From Thuidium tamariscinum (taxonomy: Eukaryota > Streptophyta > Bryopsida > Hypnales > Thuidiaceae): 64,000 nucleotides of DNA. The notes beneath the pieces were generated by a model. That model did no database searches, was not told where the DNA came from, and was given only the letters and a program-made list of their open reading frames with translations. The first letter of the stretch is position 1. Every line of letters begins with the position of its first letter. Shown in pieces: positions 1 through 64,000 of the stretch. The position numbers were made by a program, and so were the translations under genes. The stretch covers positions 9,300,001-9,364,000 of the forward strand of contig OX344757.2 of the NCBI GenBank assembly GCA_947034885.2. The letters run 5' to 3'.

Positions 1-1487
1 GATGCAAGGTACCCCTGAAAAAGAACTCAATATTTTGGCATTCAGTATTGAAAGTATCTATGGCAATTAGCCACTGGGCAGGTGGAGAGGAGAGTAAGAA
101 GGTACGCAAACTGCAGAACCTGGACCGTTTCTTTTGACAAGGGTTTAGGCTCAAAAATTCTAGAGGTTTCCAATGCTAATGTAGTCCACTGAAACAATTA
201 TTGAAACAAACAATTACTGAGCAACGTTCTGCTCCGAGCACCGAGCACCGAGCAAAATACTGAAACAAACAATTAACAAAACAAAAGCAATGGGAATGCA
301 ACTCACCGAAGCTGTGCCGAAGAAGCACCAAATATGCTCGAAGCCGCCAATGCACCCGCCGCCAGCCGAAAGCACCGCCACCTCCCACCGTATAGAAGTT
401 GAAAAGACTTTTACAGGGTTAAAGATCGACTTAAATAGTCAAATGACCGTCTCCCGAAGGTTGTAAAGTAGAATCGTGACCTTCAATCGTAGGTCAAAAG
501 ACTACCGATCGATCGGTCGAACTCAAGATGTGGAATTCACGTTCCCCGACGTCGGGCAACGCAGGCTTCACCGGCCCTAATCTTCAACTAGCTTCCATGT
601 AGGACAGCCAGTTAACTGTTTGTCTTTAAGTACTTTCCATACCGGCCCGATCAACATGGAAGCTGGACCTAAGGCACCAGACTGGGGCATTGAAGTGAGG
701 CACCGGACGGAGGACGGACGGAAGACAAAAGGAGGCCCAGCGGCCTCTCATGCCCCGCCACGTGGCGACCACTGACACCGAGCTGGAACAAGCTGGCAAG
801 GGTCTTAGAGGTCTCAAGAAGGGATTAGGGAGTCGGCTCGGAGTCCAAGGACTAGGGAATTTGGAAAGGAGCTGAAGGAGTTCGGGTCGGGTTCTAGAGA
901 GTAGAAGTGCAAAAACACAACTCACAGAAGAACTCAACTCAAGTAAGTTAACCATCACTAAAACTCTATATTAATAATCGATATTACAAACATTAAATTT
1001 TTGACCAAATTAAAAAGAATTGGAAAGGAAATTCACAACTCACAATTTCAATTTTTTGTCAAAAATATAATGTTTGCAACATCCATAAGTCTTCACTAAA
1101 TTTCTACAACTCAAACTCCATAGCCATCATCTCCCCCAATAAAATTGCAAAACATCTCAAATACAAGAATGAGGGGGAAAGGAAGGAATTAGGAGGATTA
1201 AGGTTGTGAGAATATACACACATGAAGGAATTAGCATTAAAAATCTAATTCCCTTAAGAATCTCACTATTGAATTTGGTTCTTTATTCCTTATCTTTGAC
1301 CTTTGGCATTTGAAAACTAATTTTCATAGAATCTTACTATTGAATTGGTTCTCATTCTTGGGGTGTGTTCTACATTCTTTGGTGGTTAGTTATTCATTAG
1401 ATTCTTAGAAGGTTTGGATTTTGTTGGTTTTGTTTTACTAGGCCTAATAAGCCAAAAGGAAAAAAAATAAATTGACAACCAATTTCT
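1..1487. other. Non-coding stretch with a GC-richer patch
   Basis: I see no supportable gene here. Positions 200-940 are clearly more GC-rich than the rest of the left flank and contain short open frames on both strands, but none resembles a protein family I know. At about 234-255 a 7-base unit (CCGAGCA) is repeated three times. The rest is AT-rich. The patch could be a decayed exon or the terminal part of an old retroelement; nothing in the sequence decides this. Confidence 0.4.
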
Positions 1488-2437
1488 TTAACCCCTAAAG
1501 ATTTTTTATTATGTTTTCACCAAAACTGCTTTAAAACTATCATTTTTTAGACAACTATCAAATTTTTAGAAAAGAATATTTTTTGACAAAAGTAATTGTA
1601 GGATCTTTTAAAGCACAAGTTTAAAAATATGTAGAAAAAATTTCAGCAATTTCCACCGAGTAAATTGCAAGATATTAGTGTTTGAAGTGACAAAAATCAT
1701 TTTTTTACCACTTCAGAAATCCGGGCACCTGCACTTCAAAAGACAATATTTGTATGAAAAAATGTCCAAAATGATTTTAACTCTTTAGATTCATTTTTCA
1801 AGTGAAGTTGGCTACATGCTTGAAAATTTTCAGATCATTTGAAATTGTACAACATATAGGAAAAAATAGTAAGTAGAAAGAAGTAGAAAATGAGCCAAAA
1901 TACTAAATTATTAACAATTTATTTATAGAATTAAAAGAAACAATCCCAATGGATATAATGTTGTATTAAAAAAATATACACCCAATGTTTTTACTCTTTT
2001 TCAAAAATATTAAAAATTGAATTAAATAAAGAATTTCAAACTTTTTTTGTAGTGTAGAGATTTTATAACTAGCCGAAACTACCTCAAACTAAAAATTCTC
2101 ATAACTTTTGACTAATTAATCAAAATGGAATGATTCAAAGGTTTACACTTAGATAAAAATCAAAGAAACCAATTTCAAATTTGAATTTTTTTAAAAGTAA
2201 TTTTTGAAGAAGTTTCTTTTTTTGCCCAAGTTGCCCGCCAAATAGAGAAATTACATATCAGCCAATAACTTTTTTACTATGTAGTCAAAAGTTATGAAAA
2301 TTGTTGGGCCTTAAAGCTTCTCCTTGGGCACATGTTGTTTAAAAATTTCAAAGAAAAAAACCAAAAACTCCATCTGTAATGAGTTGCCTAAAATTGGTAT
2401 GTTGCCAAAAAATGCAATTTGGTCCTTTAGGGGTTAA
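1488..2437. mobile_element. TTAA-flanked non-autonomous DNA transposon, copy B1
   Basis: The element opens with TTAACCCCTAAAG and closes with CTTTAGGGGTTAA. That gives inverted termini starting CCCCTAAAG flanked on both sides by TTAA. It is about 950 bp and has no usable open frame. The interior matches the copy at 11496-12463 over nearly its full length, for example the CACCAAAACTGCT segment after the left end and the GGAATGATT segment near the right end. TTAA target sites are known for piggyBac, Kolobok and Sola3; the CCC terminus is most like piggyBac. The superfamily assignment is inference, since no transposase is present. Confidence 0.75.
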
Positions 2438-4849
2438 GAATTAGGGAAAATTAAAAATTAATTAGATTTGAAGGATTTGGTTAGATTTTAGATTCTCCAC
2501 TAATTAATTTCCATTTGAATTTAGGCTAGAATTCCGAAAGGGAAAAGACAGTAACAAAAATTAACAACTTACCTAGAATTTTCAATTGATTTTCAAATCA
2601 TAATAAATTTATTTGATAGGGATTTAATTGATTAAGTTGATTAGGAATTCAATTATTTAATTTAATGGAATAGATTAATTTGTGGTATTTTCTAATTACT
2701 AGGGAATTAGGAATTAATAAAAATACGCAATTAATTTTAATCCATTAGTGTTTTTGGAATTAGAACTAATTATTTATCATAGATTAGATGAACAGACAAG
2801 ATGAGTTCAATGGGGAGATTGCCGGCGATTTCATACACATGATGATGTTTGATGACGGGACGCTGGAGATTTATACTAAGGAGGTAAATCAATCCCATTT
2901 GATTTTTATTCTCATCATTTTGCTATTAAGCTTTATTTTGCCCAATGCTTGGAATTAGTGATTAGTTAGATTTTCACATTAGAAATTTAGAATTAACTAG
3001 AGTAGAATAGTTGACTTTGGGTTAAACTTTAGATTATAAAATTTACAAGGAATCCTTTAACTATTAACCATCACGACGTATTAGAAACATTAATGATTTT
3101 ATTTAGATTAGAAGACATGATTAGAAGAGTTCATCACTTGAAAGGCACTCTTTGAACATCCAACTAGGAGAAAGTACTTGATTAGACACAGAACGTGTGT
3201 GTTAGATTTTAACAAGGGTGGAGTTAAAATCGCTCACTTGTTTATTGTGACATAGTCTGAATATAGTTGACGTGGACAATGATGTCAATAAATATGAAGT
3301 CAATCTTCAAACGCAATAGAATTGCATTGCAATAGGCAAAGATAGACATGTGGCACTTCACTTTACAATCTTTCATTCTTTCTTAAGTTGCAGCTGCATC
3401 ATTTATGCAACAATATTCATCACTATACTAAGTCATTTCCTAATTACTCATGTGTTTTAATGCCACTGGCAACAATCATTGTAGGATCCATTCCTAATGT
3501 TCTTGTCATTTTGAAAGTCTTGCCTAATTTCTTGTACAATTATTGTAGAGTCAAGAAATTCAACTTTGGTAGTTACCACAAAGAATCAGAGATGGTTGGG
3601 TGAGGCATTGACACGTGCTAGTTTAGGTTTAGTTACCAATATATTTTTGAGTTAGAATCTTTCACTAAAGTGTAACTAACTCGTGACTATGATATGATTG
3701 CATGGTCTTTACATGAATCCACTATATCTTGTATACCAAGTAAGCATAGAGTATTCACATGAGATGTTCAAGAGACATGAGGATAAACCTCTGTAGTACA
3801 ACAATGCACTTTGCAAATTGCAATACGCTAAGAGACCCATGAAAGTCATACAACCTACATTGTGAGAATACATGGGAAAATAGATTCACAAGTTGTAACT
3901 TAGATTCCACAAAATGCAAAATAAAAGTGGCCCCTAAGATAGAAAAAGTCATGAATGCAATTTAGCCTTAATATTTACAATAGCTTTATAATCAAAGAAT
4001 CATTCTATAAATGCCAAAAGTCCCTAGGCCCTACCAAGAACGAAATTATGCATCTGGCAACAACACCTCAAACAGTAATTTTTAGATACTTCTAATCATA
4101 TGTTGTACAAATGACCTTTACATCTTTGACCTTGCACTAATCATTTGTTTCATTTAGAAACAAAAAGGTGCCCTTCTAGGATGCAAAACCTCCTTAACAT
4201 CAACCTTGAATCACGTCTCCAAATTTTTCCTCAAAATAGAACTTGTGCTTGCTTGAGGTACCGCTAATCTTATCCACTGCCATTTTTTGCCTTATTGATT
4301 GTAGGTTTATGAGGAAAACTTTGTCTCTGATCTAATACTGCAAAGGTTTCTACAAATCAATTGTCTGAAAGGCAATAAGGCTAAAATTTGTAGGGTATTA
4401 AGAAGACTTTCTACTCCATAAATTATTCTCCATGACTAGAATGAAACAACAATTTCACTTGTAAATGTGTTATACTCACACTATTAATACTGTTTCACTT
4501 CTACACAAATCCACCGACAAATGTACCACAATTGTCTTAGAGAACTTCAACACTATTGAATTGTATGGGCACAAGTATGAAAAGTACCTTTACACTACAA
4601 AATATAAAAGACAAACGCGGACTTGCAATTGCAACAACATACTAGAAGGCTTAGGTATCTAAAGAAGCATTTGAATCCTCTCTTCATAAGCCTATCTTAT
4701 TTTATAGTAGCATTTTACAATTACTCGTACTCTCAATTAGATATTGCCTTGAGCTAAATGTGTATACAATAAACCAAGGTCCCATCTTACTATAGCAGAC
4801 ATATCCATTCTTTACATAGCTAAAACGTCACAAATTAATAGTAGACCCA
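2438..4849. other. AT-rich non-coding stretch
   Basis: Only short open frames of 60-75 codons without family resemblance are present. I see no splice-site pattern, RNA gene or clear repeat boundary in this stretch. Confidence 0.5.
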
Positions 4850-4853
4850 TCCT

Positions 4854-6268
4854 TGGTGATTATAAGAAACGCTTGTCCTATTTTGTGTCCCCTTGACCTC
4901 TAAAAGGTAGTTCTTTGCTCATAACTTTCTCATCTTTTGCCCTTTTAACTTGAAATTAAGGTGCACACAAAAGCTTTATATGTTGTGCAATTTTTTTAAT
5001 TTAAAAAAAATTAGTTTACGATTTTTAAACTACCCTTGATTGGCTGTCTACCTTGGCCATTTTGGGGATTTTTGGTCCTATTTTTTACTCAAAAATCCGA
5101 ATTTGAAGCCATAAATTGGACAAGTAGGAGGTCTACTAACATTTCAAGGATTGAAAATGATTTTTAATGAAAATAGTAAAATGTTTATTGTCCACAAGGT
5201 CATTGCAAGAAAGACCTGCTGAAAAGCGTAGCGTTTTGCACAATACTCACTTTTTCTTTGGGAGTACTATATAAATAGTAAATCAATTTTTTTTTAAAAG
5301 TAAAAAATATGTTTGATGTATATACCTTAAGAAGAAGATACCCTAGGAAGGAAAAGAATAGAAAAATTCTTTAAATAGGAGAACTAGAAAAGTGTTGAAT
5401 TTTGTGAAAATTGTAACTTTCACTATAGTTTCACATTTTAATTTGTAAAAAATAGGAAAAGTAATTTTTCTTAAAAATAAATTTTTTTCATTCAGAAAGA
5501 CTTTATGTTAAAGGTATTTCACCAAAATAATATTTTCTAAATATCCTTTGGTAGAAACATGCCTACTTAGTGTAGGAATAGACCCTAGAAATCTCAGCTC
5601 TAAATTATTAATTTAAAGTACTCCCCAGTACTAAAAACCCCTAAATTGCAAAGTGTGACAAATTAGATAAATTAGAATTTAAATATAAAATGATTTTTGA
5701 AAATTTCTAAAAAATAAGGGTTTTGATAACTATCAAGTCAGTCATCTTCAATAAAAATTTCAAGTTCAAAGAGTTAATGCTTCAAAAGTTATAGCTCATG
5801 ACAACTTCGTCACTCAAAGTGTGACGCTAAATAGTACAAGTCTTTCTTGCATTCACCCCACATGGGGTCAAAGTGACCTTCCTTTGTACCAATGCTACTA
5901 AAAGGGAAAAAAAATTTAGAGGAATTTTTTGTTGCAATGTGAGCACAATTTTGTTTAAAAAAATGGTTTCTTTTAAAAATAAAATTTTGATTTTTTTTAA
6001 TTATTAAAAATAAAAAGGTCCACAAACCCTTTTTCTACTTTTTTTTGCTCCTTGTGACCTGTGAAGTACTTTGTAGTAGTCTATAGTACTATATAGTATT
6101 GCATAGTACTACACTAACGGCCCAGATCTACAGGCACCTCAAATTGATGGTTGACATTTGTAGTCACGCGTTGTACGCGCTATACATTCAAGATCACATA
6201 GTGTTGCTAGTACTATGTCTAAAAAAACGTTTTGAGCCAAAAATATGAAGTGTTTCTTGCAATCACCC
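4854..6268. mobile_element. GGGTGATT-ended DNA transposon, copy A1, 4-bp target duplication
   Basis: The left end reads GGTGATTATAAGAAACGCTT and the right end is the inverted form AAGTGTTTCTTGCAATCACC. The host bases next to both ends are TCCT (4850-4853 and 6269-6272), a 4-bp target site duplication. The 1.4-kb body is AT-rich except for a patch near 6050-6235 with many AGTACTA words. No transposase frame is visible. The same termini occur in five other places in this window. Families with 4-bp duplications include Sola, Ginger and Chapaev; I cannot choose between them from termini alone. Confidence 0.75.
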
Positions 6269-6272
6269 TCCT

Positions 6273-7909
6273 TAAAAGTGTGGTTAACGACTTACACCAA
6301 ATTGCTTCAAAATCATTTGGGTGATCGCAACCTAACTTCTAGATGACTATAACACAACAAGTACAAATGATTGAGTGAAGCTATTACAAACCCCTACTTC
6401 ATTCTCTCTTGACTAGAACGACTCTAGACAATGACTTTGTCAAATAGAAAAAGCCTATTAGGCTTTAGAATTTAGTGATTGCACCTTCTTCGTGGATTGT
6501 GTGGAACCTTTTTTGTCAATTGTGGATGCATGCCTTATCCTTGCCTCTCGCCATTTTTCCTTGTCCTATACACAGATGAAGACATAATCAAATATAAAAA
6601 TCAAGGGAAGGTGAAGGAATGCCTTTACATATGCAACCCAATGGTATGCTAGTTCCCTCATGGCCTTACCTTCTACAATGTCTAGGAAGTCATATGCATA
6701 TCCAATTCGGCGTCTTTGTAGCATTTGTGACATAGATTTGTTGACAATTTTGAAAAAATTTGACTAGAAAACAGCATCATGTAGACATTAGTGTAAAGCC
6801 TCCAATAGTAGCCACAAATACCATTTCAAGTAGTCCTTGTCATCTACCAATGCGCACATCTACTTCACTTAATAAAAGGTATTGATGATGACATTAGCAT
6901 CTGGATTGTACTTAACCTTACTTGCCTTACTATCTATAATGACAATATTGATTGTACATACATTTATAAACTAGGCTAGCAAGCTTGCAGAGACTAACCT
7001 TAATTATTTGTCCCACTTAGCTAGACTACCATCTTCAAAATTGGCACTCTTACTATATTCATCGGACCACGTAAATAATGGGGATACCATGACACCCTTC
7101 ATCCCCTTTTAACATTGCAAGCAACACATCATTAATGCTTTTTCTACTACCACTACCCCAAAATGCAACAAAAAAGCTATCAAAGCAACAACAAAGGAAC
7201 AATTTGAACGAAGGATAGAATACTACTCTCCTACACATAGTTCTTGTGCTACTATATATGGATTCAAGGGTTTGGGTTCCCCTTAGTCCCTCACTATTCC
7301 TTGCATATTATGGAATCAAAAATTTAGTTATTGTACAAATAATCCATGTCAACATCATCACTTCAATCAAAACTCCACATAGATGACCTATGTAGCATTT
7401 TGAAACTTCCTTCCAAATCTCATACTCTCCACTTGCATCCTAAAATAACAAAAGAATAAAATTCACCTTTTGATATTTTGTAGTTACACACCATTGGACT
7501 CTCCACCCATGATTAAGGAAAATTCTAGAATTTAGCATCAATTGCAAACCTCCATGCAAACATGACAACTACATTCAAAACCAGATATAAATAGAGCTTT
7601 TTTACTTTTTGCAAAATTTGAACCTCAATTTCTCTGCCTCCATCAACAAGAGAAGAAAATCCTTACAAATTGCTTAACCTTATGATTTGTCACCAGTGAG
7701 CCATTGCAATTCCTCCCCTAACAAGTTGATATTGCAATTGCAAATTGAATTCTTAAGATGGCAAAGAAACTTCATGACTTAGAATCTAGAAAATTAGAAT
7801 TCTAAATTTGAAAAATCCTAAATCAAAAGTTCCTAGTACATTCACCAAAGTTCCTTTGTCTTATTGGGAGTGTTTTTTCTTCCAACAAGGCCTACTAACA
7901 ACACTAGTA
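6273..7909. other. AT-rich non-coding stretch
   Basis: No gene, RNA or repeat boundary could be supported in this 1.6-kb stretch. Open frames are short and unlike known proteins. Confidence 0.45.
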
Positions 7910-8024
7910 GAAAATTTGACCAATTCTGTTGTTTTGGTCGCACAGATGATCAAGATATTTGTCTTAATCAGCAGAAATCTGTTGATCATCAATGCACCAA
8001 AACAACAAAACCGGGCAAATTTTC
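7910..8024. repeat. Imperfect 44-bp inverted repeat (MIRNA-like fold-back)
   Basis: The arm 7910-7953 pairs with 7982-8024 across a loop of about 28 nt. About 37 of 44 positions match; the arms share GAAAATTTG, TTGTTGTTTTGGT and TGATCAA. Arm length and loop size fall in the range of plant microRNA precursors, or of a very small MITE. The overlapping short open frames on both strands here are a by-product of the symmetry. Confidence 0.6.
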
Positions 8025-8683
8025 TAAATCTATAGTACAAAATTATTAAATTAAGAAGATTCAAAATTTTATTACAAATTTGCCACAATTCTAAAATATA
8101 TGCTTTTTTTATTTTGAATTTGTTTATTTTGCAATTCATATAGTTAAAGTATTTGAAATTTTTACCGCTAGATATGTAAGAATATTATTTTTTTAATATT
8201 TTTCTTTTTATACAAGAAATGACAATTTTGTGCAATTCTTGATGAAACACAAGCCTTGGTCCTTTGGGATTTATGTACATATATAGAATTATATTTAGAA
8301 AACTCTTCAAAAGAACTATTTTGCCCTTTCAATTTGCCACGCCCATTGTGAATCATTCTTGAATTACTTTTACATTAATAGATGTTTCAAGATATAAATA
8401 ATATTTTATTTTATTTTTTAAATTAAAAATAGAGATATAACATTTGATTTTACTTTACTTTTTCTTTTTTCTCTACATATATTCTCTATATATTGATATA
8501 TATAAATATACACACATAGAGATATAGAGAGAGTATGAAAGATGGAGACATAAACATTTATCTATATATTAAATATCTTGAAGAATATTGTTGAAGAGCT
8601 CAAATACCAGTTTTTGTTATTTCTTACTTACAGTAATAGCATTGCACAAAAGTTATTACAAGTGCATATCTATAATTGAAGGT
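8025..8683. other. AT-rich stretch with TATA/GATA-like simple sequence
   Basis: Nothing gene-like is visible. Positions 8390-8580 are dominated by runs of A, T and short TATA and GAGA words. Confidence 0.5.
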
Positions 8684-9687
8684 ATGAGCTTTCAAAAGGA
8701 TATGAAGAAAAAAGGGACTAGAACTAAGTATAGACACAAACACATAAAAATTGACTTGGAAGGCAATAGTTTGGAATGTGTGGATTCTAATGACGAGTAT
8801 TCAACCAAATTTTCAGAAAAAAATCTTCAAGATTATGTAATCAACAAAATTATCAAGAAATCATTGAAGAAATCAAATTCATTAAAGGCTTTAAATGTAG
8901 CAGGATATTTGAATGATGACAATCCATTGGAGATTGTAATTTGAGTAAGCCTTTTGTGTGGAAGAAGAAGATTGAGGCCCATGTTCGCAAGGAAGGCTCA
9001 ACAAAGAGTTTAAAACAATTGGAGGACGAGTGGCCAAATGACAACATAGAAGAACAAATGAATCAAATACAAAGGCAAAAGGAACAAAAAGCTATAAAAG
9101 ACAAGCAACATGAAATGATGAAAGAATTCTTTGGACAAGATAAGGCAAGCCTCCAATGTAAAGATTGGCAAAAAAAAAAAAAAGAATTTGAGCATGAACA
9201 AAGTAAATTGCGAGAAAAATTGCATTTGCAAAATGATAAAGCTAAATTTGTTGATGAGCTTTCTAAAAACTTATACAATGAAGCTACCATGATGATAGAC
9301 CTTGATGTTGACCAAGTTGAAAAGTGTGAATTAAAAAAGCCTGAGTACTATGAAGTGCGCACAGGTTATACATGGAACAAATATAATCAAATGTACTATA
9401 GTTATGACAAACCTCCTCCAAAGAGTGTGCAAGGATACAAGTTCAAAATCCACTATCCAAATATGGTTGACAAAACCAAAATACCTACCTACTGTCTATA
9501 TACAGAACAAGATGGTGGAGAAACATGTTTTCTTTGTTTTCGTGCTAGTCCTCCGTATAAAGACATTGTATTTCGGATTGTAAATAATGAATGGGAGTAC
9601 TCTCACAAAAAAGGTTTCAAGTGCACTTTTGAGCATGAAGTTCTTCACTTGGATTTTAATTTCAAGAAAATTAGATACCGAAGATAA
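8684..9687 (+). pseudogene. Cactin-like pseudogene, frameshifted and lacking the central domain
   Basis: Cactin is a conserved nuclear, spliceosome-associated protein, about 700 aa in plants. Here an intronless copy starts near ATG 8684 with a basic N-terminus, reaches the family motif VAGYLNDDNP near 8900, then loses frame at about 8927, where one T appears to be missing from CCATT(T)GG. The next frame resumes with SKPFVWKKKIE and a charged helical region to about 9290. It then jumps to the C-terminal cactin domain (TGYTWNKYNQ, PPPKSVQGYKF, GGETC, FRIVNNEWEYSHKKGFKC) and ends with RYRR and TAA at the normal family end. About 300 residues of the central domain are missing. No introns and AT-rich codons fit an old retrocopy that has decayed. 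The family assignment is firm; the origin by retroposition is inference. Confidence 0.9.
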
Positions 9688-10273
9688 AGTGACAAAGTAA
9701 ATTCAAATTGTCTACAAACAATTATGTACTTTTTGAGGATTATTTGAATATAATATGTGTGAACTAGATGATTCCAAAACTCAAATAATAGCCAAACCTA
9801 AGTTGGTCCAAAGAGCAAAGTCTCAAAAAAAAGGATTCACTCTTCTCACAACTACTAGACTCTAACTCACATGGTTGGTTTCATCAAGTTAGCAACCAAA
9901 TGTCAAATGGTGTTGTCTGAGATGATACAAAGTTGTAATCAATTACAATTAAAGTTAAGAAATAGATTTTGAATAGTTACCCTATCAAGTTTAGACTCTT
10001 TAAAAGAAAAATCCCTAGATTTTTAGCAAATGCACCAAAAAATATGAGCAATTTTAATTACAACATTTGAATTAAAACTTTAATACATGGTTTCTAATGG
10101 CAATTTGTAAAAACATTCTAAAGGTGATCAAATAAGTGCTTTGTGAGCCCTGCAATTGTCACTTAGGCTTAAAAATTTATTTATTTTTGTTTTTTGCTCA
10201 TTTTTAGAGTTACTTTGGTAAAAAACAATAAAAAAGACTGTTCACAAGGTATTAGAAGGAATATCCCCTAAAT
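9688..10273. other. AT-rich non-coding stretch
   Basis: No gene or repeat can be supported between the cactin pseudogene and the next transposon. Confidence 0.45.
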
Positions 10274-10747
10274 AGATGATTGCAAGAAACACTTCATGTT
10301 TTTGGCTCAAAAACACAATTTTGGGCTACAAGACTAGCAACACTACATGATATTGGCAATAGAACATGTCAATACTGCGCCTGCAAATCTTAATCATCGA
10401 TTTTGGGCACGTCCAAATTTGGACTATTAATCAGTACTATACAGTCCTATAGACTACTACAAAGTACTACAACGCCACTAATAACAGAAAATAACAAAAA
10501 GGGGGCTATGAACATTTTCGTTTTTAGTAATCCAAAAGAAATTCAAAAAATTATTTTAAATTCTTAAATTAATTTTTTTAGACAAGATTGTGCTCACATT
10601 GCAATAAAAAATTCTTCTAAGAAAATTTTTCCCTCTTCATAGTCTTTGTGCAAAGGAAGGTCTTTTTGACCCCATTTGCGCAATAAATATGTTGCTATTT
10701 TCATAAAAACTCATAAAAAAAAGGACAAGTGTTTCTTGCATTCATCC
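10274..10747. mobile_element. GGGTGATT-ended DNA transposon, copy A2 (474 bp)
   Basis: The left end is AGATGATTGCAAGAAACACT and the right end AAGTGTTTCTTGCATTCATC, an inverted pair with a few changes from the family consensus. AAAT stands directly outside both ends (10270-10273 and 10748-10751), repeating the 4-bp duplication rule of copies A1 and A3. The left half shares the TTTTTGGCTCAAA and AGTACTAC-rich segments with the copy that begins at 63359. No coding capacity. Confidence 0.75.
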
Positions 10748-11495
10748 AAATACGGGGAATTAGTCATAAATATCTAGGAGTGCTCTAAGAACTTCCAATT
10801 TTTTTTTGAAGTCTCAATAGGTATTAGGATGATGTTTAAGGGTTTGAAAGAAGTTTGGTACAAATAGAATCTTGGTGGCAAAATAGTGGCAAAACACTAA
10901 TGTTACTCTCTTATTGGAATCTTTTCCATGGAAGGCCAAAAAATGTTTGAGGTTCTGATAGTGATAGTTATGAGTCTGATAATGTCCAAGCAATTTCTAT
11001 ATAAAACTCTTATAGGAATTTTCATCCAATTTGTAAAAGTTGGTAAAAAATCATTCATGCACATCTTGTAGGAAAAATCCCACAAGTAAGAAGAATTTGC
11101 AACCAAGGAGAAAATAAAGGTGCTTATAGCATAGAAGCATGACAAGAACACAATGGTGAAGTTAGATCATGAAGATTCTTTTGTATAAAAATGATTCCTT
11201 CTTGAAGGAATTAATTCAATAGATGTTCTTTTAATACTATTTAGAAAGTGCAAGTTTTACATAGAACTTTGCACTTGGTCTTAGGAATATTCCTAGAAGC
11301 CATTCCAAATTTTTTGTAATGTTCTAAACTACAAAAGATGACTCCTTCAAAAGTCAACCATCTTTACTGGCATCAAGAATTTTGTATAAACTACCCACTA
11401 AAAATTAGGATAGTTAGTTTAAGGATGAATAAGCATCCAAAAAAACTTCAAGATAGACAAATACCGACAAGTACCTGAATTAGGAGCAACAACTT
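10748..11495. other. AT-rich non-coding stretch
   Basis: I see no supportable gene. Short open frames only. Confidence 0.45.
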
Positions 11496-12164
11496 TTAAC
11501 CCCTAAAGGACTACAACTATGTTTCCACCAAAACTGCTCCAAAATTGTCATTTCTAGAATAGCTACCAAATTTTAGAATTTTTTTTTGAATAATGTAACC
11601 AAAGGATCCTTTAGTGAACTAGTTTGAAAAGATGTAGAAAAACTTTAGAAATTTTCACTATGTAGATTGTAAGATATAAGTGTTTGAAGTTACAAAAATC
11701 TTTTTTTTACCACTGCAAAAATCCGAGAAGCTGCACTTTAGAAGGTCACATCTGTATGAAAAAAGGTCTAAAATGGTTGTTATACTTTGGATTAATTTTC
11801 CAATTTAAGTTGGCTACATGCTTGAAAATTTTCAAATAATTTGAAATTGTATAACATGTACAAAAAAATAGTGAATAGAAAGAAGTAGAGAATGATTCAA
11901 AATATTGAATTGATAAGAATTTATTTGTGAAATTTAAGCATGCCAATCTCAATGGTTCAAATGTTGTAATAAAAAATCTATATCCAATTTTTCAATTTTT
12001 TTCCAAAAATATTGAAAATTCAGTAAAATAAAGGACTTCAAAGTTTATTTTAGAGTAGAGAATTCATAACTACCTGCAAACTAAAACTCTTCATAACTTT
12101 TGACTCATTAATTGAAATGGAATGATTTAAAGCTTTTTACACACACATACACACACACACACAC

Positions 12165-12211
<47 letters not shown>

Positions 12212-12463
12212 CAAATTCATATTTTTGTTTCTAAAAGTGATTTTTTAATCTGCCCAAACTGCCCGAGTTGAAAAACAAACGTATCATGCAATATCTTTTT
12301 AACCATGTAGTCGAAAGTCACGAAAATTGTTGGGCTTTAAAGGTATTCCTTGTCCACACCTTCTATTAAAGTTTGTTTCCAAAATATGGAATTCTCTAGT
12401 CACATGTACCTACCCAAAATTTCTATGTTGCCAAAAAAGGCACTTTGGTCCTTTAGGGGTTAA
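11496..12463. mobile_element. TTAA-flanked non-autonomous DNA transposon, copy B2
   Basis: TTAA-CCCCTAAAGGA at the left and TCCTTTAGGGG-TTAA at the right form inverted ends. The interior is collinear with copy B1 at 1488-2437, including the CACCAAAACTGCT segment, the AAATTGCAAGATAT-like segment and the GGTCC just inside the right end. Its right half contains a microsatellite (12139-12206) that copy B1 lacks. No transposase frame. Confidence 0.8.
12139..12206. repeat. (AC)n(AT)n microsatellite
   Basis: A run of AC dinucleotides passes into an uninterrupted run of about 20 AT dinucleotides. It lies inside TTAA element B2 and is absent at the equivalent position of element B1, so it grew after the copies separated. 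Confidence 0.95.
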
Positions 12464-15400
12464 TGGAGTTACCAAATTCTTTGCAAGTTCACCGGCATAC
12501 AAGGGGCATTCTATGTCCAATTTGAGTCAATTTAGACTCTCATTTATTACATTCTAGTACCTTCCCAAAAATCCTAGCTAGAAAAAATCTTGAAGAAAAA
12601 TCAACTACAAAAGTTAGATTTTTCATATTTTTCATTGATTCATAATCATTAGCTTATGAATGCAATTTGGCCTTGGAAGGGACAAGGGTACTTCATAGGC
12701 CAATTTGAGTCTTCTAAAGACAATGGTGTGGGCACTTTATTCCCACCCTTGGAATAAAGTGTACACAACTACATTCTACTACTTTTGTCAACAAATCTTA
12801 TTGGATGTTTGTCCTACATGTAATCCACCTACACCTTTTAAGCAATGGATCTTGCTATTTTTCCTACTCCTAATTGAATCACTTGTAATTGCTTGTGTAA
12901 AATATTCCACACGTTAAAGTCTTTGGTCGGTTTTGACTACTTCACTATCAACACTAACGTCTGCTCAACAGAAGTCAAGCAAAAAATGAATTGAACTTAA
13001 GTTATAGAGCTTGCTTTGTTCTTTCTAAAATGATAAAGGAATAAAATTTTATCCTAATTTCCAAATGGATAATGGCAGATGAAGTTTGACTCCAAGAGTA
13101 ACTTCTAAAACTTCATCTATTAATTGCAAACGTTCTAGCTATTGAAATTGAATGTGTATTTATTATTATTTATTATTTCTTAAATTTCTACCTAAACTTA
13201 AAGTTTGACTTAATTTGGTCAACTTTGATTGACTTCCATCCAAAGGGTCACTACTTTTGGCTAAAACTTTATTCTACTCTAACTCCTTTACTGTTTGATC
13301 AAATTGTTAAGTAAATTTGTTTTTTTAATTTCCAAAGTATTTTCTCCAAGATTCTACTTCTAACTTGTCCTTTGGTTTTCTTTGACCTAATTGGTAAATT
13401 GTTAACCAATTCTTACTATTTGAATGAATTTTGAGTTTTATTTAAAAAGGTGAATTGATTTTATCTTTAAAGGTTTGATTTTATTTTTACAAAAATAGAA
13501 ACCTTAAACTTTAATTTTTGGATAAATGTGAATTTCTATAGGTAAATTCTGACCGTTGACCAATTATTCAAAATTTGATCCCTCAAACCCTTTTTACCTT
13601 GGCTAGTCAAAATTCACTTGGATTTTTATCTTTTGACTTTTCTTTAGTCAAGGTTGAATTCTTTCTTTTAACTTCTTGGATAAAATAAGTTATAAGTAAA
13701 TTTTGACCATGAACCGGTTCAACAAAATTTACTTGCTAAAGAGTCTCCCTTAGAAGTACTTTTGTGTTTTGATTTTCACCTCTACTTTCAATCAAAAACC
13801 TAAATTCTTTTCAAAATTACTTCAAGATAAAATCTAACTTTTCATCTAATTTTTGGCTTAATGTTATCCGATTATAACTTCTAAAATTCTTGTCCAATTT
13901 TGGATTTAATATGGTTTTGAAAAGCTAATAAAATTGACCAATTAATACTTCTATATTTAAATTGTAATTTCCTATTAGTTGGAAGTGTCCGATTCCAAAT
14001 TAAATTTTAACAACTAATGGCTAGTCCTATTTTAAATGAAATTAAGAAAAATTGAAAGGGAAGAGAAATTTACAAATCTACCTCCATCATGACCACTTTG
14101 AGAACTTTGTGCGCTCCTAGAACTTCTCCACAATGCGCCAATTCAACTTCCATTTTGACGATTTCATCTTTAAATGTTGTATTTGGTACATTCATGGAAC
14201 AAATTGTTATTCTCATATTTTTTCCTTCCTGATTGTCCTTTCTTTTTCTTCTATCTTCTTTTCGGATTTTTGTTTATATCTTTTTTTAATTCTCTCTTTT
14301 ATTTTTGAAATATATTTTAAAGTCGAATCCTATAAAATCTAATCTAATTTAATTTCCTCTAATGGTTTTTAAAGTTAACTAAGCCCAACAAGGTTGTTTA
14401 AAAGTTATACATCAATGTTATGGAAGTCAACTGTTGCCAAATGTTGGTTTCTAAGCCACCCAAGCTCCCTTCTCCTTCTTCTCCAAATACTAATGGCTAT
14501 ACTTCCATTTCAATTTCTTCACATATACTTGTATTTGTGAATTTGGAGCTTTAAATTTAGATAAGAAAAGTTCTATTATGATATGTACACTCTAGTACTC
14601 CATTTTGTTGTTGCTCTTTCAACACTAAGGTGACTTGTGTGTATATTCTCTCCTCCACACTCTAGTATGGCTAATACCCCCTTTGCATTGACTTTTGAGT
14701 TAATTTGGTTTTGCAACCTCTCAATCCGTTAATTTAGTCTTTTGGATGTGATTTGGATTTCAAAGCCTATGGTCAATTGTATTTGACCTGACCAAATCCA
14801 AGGTTTGATAGCCCCTTCACTCTTTTCTACCTCTCTAGCCCTTGAGCTTTTTCTGAAAAATTAGATATTCTCTCTCTAGTTCTCAATGGGAGTTTTTTTT
14901 TTTTCAATTTTCCCTCTCTCAGCGCTTTCCTTTGCTAATCTTCTAATTTTGAAAATTAAAGTCTTGGATTCTTCTCCTTGGACCTCGAATTCCAAGACTA
15001 AATTTTCCTTCACAAATTCTCAAGCCAGACAGTTAGAATTTTCTATCAAAAAACAAAATTGAAACCCCCTTGGGTATCCTCCCAAAGTATTTTTCCCAAT
15101 CAAGTATGATGTGAGATGTAAATTATTAAGGTGCCTAAGCTTAGTTAACACCCAATACTTAACTATGGCTCTCTTGCTTGTCCAGTCATATGTGTTGGCC
15201 GATGGCTGGTGTTGGCCGGTGACAGGAATTGGTGGGCAATGAGCTCCTGGTATAGTAGGTGGTATTGGATGTCAAAATTGGTTGCTAACACTAGCTCCTT
15301 GGTTGATACAATTTTACAATCAAATTATTCAATTCCAACCTAGCTATTGCTTTGTCATCAATTGTAAATCAAACTTTTAAGTCTCCTTTGGAGACCCTTT

Positions 15401-16150
15401 GATGCAAAACCAAACTGGAAAATAAGTGTTAGTAAGATCAAAGCTTCACTGTTTGGGGTGGTATGACCCCCACATGTTCAACAATTCTTAAAAAATGCCT
15501 TCAAAAAGGGATTTTAAAAATTTGTCTCAAGACGATAGCTTCACTATATTAAAGGTCTTAGCCTCAAATTCTAAAACAATTTTGCAAGAGTTCTTTTATA
15601 CAAGAACTCCCTAGAGTTTTGGACCAACCTAAAAACTCTATACATCACTTAGCGAGACTTTGGACTACGTATTCCACATCAAAGCCCCAAGGGGATTTTT
15701 TGGCAACCAATCTAAGTTTAAAATCCCACACAACAAGCTCAATGAAATATTTGTTAGTAAACAAACACTTCTTAAGAACCTCAATGCTCAAATTAATTGT
15801 TTGCAATAAAACTTGAAGGTTTTTTTTCCCAAAAGATGGAAAATCCCATACAATAATCTCAAATGCAAATAGTTAGTGCACTCGAAGCTGTAATAATAAT
15901 TGCCAAGCACTTCAAAGGGACCCCAACATCCTTTGAAAGAGTTCAAAAACACAAAGAATGCTCAAGAAAACACAATAACAATCAAATTATAAGAAAAAAG
16001 CAAGAATTTGACAAATACCAAAAAATCTCAACAATATAGCCACATATGACTCATATACAAAATGCATAGAAGAGGTGTGAAGTGAGGGGAAAGGGGGGGA
16101 CCTTTTATACCTTACCAAGGCCTCCTTTCCCCTCAAATTACTTGCTAAAC
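12464..16150. other. AT-rich non-coding stretch
   Basis: No gene could be supported in 3.7 kb. Positions 13150-14050 carry many TTTGACC, AATTGACC and TAATTT words that look like degenerate low-complexity sequence. Positions 14100-15250 are pyrimidine-rich. Open frames stay below 70 codons and show no family resemblance. Confidence 0.45.
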
Positions 16151-16803
16151 TACACTAAATAGGGTATTTAGTGTTGGATTACATTTAGTGTAATTACCAC
16201 CCTACTTGACCCTACACTAAATGTCAATTTTAGGATGATTAGCGTAGTGCTAAACTTCAATGCACCGCCTTCGTGTTGTCTCATAAGAGGATTTCTGGCC
16301 CTGAAGAAGACTGTTTCAGGGGTGTTTCCAGAAACTGTTCCCATTGCTGCAGACCAGCCCCCTGCTGGTTTGGATTTTTGAATTTTGAAAAAAAAAAATT
16401 CAAAAAAAAATTTCAAAAAATTTCAGAATGTTTAAGAAATAAAGAAAATGATTTAAAAAAAAATATTTTTTTTAAGAAAATATTTTTAAAATACTAATTA
16501 ATTAAATTAATTAATATTTTCTGACGTGGCAGTCGCTCTATTACATCAGCACTGCGTTCCCAGAGTTCCCAATGCGTTCCCAGCGTTTGGAAACTCACAA
16601 TCTTGTAAACCAGCTGAAAATCCTCTTATGTCACTTTTTACCTTCTAACACTAAATGTAAACCTCTTCATATTTCAGATTTGCCATAAAGTACTTTTAGT
16701 GTTAGAAACTACATTTAGTGTTACTTACTTTAGTAGGGTAAATGATATTTAGTGTCATGGTTCGCAAATAGTGTTGCCAACACTAAATACCCTATTTAGT
16801 GTA
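16151..16803. mobile_element. MITE with perfect 27-bp terminal inverted repeats
   Basis: Positions 16151-16177 and 16777-16803 are exact inverted copies beginning TACACTAAATAGGG. If the outer TA is the target site, the element is 649 bp with 25-bp ends and a TA duplication, as in Tc1/mariner-type (Stowaway) MITEs. ATTTAGTG words also recur inside near both ends. The middle (16260-16620) is GC-richer and unrelated to the termini. The ends begin CACTA, as CACTA elements do, but the flanking trinucleotides differ, so the TA reading is preferred. Exact ends suggest a fairly young insertion. Confidence 0.85.
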
Positions 16804-19800
16804 CCTAGGAAAAAATTAAAATTAACGTCCAAAAATCTACATTATTGATGTGATCAATTTAACTTTTGAAGAAATGGTCCAATCATCAGATAGACAGTGC
16901 CATTGCCTTCAAAAGACCCAAATTAGTCATTCAAATCCCCTATCCCTAATTCCCAGAGCCAAATTGAGTTTAAAAGCTAACAATTAAGATCCAGTGAAAA
17001 GGGTAGACAATCTAACTTTTGGAAATGATTTTTCTTAAGATTTTTAATTATTCAAGGTTGTCAAGAAGGTCCAAAATTGCAAGTAAAGAGTCCAAATTGA
17101 CTCAAATTGAACACCAAATGCTCCTTGTATGTCGGTCATCTAGCAAAGAATTTCGTAAAATCGTTAAAAATCATTGTTGTTGCCAATTCCGGTACTTGTT
17201 GATGTCAGAATGTCTTGAATTTTAGCAAGGCGCTTATTTATGCTAAAACACACTATCCTAATATTTAGTGGGATTTTACCATTACCGGAAAGTTTTATGT
17301 GAGTTTTTAATTGCCGTTTAAAGTAGTTGACTTTCTATATTCATTTTTGCAATTTAGAAAATTATGAAACTTTGGGGGGAACTTCTAGGAAGTCTCCAAA
17401 AGCCAAGTGCAAAATTTCATTGAAAAATCACACTTTTTAATAAAGTATAAAATGAATATTTGTTGAATTTATTCTTTCGAGGAGGAATTATTCTTGTACT
17501 AGGGAATCTTCATAATTTGCCTTCATCATTGTGCTTCAGGCATGCTTTTATGTAAAAACACCTATCCTTGTTCCTCAATTGCTAATTGTTCTTGTTTGCA
17601 AGATTTCACCTGCATGTGTGTGTGGATGTTCATTTCTTCTAAATTTTGTAATTGGAATATGTTTAGGGAAATTCCTTACAAGGGATCCCAGGACCTACCA
17701 TACTCTCACTATAGCTATTGGAACCTCAATTTGTCAAACCCAATTGTGAGAAAATTCCAATAAGGGCCAATACTAGTGATTTTTCACACTAATTTGTTCT
17801 TGAAATGCTATTTGCTTCAAACTTCTTCTAGACTACTAAACTACATTTTAAGACCTATTAAAGTCTTAAAAACCAGTCCTAAAGAATTTTTAGAGCACTC
17901 TTGGATACTTCTAACTAATTTTCCGTGGTTATAGGGAATTCCTTTAAACACTCTACTAATACTCTTTTTAATTGTTTTTCTTAACCAAAATAACCTTAAA
18001 AAATTTCAAGGCTTGGGTGACAACTACAGGGGTCACAAATGGCACAATTCATTTGGCGATTGGAGCATTTCCCCAAGAATTAGAATGATGACAACAATAG
18101 TATAGAATTTTAAACGTTAGTTTTTAGTTTTTTTTGTAGGGAGTTAGTAGGTAATTTGAAGGGGGAGGAGAACTTGGAAGAATATAAAAGGCCTCGTCCT
18201 CCCCTAACTTTGCACCTCTTTTTTTGCATTTTGTATTTGTACCATACGCGGCTACATTGAACAATGAGATTTTGGATATTTTGCCAAAACTCCTTGCTTT
18301 CCATTTGCAATTTAATTATTTGTTGTTTTTCCACCCATTTTGAGCTTGATTCAAAGGATGTTGGGGTCTCTTGCTTGAGCTCCGTTTGCTTTTGAAGTTT
18401 CATTATATTTGCACTAACATTATCATATTTTCTTATCATGTTGGAAGTCTTTTGGTACTAACCTTCTTATCAAGTTTTTGTGAGAAAGATCTCCCACCAT
18501 CTTGTTGGTGCAAATCTTCCCGAAGCCTTGACTTGAGGATTATTTGTTGTTGGAGTCATTTTTTTAAATACTAACCAATTTCCATTGAACTTTTGTGTGA
18601 AATCTCCCAACATTTTATTAGAGAAGATTTCCTTGAAGCCTAGATGTGGAAAAAGTGGTCCCAAGTGTTAAGTCATTTGTCAATTTGGAGAAGGTTGGAT
18701 TGGACCACCTCTCAATGGATTTTTATACTAACAACTATCAAGTTTTTGGCAAATATTAGGGCACTAACAACACCAAATTAGACATTCTTGCACTTAGCCA
18801 AGTGCACTCATTATACACACAATTTAGGCTTGAAAATCAATTTTTGTAGAATTTTGGTACACCTTGAATTTTAGAAAATTGTAATTTGATGTTTCATCCA
18901 TCAAAATTGTTTTAGCTCATGTTGTAGCTTAATTTTTTTGAGCCTTTGATTTCTCTTTCTTTAAAAAAAATAATATACTTATGATCTCTTCATTAATTAA
19001 TATTTTTTCCTGTTTTCCATATTTTGTTAACGGTATGCATATAACTATAACTAAATCATTGCACATTTTTCATACAAACTTCACTTGCACATCAATAGTA
19101 TTTGCATATTCATTCACCATAATCATTCACATTTATATTAGCTTATACTTTTCAATCATAATATCAACAAAAAAACAACTAAATCAATTTTTTTAAATTT
19201 AAAAAGAAATAGAGATTTATTCTACTCTTCTCTAGTAAGGTAGGAGGCTTGAACTCCAACTAGGCATTTTGAACCAAACATGAACTAAGAGATAAATTTT
19301 ACTTTCTGCAATATACCAAATTATACAAACCATTTACATTCTAGGAGGTGGTCGCTTATAGAGCCCTAGGCATTTCAACTTCAAAATTTCATAACTAATT
19401 TCACAAAGCTCAAAAAAATATGAAACAACTTGGGTTGGATGTCATTTCCTCTTGTCTTAAAAAGCAAATTTATTGAAAAATAGTTCAAGATGTTTTTCCT
19501 CCCCAAAATTCAGCTTCAGCGATTAGATGGTCACTTTATGGGCCTCCTACCTTAGTCCTAGTCTCTACTATTCCTATTACTAAGTCACGTGTTTCATACG
19601 TTCATCTCAGGTCAACCTAATGTTTACCTTCAATCCTTGAATAGTAATCTACTGGTCTAGTATTCAAGATTCTCCAACATCCTCATTTACAGACTCTTTA
19701 CAAGCCCATCTAGGGTTTGGTCACTGCTCAGACAACATACTCTTTGTACATTTGTTTTCTTTTCGTAAACGCCTGTTTAAACAACCCTACTTTGTATAGT

Positions 19801-19830
19801 TATTGATTCCTAAGTTCTTTTTTACTGTGA
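16804..19830. other. Mostly non-coding stretch
   Basis: I see no gene with convincing family resemblance. A short cysteine-containing frame at 17.5-17.8 kb is judged chance. A degenerate repeat at 18430-18755 is listed separately. Confidence 0.45.
18430..18755. repeat. Degenerate tandem repeat, about three units
   Basis: Units of roughly 120-150 bp share a TACTAAC word followed by a CAAGTTTTTG or GAACTTTTGTG word. The first two also share AAATCTCCCA/AGATCTCCCA and a GAAGCCT word about 45 bases later. The copies differ by many substitutions and small gaps, so the array is old. Confidence 0.45.
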
Positions 19831-20330
19831 GTTGCAGGGCTGTTGGAGACTCAAATGACATTGCTGTGACTGACAACGACCTGAACACATGCGGATGTCG
19901 ACATGCTTTCATAGTTGCAAGTCTGGCGGAGCAAGTTTCAAGCACAGTACATGGGAATGGAGAACATTCAGAAGGATGAGAGGGAATATTGCAAGGAGGT
20001 CAAGAAAGAATGGAGGTACTGTTGAAAAGCGAAATTGCACCTGCTAAAATGTATGTATTCACAAAACTTTTGCATGTTTCATTCTTGTTGCTGCTATTGT
20101 CAGTGAATTCTATAGAAAACCAAGTCTGAGTGTCTACCTAATTTGCCCTGTCCATAGTCCCTCTAAATTTTAAAGAACTCTCAAATCTCCCCGTATTCGT
20201 ATCAGTGTTATTGTCCTGCAAAACAAAGTGAGTGACTCTTAGTAGAAAGAATTGTTGAACAACGGACAAAACGGTGGAAGATCATACATACTAGCAGCCC
20301 AAAGAAGGCACTTATAGTTCCATGACGTAC
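19831..20330. other. GC-richer anonymous sequence, possibly exonic
   Basis: Positions 19836-20030 are open in one plus frame after a TTGCAG acceptor-like site and in one minus frame, and composition is raised compared with the flanks. Neither translation resembles a family I know, so no strand is assigned. The sequence may belong to the minus-strand gene whose exons lie at 20331-20484 and 21553-21642. Confidence 0.25.
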
Positions 20331-20484
20331 CTGTTTGAACACCACTATCTCTCAACGTGCCACTGACCGGCGTGGGTCTAAACCCTACAGCTCCCATCAT
20401 AACAATCCCGCATCCCACCTTGCAAATATGACTTCCCGGAAGTTCCCACAACGAAACCCTACTACCCCCGCTCAAACCCAGCCA
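20331..20484 (-). CDS. Internal exon of an unrecognised minus-strand gene
   Basis: Read on the minus strand, a TTTCATTAACAG acceptor precedes 20484 and a GTACGTC donor follows 20331. The 154-nt exon encodes about 51 residues beginning WLGLSGGSRVSLWELPG and ending with PTPVSGTLRDSGVQT, leaving a one-base phase. The Gly, Cys and Pro content and the clean splice sites look like a real conserved exon. I do not recognise the family. The exon at 21553-21642 lies upstream on the same strand and may belong to the same gene. Confidence 0.55.
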
Positions 20485-21360
20485 CTGTTAATGAAAGCAG
20501 TGATAGTGAAATGAAAAATCAATTTGTAAAAGGGCAGTTTAAAAGCGTTGACTCAAACTTTCAGAATCAAATCGCAATTAACAACACAAGCAGTAGACTA
20601 CTTGAAGTTAAACCACCTGCTGATCCACTCTCGTATGTTTTTTTTGGTGTCGAATGACGTAACTAACAGCTTGTGACACTATCGTGCAGGTAATTCACAT
20701 GCAGGGAGTTCAAAATCTCATTCCAATGGGAGGAGCTTCACTTCCCTGTTTTCAAAACACTACTCTCTCTACAATTTGTACTCCACCAAAACTCTTTTAA
20801 TCTACAAGAACAAAAAGTGGTGGAAGAACGATTCTAACCAAAAGAAGACTCCTAAAGTATACGCTTTCTTTGCAGTAGCAATTTCCCGCATTGTTACCTT
20901 GCATTCTAACCCGCAGCCAACCCTATCTACGTAAAACGCGAATTGAACCTGCCACCCTCATTCATCGAATGACAAAATTGTGAAGTCACAACTCTCATGT
21001 GCTATTCTGACACTCAATGTCCTTGTGTAGCGCAAAGGAAATTCATGCATCACTGGAGAAGAGAAAACACTTCCAAAGAGAAGGCAAGCGAGGTAGGGAG
21101 TCATCAGAACACGAAACCAGAAGGAATCGAAGGAGCTGCGGCGGTGGAGGTCAGTCCAACCCTATCTCTTCAACGTCCCTTCCTTAGATGGCCCCTTACA
21201 CAGTTCCTAAAAAAGACAGAATCAGGCCGCCACATCACTACGGTACTTAGGGTCTTTATAAGCCAACCCTTCTTTTACTATGACATATTTTGCAAATAGA
21301 AAGAAATGATTCATGCTGCATTTCTTATCGCAGGTTTCAATAGTCGTAGAATTATTGGAG

Positions 21361-21398
21361 GAACAGTGCACGTCCCCGGCCGGGGACGTGCACTGTTC
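21361..21398. repeat. Perfect 38-bp palindrome
   Basis: The sequence is exactly self-complementary about the GGCC at 21378-21381. Each 19-base arm contains GTGCACGTCCCC or its complement. It lies about 150 bases downstream (minus strand) of the exon ending at 21553, so it is intronic if the gene model is right. A decayed relative follows at 21432-21471. Confidence 0.95.
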
Positions 21399-21431
21399 AC
21401 ATCTCTTTACCAATTTGGCAAAGGTAAAGAC

Positions 21432-21471
21432 TAGTGCACGTCTTTGCTCAGGAACATGCACTGTTCACAGA
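21432..21471. repeat. Imperfect palindrome related to the one at 21361
   Basis: AGTGCACGTCTTTGCTCAG is followed by GAACATGCACTGTTCAC, repeating the arm words AGTGCACGT and TGCACTGTTCAC of the perfect palindrome 70 bases to the left. The centre has lost symmetry. Confidence 0.7.
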
Positions 21472-21552
21472 TTGTAGCTTACGGCAAGAAAGAAACTTCA
21501 CCCAAAAGCAAGATTTTTTGCGGAGCAGAATAAATTTTCTACAGAGACTCAC

Positions 21553-21642
21553 CTTCAGGTCTGTTGATTCTGCATTCACTTTGTGGTTGACGGCTGCGCC
21601 TCTTTTTACAAGCTCACAAATCTTCCTGAGCCTCTTATCCTG
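21553..21642 (-). CDS. 30-codon exon of an unrecognised minus-strand gene
   Basis: On the minus strand a GAGTTTAG acceptor precedes 21642 and a consensus GTGAGTCTCT donor follows 21553. The 90-nt exon in phase 0 encodes residues including RLRKICELVKRG and AAVNHKVNAESTDLK. The helix followed by AAVNHK is reminiscent of an ankyrin-type repeat, but one short exon is not enough to say so. Just upstream (21665-21730) the minus strand is open for QQDMILIENPYL and SHDPAALLLTG, probably the preceding exon, though its 3' boundary is unclear. The minus strand at 21900-22010 may hold the 5' end. Gene identity unknown. Confidence 0.5.
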
Positions 21643-22019
21643 CTAAACTCACAATCTTCCTGTCAGCAACAAAGCAGCAGGATCGTGAGACAAGTAGGGG
21701 TTTTCGATCAGTATCATATCTTGTTGATCTGCGCTTGAAGAAAGAAAAAATATAGCTGTTTTCACAGGCAAATGATCAAAACTCAACGGCATTGATGCGA
21801 GGGTTTCGCAAAATGTTGTAAAGCAGTTAGGTTTGAAATATAAAAAAAAGTTGACAGATACTGACTGAGATGCAGAGAGCGTAGTAAGTGGAGAAGATGT
21901 TTTGCAGCGCCACGCCGATCAGTTTGCAGCGCTCAGGTTTAGAAAGACGTTCGATGCACCATTGGGATTAGGGTTCGAGAGTTCGGCGTTCATTCAACAG
22001 TCTTCCACAGTTCCACTGT

Positions 22020-25000
22020 TCTCGTAATACTGAATTTTTTTAATTTTCAGAGATGCCGGAATGAGGAAATAATGAACCAACTATTGGGCCTGTAATCAAC
22101 TGCTAAGTTAACCCTTGAACCTCGCCACGAACATTTGGTGTCCCTTGAATGACAAAGAATCTTTCCTTGTAGGACATAATTGCAACTCTTCATCTTTGGC
22201 TATTAGGAAATAATGAACCAACTACTAGGCTTTAATTCTAAGTTAATTTAAGAGGCTCATAGAGCGCTCATTTGAGGGCTAGTTTGCTTGTATCATGTTT
22301 TTTTTAATGGTAATATTTTTCGTTCATTTTCCAATCAAAGAAAAATAAACGAGGAATTCAACACAAGTCATTTCATTATTTTTGGAGCGGGTATCAATTA
22401 CTTATGAATTTTCAAACAAAATATGGCATAAACCCTTATTTGTAATTTGTAGGCCTTGGAAACCTACATGTGATTAGTTTTGAAAAAAATATGTTTTTTT
22501 TCAAAAACCAGCATTGCAAAATGTAAAAAAGTAATAGGGACGGTTTCTGAAAGTGACCCTTTCTAAAACTAAAATGAATGCTTGAATCAATCATTATTTC
22601 AAAAAAAATTGACATTTGTAAGAAGGTAGTTGGACATCCAATTCTTGTTTTGACTAAAATTAATAAACACCTATCCACTTAGTTAGGAAAGAACCCATTT
22701 GGTGACTCTTAAATCATCATTGAAGAAGTATAAACCAAATCTTATCATTCTCTGATGTAATGAAGAGTCTATTTTTCCAAAATCAGGTATCTATTTCACA
22801 TCCTCCTATTGGATAGTTCTAAATGCTCACACTATTTTTGAGCCCTTTCCTATAGAAGTAGCTATAGTTGATCACTTAAGCAATTTCCAAGTAGATTTAA
22901 GCAATATGAAGCAAGTGAAAAAAAATTTCAAGTAGAAAGATAGAAAAGGTAGAGAATGCAAATTATTCAGCAATTTCTTTCCAAAATTTAAATTAAATTG
23001 ATTTATTGAAGCCAAAAAGATGTCTCTACTAAAACCTAATGTCTAGATTCTTCCAATTTCAACCATAGACTAAGTACTTTCCTACTTAGTATTTCCTACT
23101 TTTTTGTTCATTACATTGGAACATGTGACATGATCTTATTGGATCCAATCTTGAAATGGTGGGAAAAAAAACACATTTCAAGGTTTTTTTGAAAATAAAT
23201 TATAGCCTTATTTGGAAATAGATGCATTCTAGAGGTTGGGTACAGGTCCCTAGTTGGAAATGGGTACTTCTCATTTACCATCACAAGTGGTCAAAAGAAG
23301 GTAAGTCTAGGATTACTCATGTAATGGTAAAAAAGAGGACCCTTATTTCCATCCTCATGTAGGATAGGTTGTTTATCCCATCTAATTAATGTAGGATGTC
23401 TAATTGCCAATATCAAATCATAATTCTTGAAGAGGAAAACTTCAAAGAAATTAAATGAAAATTATCAAAGTTTGTCATGAGGTAAATCTAGTTTCCGGGC
23501 CCACCTTCTTTTTATGTCTTCCAATCCAAATTAGCCATGAAGTACACAATACAAAGGAATTAGTCAATCTCATGATTGTGTTGTTTATTTTATTTTGTTT
23601 TTTTAATTGCACCCATGTAATGATTTAGAGTGGCCAAGCGAGGCGGCTTTCTTTCTCCAACTTTCCTCAAATACAAGATAGGAGTTCCATTCGTGGAACA
23701 CCTCCAATGACCAATGACTAGGAATTCTCCCTTTTTTTTTTGTCATTTTCAACATTTCAATTGCTAATATTATGACACATGTCTAAAACAAGTGACTAGA
23801 AGAGTATTTTATAGAAAATGCAATCTTAAAACTCTAATGATAAAAAATTAGAGCATTGTGCGTTTTTGCTTTCAAAATTTATAGTACTTTAAATTGGGAG
23901 GAAGACTTAAGAGAAAGTATTAGTCTTGTATTTCCCTTCTTCATATTTAGGGGAAATTTCAATCAATTCAAATTGTTCAGCATTTACTAGAGAATTGCTA
24001 GAATTTGGTGTTAGTTAAAATTTGAAGTTAAATTCAACCTAATTAGGTTACTATTTTCTTATAGGTTTTACTTTTGAAGAAATCTATTGGAAGTCAAGTT
24101 GCAACATCAAAATCCAATCTTAAAAATTATTGTCTATGAATTTTTTATTGAAGATCATGTGCAAGACTACCCTTTGCAATTTCAAGTTCCCCTAGTGTTC
24201 ATGGCTTTAGGTCTTGGAGAAAAATACCTATTAGAAATTCGAATATAGATTTTGTTAGAGAGATTTTGAAGAACAATGAATTGATTGGAATTATACATGT
24301 TAGACACTTGCACGTCATGCTAAATTGGCCACCAACTCTATAGATGTGATTTGTGAAAAGAAGATTGAAGAATCCCATGTTAATTTTGCAATTATAACAC
24401 CCTCATAATCGAATATCGTAAAAATTTAATGCATAAGTGGTATTTTCATATTTTCTTTTCTAATTAAAATGTATACAAATGTAGTTTCAATTTGAATAAT
24501 TATAGTTTAAGGAAAAATGATAAAGCTGATTATAAAGTTGAATTTCAATTCACTTACTTCACATTCTTATGAACTCAAAAAAGGCCTTGGGCATTGAGGG
24601 GTTCAAATTTTGTTTAAGTGTGTTTCCTAAGCCTTTTGCTTGTATGTTTTTCGAATCATTTTTGTTGAAGGTAATAAATAGCAATAGGGGAGTGTTATAT
24701 GAGTGATGTTTCTTTAACACTGAATTGAAGTTTATATTTTATAAGGAATATCATAGTATTATAAAAAGGACAAGGTCTATAAGTACATGACATTAGGAAA
24801 ATAACAAAGAATGAAGGAGGAGAAATATTTCAAGAAATTTATTCATTAATTTTGAAGAGAAGACAAGTAGAAGTAAGTCTAATAAAACATAAATCATTAG
24901 ACATTTTCCAAAGTATTGAAGAAGTAGTTATAGAAATGTAAAGGCTATATCATAATTGTTTTAGGAATCTAAAATCAAGTAAAGTTTATGCTTTTACCAA

Positions 25001-25975
25001 TATTACAATTTCATATATTTCTATTTTTGGACCAAGTCCTCTTTTCATTTTTGTTTTGAGGTTCCTAGTATTTTCTAAAAATTAATTAATTTTTTTCATA
25101 ATTTTAGTCTTCGATCTTTTTCAAGTAGAATGTAGAAGGATTTAGGGTGGAAGAAAATCCAATTATTTCTTTGATATATCATTTGTAGAGAATAATAGAA
25201 TGGTAGTAAAAAAAAGATGTTAATAGGCTACGAATTTGAACATTTGAGTGGGCATACACAATAGTCTTTTATAAGATAGTTTTACAATAGAATTTTTATG
25301 TACAATGTTGCTTTCCAATGGTAGTTGAATATCCAAATTGAATTGGTTTAGCTCATCAACTTACCTTCTTTTCAATGTTTTTTTTAATTGTTTTGTAGTT
25401 TTTGGTAATAGCTAGGAAACTAAGAAAGAATAATTGCTAATTGATGTCTGTATCAATTAAAAAGAATTTTATTGGTGGAAAAGCAAGAAATTGTAAAACT
25501 TTAAAATCTTTAAGTGCCACAAGCATGAGAGTGAAAGACGGCAGTTGAAATATGAAGTAAAAAAAATGTTGAAGAAGTTAATTTTGTATGTAGTTTAAAT
25601 GTTTCAAAACATACCTTAAAAATGAGTTGAAGCATCAAAAAATCATCTTGAAAATGATTGTGTATGTTTTTAAATATACTAAATTCTATGGGTGGGTGTC
25701 TTTACCAATCTCAATGTTTAGTATAGTATAGATTGTTTGTAGAAGGTAGCATATAGTACAATGCATGTAAGTAGGAAAATAGCATTAGAAATTCATTGAA
25801 AATAATTATGGATTTGATTAAGAGAGTCTTTGAATTGATTGAGTTCATAAATGTGAAGGGTTGTAACCACTACTTCTTTTGTTTATGAACTTTCAAAACT
25901 TGATACTATGAAAGAGGTACTTAGAGGAGTTTCCACAAGGAAAATTGAGAAGGCATCAATGACTTATCATTTTGG
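22020..25975. other. AT-rich non-coding stretch
   Basis: Nearly 4 kb without a supportable gene, RNA or bounded repeat. Longest open frames are about 80 codons and low-complexity. Confidence 0.5.
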
Positions 25976-25981
25976 CCGAGT

Positions 25982-26740
25982 GAAATTATGAACAATAATG
26001 AAGAGGGACCAATTTTTCCAAACGTTGAAAATAAAGGTACAAAGTTACAAATGCAGGTCAAACATCAGATGCGGATGGGAATGGAACATGAGTACAATTG
26101 TCGATTTGATCATGACAACAATACCAAATCCGGAGAGGTGGGGGTACTTTAGATTTCAAAAAGATCGACCATGTCAAACAAAATCCAAAAGAGTGATTGG
26201 AGGGAGTAATAGAGACACAAGTATTCAATCGGCACGTGAAACAATAGGGCATGCAAGTGGCAATCCTTTCCCCCCATTTTTGATCCAGAGAATGATGTTG
26301 TTGTAGGACAATTTGTGTCTCTTCAAGTTGAATTGACGAAAGTAAGAGGAATTTTTAATTATCTAGCAAAGGTGTTGGAGATAGGTCAAGGGAATTGGGC
26401 TAAGAAGATGAAAGTCTTGTGGTATTGGCCTAGTATGAAACCTAGAGCATGAGATGAAGTAGGAAGTCACAGACTGAGGTACACTAATTGCATGGAGTCA
26501 ACATGGGAACCGTCAAGTGAGAATATGGATTGGGTTGAAAAAGAAAGATCCATATAATCATAGGTGGATGTCTCTTGTCAAGGGCAAAGTGGTAATATAA
26601 TACGGTCCAACATTACAATGCATGGAGTACAAACAGAGAAGACAGTGGTCATTTCGTTTGACACCGAACCCCATCTTTTGGAATATTTGGCAAAGCAAAT
26701 GGAAGACTCGGACGACGACCGTTTGAAGAATGATTAGAAT
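25982..26740 (+). pseudogene. Decayed coding remnant, probably of a transposable element
   Basis: Several collinear pieces are open on the plus strand and shift frame between them. One around 26275-26450 reads DPENDVVVGQFVSLQVEL and continues with a Lys/Trp-rich tail to a stop. One near 26475-26560 contains STWEPSSENMDWVEKERS. One near 26565-26739 contains VVISFDTEPHLLEYLAKQ and ends in DDDRLKND and TAG. Base composition is higher in GC than the flanks. The pieces look like the C-terminal part of a transposon-borne protein, but I cannot name the family, and frameshifts break the reading. Confidence is moderate that this was coding and low for any function. Confidence 0.4.
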
Positions 26741-27225
26741 GCGTAGTAGAGAAGTACCATTTAGGCATAGTATTGTTGACCTAGTAGTTCTTTGTATTCA
26801 AATATATTTGAGTACAAAATACATAGTGAAATGGCTTATAAGTAGTTTGGAGTGAAAAATGTACAAGGTTTTTTCAATTAATACTAAGTTTGGATTAATG
26901 TTACAAGTGTTCATTGAACTATTCCTACTACAAGGACTAAATGATGTTTTTGATATTTATCCCCCCCTCCCATTATTTGAAATTGTTCATTTCGGATGGC
27001 ATGTAAGCCAAGTGCAATGTCACACCCCCTAAGTGCAAGAATGTCTAATTGAGTGTTAAACCCCGTAACCTACTGGATGAAGAAGCTTCATCCTTTGACC
27101 AAAATTTTCAATTGTTATTAAACCAAGGCCACCATGGATTTTTGCCTTAAATTTAGGAAATTATTTCAAACGGCAAAGCTTTGCTCTTTGCTCTTTGCTA
27201 AGTTGGTTGAGGCAGTGATTGCCTC
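26741..27225. other. Non-coding stretch
   Basis: No gene seen. Short low-complexity C and A runs only. Confidence 0.4.
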
Positions 27226-27268
27226 TTTTGAGCTCATTGTGACAAACTGTGTCACAATGAGCTCAAAA
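27226..27268. repeat. Perfect 18-bp hairpin with 7-nt loop
   Basis: Arm 27226-27243 is exactly complementary to 27251-27268 around the loop AAACTGT; each arm carries GAGCTCATTGTGAC or its complement. It could be a MITE core, a transcript-end hairpin or a Helitron-type terminal hairpin. No CTRR signature directly follows, so none of these is assigned. Confidence 0.9.
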
Positions 27269-27479
27269 ACCAAAAAAAATTTTAATTTTAAAAATTGATG
27301 CACCCCCCCAATCTGATTTAAAAATTAAATTAAAATTTTTTTAACACCCCTCCCCACCCAATTTGATATAAGTATTAAATTTTAAATTTTAAAATTGTTT
27401 AAACTTGTGAATCCCCCCTCCCCCCACCCTCTTATAATTCTGAGAGGGTGGGTTGGGAGACAAAGAATATGGGATAAAT

Positions 27480-27630
27480 GACATTCAGTATCAATACCCG
27501 TATATTGTATTCGTACCCATATTCAGTACCATATCCTGTACCGTATCTTGCATCCGTATCCTGCACACGTATCCTATACACATATGTTGTACATGTATGC
27601 TGTATCGTATGCTATATCATATCGATATCC
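27480..27630. repeat. Degenerate short tandem repeat built on CGTATCCTG-like words
   Basis: Words such as CCATATCCTG, CCGTATCTTG, CCGTATCCTG and ACGTATCCT follow one another at about 14-16 base spacing. The array gives an open frame rich in Tyr, Ile and Cys on the plus strand that is a repeat artefact. To its right, ATCCAATGG...GTTGATTTTTCT occurs twice (about 27625 and 27683). Confidence 0.7.
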
Positions 27631-27799
27631 AATGGTTGTTGATTTTTCTTGGAGGGGGGGTGGGTTTTTTTTTAATTCAAATCCAATGGCAGTTGATTTT
27701 TCTGATGAGGGAAGGGGTAGGAAAATTAATAAAAAAACTGTGACAGCCACTTTTCGTCACATTGTATTAAGCTTTTTGTCTTTTGTTTTGTGTTAAAGA

Positions 27800-30521
27800 C
27801 TTAAAGGGTCCCTATATAAAGATCTAAAGTTGGTTTAAAACCAAGGTGTGGCAAGCAACGGCCAAAATTTTGAGGAAAAAATTAAACTTTTTCCAAATTG
27901 CCAAACCAACCAATCAACCACTCGGCCAAAAGCCAACCAGCTTGGTATCCAGCTAGTCACTCCAACTAAGCAAGTTTGATTAAGAAGAATAGGATCTTCG
28001 AAAATCTAAAATTTTAGAAGTACCATAGTGTTGAAATCAAAAGGAAAAGCTAGAGTAATCAAGGAAATTAGAGGGTTCAAAATCAAATTTATTTATAGTT
28101 CAACTAGGTTTGACTAGGATTTAGAGTGATCAAAATCAAGAGAAAACCAAGCCACAATGACAAGTAAGATTGAGGATTCAAAAATTTAGATTTCTAAAGT
28201 TAACTTAGTTTGACTAAGGCCAAAAGAGTTGAACCATCAAATGAGATTTGAGGCCTCCAAAGGGCCATTTCAGGCCTATTCCTGAAATGGCTGGCTATTG
28301 TCAAGCCAAAAATTAAAATTTTAAAGAAAAAAAATGATCATGTAATGCCAAAAAAAGTCAAATTTTAGAAAAAATTCATTTAATGACATGGCACAATTAC
28401 AACCACATCAAATTCTTGTATTTCTGCGTTATTGCAGTAGTTTCTACATTTCCATAGCCTTGGAACTTGCAATCTCTTAAAATACTCAAATCTCTTATAA
28501 TGTTCCCATTCACAATGAGATTGAGTCTTAGAACAAGAACCAAAGTGAACAAGAGGTCAGAATTAAACTCAATTGCATACTACGGTGATTAGAATGCTAA
28601 AAAACTTTAAAACCACACACCAAGCATACTAGCTTGGCTTGAACTCTAATTGCTAGAACTCAATAAGTGTTGGGCTTGCAAAATCTCATCAATAATAAAT
28701 AGTGGAGCTTGGATCTCATATCAAAACCATATACAAGTGCATACAAGTTGTTTGAAGGTAATTAGTAGGAAATGAAGGAAGAAGAAACTATAAAGTAGGT
28801 TAGGCCCAACCATTAGAAAAATTAGTTGACTTTTATAACCACTCCTTGATTTTGATTAGAACTTAGAAAAATAAATGAGAATAGTTTGACTTTAGAGAAT
28901 TTCTAGAGATTAGTTATATTTTAAAAAAAGATAGAAAAACTTAATTGATTTTTATTTGACTTTAGAATCCGTTTATCAACTAGTTGAAAATTAAATTAGA
29001 TTAGACTTTTATATGTTTTGACTTTAAAGTCTACAACAAAGGAACAAAGAAAAATTAGAAAGACAAGGAAAAACAAGAAAAGAAAAGAAAAGAAAAAAAG
29101 AATACACTAATTTTGAAATCCCGCATGAATGCCAAAAGTATAACTTTCAAATATGAGATCATTGAAATGGACATCGCAATGGTGCATCGGAAGGAGCTTA
29201 TGGCCAAATCATTATCATTTGTTATTATTGAAATATATCTCTAAACTTTCCCTTTTTACTTTCTTTCAAAAAATTTATAATTAAATTAGGATTAGTAGTT
29301 AAGGTTTAGATTTAGGATCAAGCCTTTAGAAGCATCATGAAGTTAGATTTGAATTCAAAAATAGTTAAGATATTTTATTAGCTAGTTGAAAAGATATTAG
29401 AATTCAAAATGGAGTAAAAATTCTAGAAGTTATAGCTAGATGAAATTAGTAGTAGAATTGAATGACAATTTAAAAATTCATAAAGAGAACAAGAATTTTT
29501 TTTAAATTTATAAAGTTAGAGCTAGGAAGAGACCATAGGAAATTAGAAAACCAAAGAATTAGGAAATTACCCTAGCTGTTAAATATTTTAAGAAAAAATA
29601 AAATTATATTTAAAAAAAAAAGATTAAATTAAAAATAAATGCAAAAGTAGATGAAAGATTAGAAATCATCTGAGAGAATCTTTAAAAAAAATTTAGAATT
29701 TAGATTAAAATAGATTTTTAAAATAAAAGATAGAATTAATTTTTACTTCTATCAATAAATTAGAAATTACAAAGGAATTTTTATAAACTGATAATGGTAA
29801 AAATTCAACCAAAAATAAATTTTACCAGGGAGGTCAAAAATAAAATTAATGTATCTAAGTAAAAATTAGGGATAAAGGATAGAATCATTTTTTACTTTCA
29901 AAAGTAAAAAGAAAATTACTAAAGAATCAGTTAATGATCAAAATTCCTCTATATAAAATTTGAGAGAAATGAATCCTATAAGTATTTTTTTCAAAAACTT
30001 CCTGTTAACAAGATTGTTTATAACTTTCACATAACTAATCCAAATGGAATGAATCAAAGTTTCACACGTAGAATAAAATATAATCTATAAGATAAAATAA
30101 TTTCAAATTTTAATTTCAAATTTTTGTGGATTTTTTTTATGCCCGCTGAGTTAAAATTTTGGCTTTTTGAGGTATAACTTTTGCTCCCGGGCACCAATTG
30201 AAATAAAGATTATGTTCCCACAAAGCTAATCAGTTTTCCTATCTTATGAGAAAGTTTCAAAAAGATTCATTAAAAATTGAGGTCTATGGAACCTGTCTGA
30301 AGTCCAAATTGTCCTCCACGGGGACAATGGACTTTAGGGGTTAAATATAAAAGACTTGAAATTTCTTGAAAAAACTCTGCTGCCCTTCACTACAGTACAT
30401 AGTATGTGGTGGTCAAGTTTTGTGTTCCCTTTGGTGTTTGATTGAATTTCTAGTGCTTCAGTGCTTGTTTGGTGATTAGCAGTTCTAGCCCGGTGATTAG
30501 ACGCATCCAGTCAATGGTGGG
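27800..30521. other. A/G-rich non-coding stretch, possible end of another TTAA element
   Basis: The plus strand is dominated by AATTAGAA-type words and carries no gene. At 30331-30344 the sequence GACTTTAGGGGTTAA matches the right terminus of the TTAA elements, and 30010-30130 resembles their right interior, so a degraded or truncated copy probably ends at 30344. Its left end was not found. Confidence 0.5.
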
Positions 30522-31545
30522 TTAACCTCGGCAGGTTTCAGGTCTTCTTTTTGCAAAAAAAAGCACTTAAAACTGTCATTTTTGTAGTAAAGAGTAAAAA
30601 AAATATGAAAATTATCTTTTTTTGGACATCTAACCATAGGATCTTACACCTAACTAGTATGAAAGTATATGGAAAAAATTTCAAAATTTTGACCACACAA
30701 ATTGCAAGATCTCTACATTTAAAATTTAAAAAATAAGTTTTTTTAGTACATTGTAGAACTGGATTATTTGACTTTGAACCTTCTTAACTTTAATGTTTTA
30801 CACTACAAAGTTTTAAACTTTAAATCTTTGTGGTGTCTAATTGAGATGAAATTCTAAGGAAAAAAAGAAGTACAAAAGAACTTAATTTTTATTCTTTGAA
30901 AAATTGTTAAACAGAAGTAGGTACAAGAGAGAAGGAAAATCTAAATTATTAATATCTCTAAGATGGAATTAAAATGCACTAATCCTAATGGTGAGATTAT
31001 TCTATTAAGAAAAATAAACCATGTAAATTTTTATTTTTTTTCAAATTGTAAAAATTATGTTCATGATTGAATCCTACAAGTTATTTTTTCAAGAAGATGA
31101 TCAAATTGCCCAAAAAAAAAGATGTCCTTAATTGAAAGCTTTGAATCATTTCATTTTGATTAATGATTCAAAAGTTATAAGTTTTTTTTGTTTGTGGTTA
31201 GTTATGGATTCTCTACTTTAAAAGAAACTTTGAATTCCTTTATTTTACTCAATTTTAAATATTTTTTTGGAAAACAAAATTCATAAGATGTAGATTGTTT
31301 ATTACAACATTCCAAACATTGGGATTGGCATTTTCAATTCCACAATTGAATCTTAACAATTTTGCATAGAATCTACACAGTGAAAAACTCTGTAATTTTT
31401 TCTACATGTTTTCAAACCAATTTACTACAAGATACTATGAATACAAATTTCAAAAAATGTTTAAAAAAATTTGATATTAGTACTAGAAATCACAGTTTTT
31501 GACCATTTTTGAAGTAAATATAGTCAAAGAATCTTAAGGGGTTAC
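30522..31545. mobile_element. TTAA-type element with long inverted arms, copy B7
   Basis: The left part (30550-30740) matches the left part of element B1, including ACTGTCATTTTTG- and AATTGCAAGAT-like segments. The right part (31370-31540) resembles the same segment in reverse, ending AATCTTAAGGGGTTAC, so the copy has long inverted arms. Termini are degraded: TTAACCTCGGC at the left is the best candidate and the right TTAA has become TTAC. No coding capacity. Confidence 0.5.
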
Positions 31546-31756
31546 AAGGAGATTTTACAATACTCAATGATGATTCCAAGGAAAGATTTTTCAAAACAAT
31601 CATATGCAACTCACCGAATGAATGATGTTGTCCATATTGACCCTTTGGCCACCTTCTAACCTTCTTCTAAGCACTGAAAGAGACAAGAAAGAGATACTAA
31701 AGCCATTATGAATATGATGCCCCCTGTTTTGTTTGACGAATTGCAATTTATGAAGC

Positions 31757-32637
31757 TGAATCCTTCATTGCATATTAAGGTCCAAATGTGTCTAAAAGCA
31801 TCCTTGCTTTTCAAACCTTATAAGTCTAAATGTCATTAAGCTAAAATCCCAACCATACAATCTTATAGTGTACATGTTGTAGATGACATGGATCAAATTT
31901 GGAGTCATTTGGCCGCATAGATTGCAAGATTATTAATGTTTTAGAGTTGAAAAAAGATGCTAAAATTTTCTTAAAAATACATTTGGAGGTGAAATTTGAT
32001 TTCTAAACCTATTCAAATGAAAAAAACTTTAAGTTGAAAAGTGCTTCAAAACCAACATACAAACACATTGATGAAAAAAAATTCATTCAAATGCTTTGAA
32101 TTGTTTGCAAAATGATCTTGAGATGGCAAAAAATGGCAAAAAGGTTGCAAAAACACATCTATGATTGCACCTCCATCTACTAAAATGCTTCTCAATGGAC
32201 ACCATATGAAGAAGAAACAAGTTGCTAAAGTTAATTGTAATCCAAAAAAGTCTAGTTTTTGAACTTTGAATTGCTCCCAAACATTCAAAACAACTTGGAT
32301 TGTCATGAAAATTTGACTGCAATAACTAGGACTCTAAAGGAACATAAGACAAAAGAATTTATTGAAAAAAAACTTTGGATGAAGGAGATACAAGCCTCCA
32401 AAGTTACATCCATCCATTGCAACTTGGTGAACTCAAATTAAACCTATGAACTTTGATTGGCTCCCAAAAAATCATTACATTTTGGATTAATTTGAAAATT
32501 TTACCGCACAAACTAGACTAATATGCACAACTTTTTCAGCAAGTGTTTATTGGATTTGAACATTAGATGTAAAAGATACAACACTTTAAATTGGACTGTG
32601 AGGACATTTTTCATCCCTTTAGGCGATAAAGGGTTAA
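31757..32637. mobile_element. TTAA-type element, copy B4
   Basis: The right end CCTTTAGGCGATAAAGGG is followed by TTAA. The left end AATCCTTCATTGCATATTAA is a mutated counterpart. The interior is collinear with the copy at 53502-54499: both have ATGTGTCTAAAAGCATCC- or ATGTGTTTAAAACCATCC-like starts and TGTAGATGACATGG- or TGTAGAGGACATGG-like segments. This is a subfamily distinct from B1/B2 but with the same TTAA habit. Confidence 0.6.
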
Positions 32638-33088
32638 GTACTTATTGTAGCGCATACACTTAGATGGACTTGTTAGCATCAATAAACTTTAACTTTGGAA
32701 AAATAACTAGTTGGAATATGAAAATGGAGGATTCAAAACCAAACCAATTGGTGGTGGTAATAAATGGTGGATATTTTGTTGTCATTTTCATAAAATTGTC
32801 AAATTTTAGTTGCTTGCAATTTAAAATCCAAGGCTAATATTTGGGTTGCTAGAAGTGAGTACATACCATCTTAGATGAGACAAGTTCACTTTAGGGTTGG
32901 TTGTTAATGGACTTGGCCTCCCTTAGAGGGGTTGGATGTTGCTTAACGGGCTCGTACTATTGTTTGGCTTGCTCATGTTTTTTCTCTTGCTTCGGATCCT
33001 GTACAACTTGCTTTGCTCCCCTTGTGGCTCTTTCTCCTACAACCCAAACTCTCTATTATCAGTTTTAGAATTTTTGATATGTTCTTAA
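32638..33088. other. Short non-coding spacer left of the large element
   Basis: No gene seen between the TTAA element ending at 32637 and the left inverted repeat of the 15-kb element. Confidence 0.4.
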
Positions 33089-33120
33089 ACATTAGAGCAA
33101 ATTTCGGGTCTTCGGATGGC
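33089..33120 (+). repeat. Left terminal inverted repeat of the 15-kb element
   Basis: Reads ACATTAGAG, then two variable bases, then a TTTCGGGTCT core and GGATG. Compared with the complement of 48288-48319 it matches at 26 of 32 positions. Weaker similarity (GTTTTAGAA and ATATG words) may continue outward, so the exact element end is not fixed. Confidence 0.65.
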
Positions 33121-34889
33121 TAGTACTTTTGGCCCGAAAATGAATTATTTGATATTTGGAAAAGCATTTAATCCATATATATAGTCCATTTTAGTTGTCC
33201 TCATCAAACTTATGGCCCAATGAAAAGTCGGCGGTACATTCTAAGTTGGCACCAAAGCACTCAAGCTCGACCTACGTGGCAACACCCGATTGTCCTTCTT
33301 TTGTACAAACGCGGTCCATGTTGGCAACTTACCACTTCAAGCACTCAAGATGACAAATTGAATAATGTATATATGCCACTATTTTATTGTAACCTGTAAG
33401 TACCAACTGCCTTTGGGCTAACAATAAAATAGGATTTACTAGTTCAGTGAAGAGGGTCAACTCGCTAAAATCATTGTACATATACTCTCGCACTGTACAG
33501 TTTACTTTGACTTGCCTGCTGGAATGTAGAAGGAATGAGACAAGGTGAACGTGGAGATGCTCAAACCGAGAACATGGTACAATACTACAATCCTAAATCA
33601 GTGGTGGGCTCCCGCCAAATGACCTGGCGTCATTGACGTTGCCACAGTGCTTAGTTCACAAAGCGCAAATTAAGAGTTGGGTCTGTACAAGAATTTTGGG
33701 AGAGATGGCTTTAGAAGATGTTACCAATACAGGAAAAGATAGTTTTTATACAACCGCTGTAGTTCTTGCTAGTCGATTTGCACCTGTCGTGAGGAAGGGC
33801 GTTCGAATTGATCACCAACAGTCTAAATTTGATTTTCCAGCCTTAAGAGATTCTGGAGCCACTAATATCGATTTATGGTTGGACGGTAATCTGTACCCAA
33901 CAGACCCTGTCACTGGGAAGCCTCCACAGTTTCAAACGCTGAAGAGTTTTTTGGAATTTCTTTGCCACGGTGATTCTGGCCTTATGGGATATGCGAAACA
34001 TCTTCTTAGCACCAGTGATGCAGTGAAGGGCTTGGAACATGAATTAGGGAGGACACGAGTTGATTGTCTTTGTGAAATTGTAGGCTTGCAAAATTCCGTG
34101 GCATTGCTAAAGCAAGAACTCGCTGTTGCTAACGGTAGGTGGGCTCAACGTTCAGAGGAGCTTCTTGTGGGTAGCAGAGAAGAGATCGCGATATTGAAGA
34201 GTGAATCAGACTTGTTGAGGTCTAGATGTGCTGCACTCGAACAAGACTTGCATACAAATGAAGCAAGTTACAACAACAAACTTCTAATGGCCTAACAGCA
34301 GGGTCAAGAAGCTGCAGATCAGAAGTTGAAACGATTGCAGCATGAATTGATGGAAGCAAGAAAGGCCTTATTGAAGTTTCAAAGGAAAATGGAAAGAATG
34401 GTGAGTACTCCACTGGGTGCACAATTAAGAGCATCGAAGGGCCTGTCTGAATTAGCCAAGAGTGGTGGCACTGCACGAGCTCGTATAGCCAAAATTCGAA
34501 GCTTGCTACAACCGGTTGTAGTTCAGTCTATACAAAGTGGAAATAAGACATCCAAAGGTAGGAAGCGTTTGTGCGGTAGCAAGGATACACAAGACGAGAC
34601 GGGGCAAGCGATTGGCCGATTACTGTCAAAAGGAGAGACGTTGGCCTTCGTGTCAAATCCAGAGAATAGTTTTGTTGCAACCAGAATGACCAATTACTAT
34701 CTTGATAGAATAGGGACGGAGTTGGGAACAGAAGAAATATTAGCAGCGTGTGATATGAATGGAGTGTCACACAAAGGATACGGTGAGATCTATAAGACAA
34801 TCAAAGGGCGAGTGCAGCTCGTTGACAAGCGCCTGAAGCCAACATTTTTGCCAAATCCGCACAAGATACCTACTCATTCTATCCATTTC

Positions 34890-35120
34890 ATGAATTCAAT
34901 GTACACCATGTTGGAAACAAGTTTTCTAAGTTCAGTGTACGTTGCGTTGGAAAAAAAAACTTGAGTTGACTGTAGGACGTGTTGGAAACAAGTTTTTCAA
35001 ATTCAATGTATATCCTGCCGGAAATTGCGTTCCATGAGTTCAATGTGTAACGTGTTTGAAACAAGTTCCTTTCAGTTCAATGTATAGTTACTGTATTAGA
35101 ACAAGTTGCATGAGTTCAAT
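34890..35120 (+). repeat. Intron 1 minisatellite of GTTGGAAAC-containing units
   Basis: About six degenerate units of 40-60 bp, each with a TTCAATGTA-like start and a GTTGGAAACAAG-like end (exact GTTGGAAAC at 34910 and 34981, variants between and after). The array fills most of the first intron of the transposase-like gene. Confidence 0.75.
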
Positions 35121-36721
35121 CTCTACACAACACTAAAGAATTCAGCAGGAAACTCTATACAAGATGCATGTTGATCATTGTTTAGGTATATCGTGTCTTC
35201 ACAACATGCAATATGTTTTCAGGTTAGTTTGTTGCGAACAGAGCTTAATTCAAAGTTAAAAGATCTTGTTGGTGACTATTACCACCTCAATAGTACGCTG
35301 GAGATTGAATCGCAAGTTCCAGTGACCACTGCCAAAGGAAAGAAGAAGAAATCAGAAAAAACACAAGTTGTTTTGACATCAAAAAACTCTTTATTTGTGG
35401 ACATTGAAAATGTACAGAGGACTATGGTGGAGCTGTACGGGTTCACCATCGAAGGTTTGGAATCTTCATACTTAAACCTCCCATGAAAGGGTTACGGATT
35501 TCTCTATTTTGTGTCGTTATTGACTACTTTACAATCCCTTAGATTGTGAACGGGTACCTGATATCTATGATGTGTGTTGTTATTTACTAGTTTAGAGTCC
35601 AAGATGCTAAATGTTGCATATCGTTGTAATGTGCAGAAGTTGGAAACAAGCCGTTGGTATTTGTGCTGAAGATGGATGAAGCGGAGATACTTCATGGGAG
35701 GAAGTTCGAACGGGTCAGCTTGACCCTTATGAATCGTGCGTTGGACACCAGCATCCTTAAAACTGACGATAGATACTTTTCAGTTCAATCTGAAACTGAG
35801 ATCTGGCCTATAGTTTGCTTCGAGGTTGCCAAGGAGTCACATGAAGTTCTTCGTTGGGTGTTCCAACAAACGAATATCCCTACGTTGATCAAAGCACAGG
35901 ATGCTGGACAGTTGTTAGCAGTTCATGGTGTTGGAAACTTTAAGGTAGAGTGGCATTTGTCAACAGATATGAAGACAATCAAGTGTTTGTATGGGCTAAA
36001 ACACGGAGCCAATGCCATACACTCGGGCATTTACTGTAATCAACAGCGGACCAAACCAGTGGTAGGAACAGCAGCGAGTGCTACTTCGGAAGCCAGGAGG
36101 AGAAAACATACATGGTACGACGGCCTTTTTGTTGGTAATGTCCAATCTAAACCACTCTCCATTGATGAGGAATCACGGTGGCACCCCATTCTACCCATTC
36201 CTCTTGAGCGGGTGCATATTTGTACACTGCACGCGTTAACAAGAATGATGGAAAAGATTCTTCATTTACACTTCATGTTCATTTGGAACATGAAGAATGA
36301 GGAACATCAGCAAGGTGCCATAGACAATATGGAAAAGACGTTATCAGCAGACGGCCTTCATGGTGGCAACATACGAATCATGAAGGATCCAGCACTAAGT
36401 GGTGTTTCTAATAGTGTTCCGATCAAACCTTCCCTCAGTGGCGTAACTGCATCAAGGATGTTCCAACCATCCACTTGGTCAAGCCAAGATCGAGTATGGA
36501 AAGATGTCTTGCGCTCAGAAAACAATACCCTGGATCAAGGTAGGCAATATCTGGACAGGGTGGAAATGTGGAAAGCATTGGAAACTGTGTATCCATATTT
36601 GGTGGGCCTTTCCTTGGATCAACAACAAATCGACACTTTCAAGGGCAAAATTGAGAATTGGAGGCATCTTTACGTGAAGTGCTTTGGGGAAGACCATGTC
36701 ACTCATTATATGGTAAGCTGT

Positions 36722-36800
36722 GACTATTGGAAACATCTACAGTTGACTGTTAGAAACATTTGTAGTTGACTGCTGGAAACATCTATAGTTCACTGTTGGG
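36722..36800 (+). repeat. Intron 3 short tandem repeat of GGAAACAT units
   Basis: Three units of about 23-27 bp read TTGGAAACATCTACAGTTGA, then a GTTAGAAACATTTGTAGTTGA-like variant, then CTGGAAACATCTATAGTTCA. They lie just after the GTAAGC donor at 36713. The unit contains a near match to the GTTGGAAAC word found across the large element. Confidence 0.75.
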
Positions 36801-37685
36801 AAATTTGTTTTCATGTAGGAAGAGTTGTATACTTTGTGGAAAATTTGCAGATGTGCTTCTAATTTATTTCATTGTTGTCTTCTGTGATAGCATAACCTTG
36901 TGCGACATGGTCCTTGGTATGTGGAAACATATGGGAGCCTCGTTGTTTGGAACAATCAAGGAATGGAGAAATCTCATCATGTTGCGAAAGTTGCTAATCA
37001 GCACTACACTCAACATGGTGGTACTAAAGACAGAACAAGTGCCATTGTTCAACAATACCAACATTGGTATAGAAACATACATCACAGGTTTGCCAAGCAG
37101 AAATGATTGCAGGAGGCATTCAATTCGAGGTCAAGGAAAAAGGAAGCTGCTATGGCAACAGCAGTGCAGAAGAAGAGGATGGCCTATAACGCTTCAAATG
37201 CAATGGATGCAGCTAGAAGGTGGAGGGAAGATAGAACATGAGTTGGTAGAGCTTGGATGAAAGAACCTGCACTTGAGGATGTAGCAAACAGTACTACTAA
37301 TTTGCCAAACAGAAATAGTGGTACTATTGAATCGACAACGACGTTGGAAACATAGATAGGTCGGAGAAGCAACAAGGTCATTTATCAGTGGTTTAGTTGT
37401 TTAGGGTGTTACTTGTAGATGCACTTTCTAGAACAAACATGTATGCTACAGTGTAGGAGCTACATAAAACAGGTTGTTGGGAACAAGTATATTTACATTA
37501 CAGACTTCATATGGTTATAATTCCTTACATCACTCCAAAATTGATACACAGTTTGGGGCAGTTTGTACCTTATCTAAAAAGAACACAAATCTGATATTGC
37601 AGTCTTAACTATGTACAACTTCCAGATCACCTAAGCTATTGGCAAACAGTCGTTTGTTATCTCTTCATATAGAATTCAGTCACAT

Positions 37686-39597
37686 TCAAGTAGAAGGGGT
37701 CCTGTTGATGGAAATCTCTCCCCCTTGTCCAAACGAAACATTGAATTCACATGGGTGTGGTGCCACAAAAGTAGAGGGGCTTTCAGATGTGTTAGGCTTT
37801 GAGCTTGAAGCGCCATCTGGAAAGAGGCGTAGGTTGGCACCACCGGGCAAATTCACGGATATAGCCCAACGCATTGTTCCTGGAGACAAGCTTGGCACTG
37901 TTGGTGTCATCTCAAGGGCCGGCTCAGTACATGCTTCAATAGACATTGTTGGGAACGTCCCTCCACTAGTGTACGAAGCGGTATTTTCTCCCATCACCAC
38001 ATCTTCACTATCATTTTCGACCACTCCTTCTACAAGAACTGCCTTATTGGCTGCAAGACATTTGATAAGTGCGTCAGTCTTACAAAACATGAGCAACAAA
38101 AACTTAATTCTCAAAAAAATGTAGTTTAGTTCAAATTGCCGCACCTAATTTTGAAGCAGCTTCTGTCTCCAATCTTGTTTTCATATTGGAAACATCCCTC
38201 TCCATCCGAGATGTAAGAGGGTATCCAAATTGAGCCATCCAAGCTCCATTGAACTTTTCCTCACAACGTGGGCATTTGTGTTTGTGGTCTGCTAACAACT
38301 GGGCAATACATGTTGGGTGAAATTCACAACCACAAGAAGCAATAATCATAGCACGGGCCACAAAACCGTGCTTCGTACAGCCTGCACAGAACTTGGGTTC
38401 TGTTCTCCACATTGCCGAGATAGAGTTCTCTGTTGGGTACAGGAATGGAGCCCTCGGACGCAACACCAAGGAAGTACTTTTCAATTTCTGTAGTTTCTCC
38501 TCAGCTTCCACAACAACACTCTTGGAGTACTCATAAGCCTTTGTTGACAGTACCAACATCTCACCTTCAATATGACGAATTGATGATTCTGCCTTCTCTC
38601 GAGTCTCCGACATCTTGATTAGTCTCTCCAACATATCTCGTCCTTCTACCAACTTCCGCTTTGATAGTGCCAAGTCGGTGCATTCCCGACCCATCTCCGT
38701 TATTATTGCTAACTTCAAGTTGTCGTACTTCACCTTCAATTTTGCCTCGTCTTGACCACATGTAAGAAGTGCCTCCCTCGACTCCCTCAGGGCCTCCAGG
38801 AGGCTGTCGTGGGAAGCATGTGCTTCATCACGGATTTTCAGCAACCCCTGCAACTCTTCTTCCGCCTTCGCTACTACTGTGGAACCTTTCAGGTTACTTG
38901 ACCGATTCCTACAGCTTTTTTGGTCAGAAGCATTCGCGATGAAACTATGCATGACGGAGCACAAGGTAGCTAGTTGCTCTCGGATTGCCACAGGTCCCAA
39001 TTTGTGCCGATTGTGTTTCTTCTGGTCCATTCGCTGGTTGAGCCTCTTGATTGCCTCTGACACCCAATCGATCTCAACTTTGTGCACGAACATGGCAAAG
39101 CAAGCGCGTAAGAACCTCAAAGAGAAGGAATCGTTACAAGGTTGGCCTCCATACACTAGCCTGTGCTGTTCCAAGAACTGTGACACTTGCTCGTTGTCAG
39201 CACATAAGCTAACTGGAAACCTGTATGGATCTGAACGTGTCTTCCATTTCATGAAGATCTCTTCGTCACAAACTGGTGTTTGCCCTATAACCTGGTCTAC
39301 TTAAATACCTCGAGGGCATAATCCAACAACTACAGTGAAAAAACGCGCGTCGTACACACCATGACGACCTTGAAGCACGGGAGCAACAACAACCATTTGC
39401 TGCTTCAAGGCGTCAGGAATTCCCTCCATTGGAATTGGCTCTTGGAATTCGTCATCCACTGCTCCTGCACCATTACCTCTAGGGCTACCAGAGTCCTCAA
39501 TCGAATCGCCAGGCTTCTCCTCAATTTTGGAGGGCGTATCAGAATCCTGCAAATTCTTCCTGTTGGCGACACAAGCGCGAATCGGTTGCCTCTTCAT
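37686..39597 (-). pseudogene. Coiled-coil/RING-like protein gene with one in-frame stop (paralogue 1)
   Basis: Exon 1 (39597-38145) starts MKRQPIRACVANRK and contains a TAA at 39301-39303; the same frame continues through VDQVIGQTPVCDEE. A donor GTGCGG and acceptor TCTTGCAG join it in phase to exon 2 (38050-37686), giving 605 codons plus a TGA stop. Order of parts: a segment shared with the gene at 42845 (EGIPDALKQQMVVVAPVLQG, FLRACFAMF, GPVAIREQLA), a long coiled coil, then a RING-like finger (CAGC, SCGCEFHPTC, CPRC), and a Pro/Ser-rich tail. RING fingers usually act in ubiquitin or SUMO transfer; whether this one does is unknown. Its 5' end faces that of its paralogue across 3.2 kb. A single C-to-T change would explain the stop. 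Confidence 0.7.
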
Positions 39598-39603
39598 CCT
39601 GTT

Positions 39604-42600
39604 GGAAACGTAGAACTCTAAGGAAGAATACGGTTGTGACTGATACAGTCGTTCCTACGCTCAAAACAGAAGAGGTGAAGGCAAGAAAATGAACTGCTAC
39701 AGTGGTCGGAACAAGGTGAAAGCCTTACAATTTCAAACTGAAATGTGCAAGCAGTCATCATCAAAGGTAAATGCGGACAACAATTAATCAATTCTACTTG
39801 CTTGGAGTCTCAAATCAGTTGCCGTTGGGATCATAGGCTAGTAACTTACCCTCTCAATGACTAATCATAAGGCTAAATTATGATGCACTCAAATGTTGCC
39901 ATCAAACAATGCCATCAACTACTCTTGTGGTGCCATCAAGTATACTAAATAGTGAAATTATCCCATATCAATTTACACAAAGATTCAAAAACACATTAGA
40001 TTTACACTATATCATATACAATGTGTGTTTAGGGTTAAATAATGTGGACATTAAGCATAGATGTTTTGACTAAGGGTAAGGCACCTACAACCAATCAAAT
40101 CAAAAATTTGGGTATGATTTGGAGTATTGCAAGTTCAAGACAATATTTTTAGACATGCAATCACATACATGATGGAGATTGCCAAAACTTTGCCCATTGT
40201 TTTGAGATTACTACCAATTTCAGAAGGCAAAAGGGTTTTAGCTAATTCTTAGAGAATCCAAAGACTTTTAATTTTAATCACTGAAGTTTTAAAATTTTCC
40301 ATTCATTTCTTCCTACTTTCTTGCTCAGTACTTTTGAATATGTGCCACCCTAAATCCCATACCCTCCCCATTTTTTTCCTTTGGATTTTAGCTAAGACCG
40401 GCTTTTACCCGCATGACTTGTTGGATATATTTTAACCCACCATAGCAAATCATCCCACTAACTCTCCCCATTTTTTTTTCCTTTGGATTTTAGCTAAGAC
40501 CAGCTTTTACCCGCATGACTTGTTGGATATATTTTAACCCACCATAGCAAATCATCCCACTAACTCTCCCCATTTTTTTTTCTCTGGGTTTTAGCTGAGA
40601 CCCTTTTACTCTGGCTTGACTTGTTGGATTTATTTTAACACACTATAGTAGATCATCCCACACCTTCCCCATTTTTTTTTCCTCCAGGAGACCCTTTTAC
40701 TCCGGCTTGACTTGTTGGATTTATTTTAACACACTATAGTAGATCATCCCACACCCTCCCCATTTTTTTTCCTCTAGGTTTTAGCTTAGATTCTTTTACG
40801 GGCATGATATGTTGGATTTATTTTAACCCAGCATAGCAAATCATCCCACACCCTCCCCATTTTTTTTCCTCTAGGTTTTAGCTTAGATTCTTTTACGGGC
40901 ATGATATGTTGGATTTATTTTAACCCAGCATAGCAAATCATCCCACACCTTCACCAATTTGTTTTCCCTTTTCAGTCCAAAAAAATGTGTTTACCAATAT
41001 TCTTATTCCCTGTTTTGGGAATTATGTCATTAATTTCTTTATTTTCAACATGAACTCAATTAATTTTTTTTAAATATATATTTTCCCTATGTCTATCTAA
41101 GTTTTTACCAAGTTTTTGTTTTTATCAACATTTTAATATGGAGTACTACATTTTACACTACATCGTTTTTCCCCACATTGACAATTTGACATTCTATTTC
41201 TACCTCTCTCCTTAAATCAATGATCACCCTTTTTTTTTTTTCGAAAATCCTAGAAATCCAAATTCATACTATTTTTTTGTTCAATTGCCCCTTCTATAGT
41301 ATAACCTCCACTAGTACCATTTTTTTTTAATCCCGAACCCTATGTCTTTGCCAACCAGTTGTAGAACATTGACATTTTTTTGTTTCCAGAAATTGTTACT
41401 AAATCCAAATTGACATTGTTTTTTTTTCAATTTTTCCTAGCTTGGCTTATGTCTTGGCTTCAACATTGACACTCTATTTTTTTCTACTAAGTGCTTGAAA
41501 ATTTGGCATTTTTTTTAATAATCCAAAATTTTGATTTATAATTTTTTTTTAAAAATTACTCCCTCTAGTATGTTTTTTCTAACATTTACACCCTATTTTT
41601 TAAACATTATTATAGTTTAGTTTTTCTATATTTTCATTTTTTTTCAATCTTAACTCTCTATTTTATACAATTTCTTTCCTACTACATCATAATGTCCTTT
41701 GGGATTTAGCCAAATTTAAATACTATAGATTATAGAGACTCTCCTAGAGAATATTCTATTCATCAATATCAACTAGTCAATAACCTTGTGTTATTAAAAA
41801 TAGACCTTAAAAGTATCCTTCAATATAAAAGTGAAATATACTGAAGTAACTTGCAAGAAAGACTAGTTTGAAATGAGTATCTTGAATTTGAAGAAAAAAT
41901 AATCTTATAGTGAAATATTACAAATGTCCAATCTACATTCAATTTGGTCACAACATTCTAATTCTTCACTTCTAATTATAGGATAAAAATACAACTTTCT
42001 TTCTAGCCTAGTACATCTAAGGGTGTGAATATGATCTATGAAGGTCATTGTAGAGTATTGTCTACTACTACAAAGACAACGGTTTAGTATTGTCAGTATA
42101 TAAAAATCAAAGAAATTTCATGTCTGTGTATGCTGAATCTGGAATGTACTTTTAGGAAATGCATAATTTTTGATCTCTAATTCCTAAACTAGCCAAAATG
42201 TGATTTTTTGTTGAGAAAAGTCCCTCTAACTTTGTTGAATTGCTTATTTTGATGTTCTAGGGGTGTTTCCATCTTGAAACTTGTAGATGATTTTTGGGCT
42301 ATAGGTAATCACCCCTGTAAACAATGTTTAGTCCCTAAATTAGGCACCAAAATGTTGGCTTCTTGTTCAACTTGGCGCAAATTCCTAGAAGCTTAAAATA
42401 AGCCTTGGACATTTAGGGGCTAACCAAAATCTTATAGAAACATTAAATCACTACTCTAGTAACCTTTCACAATCTATAGTACTTGGTAAACAAGTTTACT
42501 TAACTAAACTCCACTTGGTAATTGATAGTGGCCTTGAAGTATGCATTAGAGCAAGTTGAAGTCACCCTTGATTGTGTGGGGAAGGTGTCACCAGTCAATG

Positions 42601-42844
42601 TACTGGTACTAATGCCTTGTTGCCGTGTGAAGCCATCCTTGTACTTATGATTGTTGGCGGCTCTGTCAGCGATTGTTGCCATCATGCTTAGGGCTGGAGT
42701 TTACGTCTACCTGTGTTTAGCCTTCTTCCTTCCCTTCACCTTTCTCCTACAGCCAGCATACATTGGTTCATAGTTTGTTTCCATCACGCGAGTTGTCTTC
42801 TACACTTTTTCACTTTAGTTTTTGGTGTGCAGTCCGTTCCAACC
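39604..42844. other. Divergent intergenic region between the two RING-like paralogues
   Basis: No gene is seen. It holds the satellite at about 40350-40955, T-rich low-complexity sequence (41000-41700) and, at 42410-42425, an ATTTAGGGGCTAA word that may be the right end of a degraded TTAA-type element. Promoters of both flanking genes would have to lie here; no specific motif is claimed. Confidence 0.5.
40350..40955 (+). repeat. Satellite of six 90-102-bp units arranged in three near-identical pairs
   Basis: Each unit has CTCCCCATTTTTTT, a TTTTAGCT word, a TTTTAC word, GTTGGATTTATTTTAAC or GTTGGATATATTTTAAC and ATCATCCCAC. Units 1 and 2 share TAAGACC(G/A)GCTTTTACCC. Units 3 and 4 share CTTGACTTGTTGG and CACTATAGTAGATC. 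Units 5 and 6 share TACGGGCATGATATG. Adjacent units are much closer to each other than to the next pair. Unit 4 lacks part of the TTTTAGCT segment. Confidence 0.85.
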
Positions 42845-44958
42845 ATGAGTGCCAGCAGAGGTAATCGCTCGAAAAGCTCTGCCAAAGGCAAAGCTGCTCT
42901 GCAAACAAAGGCGCGGAAGTCTCCTAGGAAATCGAATTCTCCAGTTCCTTCCGTCTCACTTCCGAGTGACTTGTCATGGGAGGCGCCGTTCAATTTAGAG
43001 GGGATTCCAACAGCCTTGAGAGAGAAGCTAGTTCTGTTGGCACCGTGTTTGTTAGGGAGGGCAAAAGCGGTTTATGATGCGGAGTTCTTCCATAGGGTGG
43101 TGGGACTTTGCAAGGATGGTTTCTTGTCGAAAGAGGTGACGGAGAGCATGGCCCCGTCACACTTGTTTGAGGACGATTAGCCTTGCGGGGAGGGTGCCAA
43201 CAAGATAAGGTACTTATTGGATAAGTGTACTGACAGTAATGCCCGGGCTTCATACTTGAGGATGTACCAACGAGTATATGGCGATTCACCCGACAACAAA
43301 GCGTTCAGCTAGACTTTCCTACGCGCATGTGTGTACTACTACAACGATGGAGGGCGCAAGAACCCAGTCAATTGGGCAAGAGCAGCTGCGAAAGTGACAG
43401 AGGAACGTCAAGCTCACCCTGGCAATAATCCATTGAAGCTGGGACCTCCAGCATTGAAGCAACAGCTTGCGAGCATTATGAGAGAGTGTAGCGCGTATTT
43501 CCAGGAGTATGCTGGAAACAAGCACGATGGAGATGGAGGGAGAGACACTAGCACACGGAAGGTAGACGAATTGCTGAAGGAGATCAACAAAAAGACTGCT
43601 GATCTTCGTAGCGGAGAGAAGGCAATTGCCGAATTGAGTGATGGCATCTCCAGTCTAGAAGTGCGGAAACTGGAGTTGGAAGCCGAGGATGAGCGCCTCA
43701 GTTCTCTGTACGGTGACTTGCGCCAAAGGAGCAAAGAGCTTGCTAAAGCTGGGAAGGTGGAGGAGAAAGCTCTTGTCAACAAAGAGCATCGACAAATTAG
43801 CAAGGACATTGCGGCTAACAACGACAAATTGGAGGAGTGCCAAGATTGTGCTTTGAAGATGGTGAGATGCTTTGAGAAAGACACTGCCCTCCACAAGATT
43901 GACAAGAAGGCGTTAAGTGATTTGCACAAGAAGTGTGCAGTAGAGAGAGCAAGTCAATACTCCATCAAGCCAAAAGAGCCTGTTGGAAACAAGGTGTTGG
44001 AAACGGGTGTTTTGTTAGATATTAAAGTGGACACACCGTGTGGATGCTGCTCGCTCCTTTTCGTTTCCAACACTGCAGTACCGTTTTCTTGTGGTTGCCT
44101 ATTTCATCCCTGGTGCTTGTGGTCAGAATTGCTTTCAGGGTGTCGCATTTGTCCTCTGTGCAAGAAAGAGGGTGACTCTCAGTGGTTGGAAACAACCAAA
44201 GTAAACCCCGAATCCAAAAAGGAAGGAGTCCCTATGCCGAAGTCGTCTCCGTTTGTGGTACGCAAGAGAGAAGCTACAAATAGTGGTGAGAACCAACCTC
44301 CACCAAAGTTGTCAAAGTCGAAGGTTTCGATTAAGGGTCCATCGCCCTTAGCTGGTAAGGCAATCTCTGACATCACTCCAATGAAAAAAATAAACCCACT
44401 TTTGCCATTTCCTGCACTTGCCAACCAACCTCGTGGAAGTAAATATACAAAAGCTATAGCTGCAATTCTTGCGACCTTAATCGAATATAGTACGTTCCCT
44501 TCAGAGTTGTATTTAGATCCAAACCCGCTCTTGTATGGTTTTCATGTTGGATGTCGGAGGTCAAGATTGCTTGTTTGCACCTCTGCCTTGTATTTGCGTT
44601 TGTTGGAATTGTTTTGTGTCTCTAGAACAACACACTCACTAACACTAATGTTGGATGTACTATGCCTGAAACAACAAATCAAACAATAGAGGACAACGAG
44701 AAGGAAGAGAGGAAAAAGGTGCGTGAAGATAACCCCCAACAACCTAAACCGAAGGTTGAACCAGTGTCAACAGATTCAACAGCCCCTCCACAGATATTGA
44801 AGGGGTGTGGAGATGGCAAACCTGTTGAGTCATCAGCCGCAGATGCAACGACACCAGAATTGGAAGTTGAGGAGGTCACTTCTTCCGAATCTTCTGAAAT
44901 AAAGCAGTCTCCACCATCAACAACCCTGGAGTCACTAGTTGACGCCATGTGTGATTGA
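42845..44958 (+). pseudogene. Coiled-coil/RING-like protein gene with two in-frame stops (paralogue 2)
   Basis: The start ATG at 42845 gives a Lys/Ser-rich N-terminus. TAG codons lie at 43178-43180 and 43310-43312, but the frame stays coding through both and matches paralogue 1 (LEGIPTALREKLVLLAPC, then FLRACVYYY, then LGPPALKQQLASIM). A coiled coil spans roughly 43550-43950. A RING-like finger follows at 44037-44160 (CGCC, SCGCLFHPWC, CPLC). A Lys/Pro-rich tail leads to a donor at 44355 (GTAAGG) or 44439 (GTAAAT). The last exon lies in another frame and ends in an acidic Ser/Thr tail with TGA at 44956; its acceptor (before 44626 or 44690) is not resolved. Start sites of the paralogues face each other. 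Function as for paralogue 1: possible modifier ligase, unproven. Confidence 0.65.
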
Positions 44959-45596
44959 CATTGGACATGAGCGGAGTTTTACTAAGTGTATAGTGAAGTG
45001 TAGGGTAGAGTTGGAAACTACTTCACCATGACAATTTTCATGTTCCTAACAAATCAGCCATAGTGAAGTGTCCTCATTGCATTGTCCTGCTGTGAACACT
45101 CTTTTTTATACAAATACACATTTTGACACCTTGACTATTCCCCATCTTTCTTGACTTGATATGTGCATTGGTTTTGTTTGCCACTCATAAGAGCAATGGT
45201 AACAAATTAGTCATGATAGTTAGTTTGCACACTTATCTTCTGGCAGCCGTTGGAAACACCATGTCATAGTGCTTTTGATACTCATTTCATTCTGCCTAAA
45301 CCTTTTGCCAAGCCATATATTTAAACAACACCATTGAAATGAGTGGCAACATAGTTTGAAATGGGGTGCCTTTACAAAAATTGGCATGGCATTGTGTGAG
45401 AAAAAACAATGTCCAGATAGCAAAAATCTAACCTTGGAGTAGTTCCTATCACGGTTGTTAGTCACATACAAGACCGTAACTAACCCTATATCCTTTTAAA
45501 CACCAAATTGTTTCCAGCATGGTGAACAGTCACTTGTAGAAATAGTTTCCAAAACTTCCTAGAACTACTAAGTAAGCTGTTCTAGTTGGTAACTGC
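44959..45596. other. Intergenic spacer inside the 15-kb element
   Basis: No gene seen. It contains two exact GTTGGAAAC words (45010 and 45249) and near matches. Confidence 0.5.
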
Positions 45597-45600
45597 TACT

Positions 45601-46327
45601 GGGTTGTTGCAAGAAACACTTACCAGTTTTGGCTCAAAATGGCTCAAAATCAATGAGTCCTGTGAGTCCTATGACCCTTTGAAATTAAAAAAATTTAAAT
45701 TGAAAAAAATATGGATAATTTGAAGAGCAATGAGAATATTATGTCCCTTGAAATTCAGACCTAAGAAAAAATTTCTCTAAATGTTATAGACAATGGAAAA
45801 TACAATGAAAATAGCTCCTTTTTCACTAATTTGGTAAAAATAGTAAAAAATTCAAAAAATGAAAATGAAAAAAGCTTTTTTTCTTCAAGTAAAGATCTTT
45901 CTTTTCCAACAAATTTCATCTTTGGAAAAAATAAATTCTATTCTCCACACTTGCGTAAAGTCAGCCACTTTGACGACATGTGGAAGTTGGACAGTTTAAT
46001 ATTTTCAAAAATCCTTTTTAGGGATTGTGTAACTATACTATATATCTAAGCATGCCAATTTTCAGCTCAAAATTTGAATTTTTGGGTCAAAAATAGGACT
46101 AAAAACCCCCAAAATGGCCAAGGTAGACAACCAATCGGGGGCAGTTTTAAAATAATAAACTAATTTTAAAAAAATTGAAAAAATTACACAACATATAAAA
46201 TTTTTTTGTGAACCTTCATGTAAAATTTCAAGTTGATAGGGCAAACGATTCAAAAGTTATGAGCAAAAAAATACTTGTTGGAGGTCAAGGGGACAAAAAA
46301 TAGGACAAGTGTTTCTTGCAATCACCC
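45601..46327. mobile_element. GGGTGATT-ended DNA transposon, copy A3, inserted at the 3' end of a gene
   Basis: The left end GGGTTGTTGCAAGAAACACT and right end AAGTGTTTCTTGCAATCACC are inverted. TACT flanks both sides (45597-45600 and 46328-46331), a 4-bp target duplication. The 727-bp body shares its right part with the copies at 55154 and 63359 (a GTCCCCTTGACC-type segment, complement here). It lies exactly at the 3' end of the minus-strand 408-aa gene and supplies that gene's stop codon. Confidence 0.85.
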
Positions 46328-47800
46328 TACTATTTCGAAAGTCCATGGAGGTAGGACTTGTGCTACTGTATTGGCATTCTTGTGCCTAGGATTTATGTTG
46401 ATGTTCGGTAATCCAATTTGATGAAGCTTGAAGCGAAACTCCTCTGGAATAACATCGCCCAAGGTGATACAAACCTCGCGGCGAACGTGTGACAACGGCC
46501 ATGTTCTTCCGACTTCAAACCTTGCCACCGTCACACCTTGAAATAAACAAGGAAGAACCACCATGTCCTCCTCCTGCACTTGGTCAATCTGTTGCCAAGT
46601 TACACCATCTTGACCCAACCGCTCTCTACCGTACTTGAAATTTGTGTACAACATTGATCGCCCTACATGGTACCTGAGCCATACAACACAAATTAAAACA
46701 ACCCTAAATCTGACGTTGGCAATAGTTCTTAAATGGAAAATCGCAAGAACACAATGAAATGGCTCTTCCAAGAAAACAGTGTTACCTGAAGGTCACAGTG
46801 TGCATTGATATAGTGCACCTAACTATATCCTTTTCAAACACAATTTTTTGATGCCACCCTGGATCCATGAGGCTGGTGAAGAGGTCTTTGGAGGGACTGT
46901 TCACAACGTACAATGTAGCAGTGCGTCTGATACTGTCCTCTGCAGGCGCAAACAAGTCTACAAAAACATGGAGCGGTACAAACCACTGGAGGTGTCCCAT
47001 TCTACTTCCAATGGTAGCCTTGGTGACAGTTTGGAAATCCTGGCGCAATTTGAAGCGAAAAGCTTTGCTCGTGTGCATATCCGGGAGGGGCCACTCCGGA
47101 TCAGTGAAAGGTGGCAACAACAATGGCTCAACTGTTCCGTAAAGAAGCCCGGGCGTAGGTGGAACATAGACCAAGTTAGAGAAAAATATCCCGTTGTCAA
47201 GAAGCTCATTGTGAGACCTCCCATTGCGAGTGGCTTCACCAATCTCACTGTGCAAAACCAGAATGACTCCAAGTATAGACGCCGGATCCACCCAGTCTTC
47301 AAAAAATGACTGATACAGAACTATTTCCAACAGACACTCCAACAGAAAGAATTAACAACCAGGAAAAAGATGTAGCTATACGAGCTTAAGAGAAAAGCAA
47401 AATTACATGAAAAAATTGGAACTCATTCAATGTGGAAACAAAGACACAATCTACTCTCACAGTTGCATGGAACCCGATCATGGCGAATTTCCGGATCCAG
47501 GAGCACTTGATGCCTGTGGTAAGCATGTCGAACCAACACAGACTCCAATTCTGGCTTGTTGGAAATAAGTCGACGGCCGTCAACCTTGAACCTGAAGTCA
47601 ACAATTTGGGCTTTATAAGATCCCCGCATTGTATCACCTCCATGTCGGCAAGCTTCTCGAGCCCAAGTTCCGTTTCTACCAGGATTTAACCTGACCCATG
47701 ACAACCTCTCGTATCGTGTAGGAATCCACTCTCCCTGATCGTTGTGCGTATTGTGAAGCGTCACAACTGTAACCTCGGAGCGTGGTCTGCGATTCTCCAT
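46322..47800 (-). CDS. Three-exon gene for a 408-aa protein of unknown function
   Basis: Exons 47800-47461, 47320-46786 and 46673-46322 join in phases 1 and 2 with GTGAGA...AATAG and GTAACA...CTCAG introns, leaving one unbroken frame of 408 codons plus TGA. The protein starts MENRRPRSEVTVVTLHN and has no clear signal peptide, membrane segment or coiled coil. It is rich in Trp, Phe, Arg and Pro (VPPTPGLLYGTVEPLLLPP, WPLPDMHTSKAFRFKL). I recognise no family. It is the only gene of the four in the 15-kb element without an in-frame stop. The last codon and stop (GGG TGA) come from the terminal bases of the inserted element A3. Without the insertion the frame would read four more residues, AVTN, then TAG, so the insertion trimmed but did not destroy the C-terminus. 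Role unknown; it could be an accessory transposition protein or cargo. Confidence 0.65.
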
Positions 47801-48287
47801 TCCTCACGCACTATCCAATCTCAAACTATACCATGAAGTTGTTACCAACAGTTGCCTCTATTTGCACAAACGCTTTCCACTCAACACCACTCGAGTTTAC
47901 TAAACAGGTTTTGACAACCTGATTTGCATTAGCTTCTTTCATCTAGGCAAATTTTACAGGAAGAGGCCAAATTCGTATCCAGTTTGAAATTCCCCCCAAA
48001 CTGGACAAAACATCACATCAATCGTTGACATCCAGGCGGCTCCACTACCGGTATACATTCTCTGACTAGTCCGAATGTTGTACACCCTTTCGCACAAATT
48101 CCTTTTTTTACTAGCAAATCAGGACAAGGGACAAATGGTACAGCATTAGAATACTATATCGAAGGGCTTGTTGCTATTGGTGGCAACGTGGGCTCAATCT
48201 GATGTCATCGTCTTATATGCCATGGTGGCAACGTGCACGGTGGCAATTCCAAGAATTTTGGAGAGCAAAATTACAAAAACGAAGTTG

Positions 48288-48319
48288 GGCATCCAGAGAC
48301 CCGAATTTCTCTCTAATGT
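48288..48319 (-). repeat. Right terminal inverted repeat of the 15-kb element
   Basis: The complement reads ACATTAGAG, two differing bases, then AAATTCGGGTCT and GGATGCC, matching 33089-33120 at 26 of 32 positions. Just inside lie several GTGGCAAC words (48180-48240), also present inside the left end (33280-33340). Confidence 0.65.
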
Positions 48320-49059
48320 AAGCCTTTGCACCATATAACAACTATGTGTCATTTAGAACTTTGAATTTAGAAGAGAACTTGAAGTTCCCTCCTATGGTTT
48401 GTTAGAAGATCATGTTTGTTAAACAAGGCAAAGGTGTTCAATTTTCTTTGGTACTTGCAAGAGAAAAACCATGTTTTAATCACAATGTGTTCATGTTGTT
48501 AATTTGAAATTTGTTGCATTTTGTAGTTGTGTGGTGAAGTACATGGATTGAACTTGCACTTTCTTTTTCACTTTCTCATACTTTCTCACAATATATGCCT
48601 CTAGTCTAATTCTCAAATTTGAAATTAACATAGCAACCAAAAGCTAAGGAAATTAGTATGGAACTTTGTAAGCATGAGTGTTGTATGAAAGACACATGAA
48701 TTGATGAGAACCAACTTTCAAGATGTATGTAAGGATCGTGGCTTTGTTTAGTATTTTAGACTCTTATTATGTGTGTGGCTTGGTGTTAGAGCAAGAGTAT
48801 TATAAAGAAATTATCAAGTTTTTTGTAGGGGCTAAATTTCTTGAAGATGAAGATTTTCATTGATCCATATAGCATTATGTATTGCTATTTGGTTGTACAA
48901 GTAGTCCTTGCAAATCTAACATATCAATGTTCAAGCTATGCCAAACCAAGTTGTTGCAACAACCAAGAAAACTTGCTCGTTGACATCAAGCTACAAAGTG
49001 CTTAGATCATACAAGAGTTTATAAATTTGAGACACGTAAGAACAATCCATACCTTTAAG
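48320..49059. other. AT-rich non-coding stretch
   Basis: No gene or bounded repeat could be supported here. Confidence 0.45.
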
Positions 49060-49245
49060 ATAGGTTGTTTGTTTTGTTTTGATTATTTTATTTGTTTACA
49101 TTGAAATCTCCTAGACCATGCATCCCCCATTTGTATTCTTGGTACTGGTAGAAAGCTCTCACCAATGGAGAGGCATGGGCTTTGTTTTACGGCTTTCTAT
49201 CTCAAGGTGTGAGCTTTTGAATTTCAAAGTTTTTATGAATTAAAT
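49060..49245 (+). repeat. Dispersed repeat C, copy 1
   Basis: Starts with a GTTTGTTTTG run, then ACATTGAAATCTCC, CATGCATCCCCC, TTGGTACTGGTAGAAAGCTC and GAATTTCAAAGTTTTTATG. Copies with the same word order occur at 55066, 58598 and, inverted, 62715. No coding capacity; nature of the repeat not determined. Confidence 0.65.
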
Positions 49246-49983
49246 TTTTTTTAAATTACTTACATCTTTATTTTGACTATGTCAACAACACAAGGCACAC
49301 TAGTACATATTCATGTAATATCCACAACAATTCCAAACTTGACTACCATAAAAAATGTATGATTTCCTACTTCTACAGAAGTTATATTGTATCCTCCAAT
49401 TTGAAGTTGAAGGAAATTGGCGAGTGAGAATCTGATACCAGAGGAAATGAACAGGGAGATTTTGGTAAGGAGGATGCAACCGATGTCCATTTGTCCATGG
49501 AAAAAAAGCGGCTCATTCTACAAATAGGAGGAAAATTACTGGGACGGCTCAAACAACTCCCCGAACGCTGTCCAACAAGCATCGACGATAGAGTCTATTT
49601 CACAATAATTGCGATTGACTGCAAAATAAGCATGTTCATTTTGTGTCCAACGCTTGTGACTCTTCCTGATCAAAGAGGACAAGGTTGGTCACTTCAAATT
49701 AAACACTGAATACAAGTCAAGGACAAGAATTTACACGACTGGCAAATTAATTAAGAGCCAAGATTATGTGTTACGATCTCCTAAGATGAAAAATAAACTA
49801 ACATGTAAAAATTGTAGAAAACTGCCGAGTCGGCTCCAATCAGCCTAGCCTGGAGGATTACCGAATGAATGAAAGGAACAAAAAAATACTGACACAATAT
49901 AACAAAAAAGATGTCCAATAATCGTATCAGAAGAACTATCAATGTCACTGTCGGGGAAGGGGGAAAAAGACAGCACGATTGCT

Positions 49984-51570
49984 TCAAGGAATGGGCGAGC
50001 TGTGGGTTCGTCGCAGCCGCTTCTTGGTCCGAAAGCTGGGCGGGGGCCTGGGCAGCAGCAACACGGCAGCGATGCCCCCAAACAGAGCCGCGCCTGCGCC
50101 CAGCAAGAACGCCGGCATGTTACCTCCATTGAAAAGCTCATCCCAAGGCCCGCTTCCCACCGAAACCACCACCTGGGGCATCACCACGGCGAGGTTGAGC
50201 ACGCCCACCGACAGCCCTTGGCCCCCTCCCACCTTCTCCGTGTAAGTGGCCGTCAGGGAATACGGAACCGAGTACGTCACTGCAAGGGGGGCTCCCAGTA
50301 CGGCAAAGATGGCAAGAGCAGAATAGACAACGTAAGTTGGAGGGCCGTCGTTCGGGGCGAAGTCGCGTGCTCGGGAAGCCGCACCCGTCACCAGCGCCGT
50401 TCCCACAAAACAAGCCGCCATAATCACGTTGGCAATGCCCCAGACGTAGCTGGACCCCAGCTTCCTGCACACGAACTCGATGGCGAGCGAAGACAGACCC
50501 AAGACAACCGAGTTGAGCAGCAGCCCGAGCGCGCCCATGTGCACCCCATCGTAGTACCACTTGCTTGTAATCCCTGAGGCGGAAGGGTTCCCACCATAGA
50601 CTTCCCGGCCCATCCAGTCGGTGTCGAAGAGGAGGAAAGGAAACCACGCCACCCATGTGAGTGCCGTGACGAACAGGATGAACCACATGGGCTTGGGGAG
50701 GTCCCTCAAAGCTCCAAAAAGCTCCCAGAACAGAGCTTCCGATTCCGCCTCCTCCTCGTCCTCCTCGTCTTCTTCGTTCTGGGAGCCGCTCACACTGCCG
50801 CCGGAGGTTTCTGATGCCAAGAGGGGAGTCGTGGGCTTCACAATGGCGTGGTGCTTCCTGACATACGGATCGTAGGGAATCTCGCTCGCCGCGGTCACGC
50901 TCAAGACAGTGGTGGCCAACAACATGATCACTCCCAACAGGAACGCCGACTTGAGGTTGGCACAGGCCTCGTCGCAGGCTACCGTGCGGGTGAAGGGGAA
51001 GATCTTGTACCACCCACCGTAGGCGCCGGTTGCGAATCCCAAAATGTTGCCGAGGGCCATGAACAGAGAGAAGAAAGCGTTGGCTCGCCGGTTGCGGGTC
51101 TGGTCTTTGCCTGTGAAATCCGCCAACAGAGCCCTGCAGGGGCCCTGGAGGGTGTTGTTGGCAAGGTCCAGCACCCAGAACCCCAAGATGAAGACAACGA
51201 TCGCCATGGGTCGGGAGTCCACAGTGTCCCCAAGAAGGAAGCCCACATCGGCCGAAAAGCCGATGATGAGAACAGCCACAACCACAAGCAGTGCCCCTGC
51301 AAGGATGAAAGGCCTCCTCCTCCCATACTTGCTTGTGCAGCTATCGCTGTAGTGGCCGATGATAGGTTGCACAATCATGCCGGAAATAGGTCCGCAGAGC
51401 CATATCAAACTGGCCCATGCGTGAGGAATGCCGAGCTCTTGAACATAAGGCGTGAGCAGCGAAAGCTGCAACGCCCAACCGAATTGAACTCCACTTGCAA
51501 CACTCGCTACCTGGATCAGCGCCCGAATCGGCACCCGGTTCTTCTTCTTCCCTCGACTCGATGAATCCAT
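49984..51570 (-). CDS. Sucrose transporter (SUT/SUC, GPH family, MFS fold), 528 aa
   Basis: The product is a proton-coupled sucrose importer of the plasma membrane or tonoplast. The frame is complete and unbroken, from MDSSSRGKKK to a TGA stop, at the usual family length with about 12 membrane segments. Family signatures are clear: GVQFGWALQLSLLTPYVQEL (about 27-46) with the conserved His in GIPHAW (His50), GHYSD and GRRRPF (72-88), DLANNTLQGPCRALLADFTG (135-154), an acidic cytoplasmic loop (264-278), DTDWMGREVYGG with the charged Asp/Arg/Glu residues (316-327), and VTYSVPYSLTATYTE (431-445). Unlike the multi-exon genes of flowering plants it has no intron. It is strongly GC-rich inside an AT-rich region; both may reflect an early-diverging plant or a retrocopy. 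The intact frame argues it is functional. No neighbour suggests a shared role. Confidence 0.97.
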   Translation of the reverse strand: MDSSSRGKKKNRVPIRALIQVASVASGVQFGWALQLSLLTPYVQELGIPHAWASLIWLCGPISGMIVQPIIGHYSDSCTSKYGRRRPFILAGALLVVVAVLIIGFSADVGFLLGDTVDSRPMAIVVFILGFWVLDLANNTLQGPCRALLADFTGKDQTRNRRANAFFSLFMALGNILGFATGAYGGWYKIFPFTRTVACDEACANLKSAFLLGVIMLLATTVLSVTAASEIPYDPYVRKHHAIVKPTTPLLASETSGGSVSGSQNEEDEEDEEEAESEALFWELFGALRDLPKPMWFILFVTALTWVAWFPFLLFDTDWMGREVYGGNPSASGITSKWYYDGVHMGALGLLLNSVVLGLSSLAIEFVCRKLGSSYVWGIANVIMAACFVGTALVTGAASRARDFAPNDGPPTYVVYSALAIFAVLGAPLAVTYSVPYSLTATYTEKVGGGQGLSVGVLNLAVVMPQVVVSVGSGPWDELFNGGNMPAFLLGAGAALFGGIAAVLLLPRPPPSFRTKKRLRRTHSSPIP

Positions 51571-53500
51571 CTTTTAAAGCTCGTCAAATGGAAATGCTCA
51601 GTTCACCTGCACAACACCAGCATTATCACTTCGAGTGGATCATTTACGACTACAGATTGAATACATGTTATAATTCTCACGAATGCAATAAGCACTCAGG
51701 CCGCATCCATCAGGGAATTGGATGGAGCTGAAAGCAAGTAGCGGGTGGGCACGCGAGCAAGCGCTTCAACACACTGACATGCCCCGGACAAGAGACTCTC
51801 CGGAGGTGTTGCAAGGGTCTCCGCAAGCCCTAAATTTGCCTCTTTTGTCGCTGTTCAAAGAGACGCATCTGACGGATCTCTTCATTCGTTCTGCTCCTCT
51901 TGAGGTTCTCGGTTTCCAAGACTGATTTCTCAGTTTCACGACTTAAGAATATGGCTACTAGCAATTTTCTACTCATCATTGCACATTCATCAGAGTAAAT
52001 ACATGGAGAAACGTTGCCCTAATCCATGTACCCGGCGTAAGACTGAAAAATTGGCTTCGATCAATTTAATGATGAACCCGATCGGACTAACCAAAAAACA
52101 ATGTCGCGACTAAAAATACACAAAACCTTTCCTACATCAATCCATCATCATCAATTTCTAATCAAGAAACCAAATCAAGAAACCAAACCTTCAATCCACA
52201 CTTGACTTCAATTCCTGCAGTAATTCACTACTGCAGGCTTTGCCAAAACATGCCCTAAGAAGCGCATCGAGAACGGATCAACAATCCACCATCGACACCA
52301 GAAAATAACACGTCGAAGCGCACCCCTCACAGAGAACCCTAAGACCGCAAGCAGCAAGCGCATCGCAACAGAGAAAACTCAACCATCAAGAAAAAATCAC
52401 GAGTCACGGAGCTTTCTCCCTGGAACATGTTCCGTAGCGAACCTCGCATATTCAAAAAAGGGGAGAAACCAAAGAATGAGTTCCAAAGAGACAGAGCACG
52501 CTACTGAGTTCGCAAATCTCTTCGCATCAAAAACACAAGAAGCACGTCCAAAAGCAAACCTCCAATTGACCGATTCTTCAACTCCAAAGGAAAACGAAGT
52601 GCTTTCTCACTTTTCAGCTCATCAGAAGAAACCCTCGTGTGCATGCGGACACGAATGCGCGGAGGTTCCTGTAGAAAGATCGGCTTCTTCCCAAGCTTGC
52701 GTCCGTCCTCGGCCGGCGATGGAGTGTTTGATAGCAGCGGAGAGAACAACGAAACCAGGCGCAGAGCAGCCACAGAGACAAAAGAGCCGGGTTCGGAGGG
52801 ATGGATGAAGTTCGGTGGTTCGGACAGGCGGGAGGATGAATGGTCGGAGCCAGGCAAGGATACCCGTGGATGGACAGGGAGTCAGGGATGTCACGTTCTC
52901 ATCCGTGGTTTGAATCTTCATCCCTTTCGTCCCATGCAAGGAAGCCGGCTTGGGAGCCGCCAAAAGGGAGCGCGATGTTGAGGACACGGAAAATCGGGCT
53001 TGCCAGTCACGGGCGTGCGTCAGCACGTGCTCTCATTGGCTGCAACTTCCTTGGGCCAGAAATTGAATGATGGACAACAAGCAAACATGTTTCTTGGCGA
53101 CTGAGCTTTCGTCGGCTGAGGTTTTCCCAAACTTTGATATTTTTAGTGCTTCTGCTCCGATATTTGTAGGGGAAAATCCATACCTTAACCCTGGAAGAAC
53201 GCGGGGGGTCTATGTGAAATTCATGATTTCTAAAACTGTGGGGGGCGGCGTTACAGGGTTAACCCTTGAAGGACGGACTGGTGGTTGTGGAAATCATGTA
53301 TTTTGATACCGTGTGACATTTCTATTTTGAAAAGGGCAAAAATACTCATTGGAAGTCAAAGTCCTGGAGAAGATCTTCTCTTTCCACCCCTAACACCAAG
53401 TATAAAAAGTTGCACTTTTGTCCTACATGGAAAGATTCTTTCTCATTCAAACGACACCAAACGTCAATGTCCAAGCTCTTTTCTAGATTCTAGGAATTTT
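51571..53500. other. Upstream region of the sucrose transporter with a GC-richer patch
   Basis: This lies 5' of the minus-strand transporter gene and should contain its promoter and leader. Positions 52440-53060 are GC-richer and open on both strands for 80-130 codons, without any recognisable domain. It could be a 5' untranslated exon, a CpG-rich promoter area or part of another gene. No TATA box or other specific site is claimed. Confidence 0.4.
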
Positions 53501-53501
53501 C

Positions 53502-54499
53502 TTAACCCTTCATTGCCTAAGGTCTGAATGTGTTTAAAACCATCCTTGCTTTTGAAGCCTTATAAGGCTAAATGCCATTAAGGTATAAAAATCTCAACGA
53601 AATGATCTTGTAGTGTACATGTTGTAGAGGACATGGATCAAATTTGGAATCATTTGACTTTATAGATTGCAAGATTATAATGTTCTTGGTGTTGAAAAAA
53701 GATGCTGAAATTTTCCTAAAAACACATAGGAGGCAGAATTAGTAAGATTTCTAAATCTACACAAATGGAAAAAAATTTAACCCAAAAAATTCTTCAAAAA
53801 CAATATACTAACAAATTGGTAAATTAAAAGGTCATTCAATTGACTCATTGTGTTTGAAAAATGGCTTTGAAATGTCCAAAAAATAGCAAAAAAATGTTGC
53901 AAAAAACAAATCTATAACTAAACCTCCTTTTCCTAAAATGATTCTTAATCACTCATAAATTCTAGGATTGATATGAATTTTAACCATACAAACTAAACTA
54001 GTGTACACAACTTTTGTAAATTTTTTATTGAAATGGACACTATATGAAGAAGAATGAAGCCATTGAAGTTCACTCTAATCCAAAAATGTCTACATTGTGA
54101 ACATTGAATTGTTCCAAACATTCAAAACAAGTTGAATTGATATGAAAATTTTACCACAATAACTAGACTTCAAGGATAACATTACCGAAATAATTTTTTC
54201 TAACAACCAACTTTGTACAAAAGGATATAGACCTCCGAAGTTGTAGCCATCAAAATGCAATTTGATGAACTCAAATTGAACCTATGAACTTCAAATGTCT
54301 TTCAAAAAGTTTGTAGATCATGGATTGATTTGAAAATTTTACCATTCAAACTAAACTAGTATGTACATTCAACTTTTCCAACAAGTGTTATTGAATTTGG
54401 ACATTGGAGACAAAAGTTACAACACTTTGAATTGGACTACCAAACTATGTGAGGACACTTTTTGCCCCCTTAGGCAATGTTTGAAGATTTAAATTGAAT
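53502..54499. mobile_element. TTAA-type element, copy B3
   Basis: The left end is TTAACCCTTCATTGCCTAAGG. The right end contains the inverted CCTTAGGCAATG, after which the terminal bases have diverged. The interior is collinear with copy B4 (31757-32637) across nearly its whole length, both having ACATTGGA- and CAACTTTT-type segments near the right end. No coding capacity. Confidence 0.65.
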
Positions 54500-55065
54500 A
54501 AAACTTCAACATTCTATCAATTTTTATCAATTTCTCTCTCTCTCTCTCTCTCTAATAGACATATTAGAAAACACATTTGACAAATAATATCATCTATAGA
54601 TAATTGGACAATTATTATGTTTGATCATGAGGGTGTTAAGACTACAAAATTGATTTGAAGTCTTTCAATCTTCTTTTTACATATCAAATCCAAAAAAGTT
54701 GGTCACCAAAAATTTTTAGGTCAAAGGGCATACCATGCATAATTCTAATCAATTTAAGGCTTTGAAAATCTATTTTTAAATTATTTAACCTCAATTTCTA
54801 ATGTGATTTTTTCTCCAAATCTAATGTATTTGAGGCTCATTTCCAAGAAGCCTCAACAATAGAAAATCAAGATTTGCAATAAACACCCTTACACAAAACC
54901 TTGAAATGAAAAATCACAATCATTTATTTTCAAAATTAATGCTAAACTTAGACTTAAAAAAATTTCAAAATATTAACTATTAAAATTATCAACTTGGTAA
55001 AGTTTTATTTACCTCCAAAGTTTTGCCAACATCAAACTTTGGTACAGTGAGCATTTAGAGATGAA
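54500..55065. other. Non-coding stretch with a (TC)n microsatellite
   Basis: A run of about eleven TC dinucleotides lies at 54532-54553. Otherwise nothing gene-like is visible. Confidence 0.5.
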
Positions 55066-55153
55066 TTAGTTAGTTTGTTTTGTTTGTTACATTGAAATAA
55101 TCTAGACCATGCATCTTTTGGATGCATTTTGGATATTGTTGGAAAGTACTTTG
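55066..55153 (+). repeat. Dispersed repeat C, copy 2, cut short by a transposon
   Basis: Follows the same order as copy 1 (TTGTTTTGTTTGTTACATTG, CTAGACCATGCATC, TTGGAAAG) and stops abruptly at 55153, where the GGGTGATT element A4 begins. The remainder of the repeat is not found directly after A4. Confidence 0.6.
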
Positions 55154-55354
55154 GGGTGATTGCAAGAAACACTTGTCCTTTTTTTTGTCCCCTTGACCTT
55201 CAATATGTAGTTTTTTGCTCATAACTTTTGCATCTTTTATTCTATGGGCTTGAAATTTGGAATGAAGGTGTACACAAAAGTTTTAGATTTTGAGTAATTT
55301 TAAAAACTTTTTAAAAATTATTTTACTATTTTTAAGTTTCTCCCGATTGGGTGT

Positions 55355-57769
55355 TGTGATGTAGATTTTGCCTACTTGACAAAAATCCCAAGACAACTAA
55401 CTAGGGGGTTATTTCCATGGAAAGGTCTATAAGTCTATCGTTTGTATGACTAAGGTCACTGTAATCGTATTTTGAATACTTATTTATGTCGTTTTTGGTT
55501 TCGTTTTAAATAAAATAAACCCAAGGAAAAATATCTAATGTCAATTGGTCACAGTCCAGAAACCCAATGCTATAGTAGACCAAATGTATGGCGTCACAGT
55601 CCTACCTAGTGTGTGGTTCATGTCAATTTTCTTTGTCAAATTGTCAGGGATAGTCAAATTGTCTTATGCATGTTCTAGCCACTTAATGCAATATATATTT
55701 TTATATAATTATATTTATAATTTGATTCCTCTTTTCTTTCTCTCACATTGCAATCACTCTTAATTTGCAATAATTTAATTTTAAATAAAATAAATTTAAA
55801 TTCTTTCCTTTTATTTTATTTCTTTATCTTTTAACAAGTTGATCCTCTTTCGCAAGTCAAATAGTCTCAGCCGTTCCACTTGAATTATGTCAAATAGTCT
55901 TCTATCTAACTACTTCATCTAATTTACCTAAATTCACTATTTAATCTAATCGACTTAATTCCAACAACCACAAGCAATTCCTACCTACCAAATTTGTTGG
56001 TGGTTGGGAAAACAATTGCTATGCAAATTTTAATTCTAATCCACTTGATTTTATGTATCAGTCAATTAGATGCAATTTCATATTCTTATCCTAAAATCAA
56101 TCAAAAGGATTACAATCTACTTAAATTAATTCATTCACTCATTGTATTCAATCTATTGGACTTAGCAAATTTTAATAAAATTATCCCAGCTTCATATCCA
56201 ATTGACCAAATAATTTTATTAGTCTACAGTCAATTATCTCATTCCAATTTAATTACATGGTCGATTTGATCCTAAGGTAATCAAAGACATAGTAAATGAT
56301 AATTGAAAAACTGTGATTCAATTTATCAATTTAATATGTAGCAATTCAAGAATTATTTTCATACTGTTTTTGAATCAATTAGACTTTATAATAATTTCTC
56401 AAACTAGGATTCTTCACAGTTAATTTGACAATAACTTCAATACTGGTCTACCAATGGACAATGCTATGTGATACCATCAACATGGATGTAATCAAATTGA
56501 CATACATTAATCGATTAGACTTAACTTAGTATTCTAATTACCACCAGTGATGAATCAGACTACACAGACAAATAGACTACAACACCAAGATTGGTTGGCA
56601 ATTAGACAATTTCTATATCACATACAACCTCATGATGCTCCTCTCAACCACATACTCTCAGACCATTAGACTACATAGTTTTCACAATACATCAGTTATG
56701 TAGAAGCTTGGTTTAGTCAACTAGACATAGATCCAATTACAAGTGCAGTCAATTAGACATAACTAAAATTTTATTCATACTGCAAATTAGCAATTGAATA
56801 AAATTAATTATTCAGTAATCTCTCACAAACACACCACCTGTGTGCTAATACAAATTGACTCTATACATTGTAAGACACCACCTGTGTACTTACACTTTGC
56901 CAATTTGATTCTAATCTCACAATTCACTCACCATCTGTGACACTGTGAATTGATCAACTTAAATTCTTTCAATTGAACACCATTTGTGTTATCTAACTTC
57001 TACACTCAAATTGCCATCTGCAAATGAATCAAAGCTAATTTAGTCAACTTGCACCACCTGTGCATTTAAGTCTCATCATAAATCTACAAATATCGCTTAA
57101 AAAATCAAAGACGACTTGCCACTTGCAAGCGTTCACGACTAGTTGCTCACCAACTGTGTACAACTAGACACTCAATAATTCTACTCGCCAACTGCAATTT
57201 GTCAAACTCACCACCTGTGAGGACTTTTACACACAAATAATCGTCTAATTGCCGCTTACAACTTGCCAACTGCAAGCCACGACAATTAGATATGCACCAC
57301 CTGTGCACTCTAATTCAGTTGATTCGCACAACTGCTTGCCACCTGCAAGCATGCTAAATCAACCTACAAACTATACTACTCACCAATTGTGAATACAAAA
57401 TTCAACTCAAAATATTATATATATTAATATTGAGAAATTGTATCGACAAGTTGATGTAAACTTGAGAGCTCTCGTCGACTATTGCATGCGTGAAGGAAAA
57501 GAGAGAGAGTCAAGTGAAAGACAACTAGCCTATAAGTCAAGTGGGAGGACTAGGAAGTCACGTCTATTCATCTAAACTCTTCCTATCTATTTGTCCAAGT
57601 TCATATCTTTAGATTTACACTACTTGACATCTAATCTGCAAATTATCCTTTTATCCTCCAAGTTATCCTCCAAATTATCATGTGAGAATGGGAACATAGT
57701 CAAATTGCTAACCCTATTTACACTGGAAAAAGCAAATAGACCAAAATTTGAAAGATCTAGTAGACTACA
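55355..57769. mobile_element. LTR-like insertion (TG...CA ends, 5-bp duplication)
   Basis: The insert begins TGTGATGTAG and ends GACTACA, and GGTGT stands on both sides (55350-55354 and 57770-57774). TG...CA ends with a 5-bp target duplication are the hallmarks of LTR retrotransposon integration. At 2.4 kb with no gag or pol frame and no internal direct LTR pair seen, it fits a solo LTR or a non-autonomous retroelement. Its right half holds the CACCTGTG-rich repeat at 56825-57400. Confidence 0.65.
56825..57400 (+). repeat. Irregular repeat of CACCACCTGTG and TGCCACTTGCAAG-like words
   Basis: CACCACCTGTG or a close variant (CACCATCTGTG, CACCAACTGTG, CACCAATTGTG) occurs about ten times, interspersed with GCCA(A/C)CTGCAA-type words, mostly 30-60 bases apart. 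The words contain CANNTG cores. The spacing is too uneven for a simple tandem array. Confidence 0.75.
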
Positions 57770-58089
57770 GGTGTCTACCTTGGACATTCTGGAGGTTTTT
57801 AGTCCTGTTTTTTACTCAAAAATCTGAATTTGAAGCTACAAATTGGCCAAGTTGGATGTCTACTAGCATTTCAAGAATTGACAATGAGTTTTTATGAAAA
57901 TAGTAACATGTCTATTATGCACATGGGATCAAAGTGACCTTCCTTTGCACAAAGGCTATGAAGCAACTACAACCAAGTCCTATGTGATTCTAAGTCCTAT
58001 GGGTCTAAGCAACAATTTGTTGTGCCTTTTAAGCAATGGACCTTTTCAACCTGCTTTGAGTTTACTTCAACCTACTCTACCTTAGGTCT

Positions 58090-58565
58090 TATTCTATTTT
58101 GATTTTCTTCTATTCTAAGCTCACTTTTTCCTTCAACTTTATCTCTCTTTTACTTTGATTTGAATTTTTATTCTAATTCTATCCCTAATCTAAATATTCT
58201 TCACTAAGACTACTTGTAATTTCATTTTGAATTCCACTTTGGATTGCCAATCCTAATTTTATTCCCTAGCTTAACCTAATCTTCTGCTCTACTTCTAATC
58301 TTCTATTTTGACCTTTACCTCCAATTTGACTTATTCTAATTTCCTACTTTAATACTAATTCTAACTTAACTTTTAATCCTAATTTGACTTGCTAATTCTA
58401 ATCTAATTTGCTACTTAGTCCTAATTCTAATTTAATTTGCTAATCCTAATTTGATTTTCTAATTTATCCTAATCTTCTACTTTGATTCTAATTCTACTTT
58501 GACTTCTAATCCTAATTTGAATCACTAATTCTAATTTGAGCCCCTAGCTTAGTCTAATTTTTCTA
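58090..58565 (+). repeat. Degenerate pyrimidine-rich repeat of CTAATTCTAATTTGA-like words
   Basis: Words such as CTAATTCTAATTTGA, TAATCCTAATTTGA and CTACTTTGATTCTAATTCT follow one another for nearly 500 bases. It codes for nothing visible and gives no stable unit length. Confidence 0.6.
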
Positions 58566-58597
58566 CCGTCACTCTCTATCTATACCTTAAGCAAGGT

Positions 58598-58760
58598 AGT
58601 TTGTTTGTTTGTCACGTTGAGATCTCCCGAACTGTGAATTCCCCAGCTACATGCTTGGTACCGTTGGAAAGCTCTCGGCAAGGAGGGGTGCACGGGTTTG
58701 GTTTCGTGGCATTCTAACTTATAGTGAAAAATTTATTGAATTTCAAAGTTTTAATGCATT
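58598..58760 (+). repeat. Dispersed repeat C, copy 3
   Basis: The best preserved copy: GTTTGTTTGTC, GTTGAGATCTCCCGAAC, CATGCTTGGTACCGTTGG, AAAGCTCTCGGCAAGGAGG, then GAATTTCAAAGTTTTAATG. Higher GC than its surroundings. Confidence 0.7.
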
Positions 58761-59257
58761 CTAAAATTAGAAAATGACTTTTACTTTAGTTCTTATTGTA
58801 GCATCGGCATAGGGCTCACTAGTTTGAAATTTTGCTATTTCTATTGCTACTTCTAAGCTATTCGGCCTTCTATGCACTTCTATCTTACTTTTGTCCCCTA
58901 CTTTACAAGCTTGTAGCAGAGGAAAATGAGCAACTAATTGTTCAACACGTGGTGAAGATGGATTTTGTTCAATGAGAGCTTTCCGAATCAAAATTACCAC
59001 TACAACATATAGAAAACAAGTTCAATCGCTTGATAAAAATGCCAATAGGATATTTTGAACCCTCGAGTTGGCACTTGGAACCCTAGAATCATTTATTTGC
59101 AAAATTTTGATAGTTTTTAGATTAATTTTATGAAAAAAAAATATAAATATAGGAAGGTTGAGGAGAATCTTGGTAGAGGTCCCTACCAATGTATTAGGGA
59201 GTCTTCCTAGAAATATGGAATGCATAAAATACTTTTTTTTCCAATTCTAAGTCCTAG
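58761..59257. other. Non-coding stretch
   Basis: A 77-codon minus-strand frame (59000-58767) contains LEVAIEIAKFQ, faintly like retroelement gag sequence, but it is too short and isolated to call. Confidence 0.3.
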
Positions 59258-59923
59258 TTAAACCCTCAAGGCCCAACAACTTTTTGACAATGAAGTTTTT
59301 TAATGAATTGTGCCACTTTGATAATTTTTTGGGCAAAGATGTTCTTGAAATTTTTAATTTCAATTGTACAAAAGTAAAAACTATTTCATTTAGTATACAT
59401 TGAATTAATTGTAGAAAGTTTTGACCATTGGATTTTTAGATTATAACAATTATAGATGATCAACTTCATAGGAAAAAAATGTTGATTTTAGAGAAAAAAA
59501 TTTATAAGAAGATAAATAATGCTTCCCCACCCCCTTCAAAAATGGCTTGGAATCTAAAGCAAATATAGAATTTTTTTATTTGAAAATTTGAAAAATAAAA
59601 AACTCCTTCAAAACTTGTAGTTTTAAAAAAAAATGGAGTAGAAAACCAAAATTGACCAAATTGGACCTTAAATTTAAAAGAATAAAATTAGATGTGTGTG
59701 AATTTTTTTAATTTATCAATTTTTATTACTACCATTTTTTTTGGAATATATTCAAAATAAATTGGAATAATTCTAATTATTTTGTATTCTTAATCACATT
59801 AGATTGAACCTTTTATTTTTAAAATATAAAACATATAAAAATATAAAAATTCTTCAATTTTTTGTTTTTGTAAAGAATAAAGACTAAAAATCTCAAAGAA
59901 TTTTTTCATCTCTACTACTCCTT

Positions 59924-61001
59924 GGGTGAGTTCATGAAACACTTATACTATTTGTTGCATTATTTTTTGGGCTTGTTTAATAAGGCTCTGACTTTTGAAT
60001 AATAAACTCAATGCAAAAAAAAAAATAAAAGTTTTCTAGATATCTTGATTGAGATTGTTCCTCTTATTTTTCAAAAACTTTTAAAATTCATTTCATATTT
60101 AAAATTCAATTTTATTAATTTGTCACAAATTCCATTGAATGGAGTTTTTAGTACTATTTTGAACCCAAAAAAAATAATTTTAAGGTGAAATTTTGAGAGG
60201 ACGGTCTTCTAGTATATTTGTAGCTATCCACAAAAATAATTTAAAAAATATTTAATTTTGTGTGGTGTAGAAGTCCACAAAGGGACGTTTTTGTTGCCTC
60301 TATGTTGTTTGCTTTTTGAAACTTATAAAACATAATTTTGGTATTTTTTTTTCAAATATCATCACCAAAAATTCTTCTCAAACCAAAATCTTTTAGATTT
60401 GCTTAAAATTGTTTTTCCTAATTTTTACAAATTAAAATGTCAAAGTTGTATTTTTCTTCACTAGGTGAAGAAAATAGATACTTCAATGTTTAAAATAATA
60501 AAAAATAGATATTATTTTTTAATATAAATAAAAATTTAAAATTTGAGAAGACTTTTTGGTGATGAGATTTGAAAAAAAAGAATACCAAAATCATGTTTTA
60601 TAAGTTTCAAAAAGCAAACACCACAAAGGCAGCAAAAATGTTCCTTTGTGGACTTCTACACCACACAAAATTAACTATTTTTTAAATAAATTTTTTGTAA
60701 TGCTACAAATATATCAAAAGACCATCCTCTCAAAATTTCACCTTAAAGTTCGTTTTTTTAATTTCAAAGTAGTACTAAAAACTCCATTCAGTGGAATTTG
60801 TGACAAAGCATTGAGGGCTATTTAAAAATAGTAAAATATTTTTGAAAAATCTTTAAAATTTATTAAAGATTTATAATATTTATGAGTGTGCTTTATATAA
60901 ATTTTGAGTCATTTGAAGCTAGAACACAAAAGTTATAGCCAAAAAACTAGTCATCAAAAATGTATAAGTGAAAATAGTACAAGTGTTTCTTGAATTGACC
61001 C
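59924..61001. mobile_element. GGGTGATT-type element with large internal fold-back, copy A5
   Basis: The left end GGGTGAGTTCATGAAACACT and right end AAGTGTTTCTTGAATTGACC are inverted. The flanking four bases are CCTT and TCTT, a near match. Just inside the right end ACAAAAGTTATAGCCAAAAA resembles copy A3. The centre is a long inverted repeat listed separately. Confidence 0.65.
60120..60808. repeat. Inverted repeat with arms of about 260 bp
   Basis: Arm 60120-60381 (TGTCACAAATTCCATTGAAT through CACCAAAAATTCTTCTCAAA) pairs with 60542-60808 (TTTGAGAAGACTTTTTGGTG through GTGGAATTTGTGACA) with roughly 85-90% identity, around an AT-rich spacer of 160 bases. A transcript would form a long hairpin. 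Confidence 0.9.
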
Positions 61002-61237
61002 TCTTCCATTGAAAAAATGTTTGATTTTCTCTTTTTTTTAGTAGAAAACATTTCCTAAATACATTTGAAATACTTTTCACATTCAAATTTTGAAAATCAA
61101 ATAATGCATCAATTATATAAACTTATTATTTTACAAGATTCTAGTTTACAAAATATTGAGATTTGTTTCACCCTATTGAGAATTTTCAATTGAAAATTTC
61201 TAGAACACATTATATCCCCTTTGCCTTTGATGGGTTA

Positions 61238-62714
61238 AGAATTTGAGAGGTTAGTTTGGTGTTTTTGAGAAAAATAAAGATTTGAGAGTTATCCAATGTT
61301 AATGTCTTGTCTATGTGAAATTAAATTTATAGACTTGTGCATGCGACAACTTGGTTAAATGATAAAATCTAATTCAAGTCTAGAGAGTCTAAAAAGTCGT
61401 CAAAATCCAATTCATAGGGAATTTGGATTCATTGGTTGAAGTCATGTATGTTACTTTGGAACATTGAGCTAGAATGCAAGCAAGATGGAGGACAAGGTGA
61501 TTGGAGCATATAGAGACGTGCTTTTTTAGTAAAAGCATGCATGCCAAGAAGTTGACATAAGAGCCAATCATCCAAGATTCTCCCCGGTACAAAAATGATG
61601 TCTTCCTCAAATGGTAGTTATAAAAGAAATTAGTGAATAACTTTTCTATGATTAGTGCAGAATAGAAATAAAACTTGCACTTAGATTTTAGGAACTTCCT
61701 ATAGGTTATGGAAAAAAATTTGATTTTTTCCAGAATTCCATATTGACTTCATAGGAAGTCAACTACTTATAAATAAATTTGTCAATTCTTAGAAATTAGA
61801 AATGTTGTAGTAAAATCCCTCTAAAAATTAGTATAGGGTTGTATTAGCTAATGAAGTGCCTTATAAAGTTTGAAGACATTCTGACATATACAAGTACCTG
61901 AATCAACAATGACATCAAATTTCAAGAAAATTTATAAATTGGTAGTGAGTTGACCAGTGTAATAGGAGTTTATAGTGTCCAATTGGAGAAAAGAAATAGT
62001 CTATCCTTACTCTCACAAACCTTCTTGACGACCTTGACTAGTTAGTTTCTTCAAAAGTGTAAATTTCAAAAATTAAAGTTTTGAGTTTTCTTTGGATTCA
62101 TTTATGTATGTTTTACGCTTGCGGATAGCCTTAGAAGAAGGGATAGGAGGTTCTCTGGTCTAAGTTGGATCTCTTAAACACAATGGTGCAATTGTTTTTT
62201 TTATTTTGAAGGGTTCTCTAAAAATTAGAGAGGGTCAATACTCAACACACTATTTGATTTTTGAAAATAATTTGCAATAATTTAAAGTTAATTTTCAAAA
62301 TATCTCAAGAAAAATTAGAGATGTGATTTGGTTAAGATTTCAAATGTTGCCTTAATAAAACATATTTGAATTAAAAAATATTATTTTGAAAATATCTTGG
62401 AATTATTCACAATATATTTAGAGATAATTAGATTAATTATCAATATATTGTTAGAATAAAGTGTGGATTTGATTTGGTCAAGGTTCCGTAGCGAAATGAA
62501 GTTTGTTTTAGATTTTTTTAAATTAAAAAATGATTATTTTGAAAATATCATTAGGTTAACGAAGTAGATTAGAGAAAATTCCATTGGTAAATCTAGGCAA
62601 GGGAGGCCTTGAACTAATATCAAAGGCCTCTTTTCTATAGAATCTAGTATTCTCATTCTTCTATCCCTACTCTTTTGTTTTCATATATACTAGGGTGGCC
62701 CGTGCTGTTACCAT
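61238..62714. other. AT-rich non-coding stretch
   Basis: No gene or bounded repeat could be supported. Confidence 0.45.
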
Positions 62715-62905
62715 GGTCTAATTTTTTTAATGTATAGAAACTTCAAAATTCAATAACTTTCATGCCATAGGTTGGAACACCATGAATCAAAGCTCGTGCA
62801 CCCCTCCTTGCCGAGGGCTTTCCGACGGTACTAAACACGCACCCGGGGGACTCATGATCCGGGAGATCTCAACATAACAAACAAACAAACAAACAACGTA
62901 TCTTC
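62715..62905 (-). repeat. Dispersed repeat C, copy 4, inverted
   Basis: On the minus strand the order is the (GTTT)n run, GTTGAGATCTCCCGGATC, CGGGTGCGTGTTTAGTACCG, GAAAGCCCTCGGCAAGGAGG, then GAATTTTGAAGTTTC, matching copy 3 at 58598. The plus-strand CAAA run lies at 62877-62896. Confidence 0.7.
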
Positions 62906-63358
62906 ATAGGGGGATTATGTGCTACCAATACATTATTGAAGCACCAATCTAGGCTAGAATTTGGCCGTTTCATTCAATTTTGTATGTTTTTGGAGGACGA
63001 GAGGATCCATTTTAAAGTAAAATTCTTCTATTTTCTTGAATTTGGGAGGCTAAACCTTCAAACATTTCACTACAAGAAATTGAAGATATAAATGACTATC
63101 TAAAATGATTGAAAATTAGTCATTTAGGACCACAATGCATGACAAAAAAAATTACTTCAAGCCTCTGTAGTTATTGTAGACATGTCATTTTTAAATGAGT
63201 GCAATTCTATTATCACTATCCATTTTGGCCTTGGATGTAAAAAATAAGAAAAAATCAAGCAAACTTTTAGGAAGGATCAAGCGATTGGCTATTTTCAAAG
63301 GATATTTTCCTTTGTAGACGTCCATGTCAACCAATTATATAATTGTCTAACAATTTTG
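62906..63358. other. Short non-coding spacer
   Basis: Nothing gene-like is seen between repeat C copy 4 and the last GGGTGATT element. Confidence 0.4.
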
Positions 63359-64000
63359 GGGTGATTGCAAGAAACACTTCACGTTTTTGGCTCAAAACGT
63401 TGTTTTTGGACATAGTACTGGAAGTACTATGTGATCTTGACAGTGCAACGCGTCTAACGCATGCCTACAAATCTCAACCGTCGATTTCACGCACCTGTAG
63501 ATCTGGGCCGTCAATATAGTACTATGCAGTACTACGCTATACTACAAGTACTTCACAGGCCACAGGGAGCAAAAAACAGCAAAAAAAGGGTCTATGGACC
63601 TTTTTATTTTTAATAATTAAAAAAAATCAAAAATTATTTTAAAAAGAAGCCATTTTTCTAAACAAAATTGCGCTCATATTGCAACAAAAAATTCTTCTAA
63701 ATTTTTTTTACCTCTTTGTAGCATTTGTACAAAGGAAGGTCACTTTGATCCCATGTGGACAATAGAAATTTTACTATTTTTATAAAAACTCATCTTCAAT
63801 CCTTGAAATGTTATTAGACCTCCAACTTGTCCAATTTGTGGCTTCAGATTTGGATTTTTGAGTCAAAAATAGGACTAAAAACCTCTAAAATGGCCAAAGT
63901 AGACAACCAGCCGGGGGAAATTTAAAAATAGTAAAATAATTGAAAAAAATTGAAAAAATTACAAAACATACAAAACTTTTGTGTGCACCTTCATTCCAAA
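63359..64000. mobile_element. GGGTGATT-ended element, copy A6, running off the window
   Basis: The left end GGGTGATTGCAAGAAACACT is exact. The interior shares the TTTTTGGCTCAAA, AGTACTA-rich and GTACAAAGGAAGGTCA segments with copies A1 and A2, and AATGGCCAAAGTAGACAACC with copy A3 (46110 region). The right end lies beyond 64000. Confidence 0.75.

Follow-up and report, generated by a model that had tools for sequence, protein, structure and literature searches.

A decayed multigene DNA transposon of the moss Thuidium tamariscinum with a predicted RAG1/Transib-fold transposase, RING-like genes and a repeated 9-base motif

A stretch of 64,000 nucleotides of Thuidium tamariscinum (contig OX344757.2, positions 9,300,001 to 9,364,000), here called the window, contains an interval of 15 kb with inverted ends and four genes. 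From the sequence of the window it had been predicted that this interval is a multigene DNA transposon and a candidate new class. We asked whether the interval is one mobile unit, to which transposons it is related, and what its additional genes and a short repeated motif could do for it.

Boundaries, copies and gene linkage

In the window sequence an inverted match of 26/32 bases connects positions 33089-33120 and 48288-48319. These inverted ends had been part of the original prediction and were confirmed: within 20 kb around the ends 26/32 was reached on two diagonals, whereas the maximum in six Markov-1 simulations was 24. The genome (363,211,507 bases in 19 contigs) was searched and ten transposase loci of 19.8 kb each were aligned to the window. 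Other full copies with conserved ends, which the prediction had proposed to look for in the same genome, were found on other contigs. Four of them aligned with the window from 33090 to 48318, namely C6 (14,274 bp), C5 (10,030 bp), C4:1.2 (10,064 bp) and C2:44.6 (10,023 bp), with an overrun of four bases on each side in C4:1.2 and of one base in C2:44.6. C5 and C4:1.2 were 97.4% identical across exactly the element, with no identity beyond it. In short stretches both ends were present also at C7:14.3 and C4:20.6.

By these copy boundaries the true ends lie one base inward of the inverted match, and the element, to which no strand was assigned, spans 33090..48318 (15,229 bp, delimited by homology to the C6, C5, C4 and C2 copies). 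The left terminal inverted repeat at 33090..33120 (plus strand) and the right one at 48288..48318 (minus strand) were placed by the inverted match together with the copy boundary, and the termini read 5'-CATTAGAG...CTCTAATG-3'. In other subfamilies the right end was CTAATG or, less surely, GAATG. No exact target-site duplication was common to the seven copies compared; that of C2:7.57 could be TA. Imperfect repeats of 9-11 bases were detected at the insertion sites, with a score of at least 6 for a copy's own flanks in 3/7 cases compared with 1/42 cross pairs.

At least 110 matches to the transposase exon and at least 126 to exon 2 of gene 4 were detected in the genome. Merging of fragments gave 93 transposase loci and 111 gene-4 loci among the matches listed. 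Gene 4 lay within 12 kb at 66 of the 93 listed transposase loci, and in all 66 the two genes were arranged tail to tail with gene 4 downstream. Random placement, for which the sizes of three contigs were guessed, gave a mean of 0.6 linked loci and a maximum of 4 in 500 trials. At 46 of the 111 listed gene-4 loci no match to the transposase lay within 12 kb. An outside protein database placed a transposase homolog and a gene-4 homolog on contigs of identical length, 129,794 bases in one case and 136,396 bases in the other.

Full copies with the same ends elsewhere in the genome exclude a chance repeat pairing and indicate past movement of the unit. The alternative, that repeats happen to enclose unrelated genes, is contradicted by the end-to-end copies and by the genome-wide linkage; it is already refuted, with a probability close to nil, and once the copies had been found nothing was left in its favour. 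We concluded that the interval 33090-48318 is a decayed copy of a multigene DNA transposon. The predicted unit bounded by the repeats was thus recovered in full copies that share its end bases and in the linkage of transposase and gene 4 throughout the genome, and none of the three results named against it (no second copy, unlinked homologues, repeats that are not boundaries) arose.

An origin from a virus or phage was rejected, as the transposase had no match in phages. Viral contigs contained no relative of either the transposase or gene 4, and prokaryote genomes none of the transposase.

The transposase and its relatives

Gene 1 lies on the plus strand. Exon 1 (33705..34868), located by tblastn and translation, has an in-frame TAA at 34293-34295. 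Exon 2 (35222..35453) is one open frame that resembles the homolog P0015, with boundaries set by eye from homologs and GT-AG. Exon 3 (35635..36715) encodes two putative catalytic D residues and the motif C(2)C, and exon 4 (36891..37106) encodes H(4)H and, 20 residues further on, the putative catalytic E, and ends in a TGA (37104-37106). C(2)C corresponds to C313-C316 of P0015, and among 47 rows each of these two residues is conserved in at least 90%; the first C is lost in the window copy and replaced by G. H(4)H and E were kept in 13/13 sequences compared. Exon 4 continues past the position of the TGA in relatives, and we regard this stop as premature because the region is open over 110 codons in four of the six copies compared; one copy has the same stop and one stops at codon 108.

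The fold predictions were based on AlphaFold models of relatives. A model of P0015, which is missing the last exon and with it the putative catalytic E, ranked RAG1 and Transib first in the fold search. Accordingly modelled, the transposase is predicted to be a DDE enzyme of the RAG1/Transib fold with the putative catalytic residues named above. Thus the transposase-like gene of the original prediction gained a predicted fold, and its frame proved to be broken by TAA and TGA in the window. Searches of Pfam and PDB sequences with the transposase homologs gave no credible match; at E 0.01, 0/47 homologs matched a Pfam family, CACTA/EnSpm and Plavaka models included. A homolog from Klebsormidium (P0080) and a transporter ORF with a match to Pfam MFS, which we take to be sucrose-transporter-like, make a plant host likely. 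Membership of the KDZ group was rejected as the fold search put RAG1/Transib first.

The CMCT clade comprises CACTA, Mirage, Chapaev and Transib, and Lanisha also belongs to it (PMC12730594). As far as the clade is characterized there, the element shares with it a RAG1-type transposase (in the predicted model of the relative P0015), C(2)C and H(4)H, within the H(3-4)H of the clade, between the second D and E, and 5'-CA..TG-3' at the termini (PMC12730594). It differs in that its transposase homologs are without a Pfam match, that a clean duplication of 2-5 bp was not found, and that gene 4 and the RING-like genes are added (PMC12730594). A new class was not demonstrated, as the transposase has the predicted fold of RAG1/Transib and its motifs agree with a published clade. 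The element may even be a member of Lanisha itself (CMCT, Repbase Reports 2020), in which case the class would already be described and novelty would be confined, at most, to the accessory genes. We consider this a serious possibility, somewhat short of an even chance. Lanisha resembles EnSpm and likewise has the motifs C(2)C and H(3-4)H (PMC12730594). The CA..TG ends and the RAG1-like fold of the element fit such a membership. Two of the Lanisha authors reportedly work on a moss. Among the matches listed from titles and abstracts of the open literature, with subscription papers and Repbase outside this scope, no comparable element was found.

Gene 4, the RING-like genes and decay of the copies

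Gene 4 lies on the minus strand with exon 1 at 47420..47800 (from tblastn and translation, 3' boundary approximate), exon 2 at 46785..47336, supported by the genome matches given above, and exon 3 at 46322..46672 (5' boundary approximate). The last six positions of the gene, 46322-46327, come from a later nested insertion at 45601..46327, without assigned strand, that has the ends GGGTKRTTGCAAGAAACACTT and TACT flanks, is represented by an empty site in C6 and lies outside the element proper. By comparison with the C6 copy, the insertion supplants the final four codons of gene 4 and provides its stop. The intact orphan frame described originally is therefore open, with its final four codons replaced. 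Neither the nested insertion nor the repeated 9-mer had been part of the original prediction.

For the C-terminal part of the gene 4 protein, encoded by exon 3, models of relatives predict a beta-grasp (ubiquitin-like) fold. The match is to the beta-grasp generally, as PI3K, kindlin and SHANK3 domains scored equally, and Foldseek alone on the gene 4 model gave no E < 0.001. Searches of Pfam and PDB sequences with gene 4 homologs gave no credible match. A BAH-like appearance of the N-terminus was not borne out by Pfam, where no match was obtained at E 10.

Gene 2 (38131..39597, minus strand) encodes a coiled-coil protein with a C4HC3 RING-like pattern and has an in-frame TAA at 39301-39303. Gene 3 (42845..44689, plus strand, 3' end uncertain) encodes a paralogous coiled-coil RING-like protein and has TAG at 43178 and 43310. 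In the C6 copy gene 2 is open over 500 codons and gene 3 over 637. That the two are paralogues, as had been predicted, was supported by BLASTP (E 4e-14, 22% identity over 323 columns). For gene 2 the Pfam RING scores stayed below the cut-off, and gene 3 had no listed score; we assigned both to the RING type because of the ligand spacing, which is C-x2-C...C-x-C-x2-H-x2-C...C-x2-C in both proteins. The products of genes 2 and 3 are thus likely RING-type proteins, as judged from sequence. A homolog search, in which the best 7,996 candidates were scored, gave five matches, assigned by sequence to gene 2 (P0082, P0083, P0085) and gene 3 (P0084, P0086).

The gene order plus, minus, plus, minus, described originally for the window, was borne out by reading frames and tblastn and by the copies, and in C6 the complete set of four genes is collinear with that of the window. 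Transposase, a gene-3-type RING gene and gene 4 were present in C5, C4:1.2, C4:19.3 (cut within gene 4) and C2:44.6. C11:9.3 and C1:44.2 contained transposase and gene 2, with genes 3 and 4 absent from the 19.8 kb read. Transposase and gene 4 alone were found at C10:6.56, C4:5.0, C2:7.57, C4:18.05, C2:39.86 and C2:43.85, among which C10:6.56/C4:5.0 and C2:39.86/C2:43.85 are near-identical pairs. RING genes were therefore present in 8/14 loci examined, the window counted. The paired RING set that had been predicted occurs in the window and in C6; RING genes are not a constant component, 6/14 loci having none. The tail-to-tail linkage of transposase and gene 4 together with the RING-less loci identifies a convergent two-gene element as the core. 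In the transposase tree the RING genes were confined to one side of a branch with a support of 97/100, and this sequence distribution reads best as a gain of RING genes by one clade of a two-gene transposon, a reading that depends on the root of the tree.

In a 2015 paper, RING fingers among known transposable elements are reported only from two subgroups of Chapaev, which belongs to the wide group of the present element (PMC4411706). Compared with RAG1, Transib and Chapaev as described there, the element is alike in the structure match and in having RING tied to this transposase class, and differs in that the RING-like domains reside on two separate proteins, unfused to the transposase (PMC4411706). 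Four ORFs of gene 1 were scanned against Pfam and gave no RING match, unlike Chapaev with RING. Within the scope of Pfam profiles, no RAG2-like gene was seen in the element.

Between the window and C5, point estimates of dN/dS were 0.09 in exon 3 of the transposase, 0.13 in a part of exon 1 and 0.06-0.13 in gene 4; in deep comparisons they were 0.22-0.26 for gene 3 and 0.25 for gene 2, which are uncertain as dS exceeded 1. Low dN/dS in deep comparisons was thus shown for all four genes. Between near copies the values were raised, with 0.48-0.77 for genes 1-3 of the window and C6, and 0.27-0.36 (3.6 in one short exon) for C5 and C4:1.2, which fits decaying copies. Genes 1-3 of the window copy each contain premature stops; in the examined exons of gene 1 (exon 2 left out) C6 has a single stop, and its genes 2 and 3 are open. 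The window and C6 had a dS of 0.03-0.05 in genes 1-3 and of 0.86-1.1 in gene 4, and over its right 2.2 kb C6 was 95.4% identical to C5. We concluded from this jump in dS and the C5-like right end that one of these two copies is a chimera, and that the subfamilies recombine.

The repeated 9-mer and a possible role against silencing

The 9-mer GTTGGAAAC occurs 12 times inside the element (34910..45257, plus strand) and not at all in the other 48.8 kb of the window, compared with a mean of 0.4 and a maximum of 2 in 100 Markov simulations. Eleven sites are on the plus strand (34910, 34981, 35639, 35930, 37343, 39601, 43982, 43996, 44185, 45010 and 45249) and one is on the minus strand (44063). Seven of the 12 lie in exons. 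The counts in the five full copies were 12, 16, 13, 12 and 10, with 0 in the flanks (5.5 to 48.8 kb). GTTGSCAAC was found 12-19 times per 10-kb copy as well, so that in C5 exact sites of both forms together are roughly 300 bases apart. The C5 sites occupy exons and noncoding DNA alike, with a strand bias of 9 to 4, weaker than that of the window.

Intron 1 of gene 1 contains degenerate tandem repeats (34886..35125, plus strand, families D3-D7 and D18), two of which carry the exact motif. These repeats, and the exchange of segments between copies seen in C6 or the window copy, would suit a passive array, read by no protein, that spread by slippage and gene conversion. Against such spreading, sites lie in exons of three genes, two subfamilies favour different motif forms, and at about 76% identity the sites were retained above the surrounding 9-mers, although in small numbers. 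The sites of the window were unchanged in C5 in 4/8 aligned cases (5/8 for either form) versus 11% of all 9-mers, and in C2:44.6, a close kin of C5, in 4/7 versus 11.5%; for C6 the values were 13/13 versus 69%. We therefore consider a passive array improbable.

The density of GTTNNNAAC was 1.47-4.49 per kb in the eight RING-bearing copies, the sparsest being the window (1.71), C11 (1.71, with mixed motif forms) and C1 (1.47). In the six RING-less relatives the array was absent, GTTNNNAAC being at flank level (0-0.62 per kb, flanks 0-0.72). By this split RING genes and motif array follow the same branch. Since it is a single branch, their association counts as one evolutionary event, and other changes on the RING branch could explain it.

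Motif patterns of this kind are known from VANDAL transposons, which are MULEs. VANC21 of Arabidopsis binds the 9-base YAGTATTAY and causes methylation to be lost; this motif is dense and same-oriented in VANDAL21 and is frequently part of tandem repeats (PMC5735166, PMC10398659). VANC motifs are mainly in noncoding DNA. Compared with VANDAL21 as described there, the element likewise has a dense, element-specific 9-bp motif in many copies, mostly in one orientation in the window copy, present in intron tandem repeats and varying by subfamily, and it likewise has accessory genes; the transposase class differs, and the motif here occupies exons as well as noncoding DNA (PMC5735166, PMC10398659). 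Fungal CMCT and other transposons carry TET/JBP genes that act on chromatin, likely against silencing (PMC12730594). These are alike in having an accessory gene that acts, or here would act, on chromatin and different in its kind, here RING-like and ubiquitin-like.

From the resemblance to VANC21 targets we propose the following. The RAG1/Transib-fold transposase would excise and reinsert the element by cut-and-paste, and an element protein would bind GTTGGAAAC and close forms along its whole length. The likeliest binders would be the RING/coiled-coil proteins, because motif array and RING genes share a branch. Together with the ubiquitin-fold protein, the RING proteins would modify chromatin proteins on the element, which could let it escape silencing. 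The explanation as a whole, from transposon and RAG1-fold transposase to motif-guided anti-silencing, appears to us evenly balanced between right and wrong. Its chromatin part, a role of the accessory proteins and the motif against silencing, is put forward tentatively, by analogy, and is rather more probably wrong than right. It is unlikely, and still to be considered, that this is a plant RAG1-fold lineage with ubiquitin tools of its own, namely the two RING proteins plus the protein of ubiquitin fold, and with a near-palindromic 9-mer for self-recognition. The 9-mer, placed at intervals of roughly 300 bases in the densest copies and present in coding exons too, would in this equally doubtful case label the element throughout for its own proteins and change between subfamilies.

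Array and accessory proteins could instead serve transposition, with the motif bound in synapsis by the transposase or by a partner, and the RING proteins modifying the transposase. The RING of RAG1 has ubiquitin ligase activity and RING occurs in the transposase of two Chapaev subgroups (PMC4411706); GTTGSCAAC is nearly palindromic, like sites of dimers, and both ends have TGGCAAC sites no more than 250 bases away. The exact motif is however dispersed across the element without clustering at the ends, and the RING-less copies keep the transposase without the array, which makes a role in transposition, to our judgement, a minority possibility.

If the anti-silencing proposal is true, it adds, beside Arabidopsis VANDALs and fungal TET transposons, a further route to counter silencing, via ubiquitin. 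RING and a RAG1-type enzyme would then also be associated outside animals, in a parallel case whose RING resides on separate proteins. The full copies, the fixed motif and the small proteins make the question of anti-silencing open to direct test.

Composition of the C6 copy

To judge from sequence comparison with the window and C5 copies, the copy on contig C6 of the same genome (C6:27.87), which carries all four genes in the same order as the element in the window, is a putative chimeric element. In the alignment its left 12 kb resembled the window copy (about 95-97%) and its right 2.2 kb resembled the C5 copy (95.4%).

Internal features of the element

The intergenic stretch between genes 2 and 3 contains a tandem array (40354-40960) with a spacing of 91-102 bases, and alignment of the window with C6 suggests that its copy number differs there. 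A nested insertion of 727 bases was located at 45601-46327, with GGGTKRTTGCAAGAAACACTT as its ends and TACT on the flanks. In the C6 copy the aligned site was empty; pieces of the insertion also aligned in the regions of two full copies, C4:1.2 and C2:44.6, outside the elements. By eye, the N-terminal part of gene 4 (minus strand; exon 1, 47420-47800; exon 2, 46785-47336) appears BAH-like. A Pfam search of this part gave no match.

Flanks and neighbouring reading frames

A clean duplication was not found at the flanks of the C5, C4:1.2 and C4:20.6 copies; instead, imperfect direct repeats of 9-11 bases with small gaps adjoined their ends. The left flank of the window element holds a dispersed repeat (30007-31547), which aligned again within the regions of both C2:44.6 and C2:7.57, and partially near C5 and C10. 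An uninterrupted MFS-class transporter ORF of 529 aa (49984-51573, minus strand) sits 1.7 kb away from the element, and an ORF with a cactin C-terminal domain (Pfam E 1.8e-46) was detected at 8920-9687.
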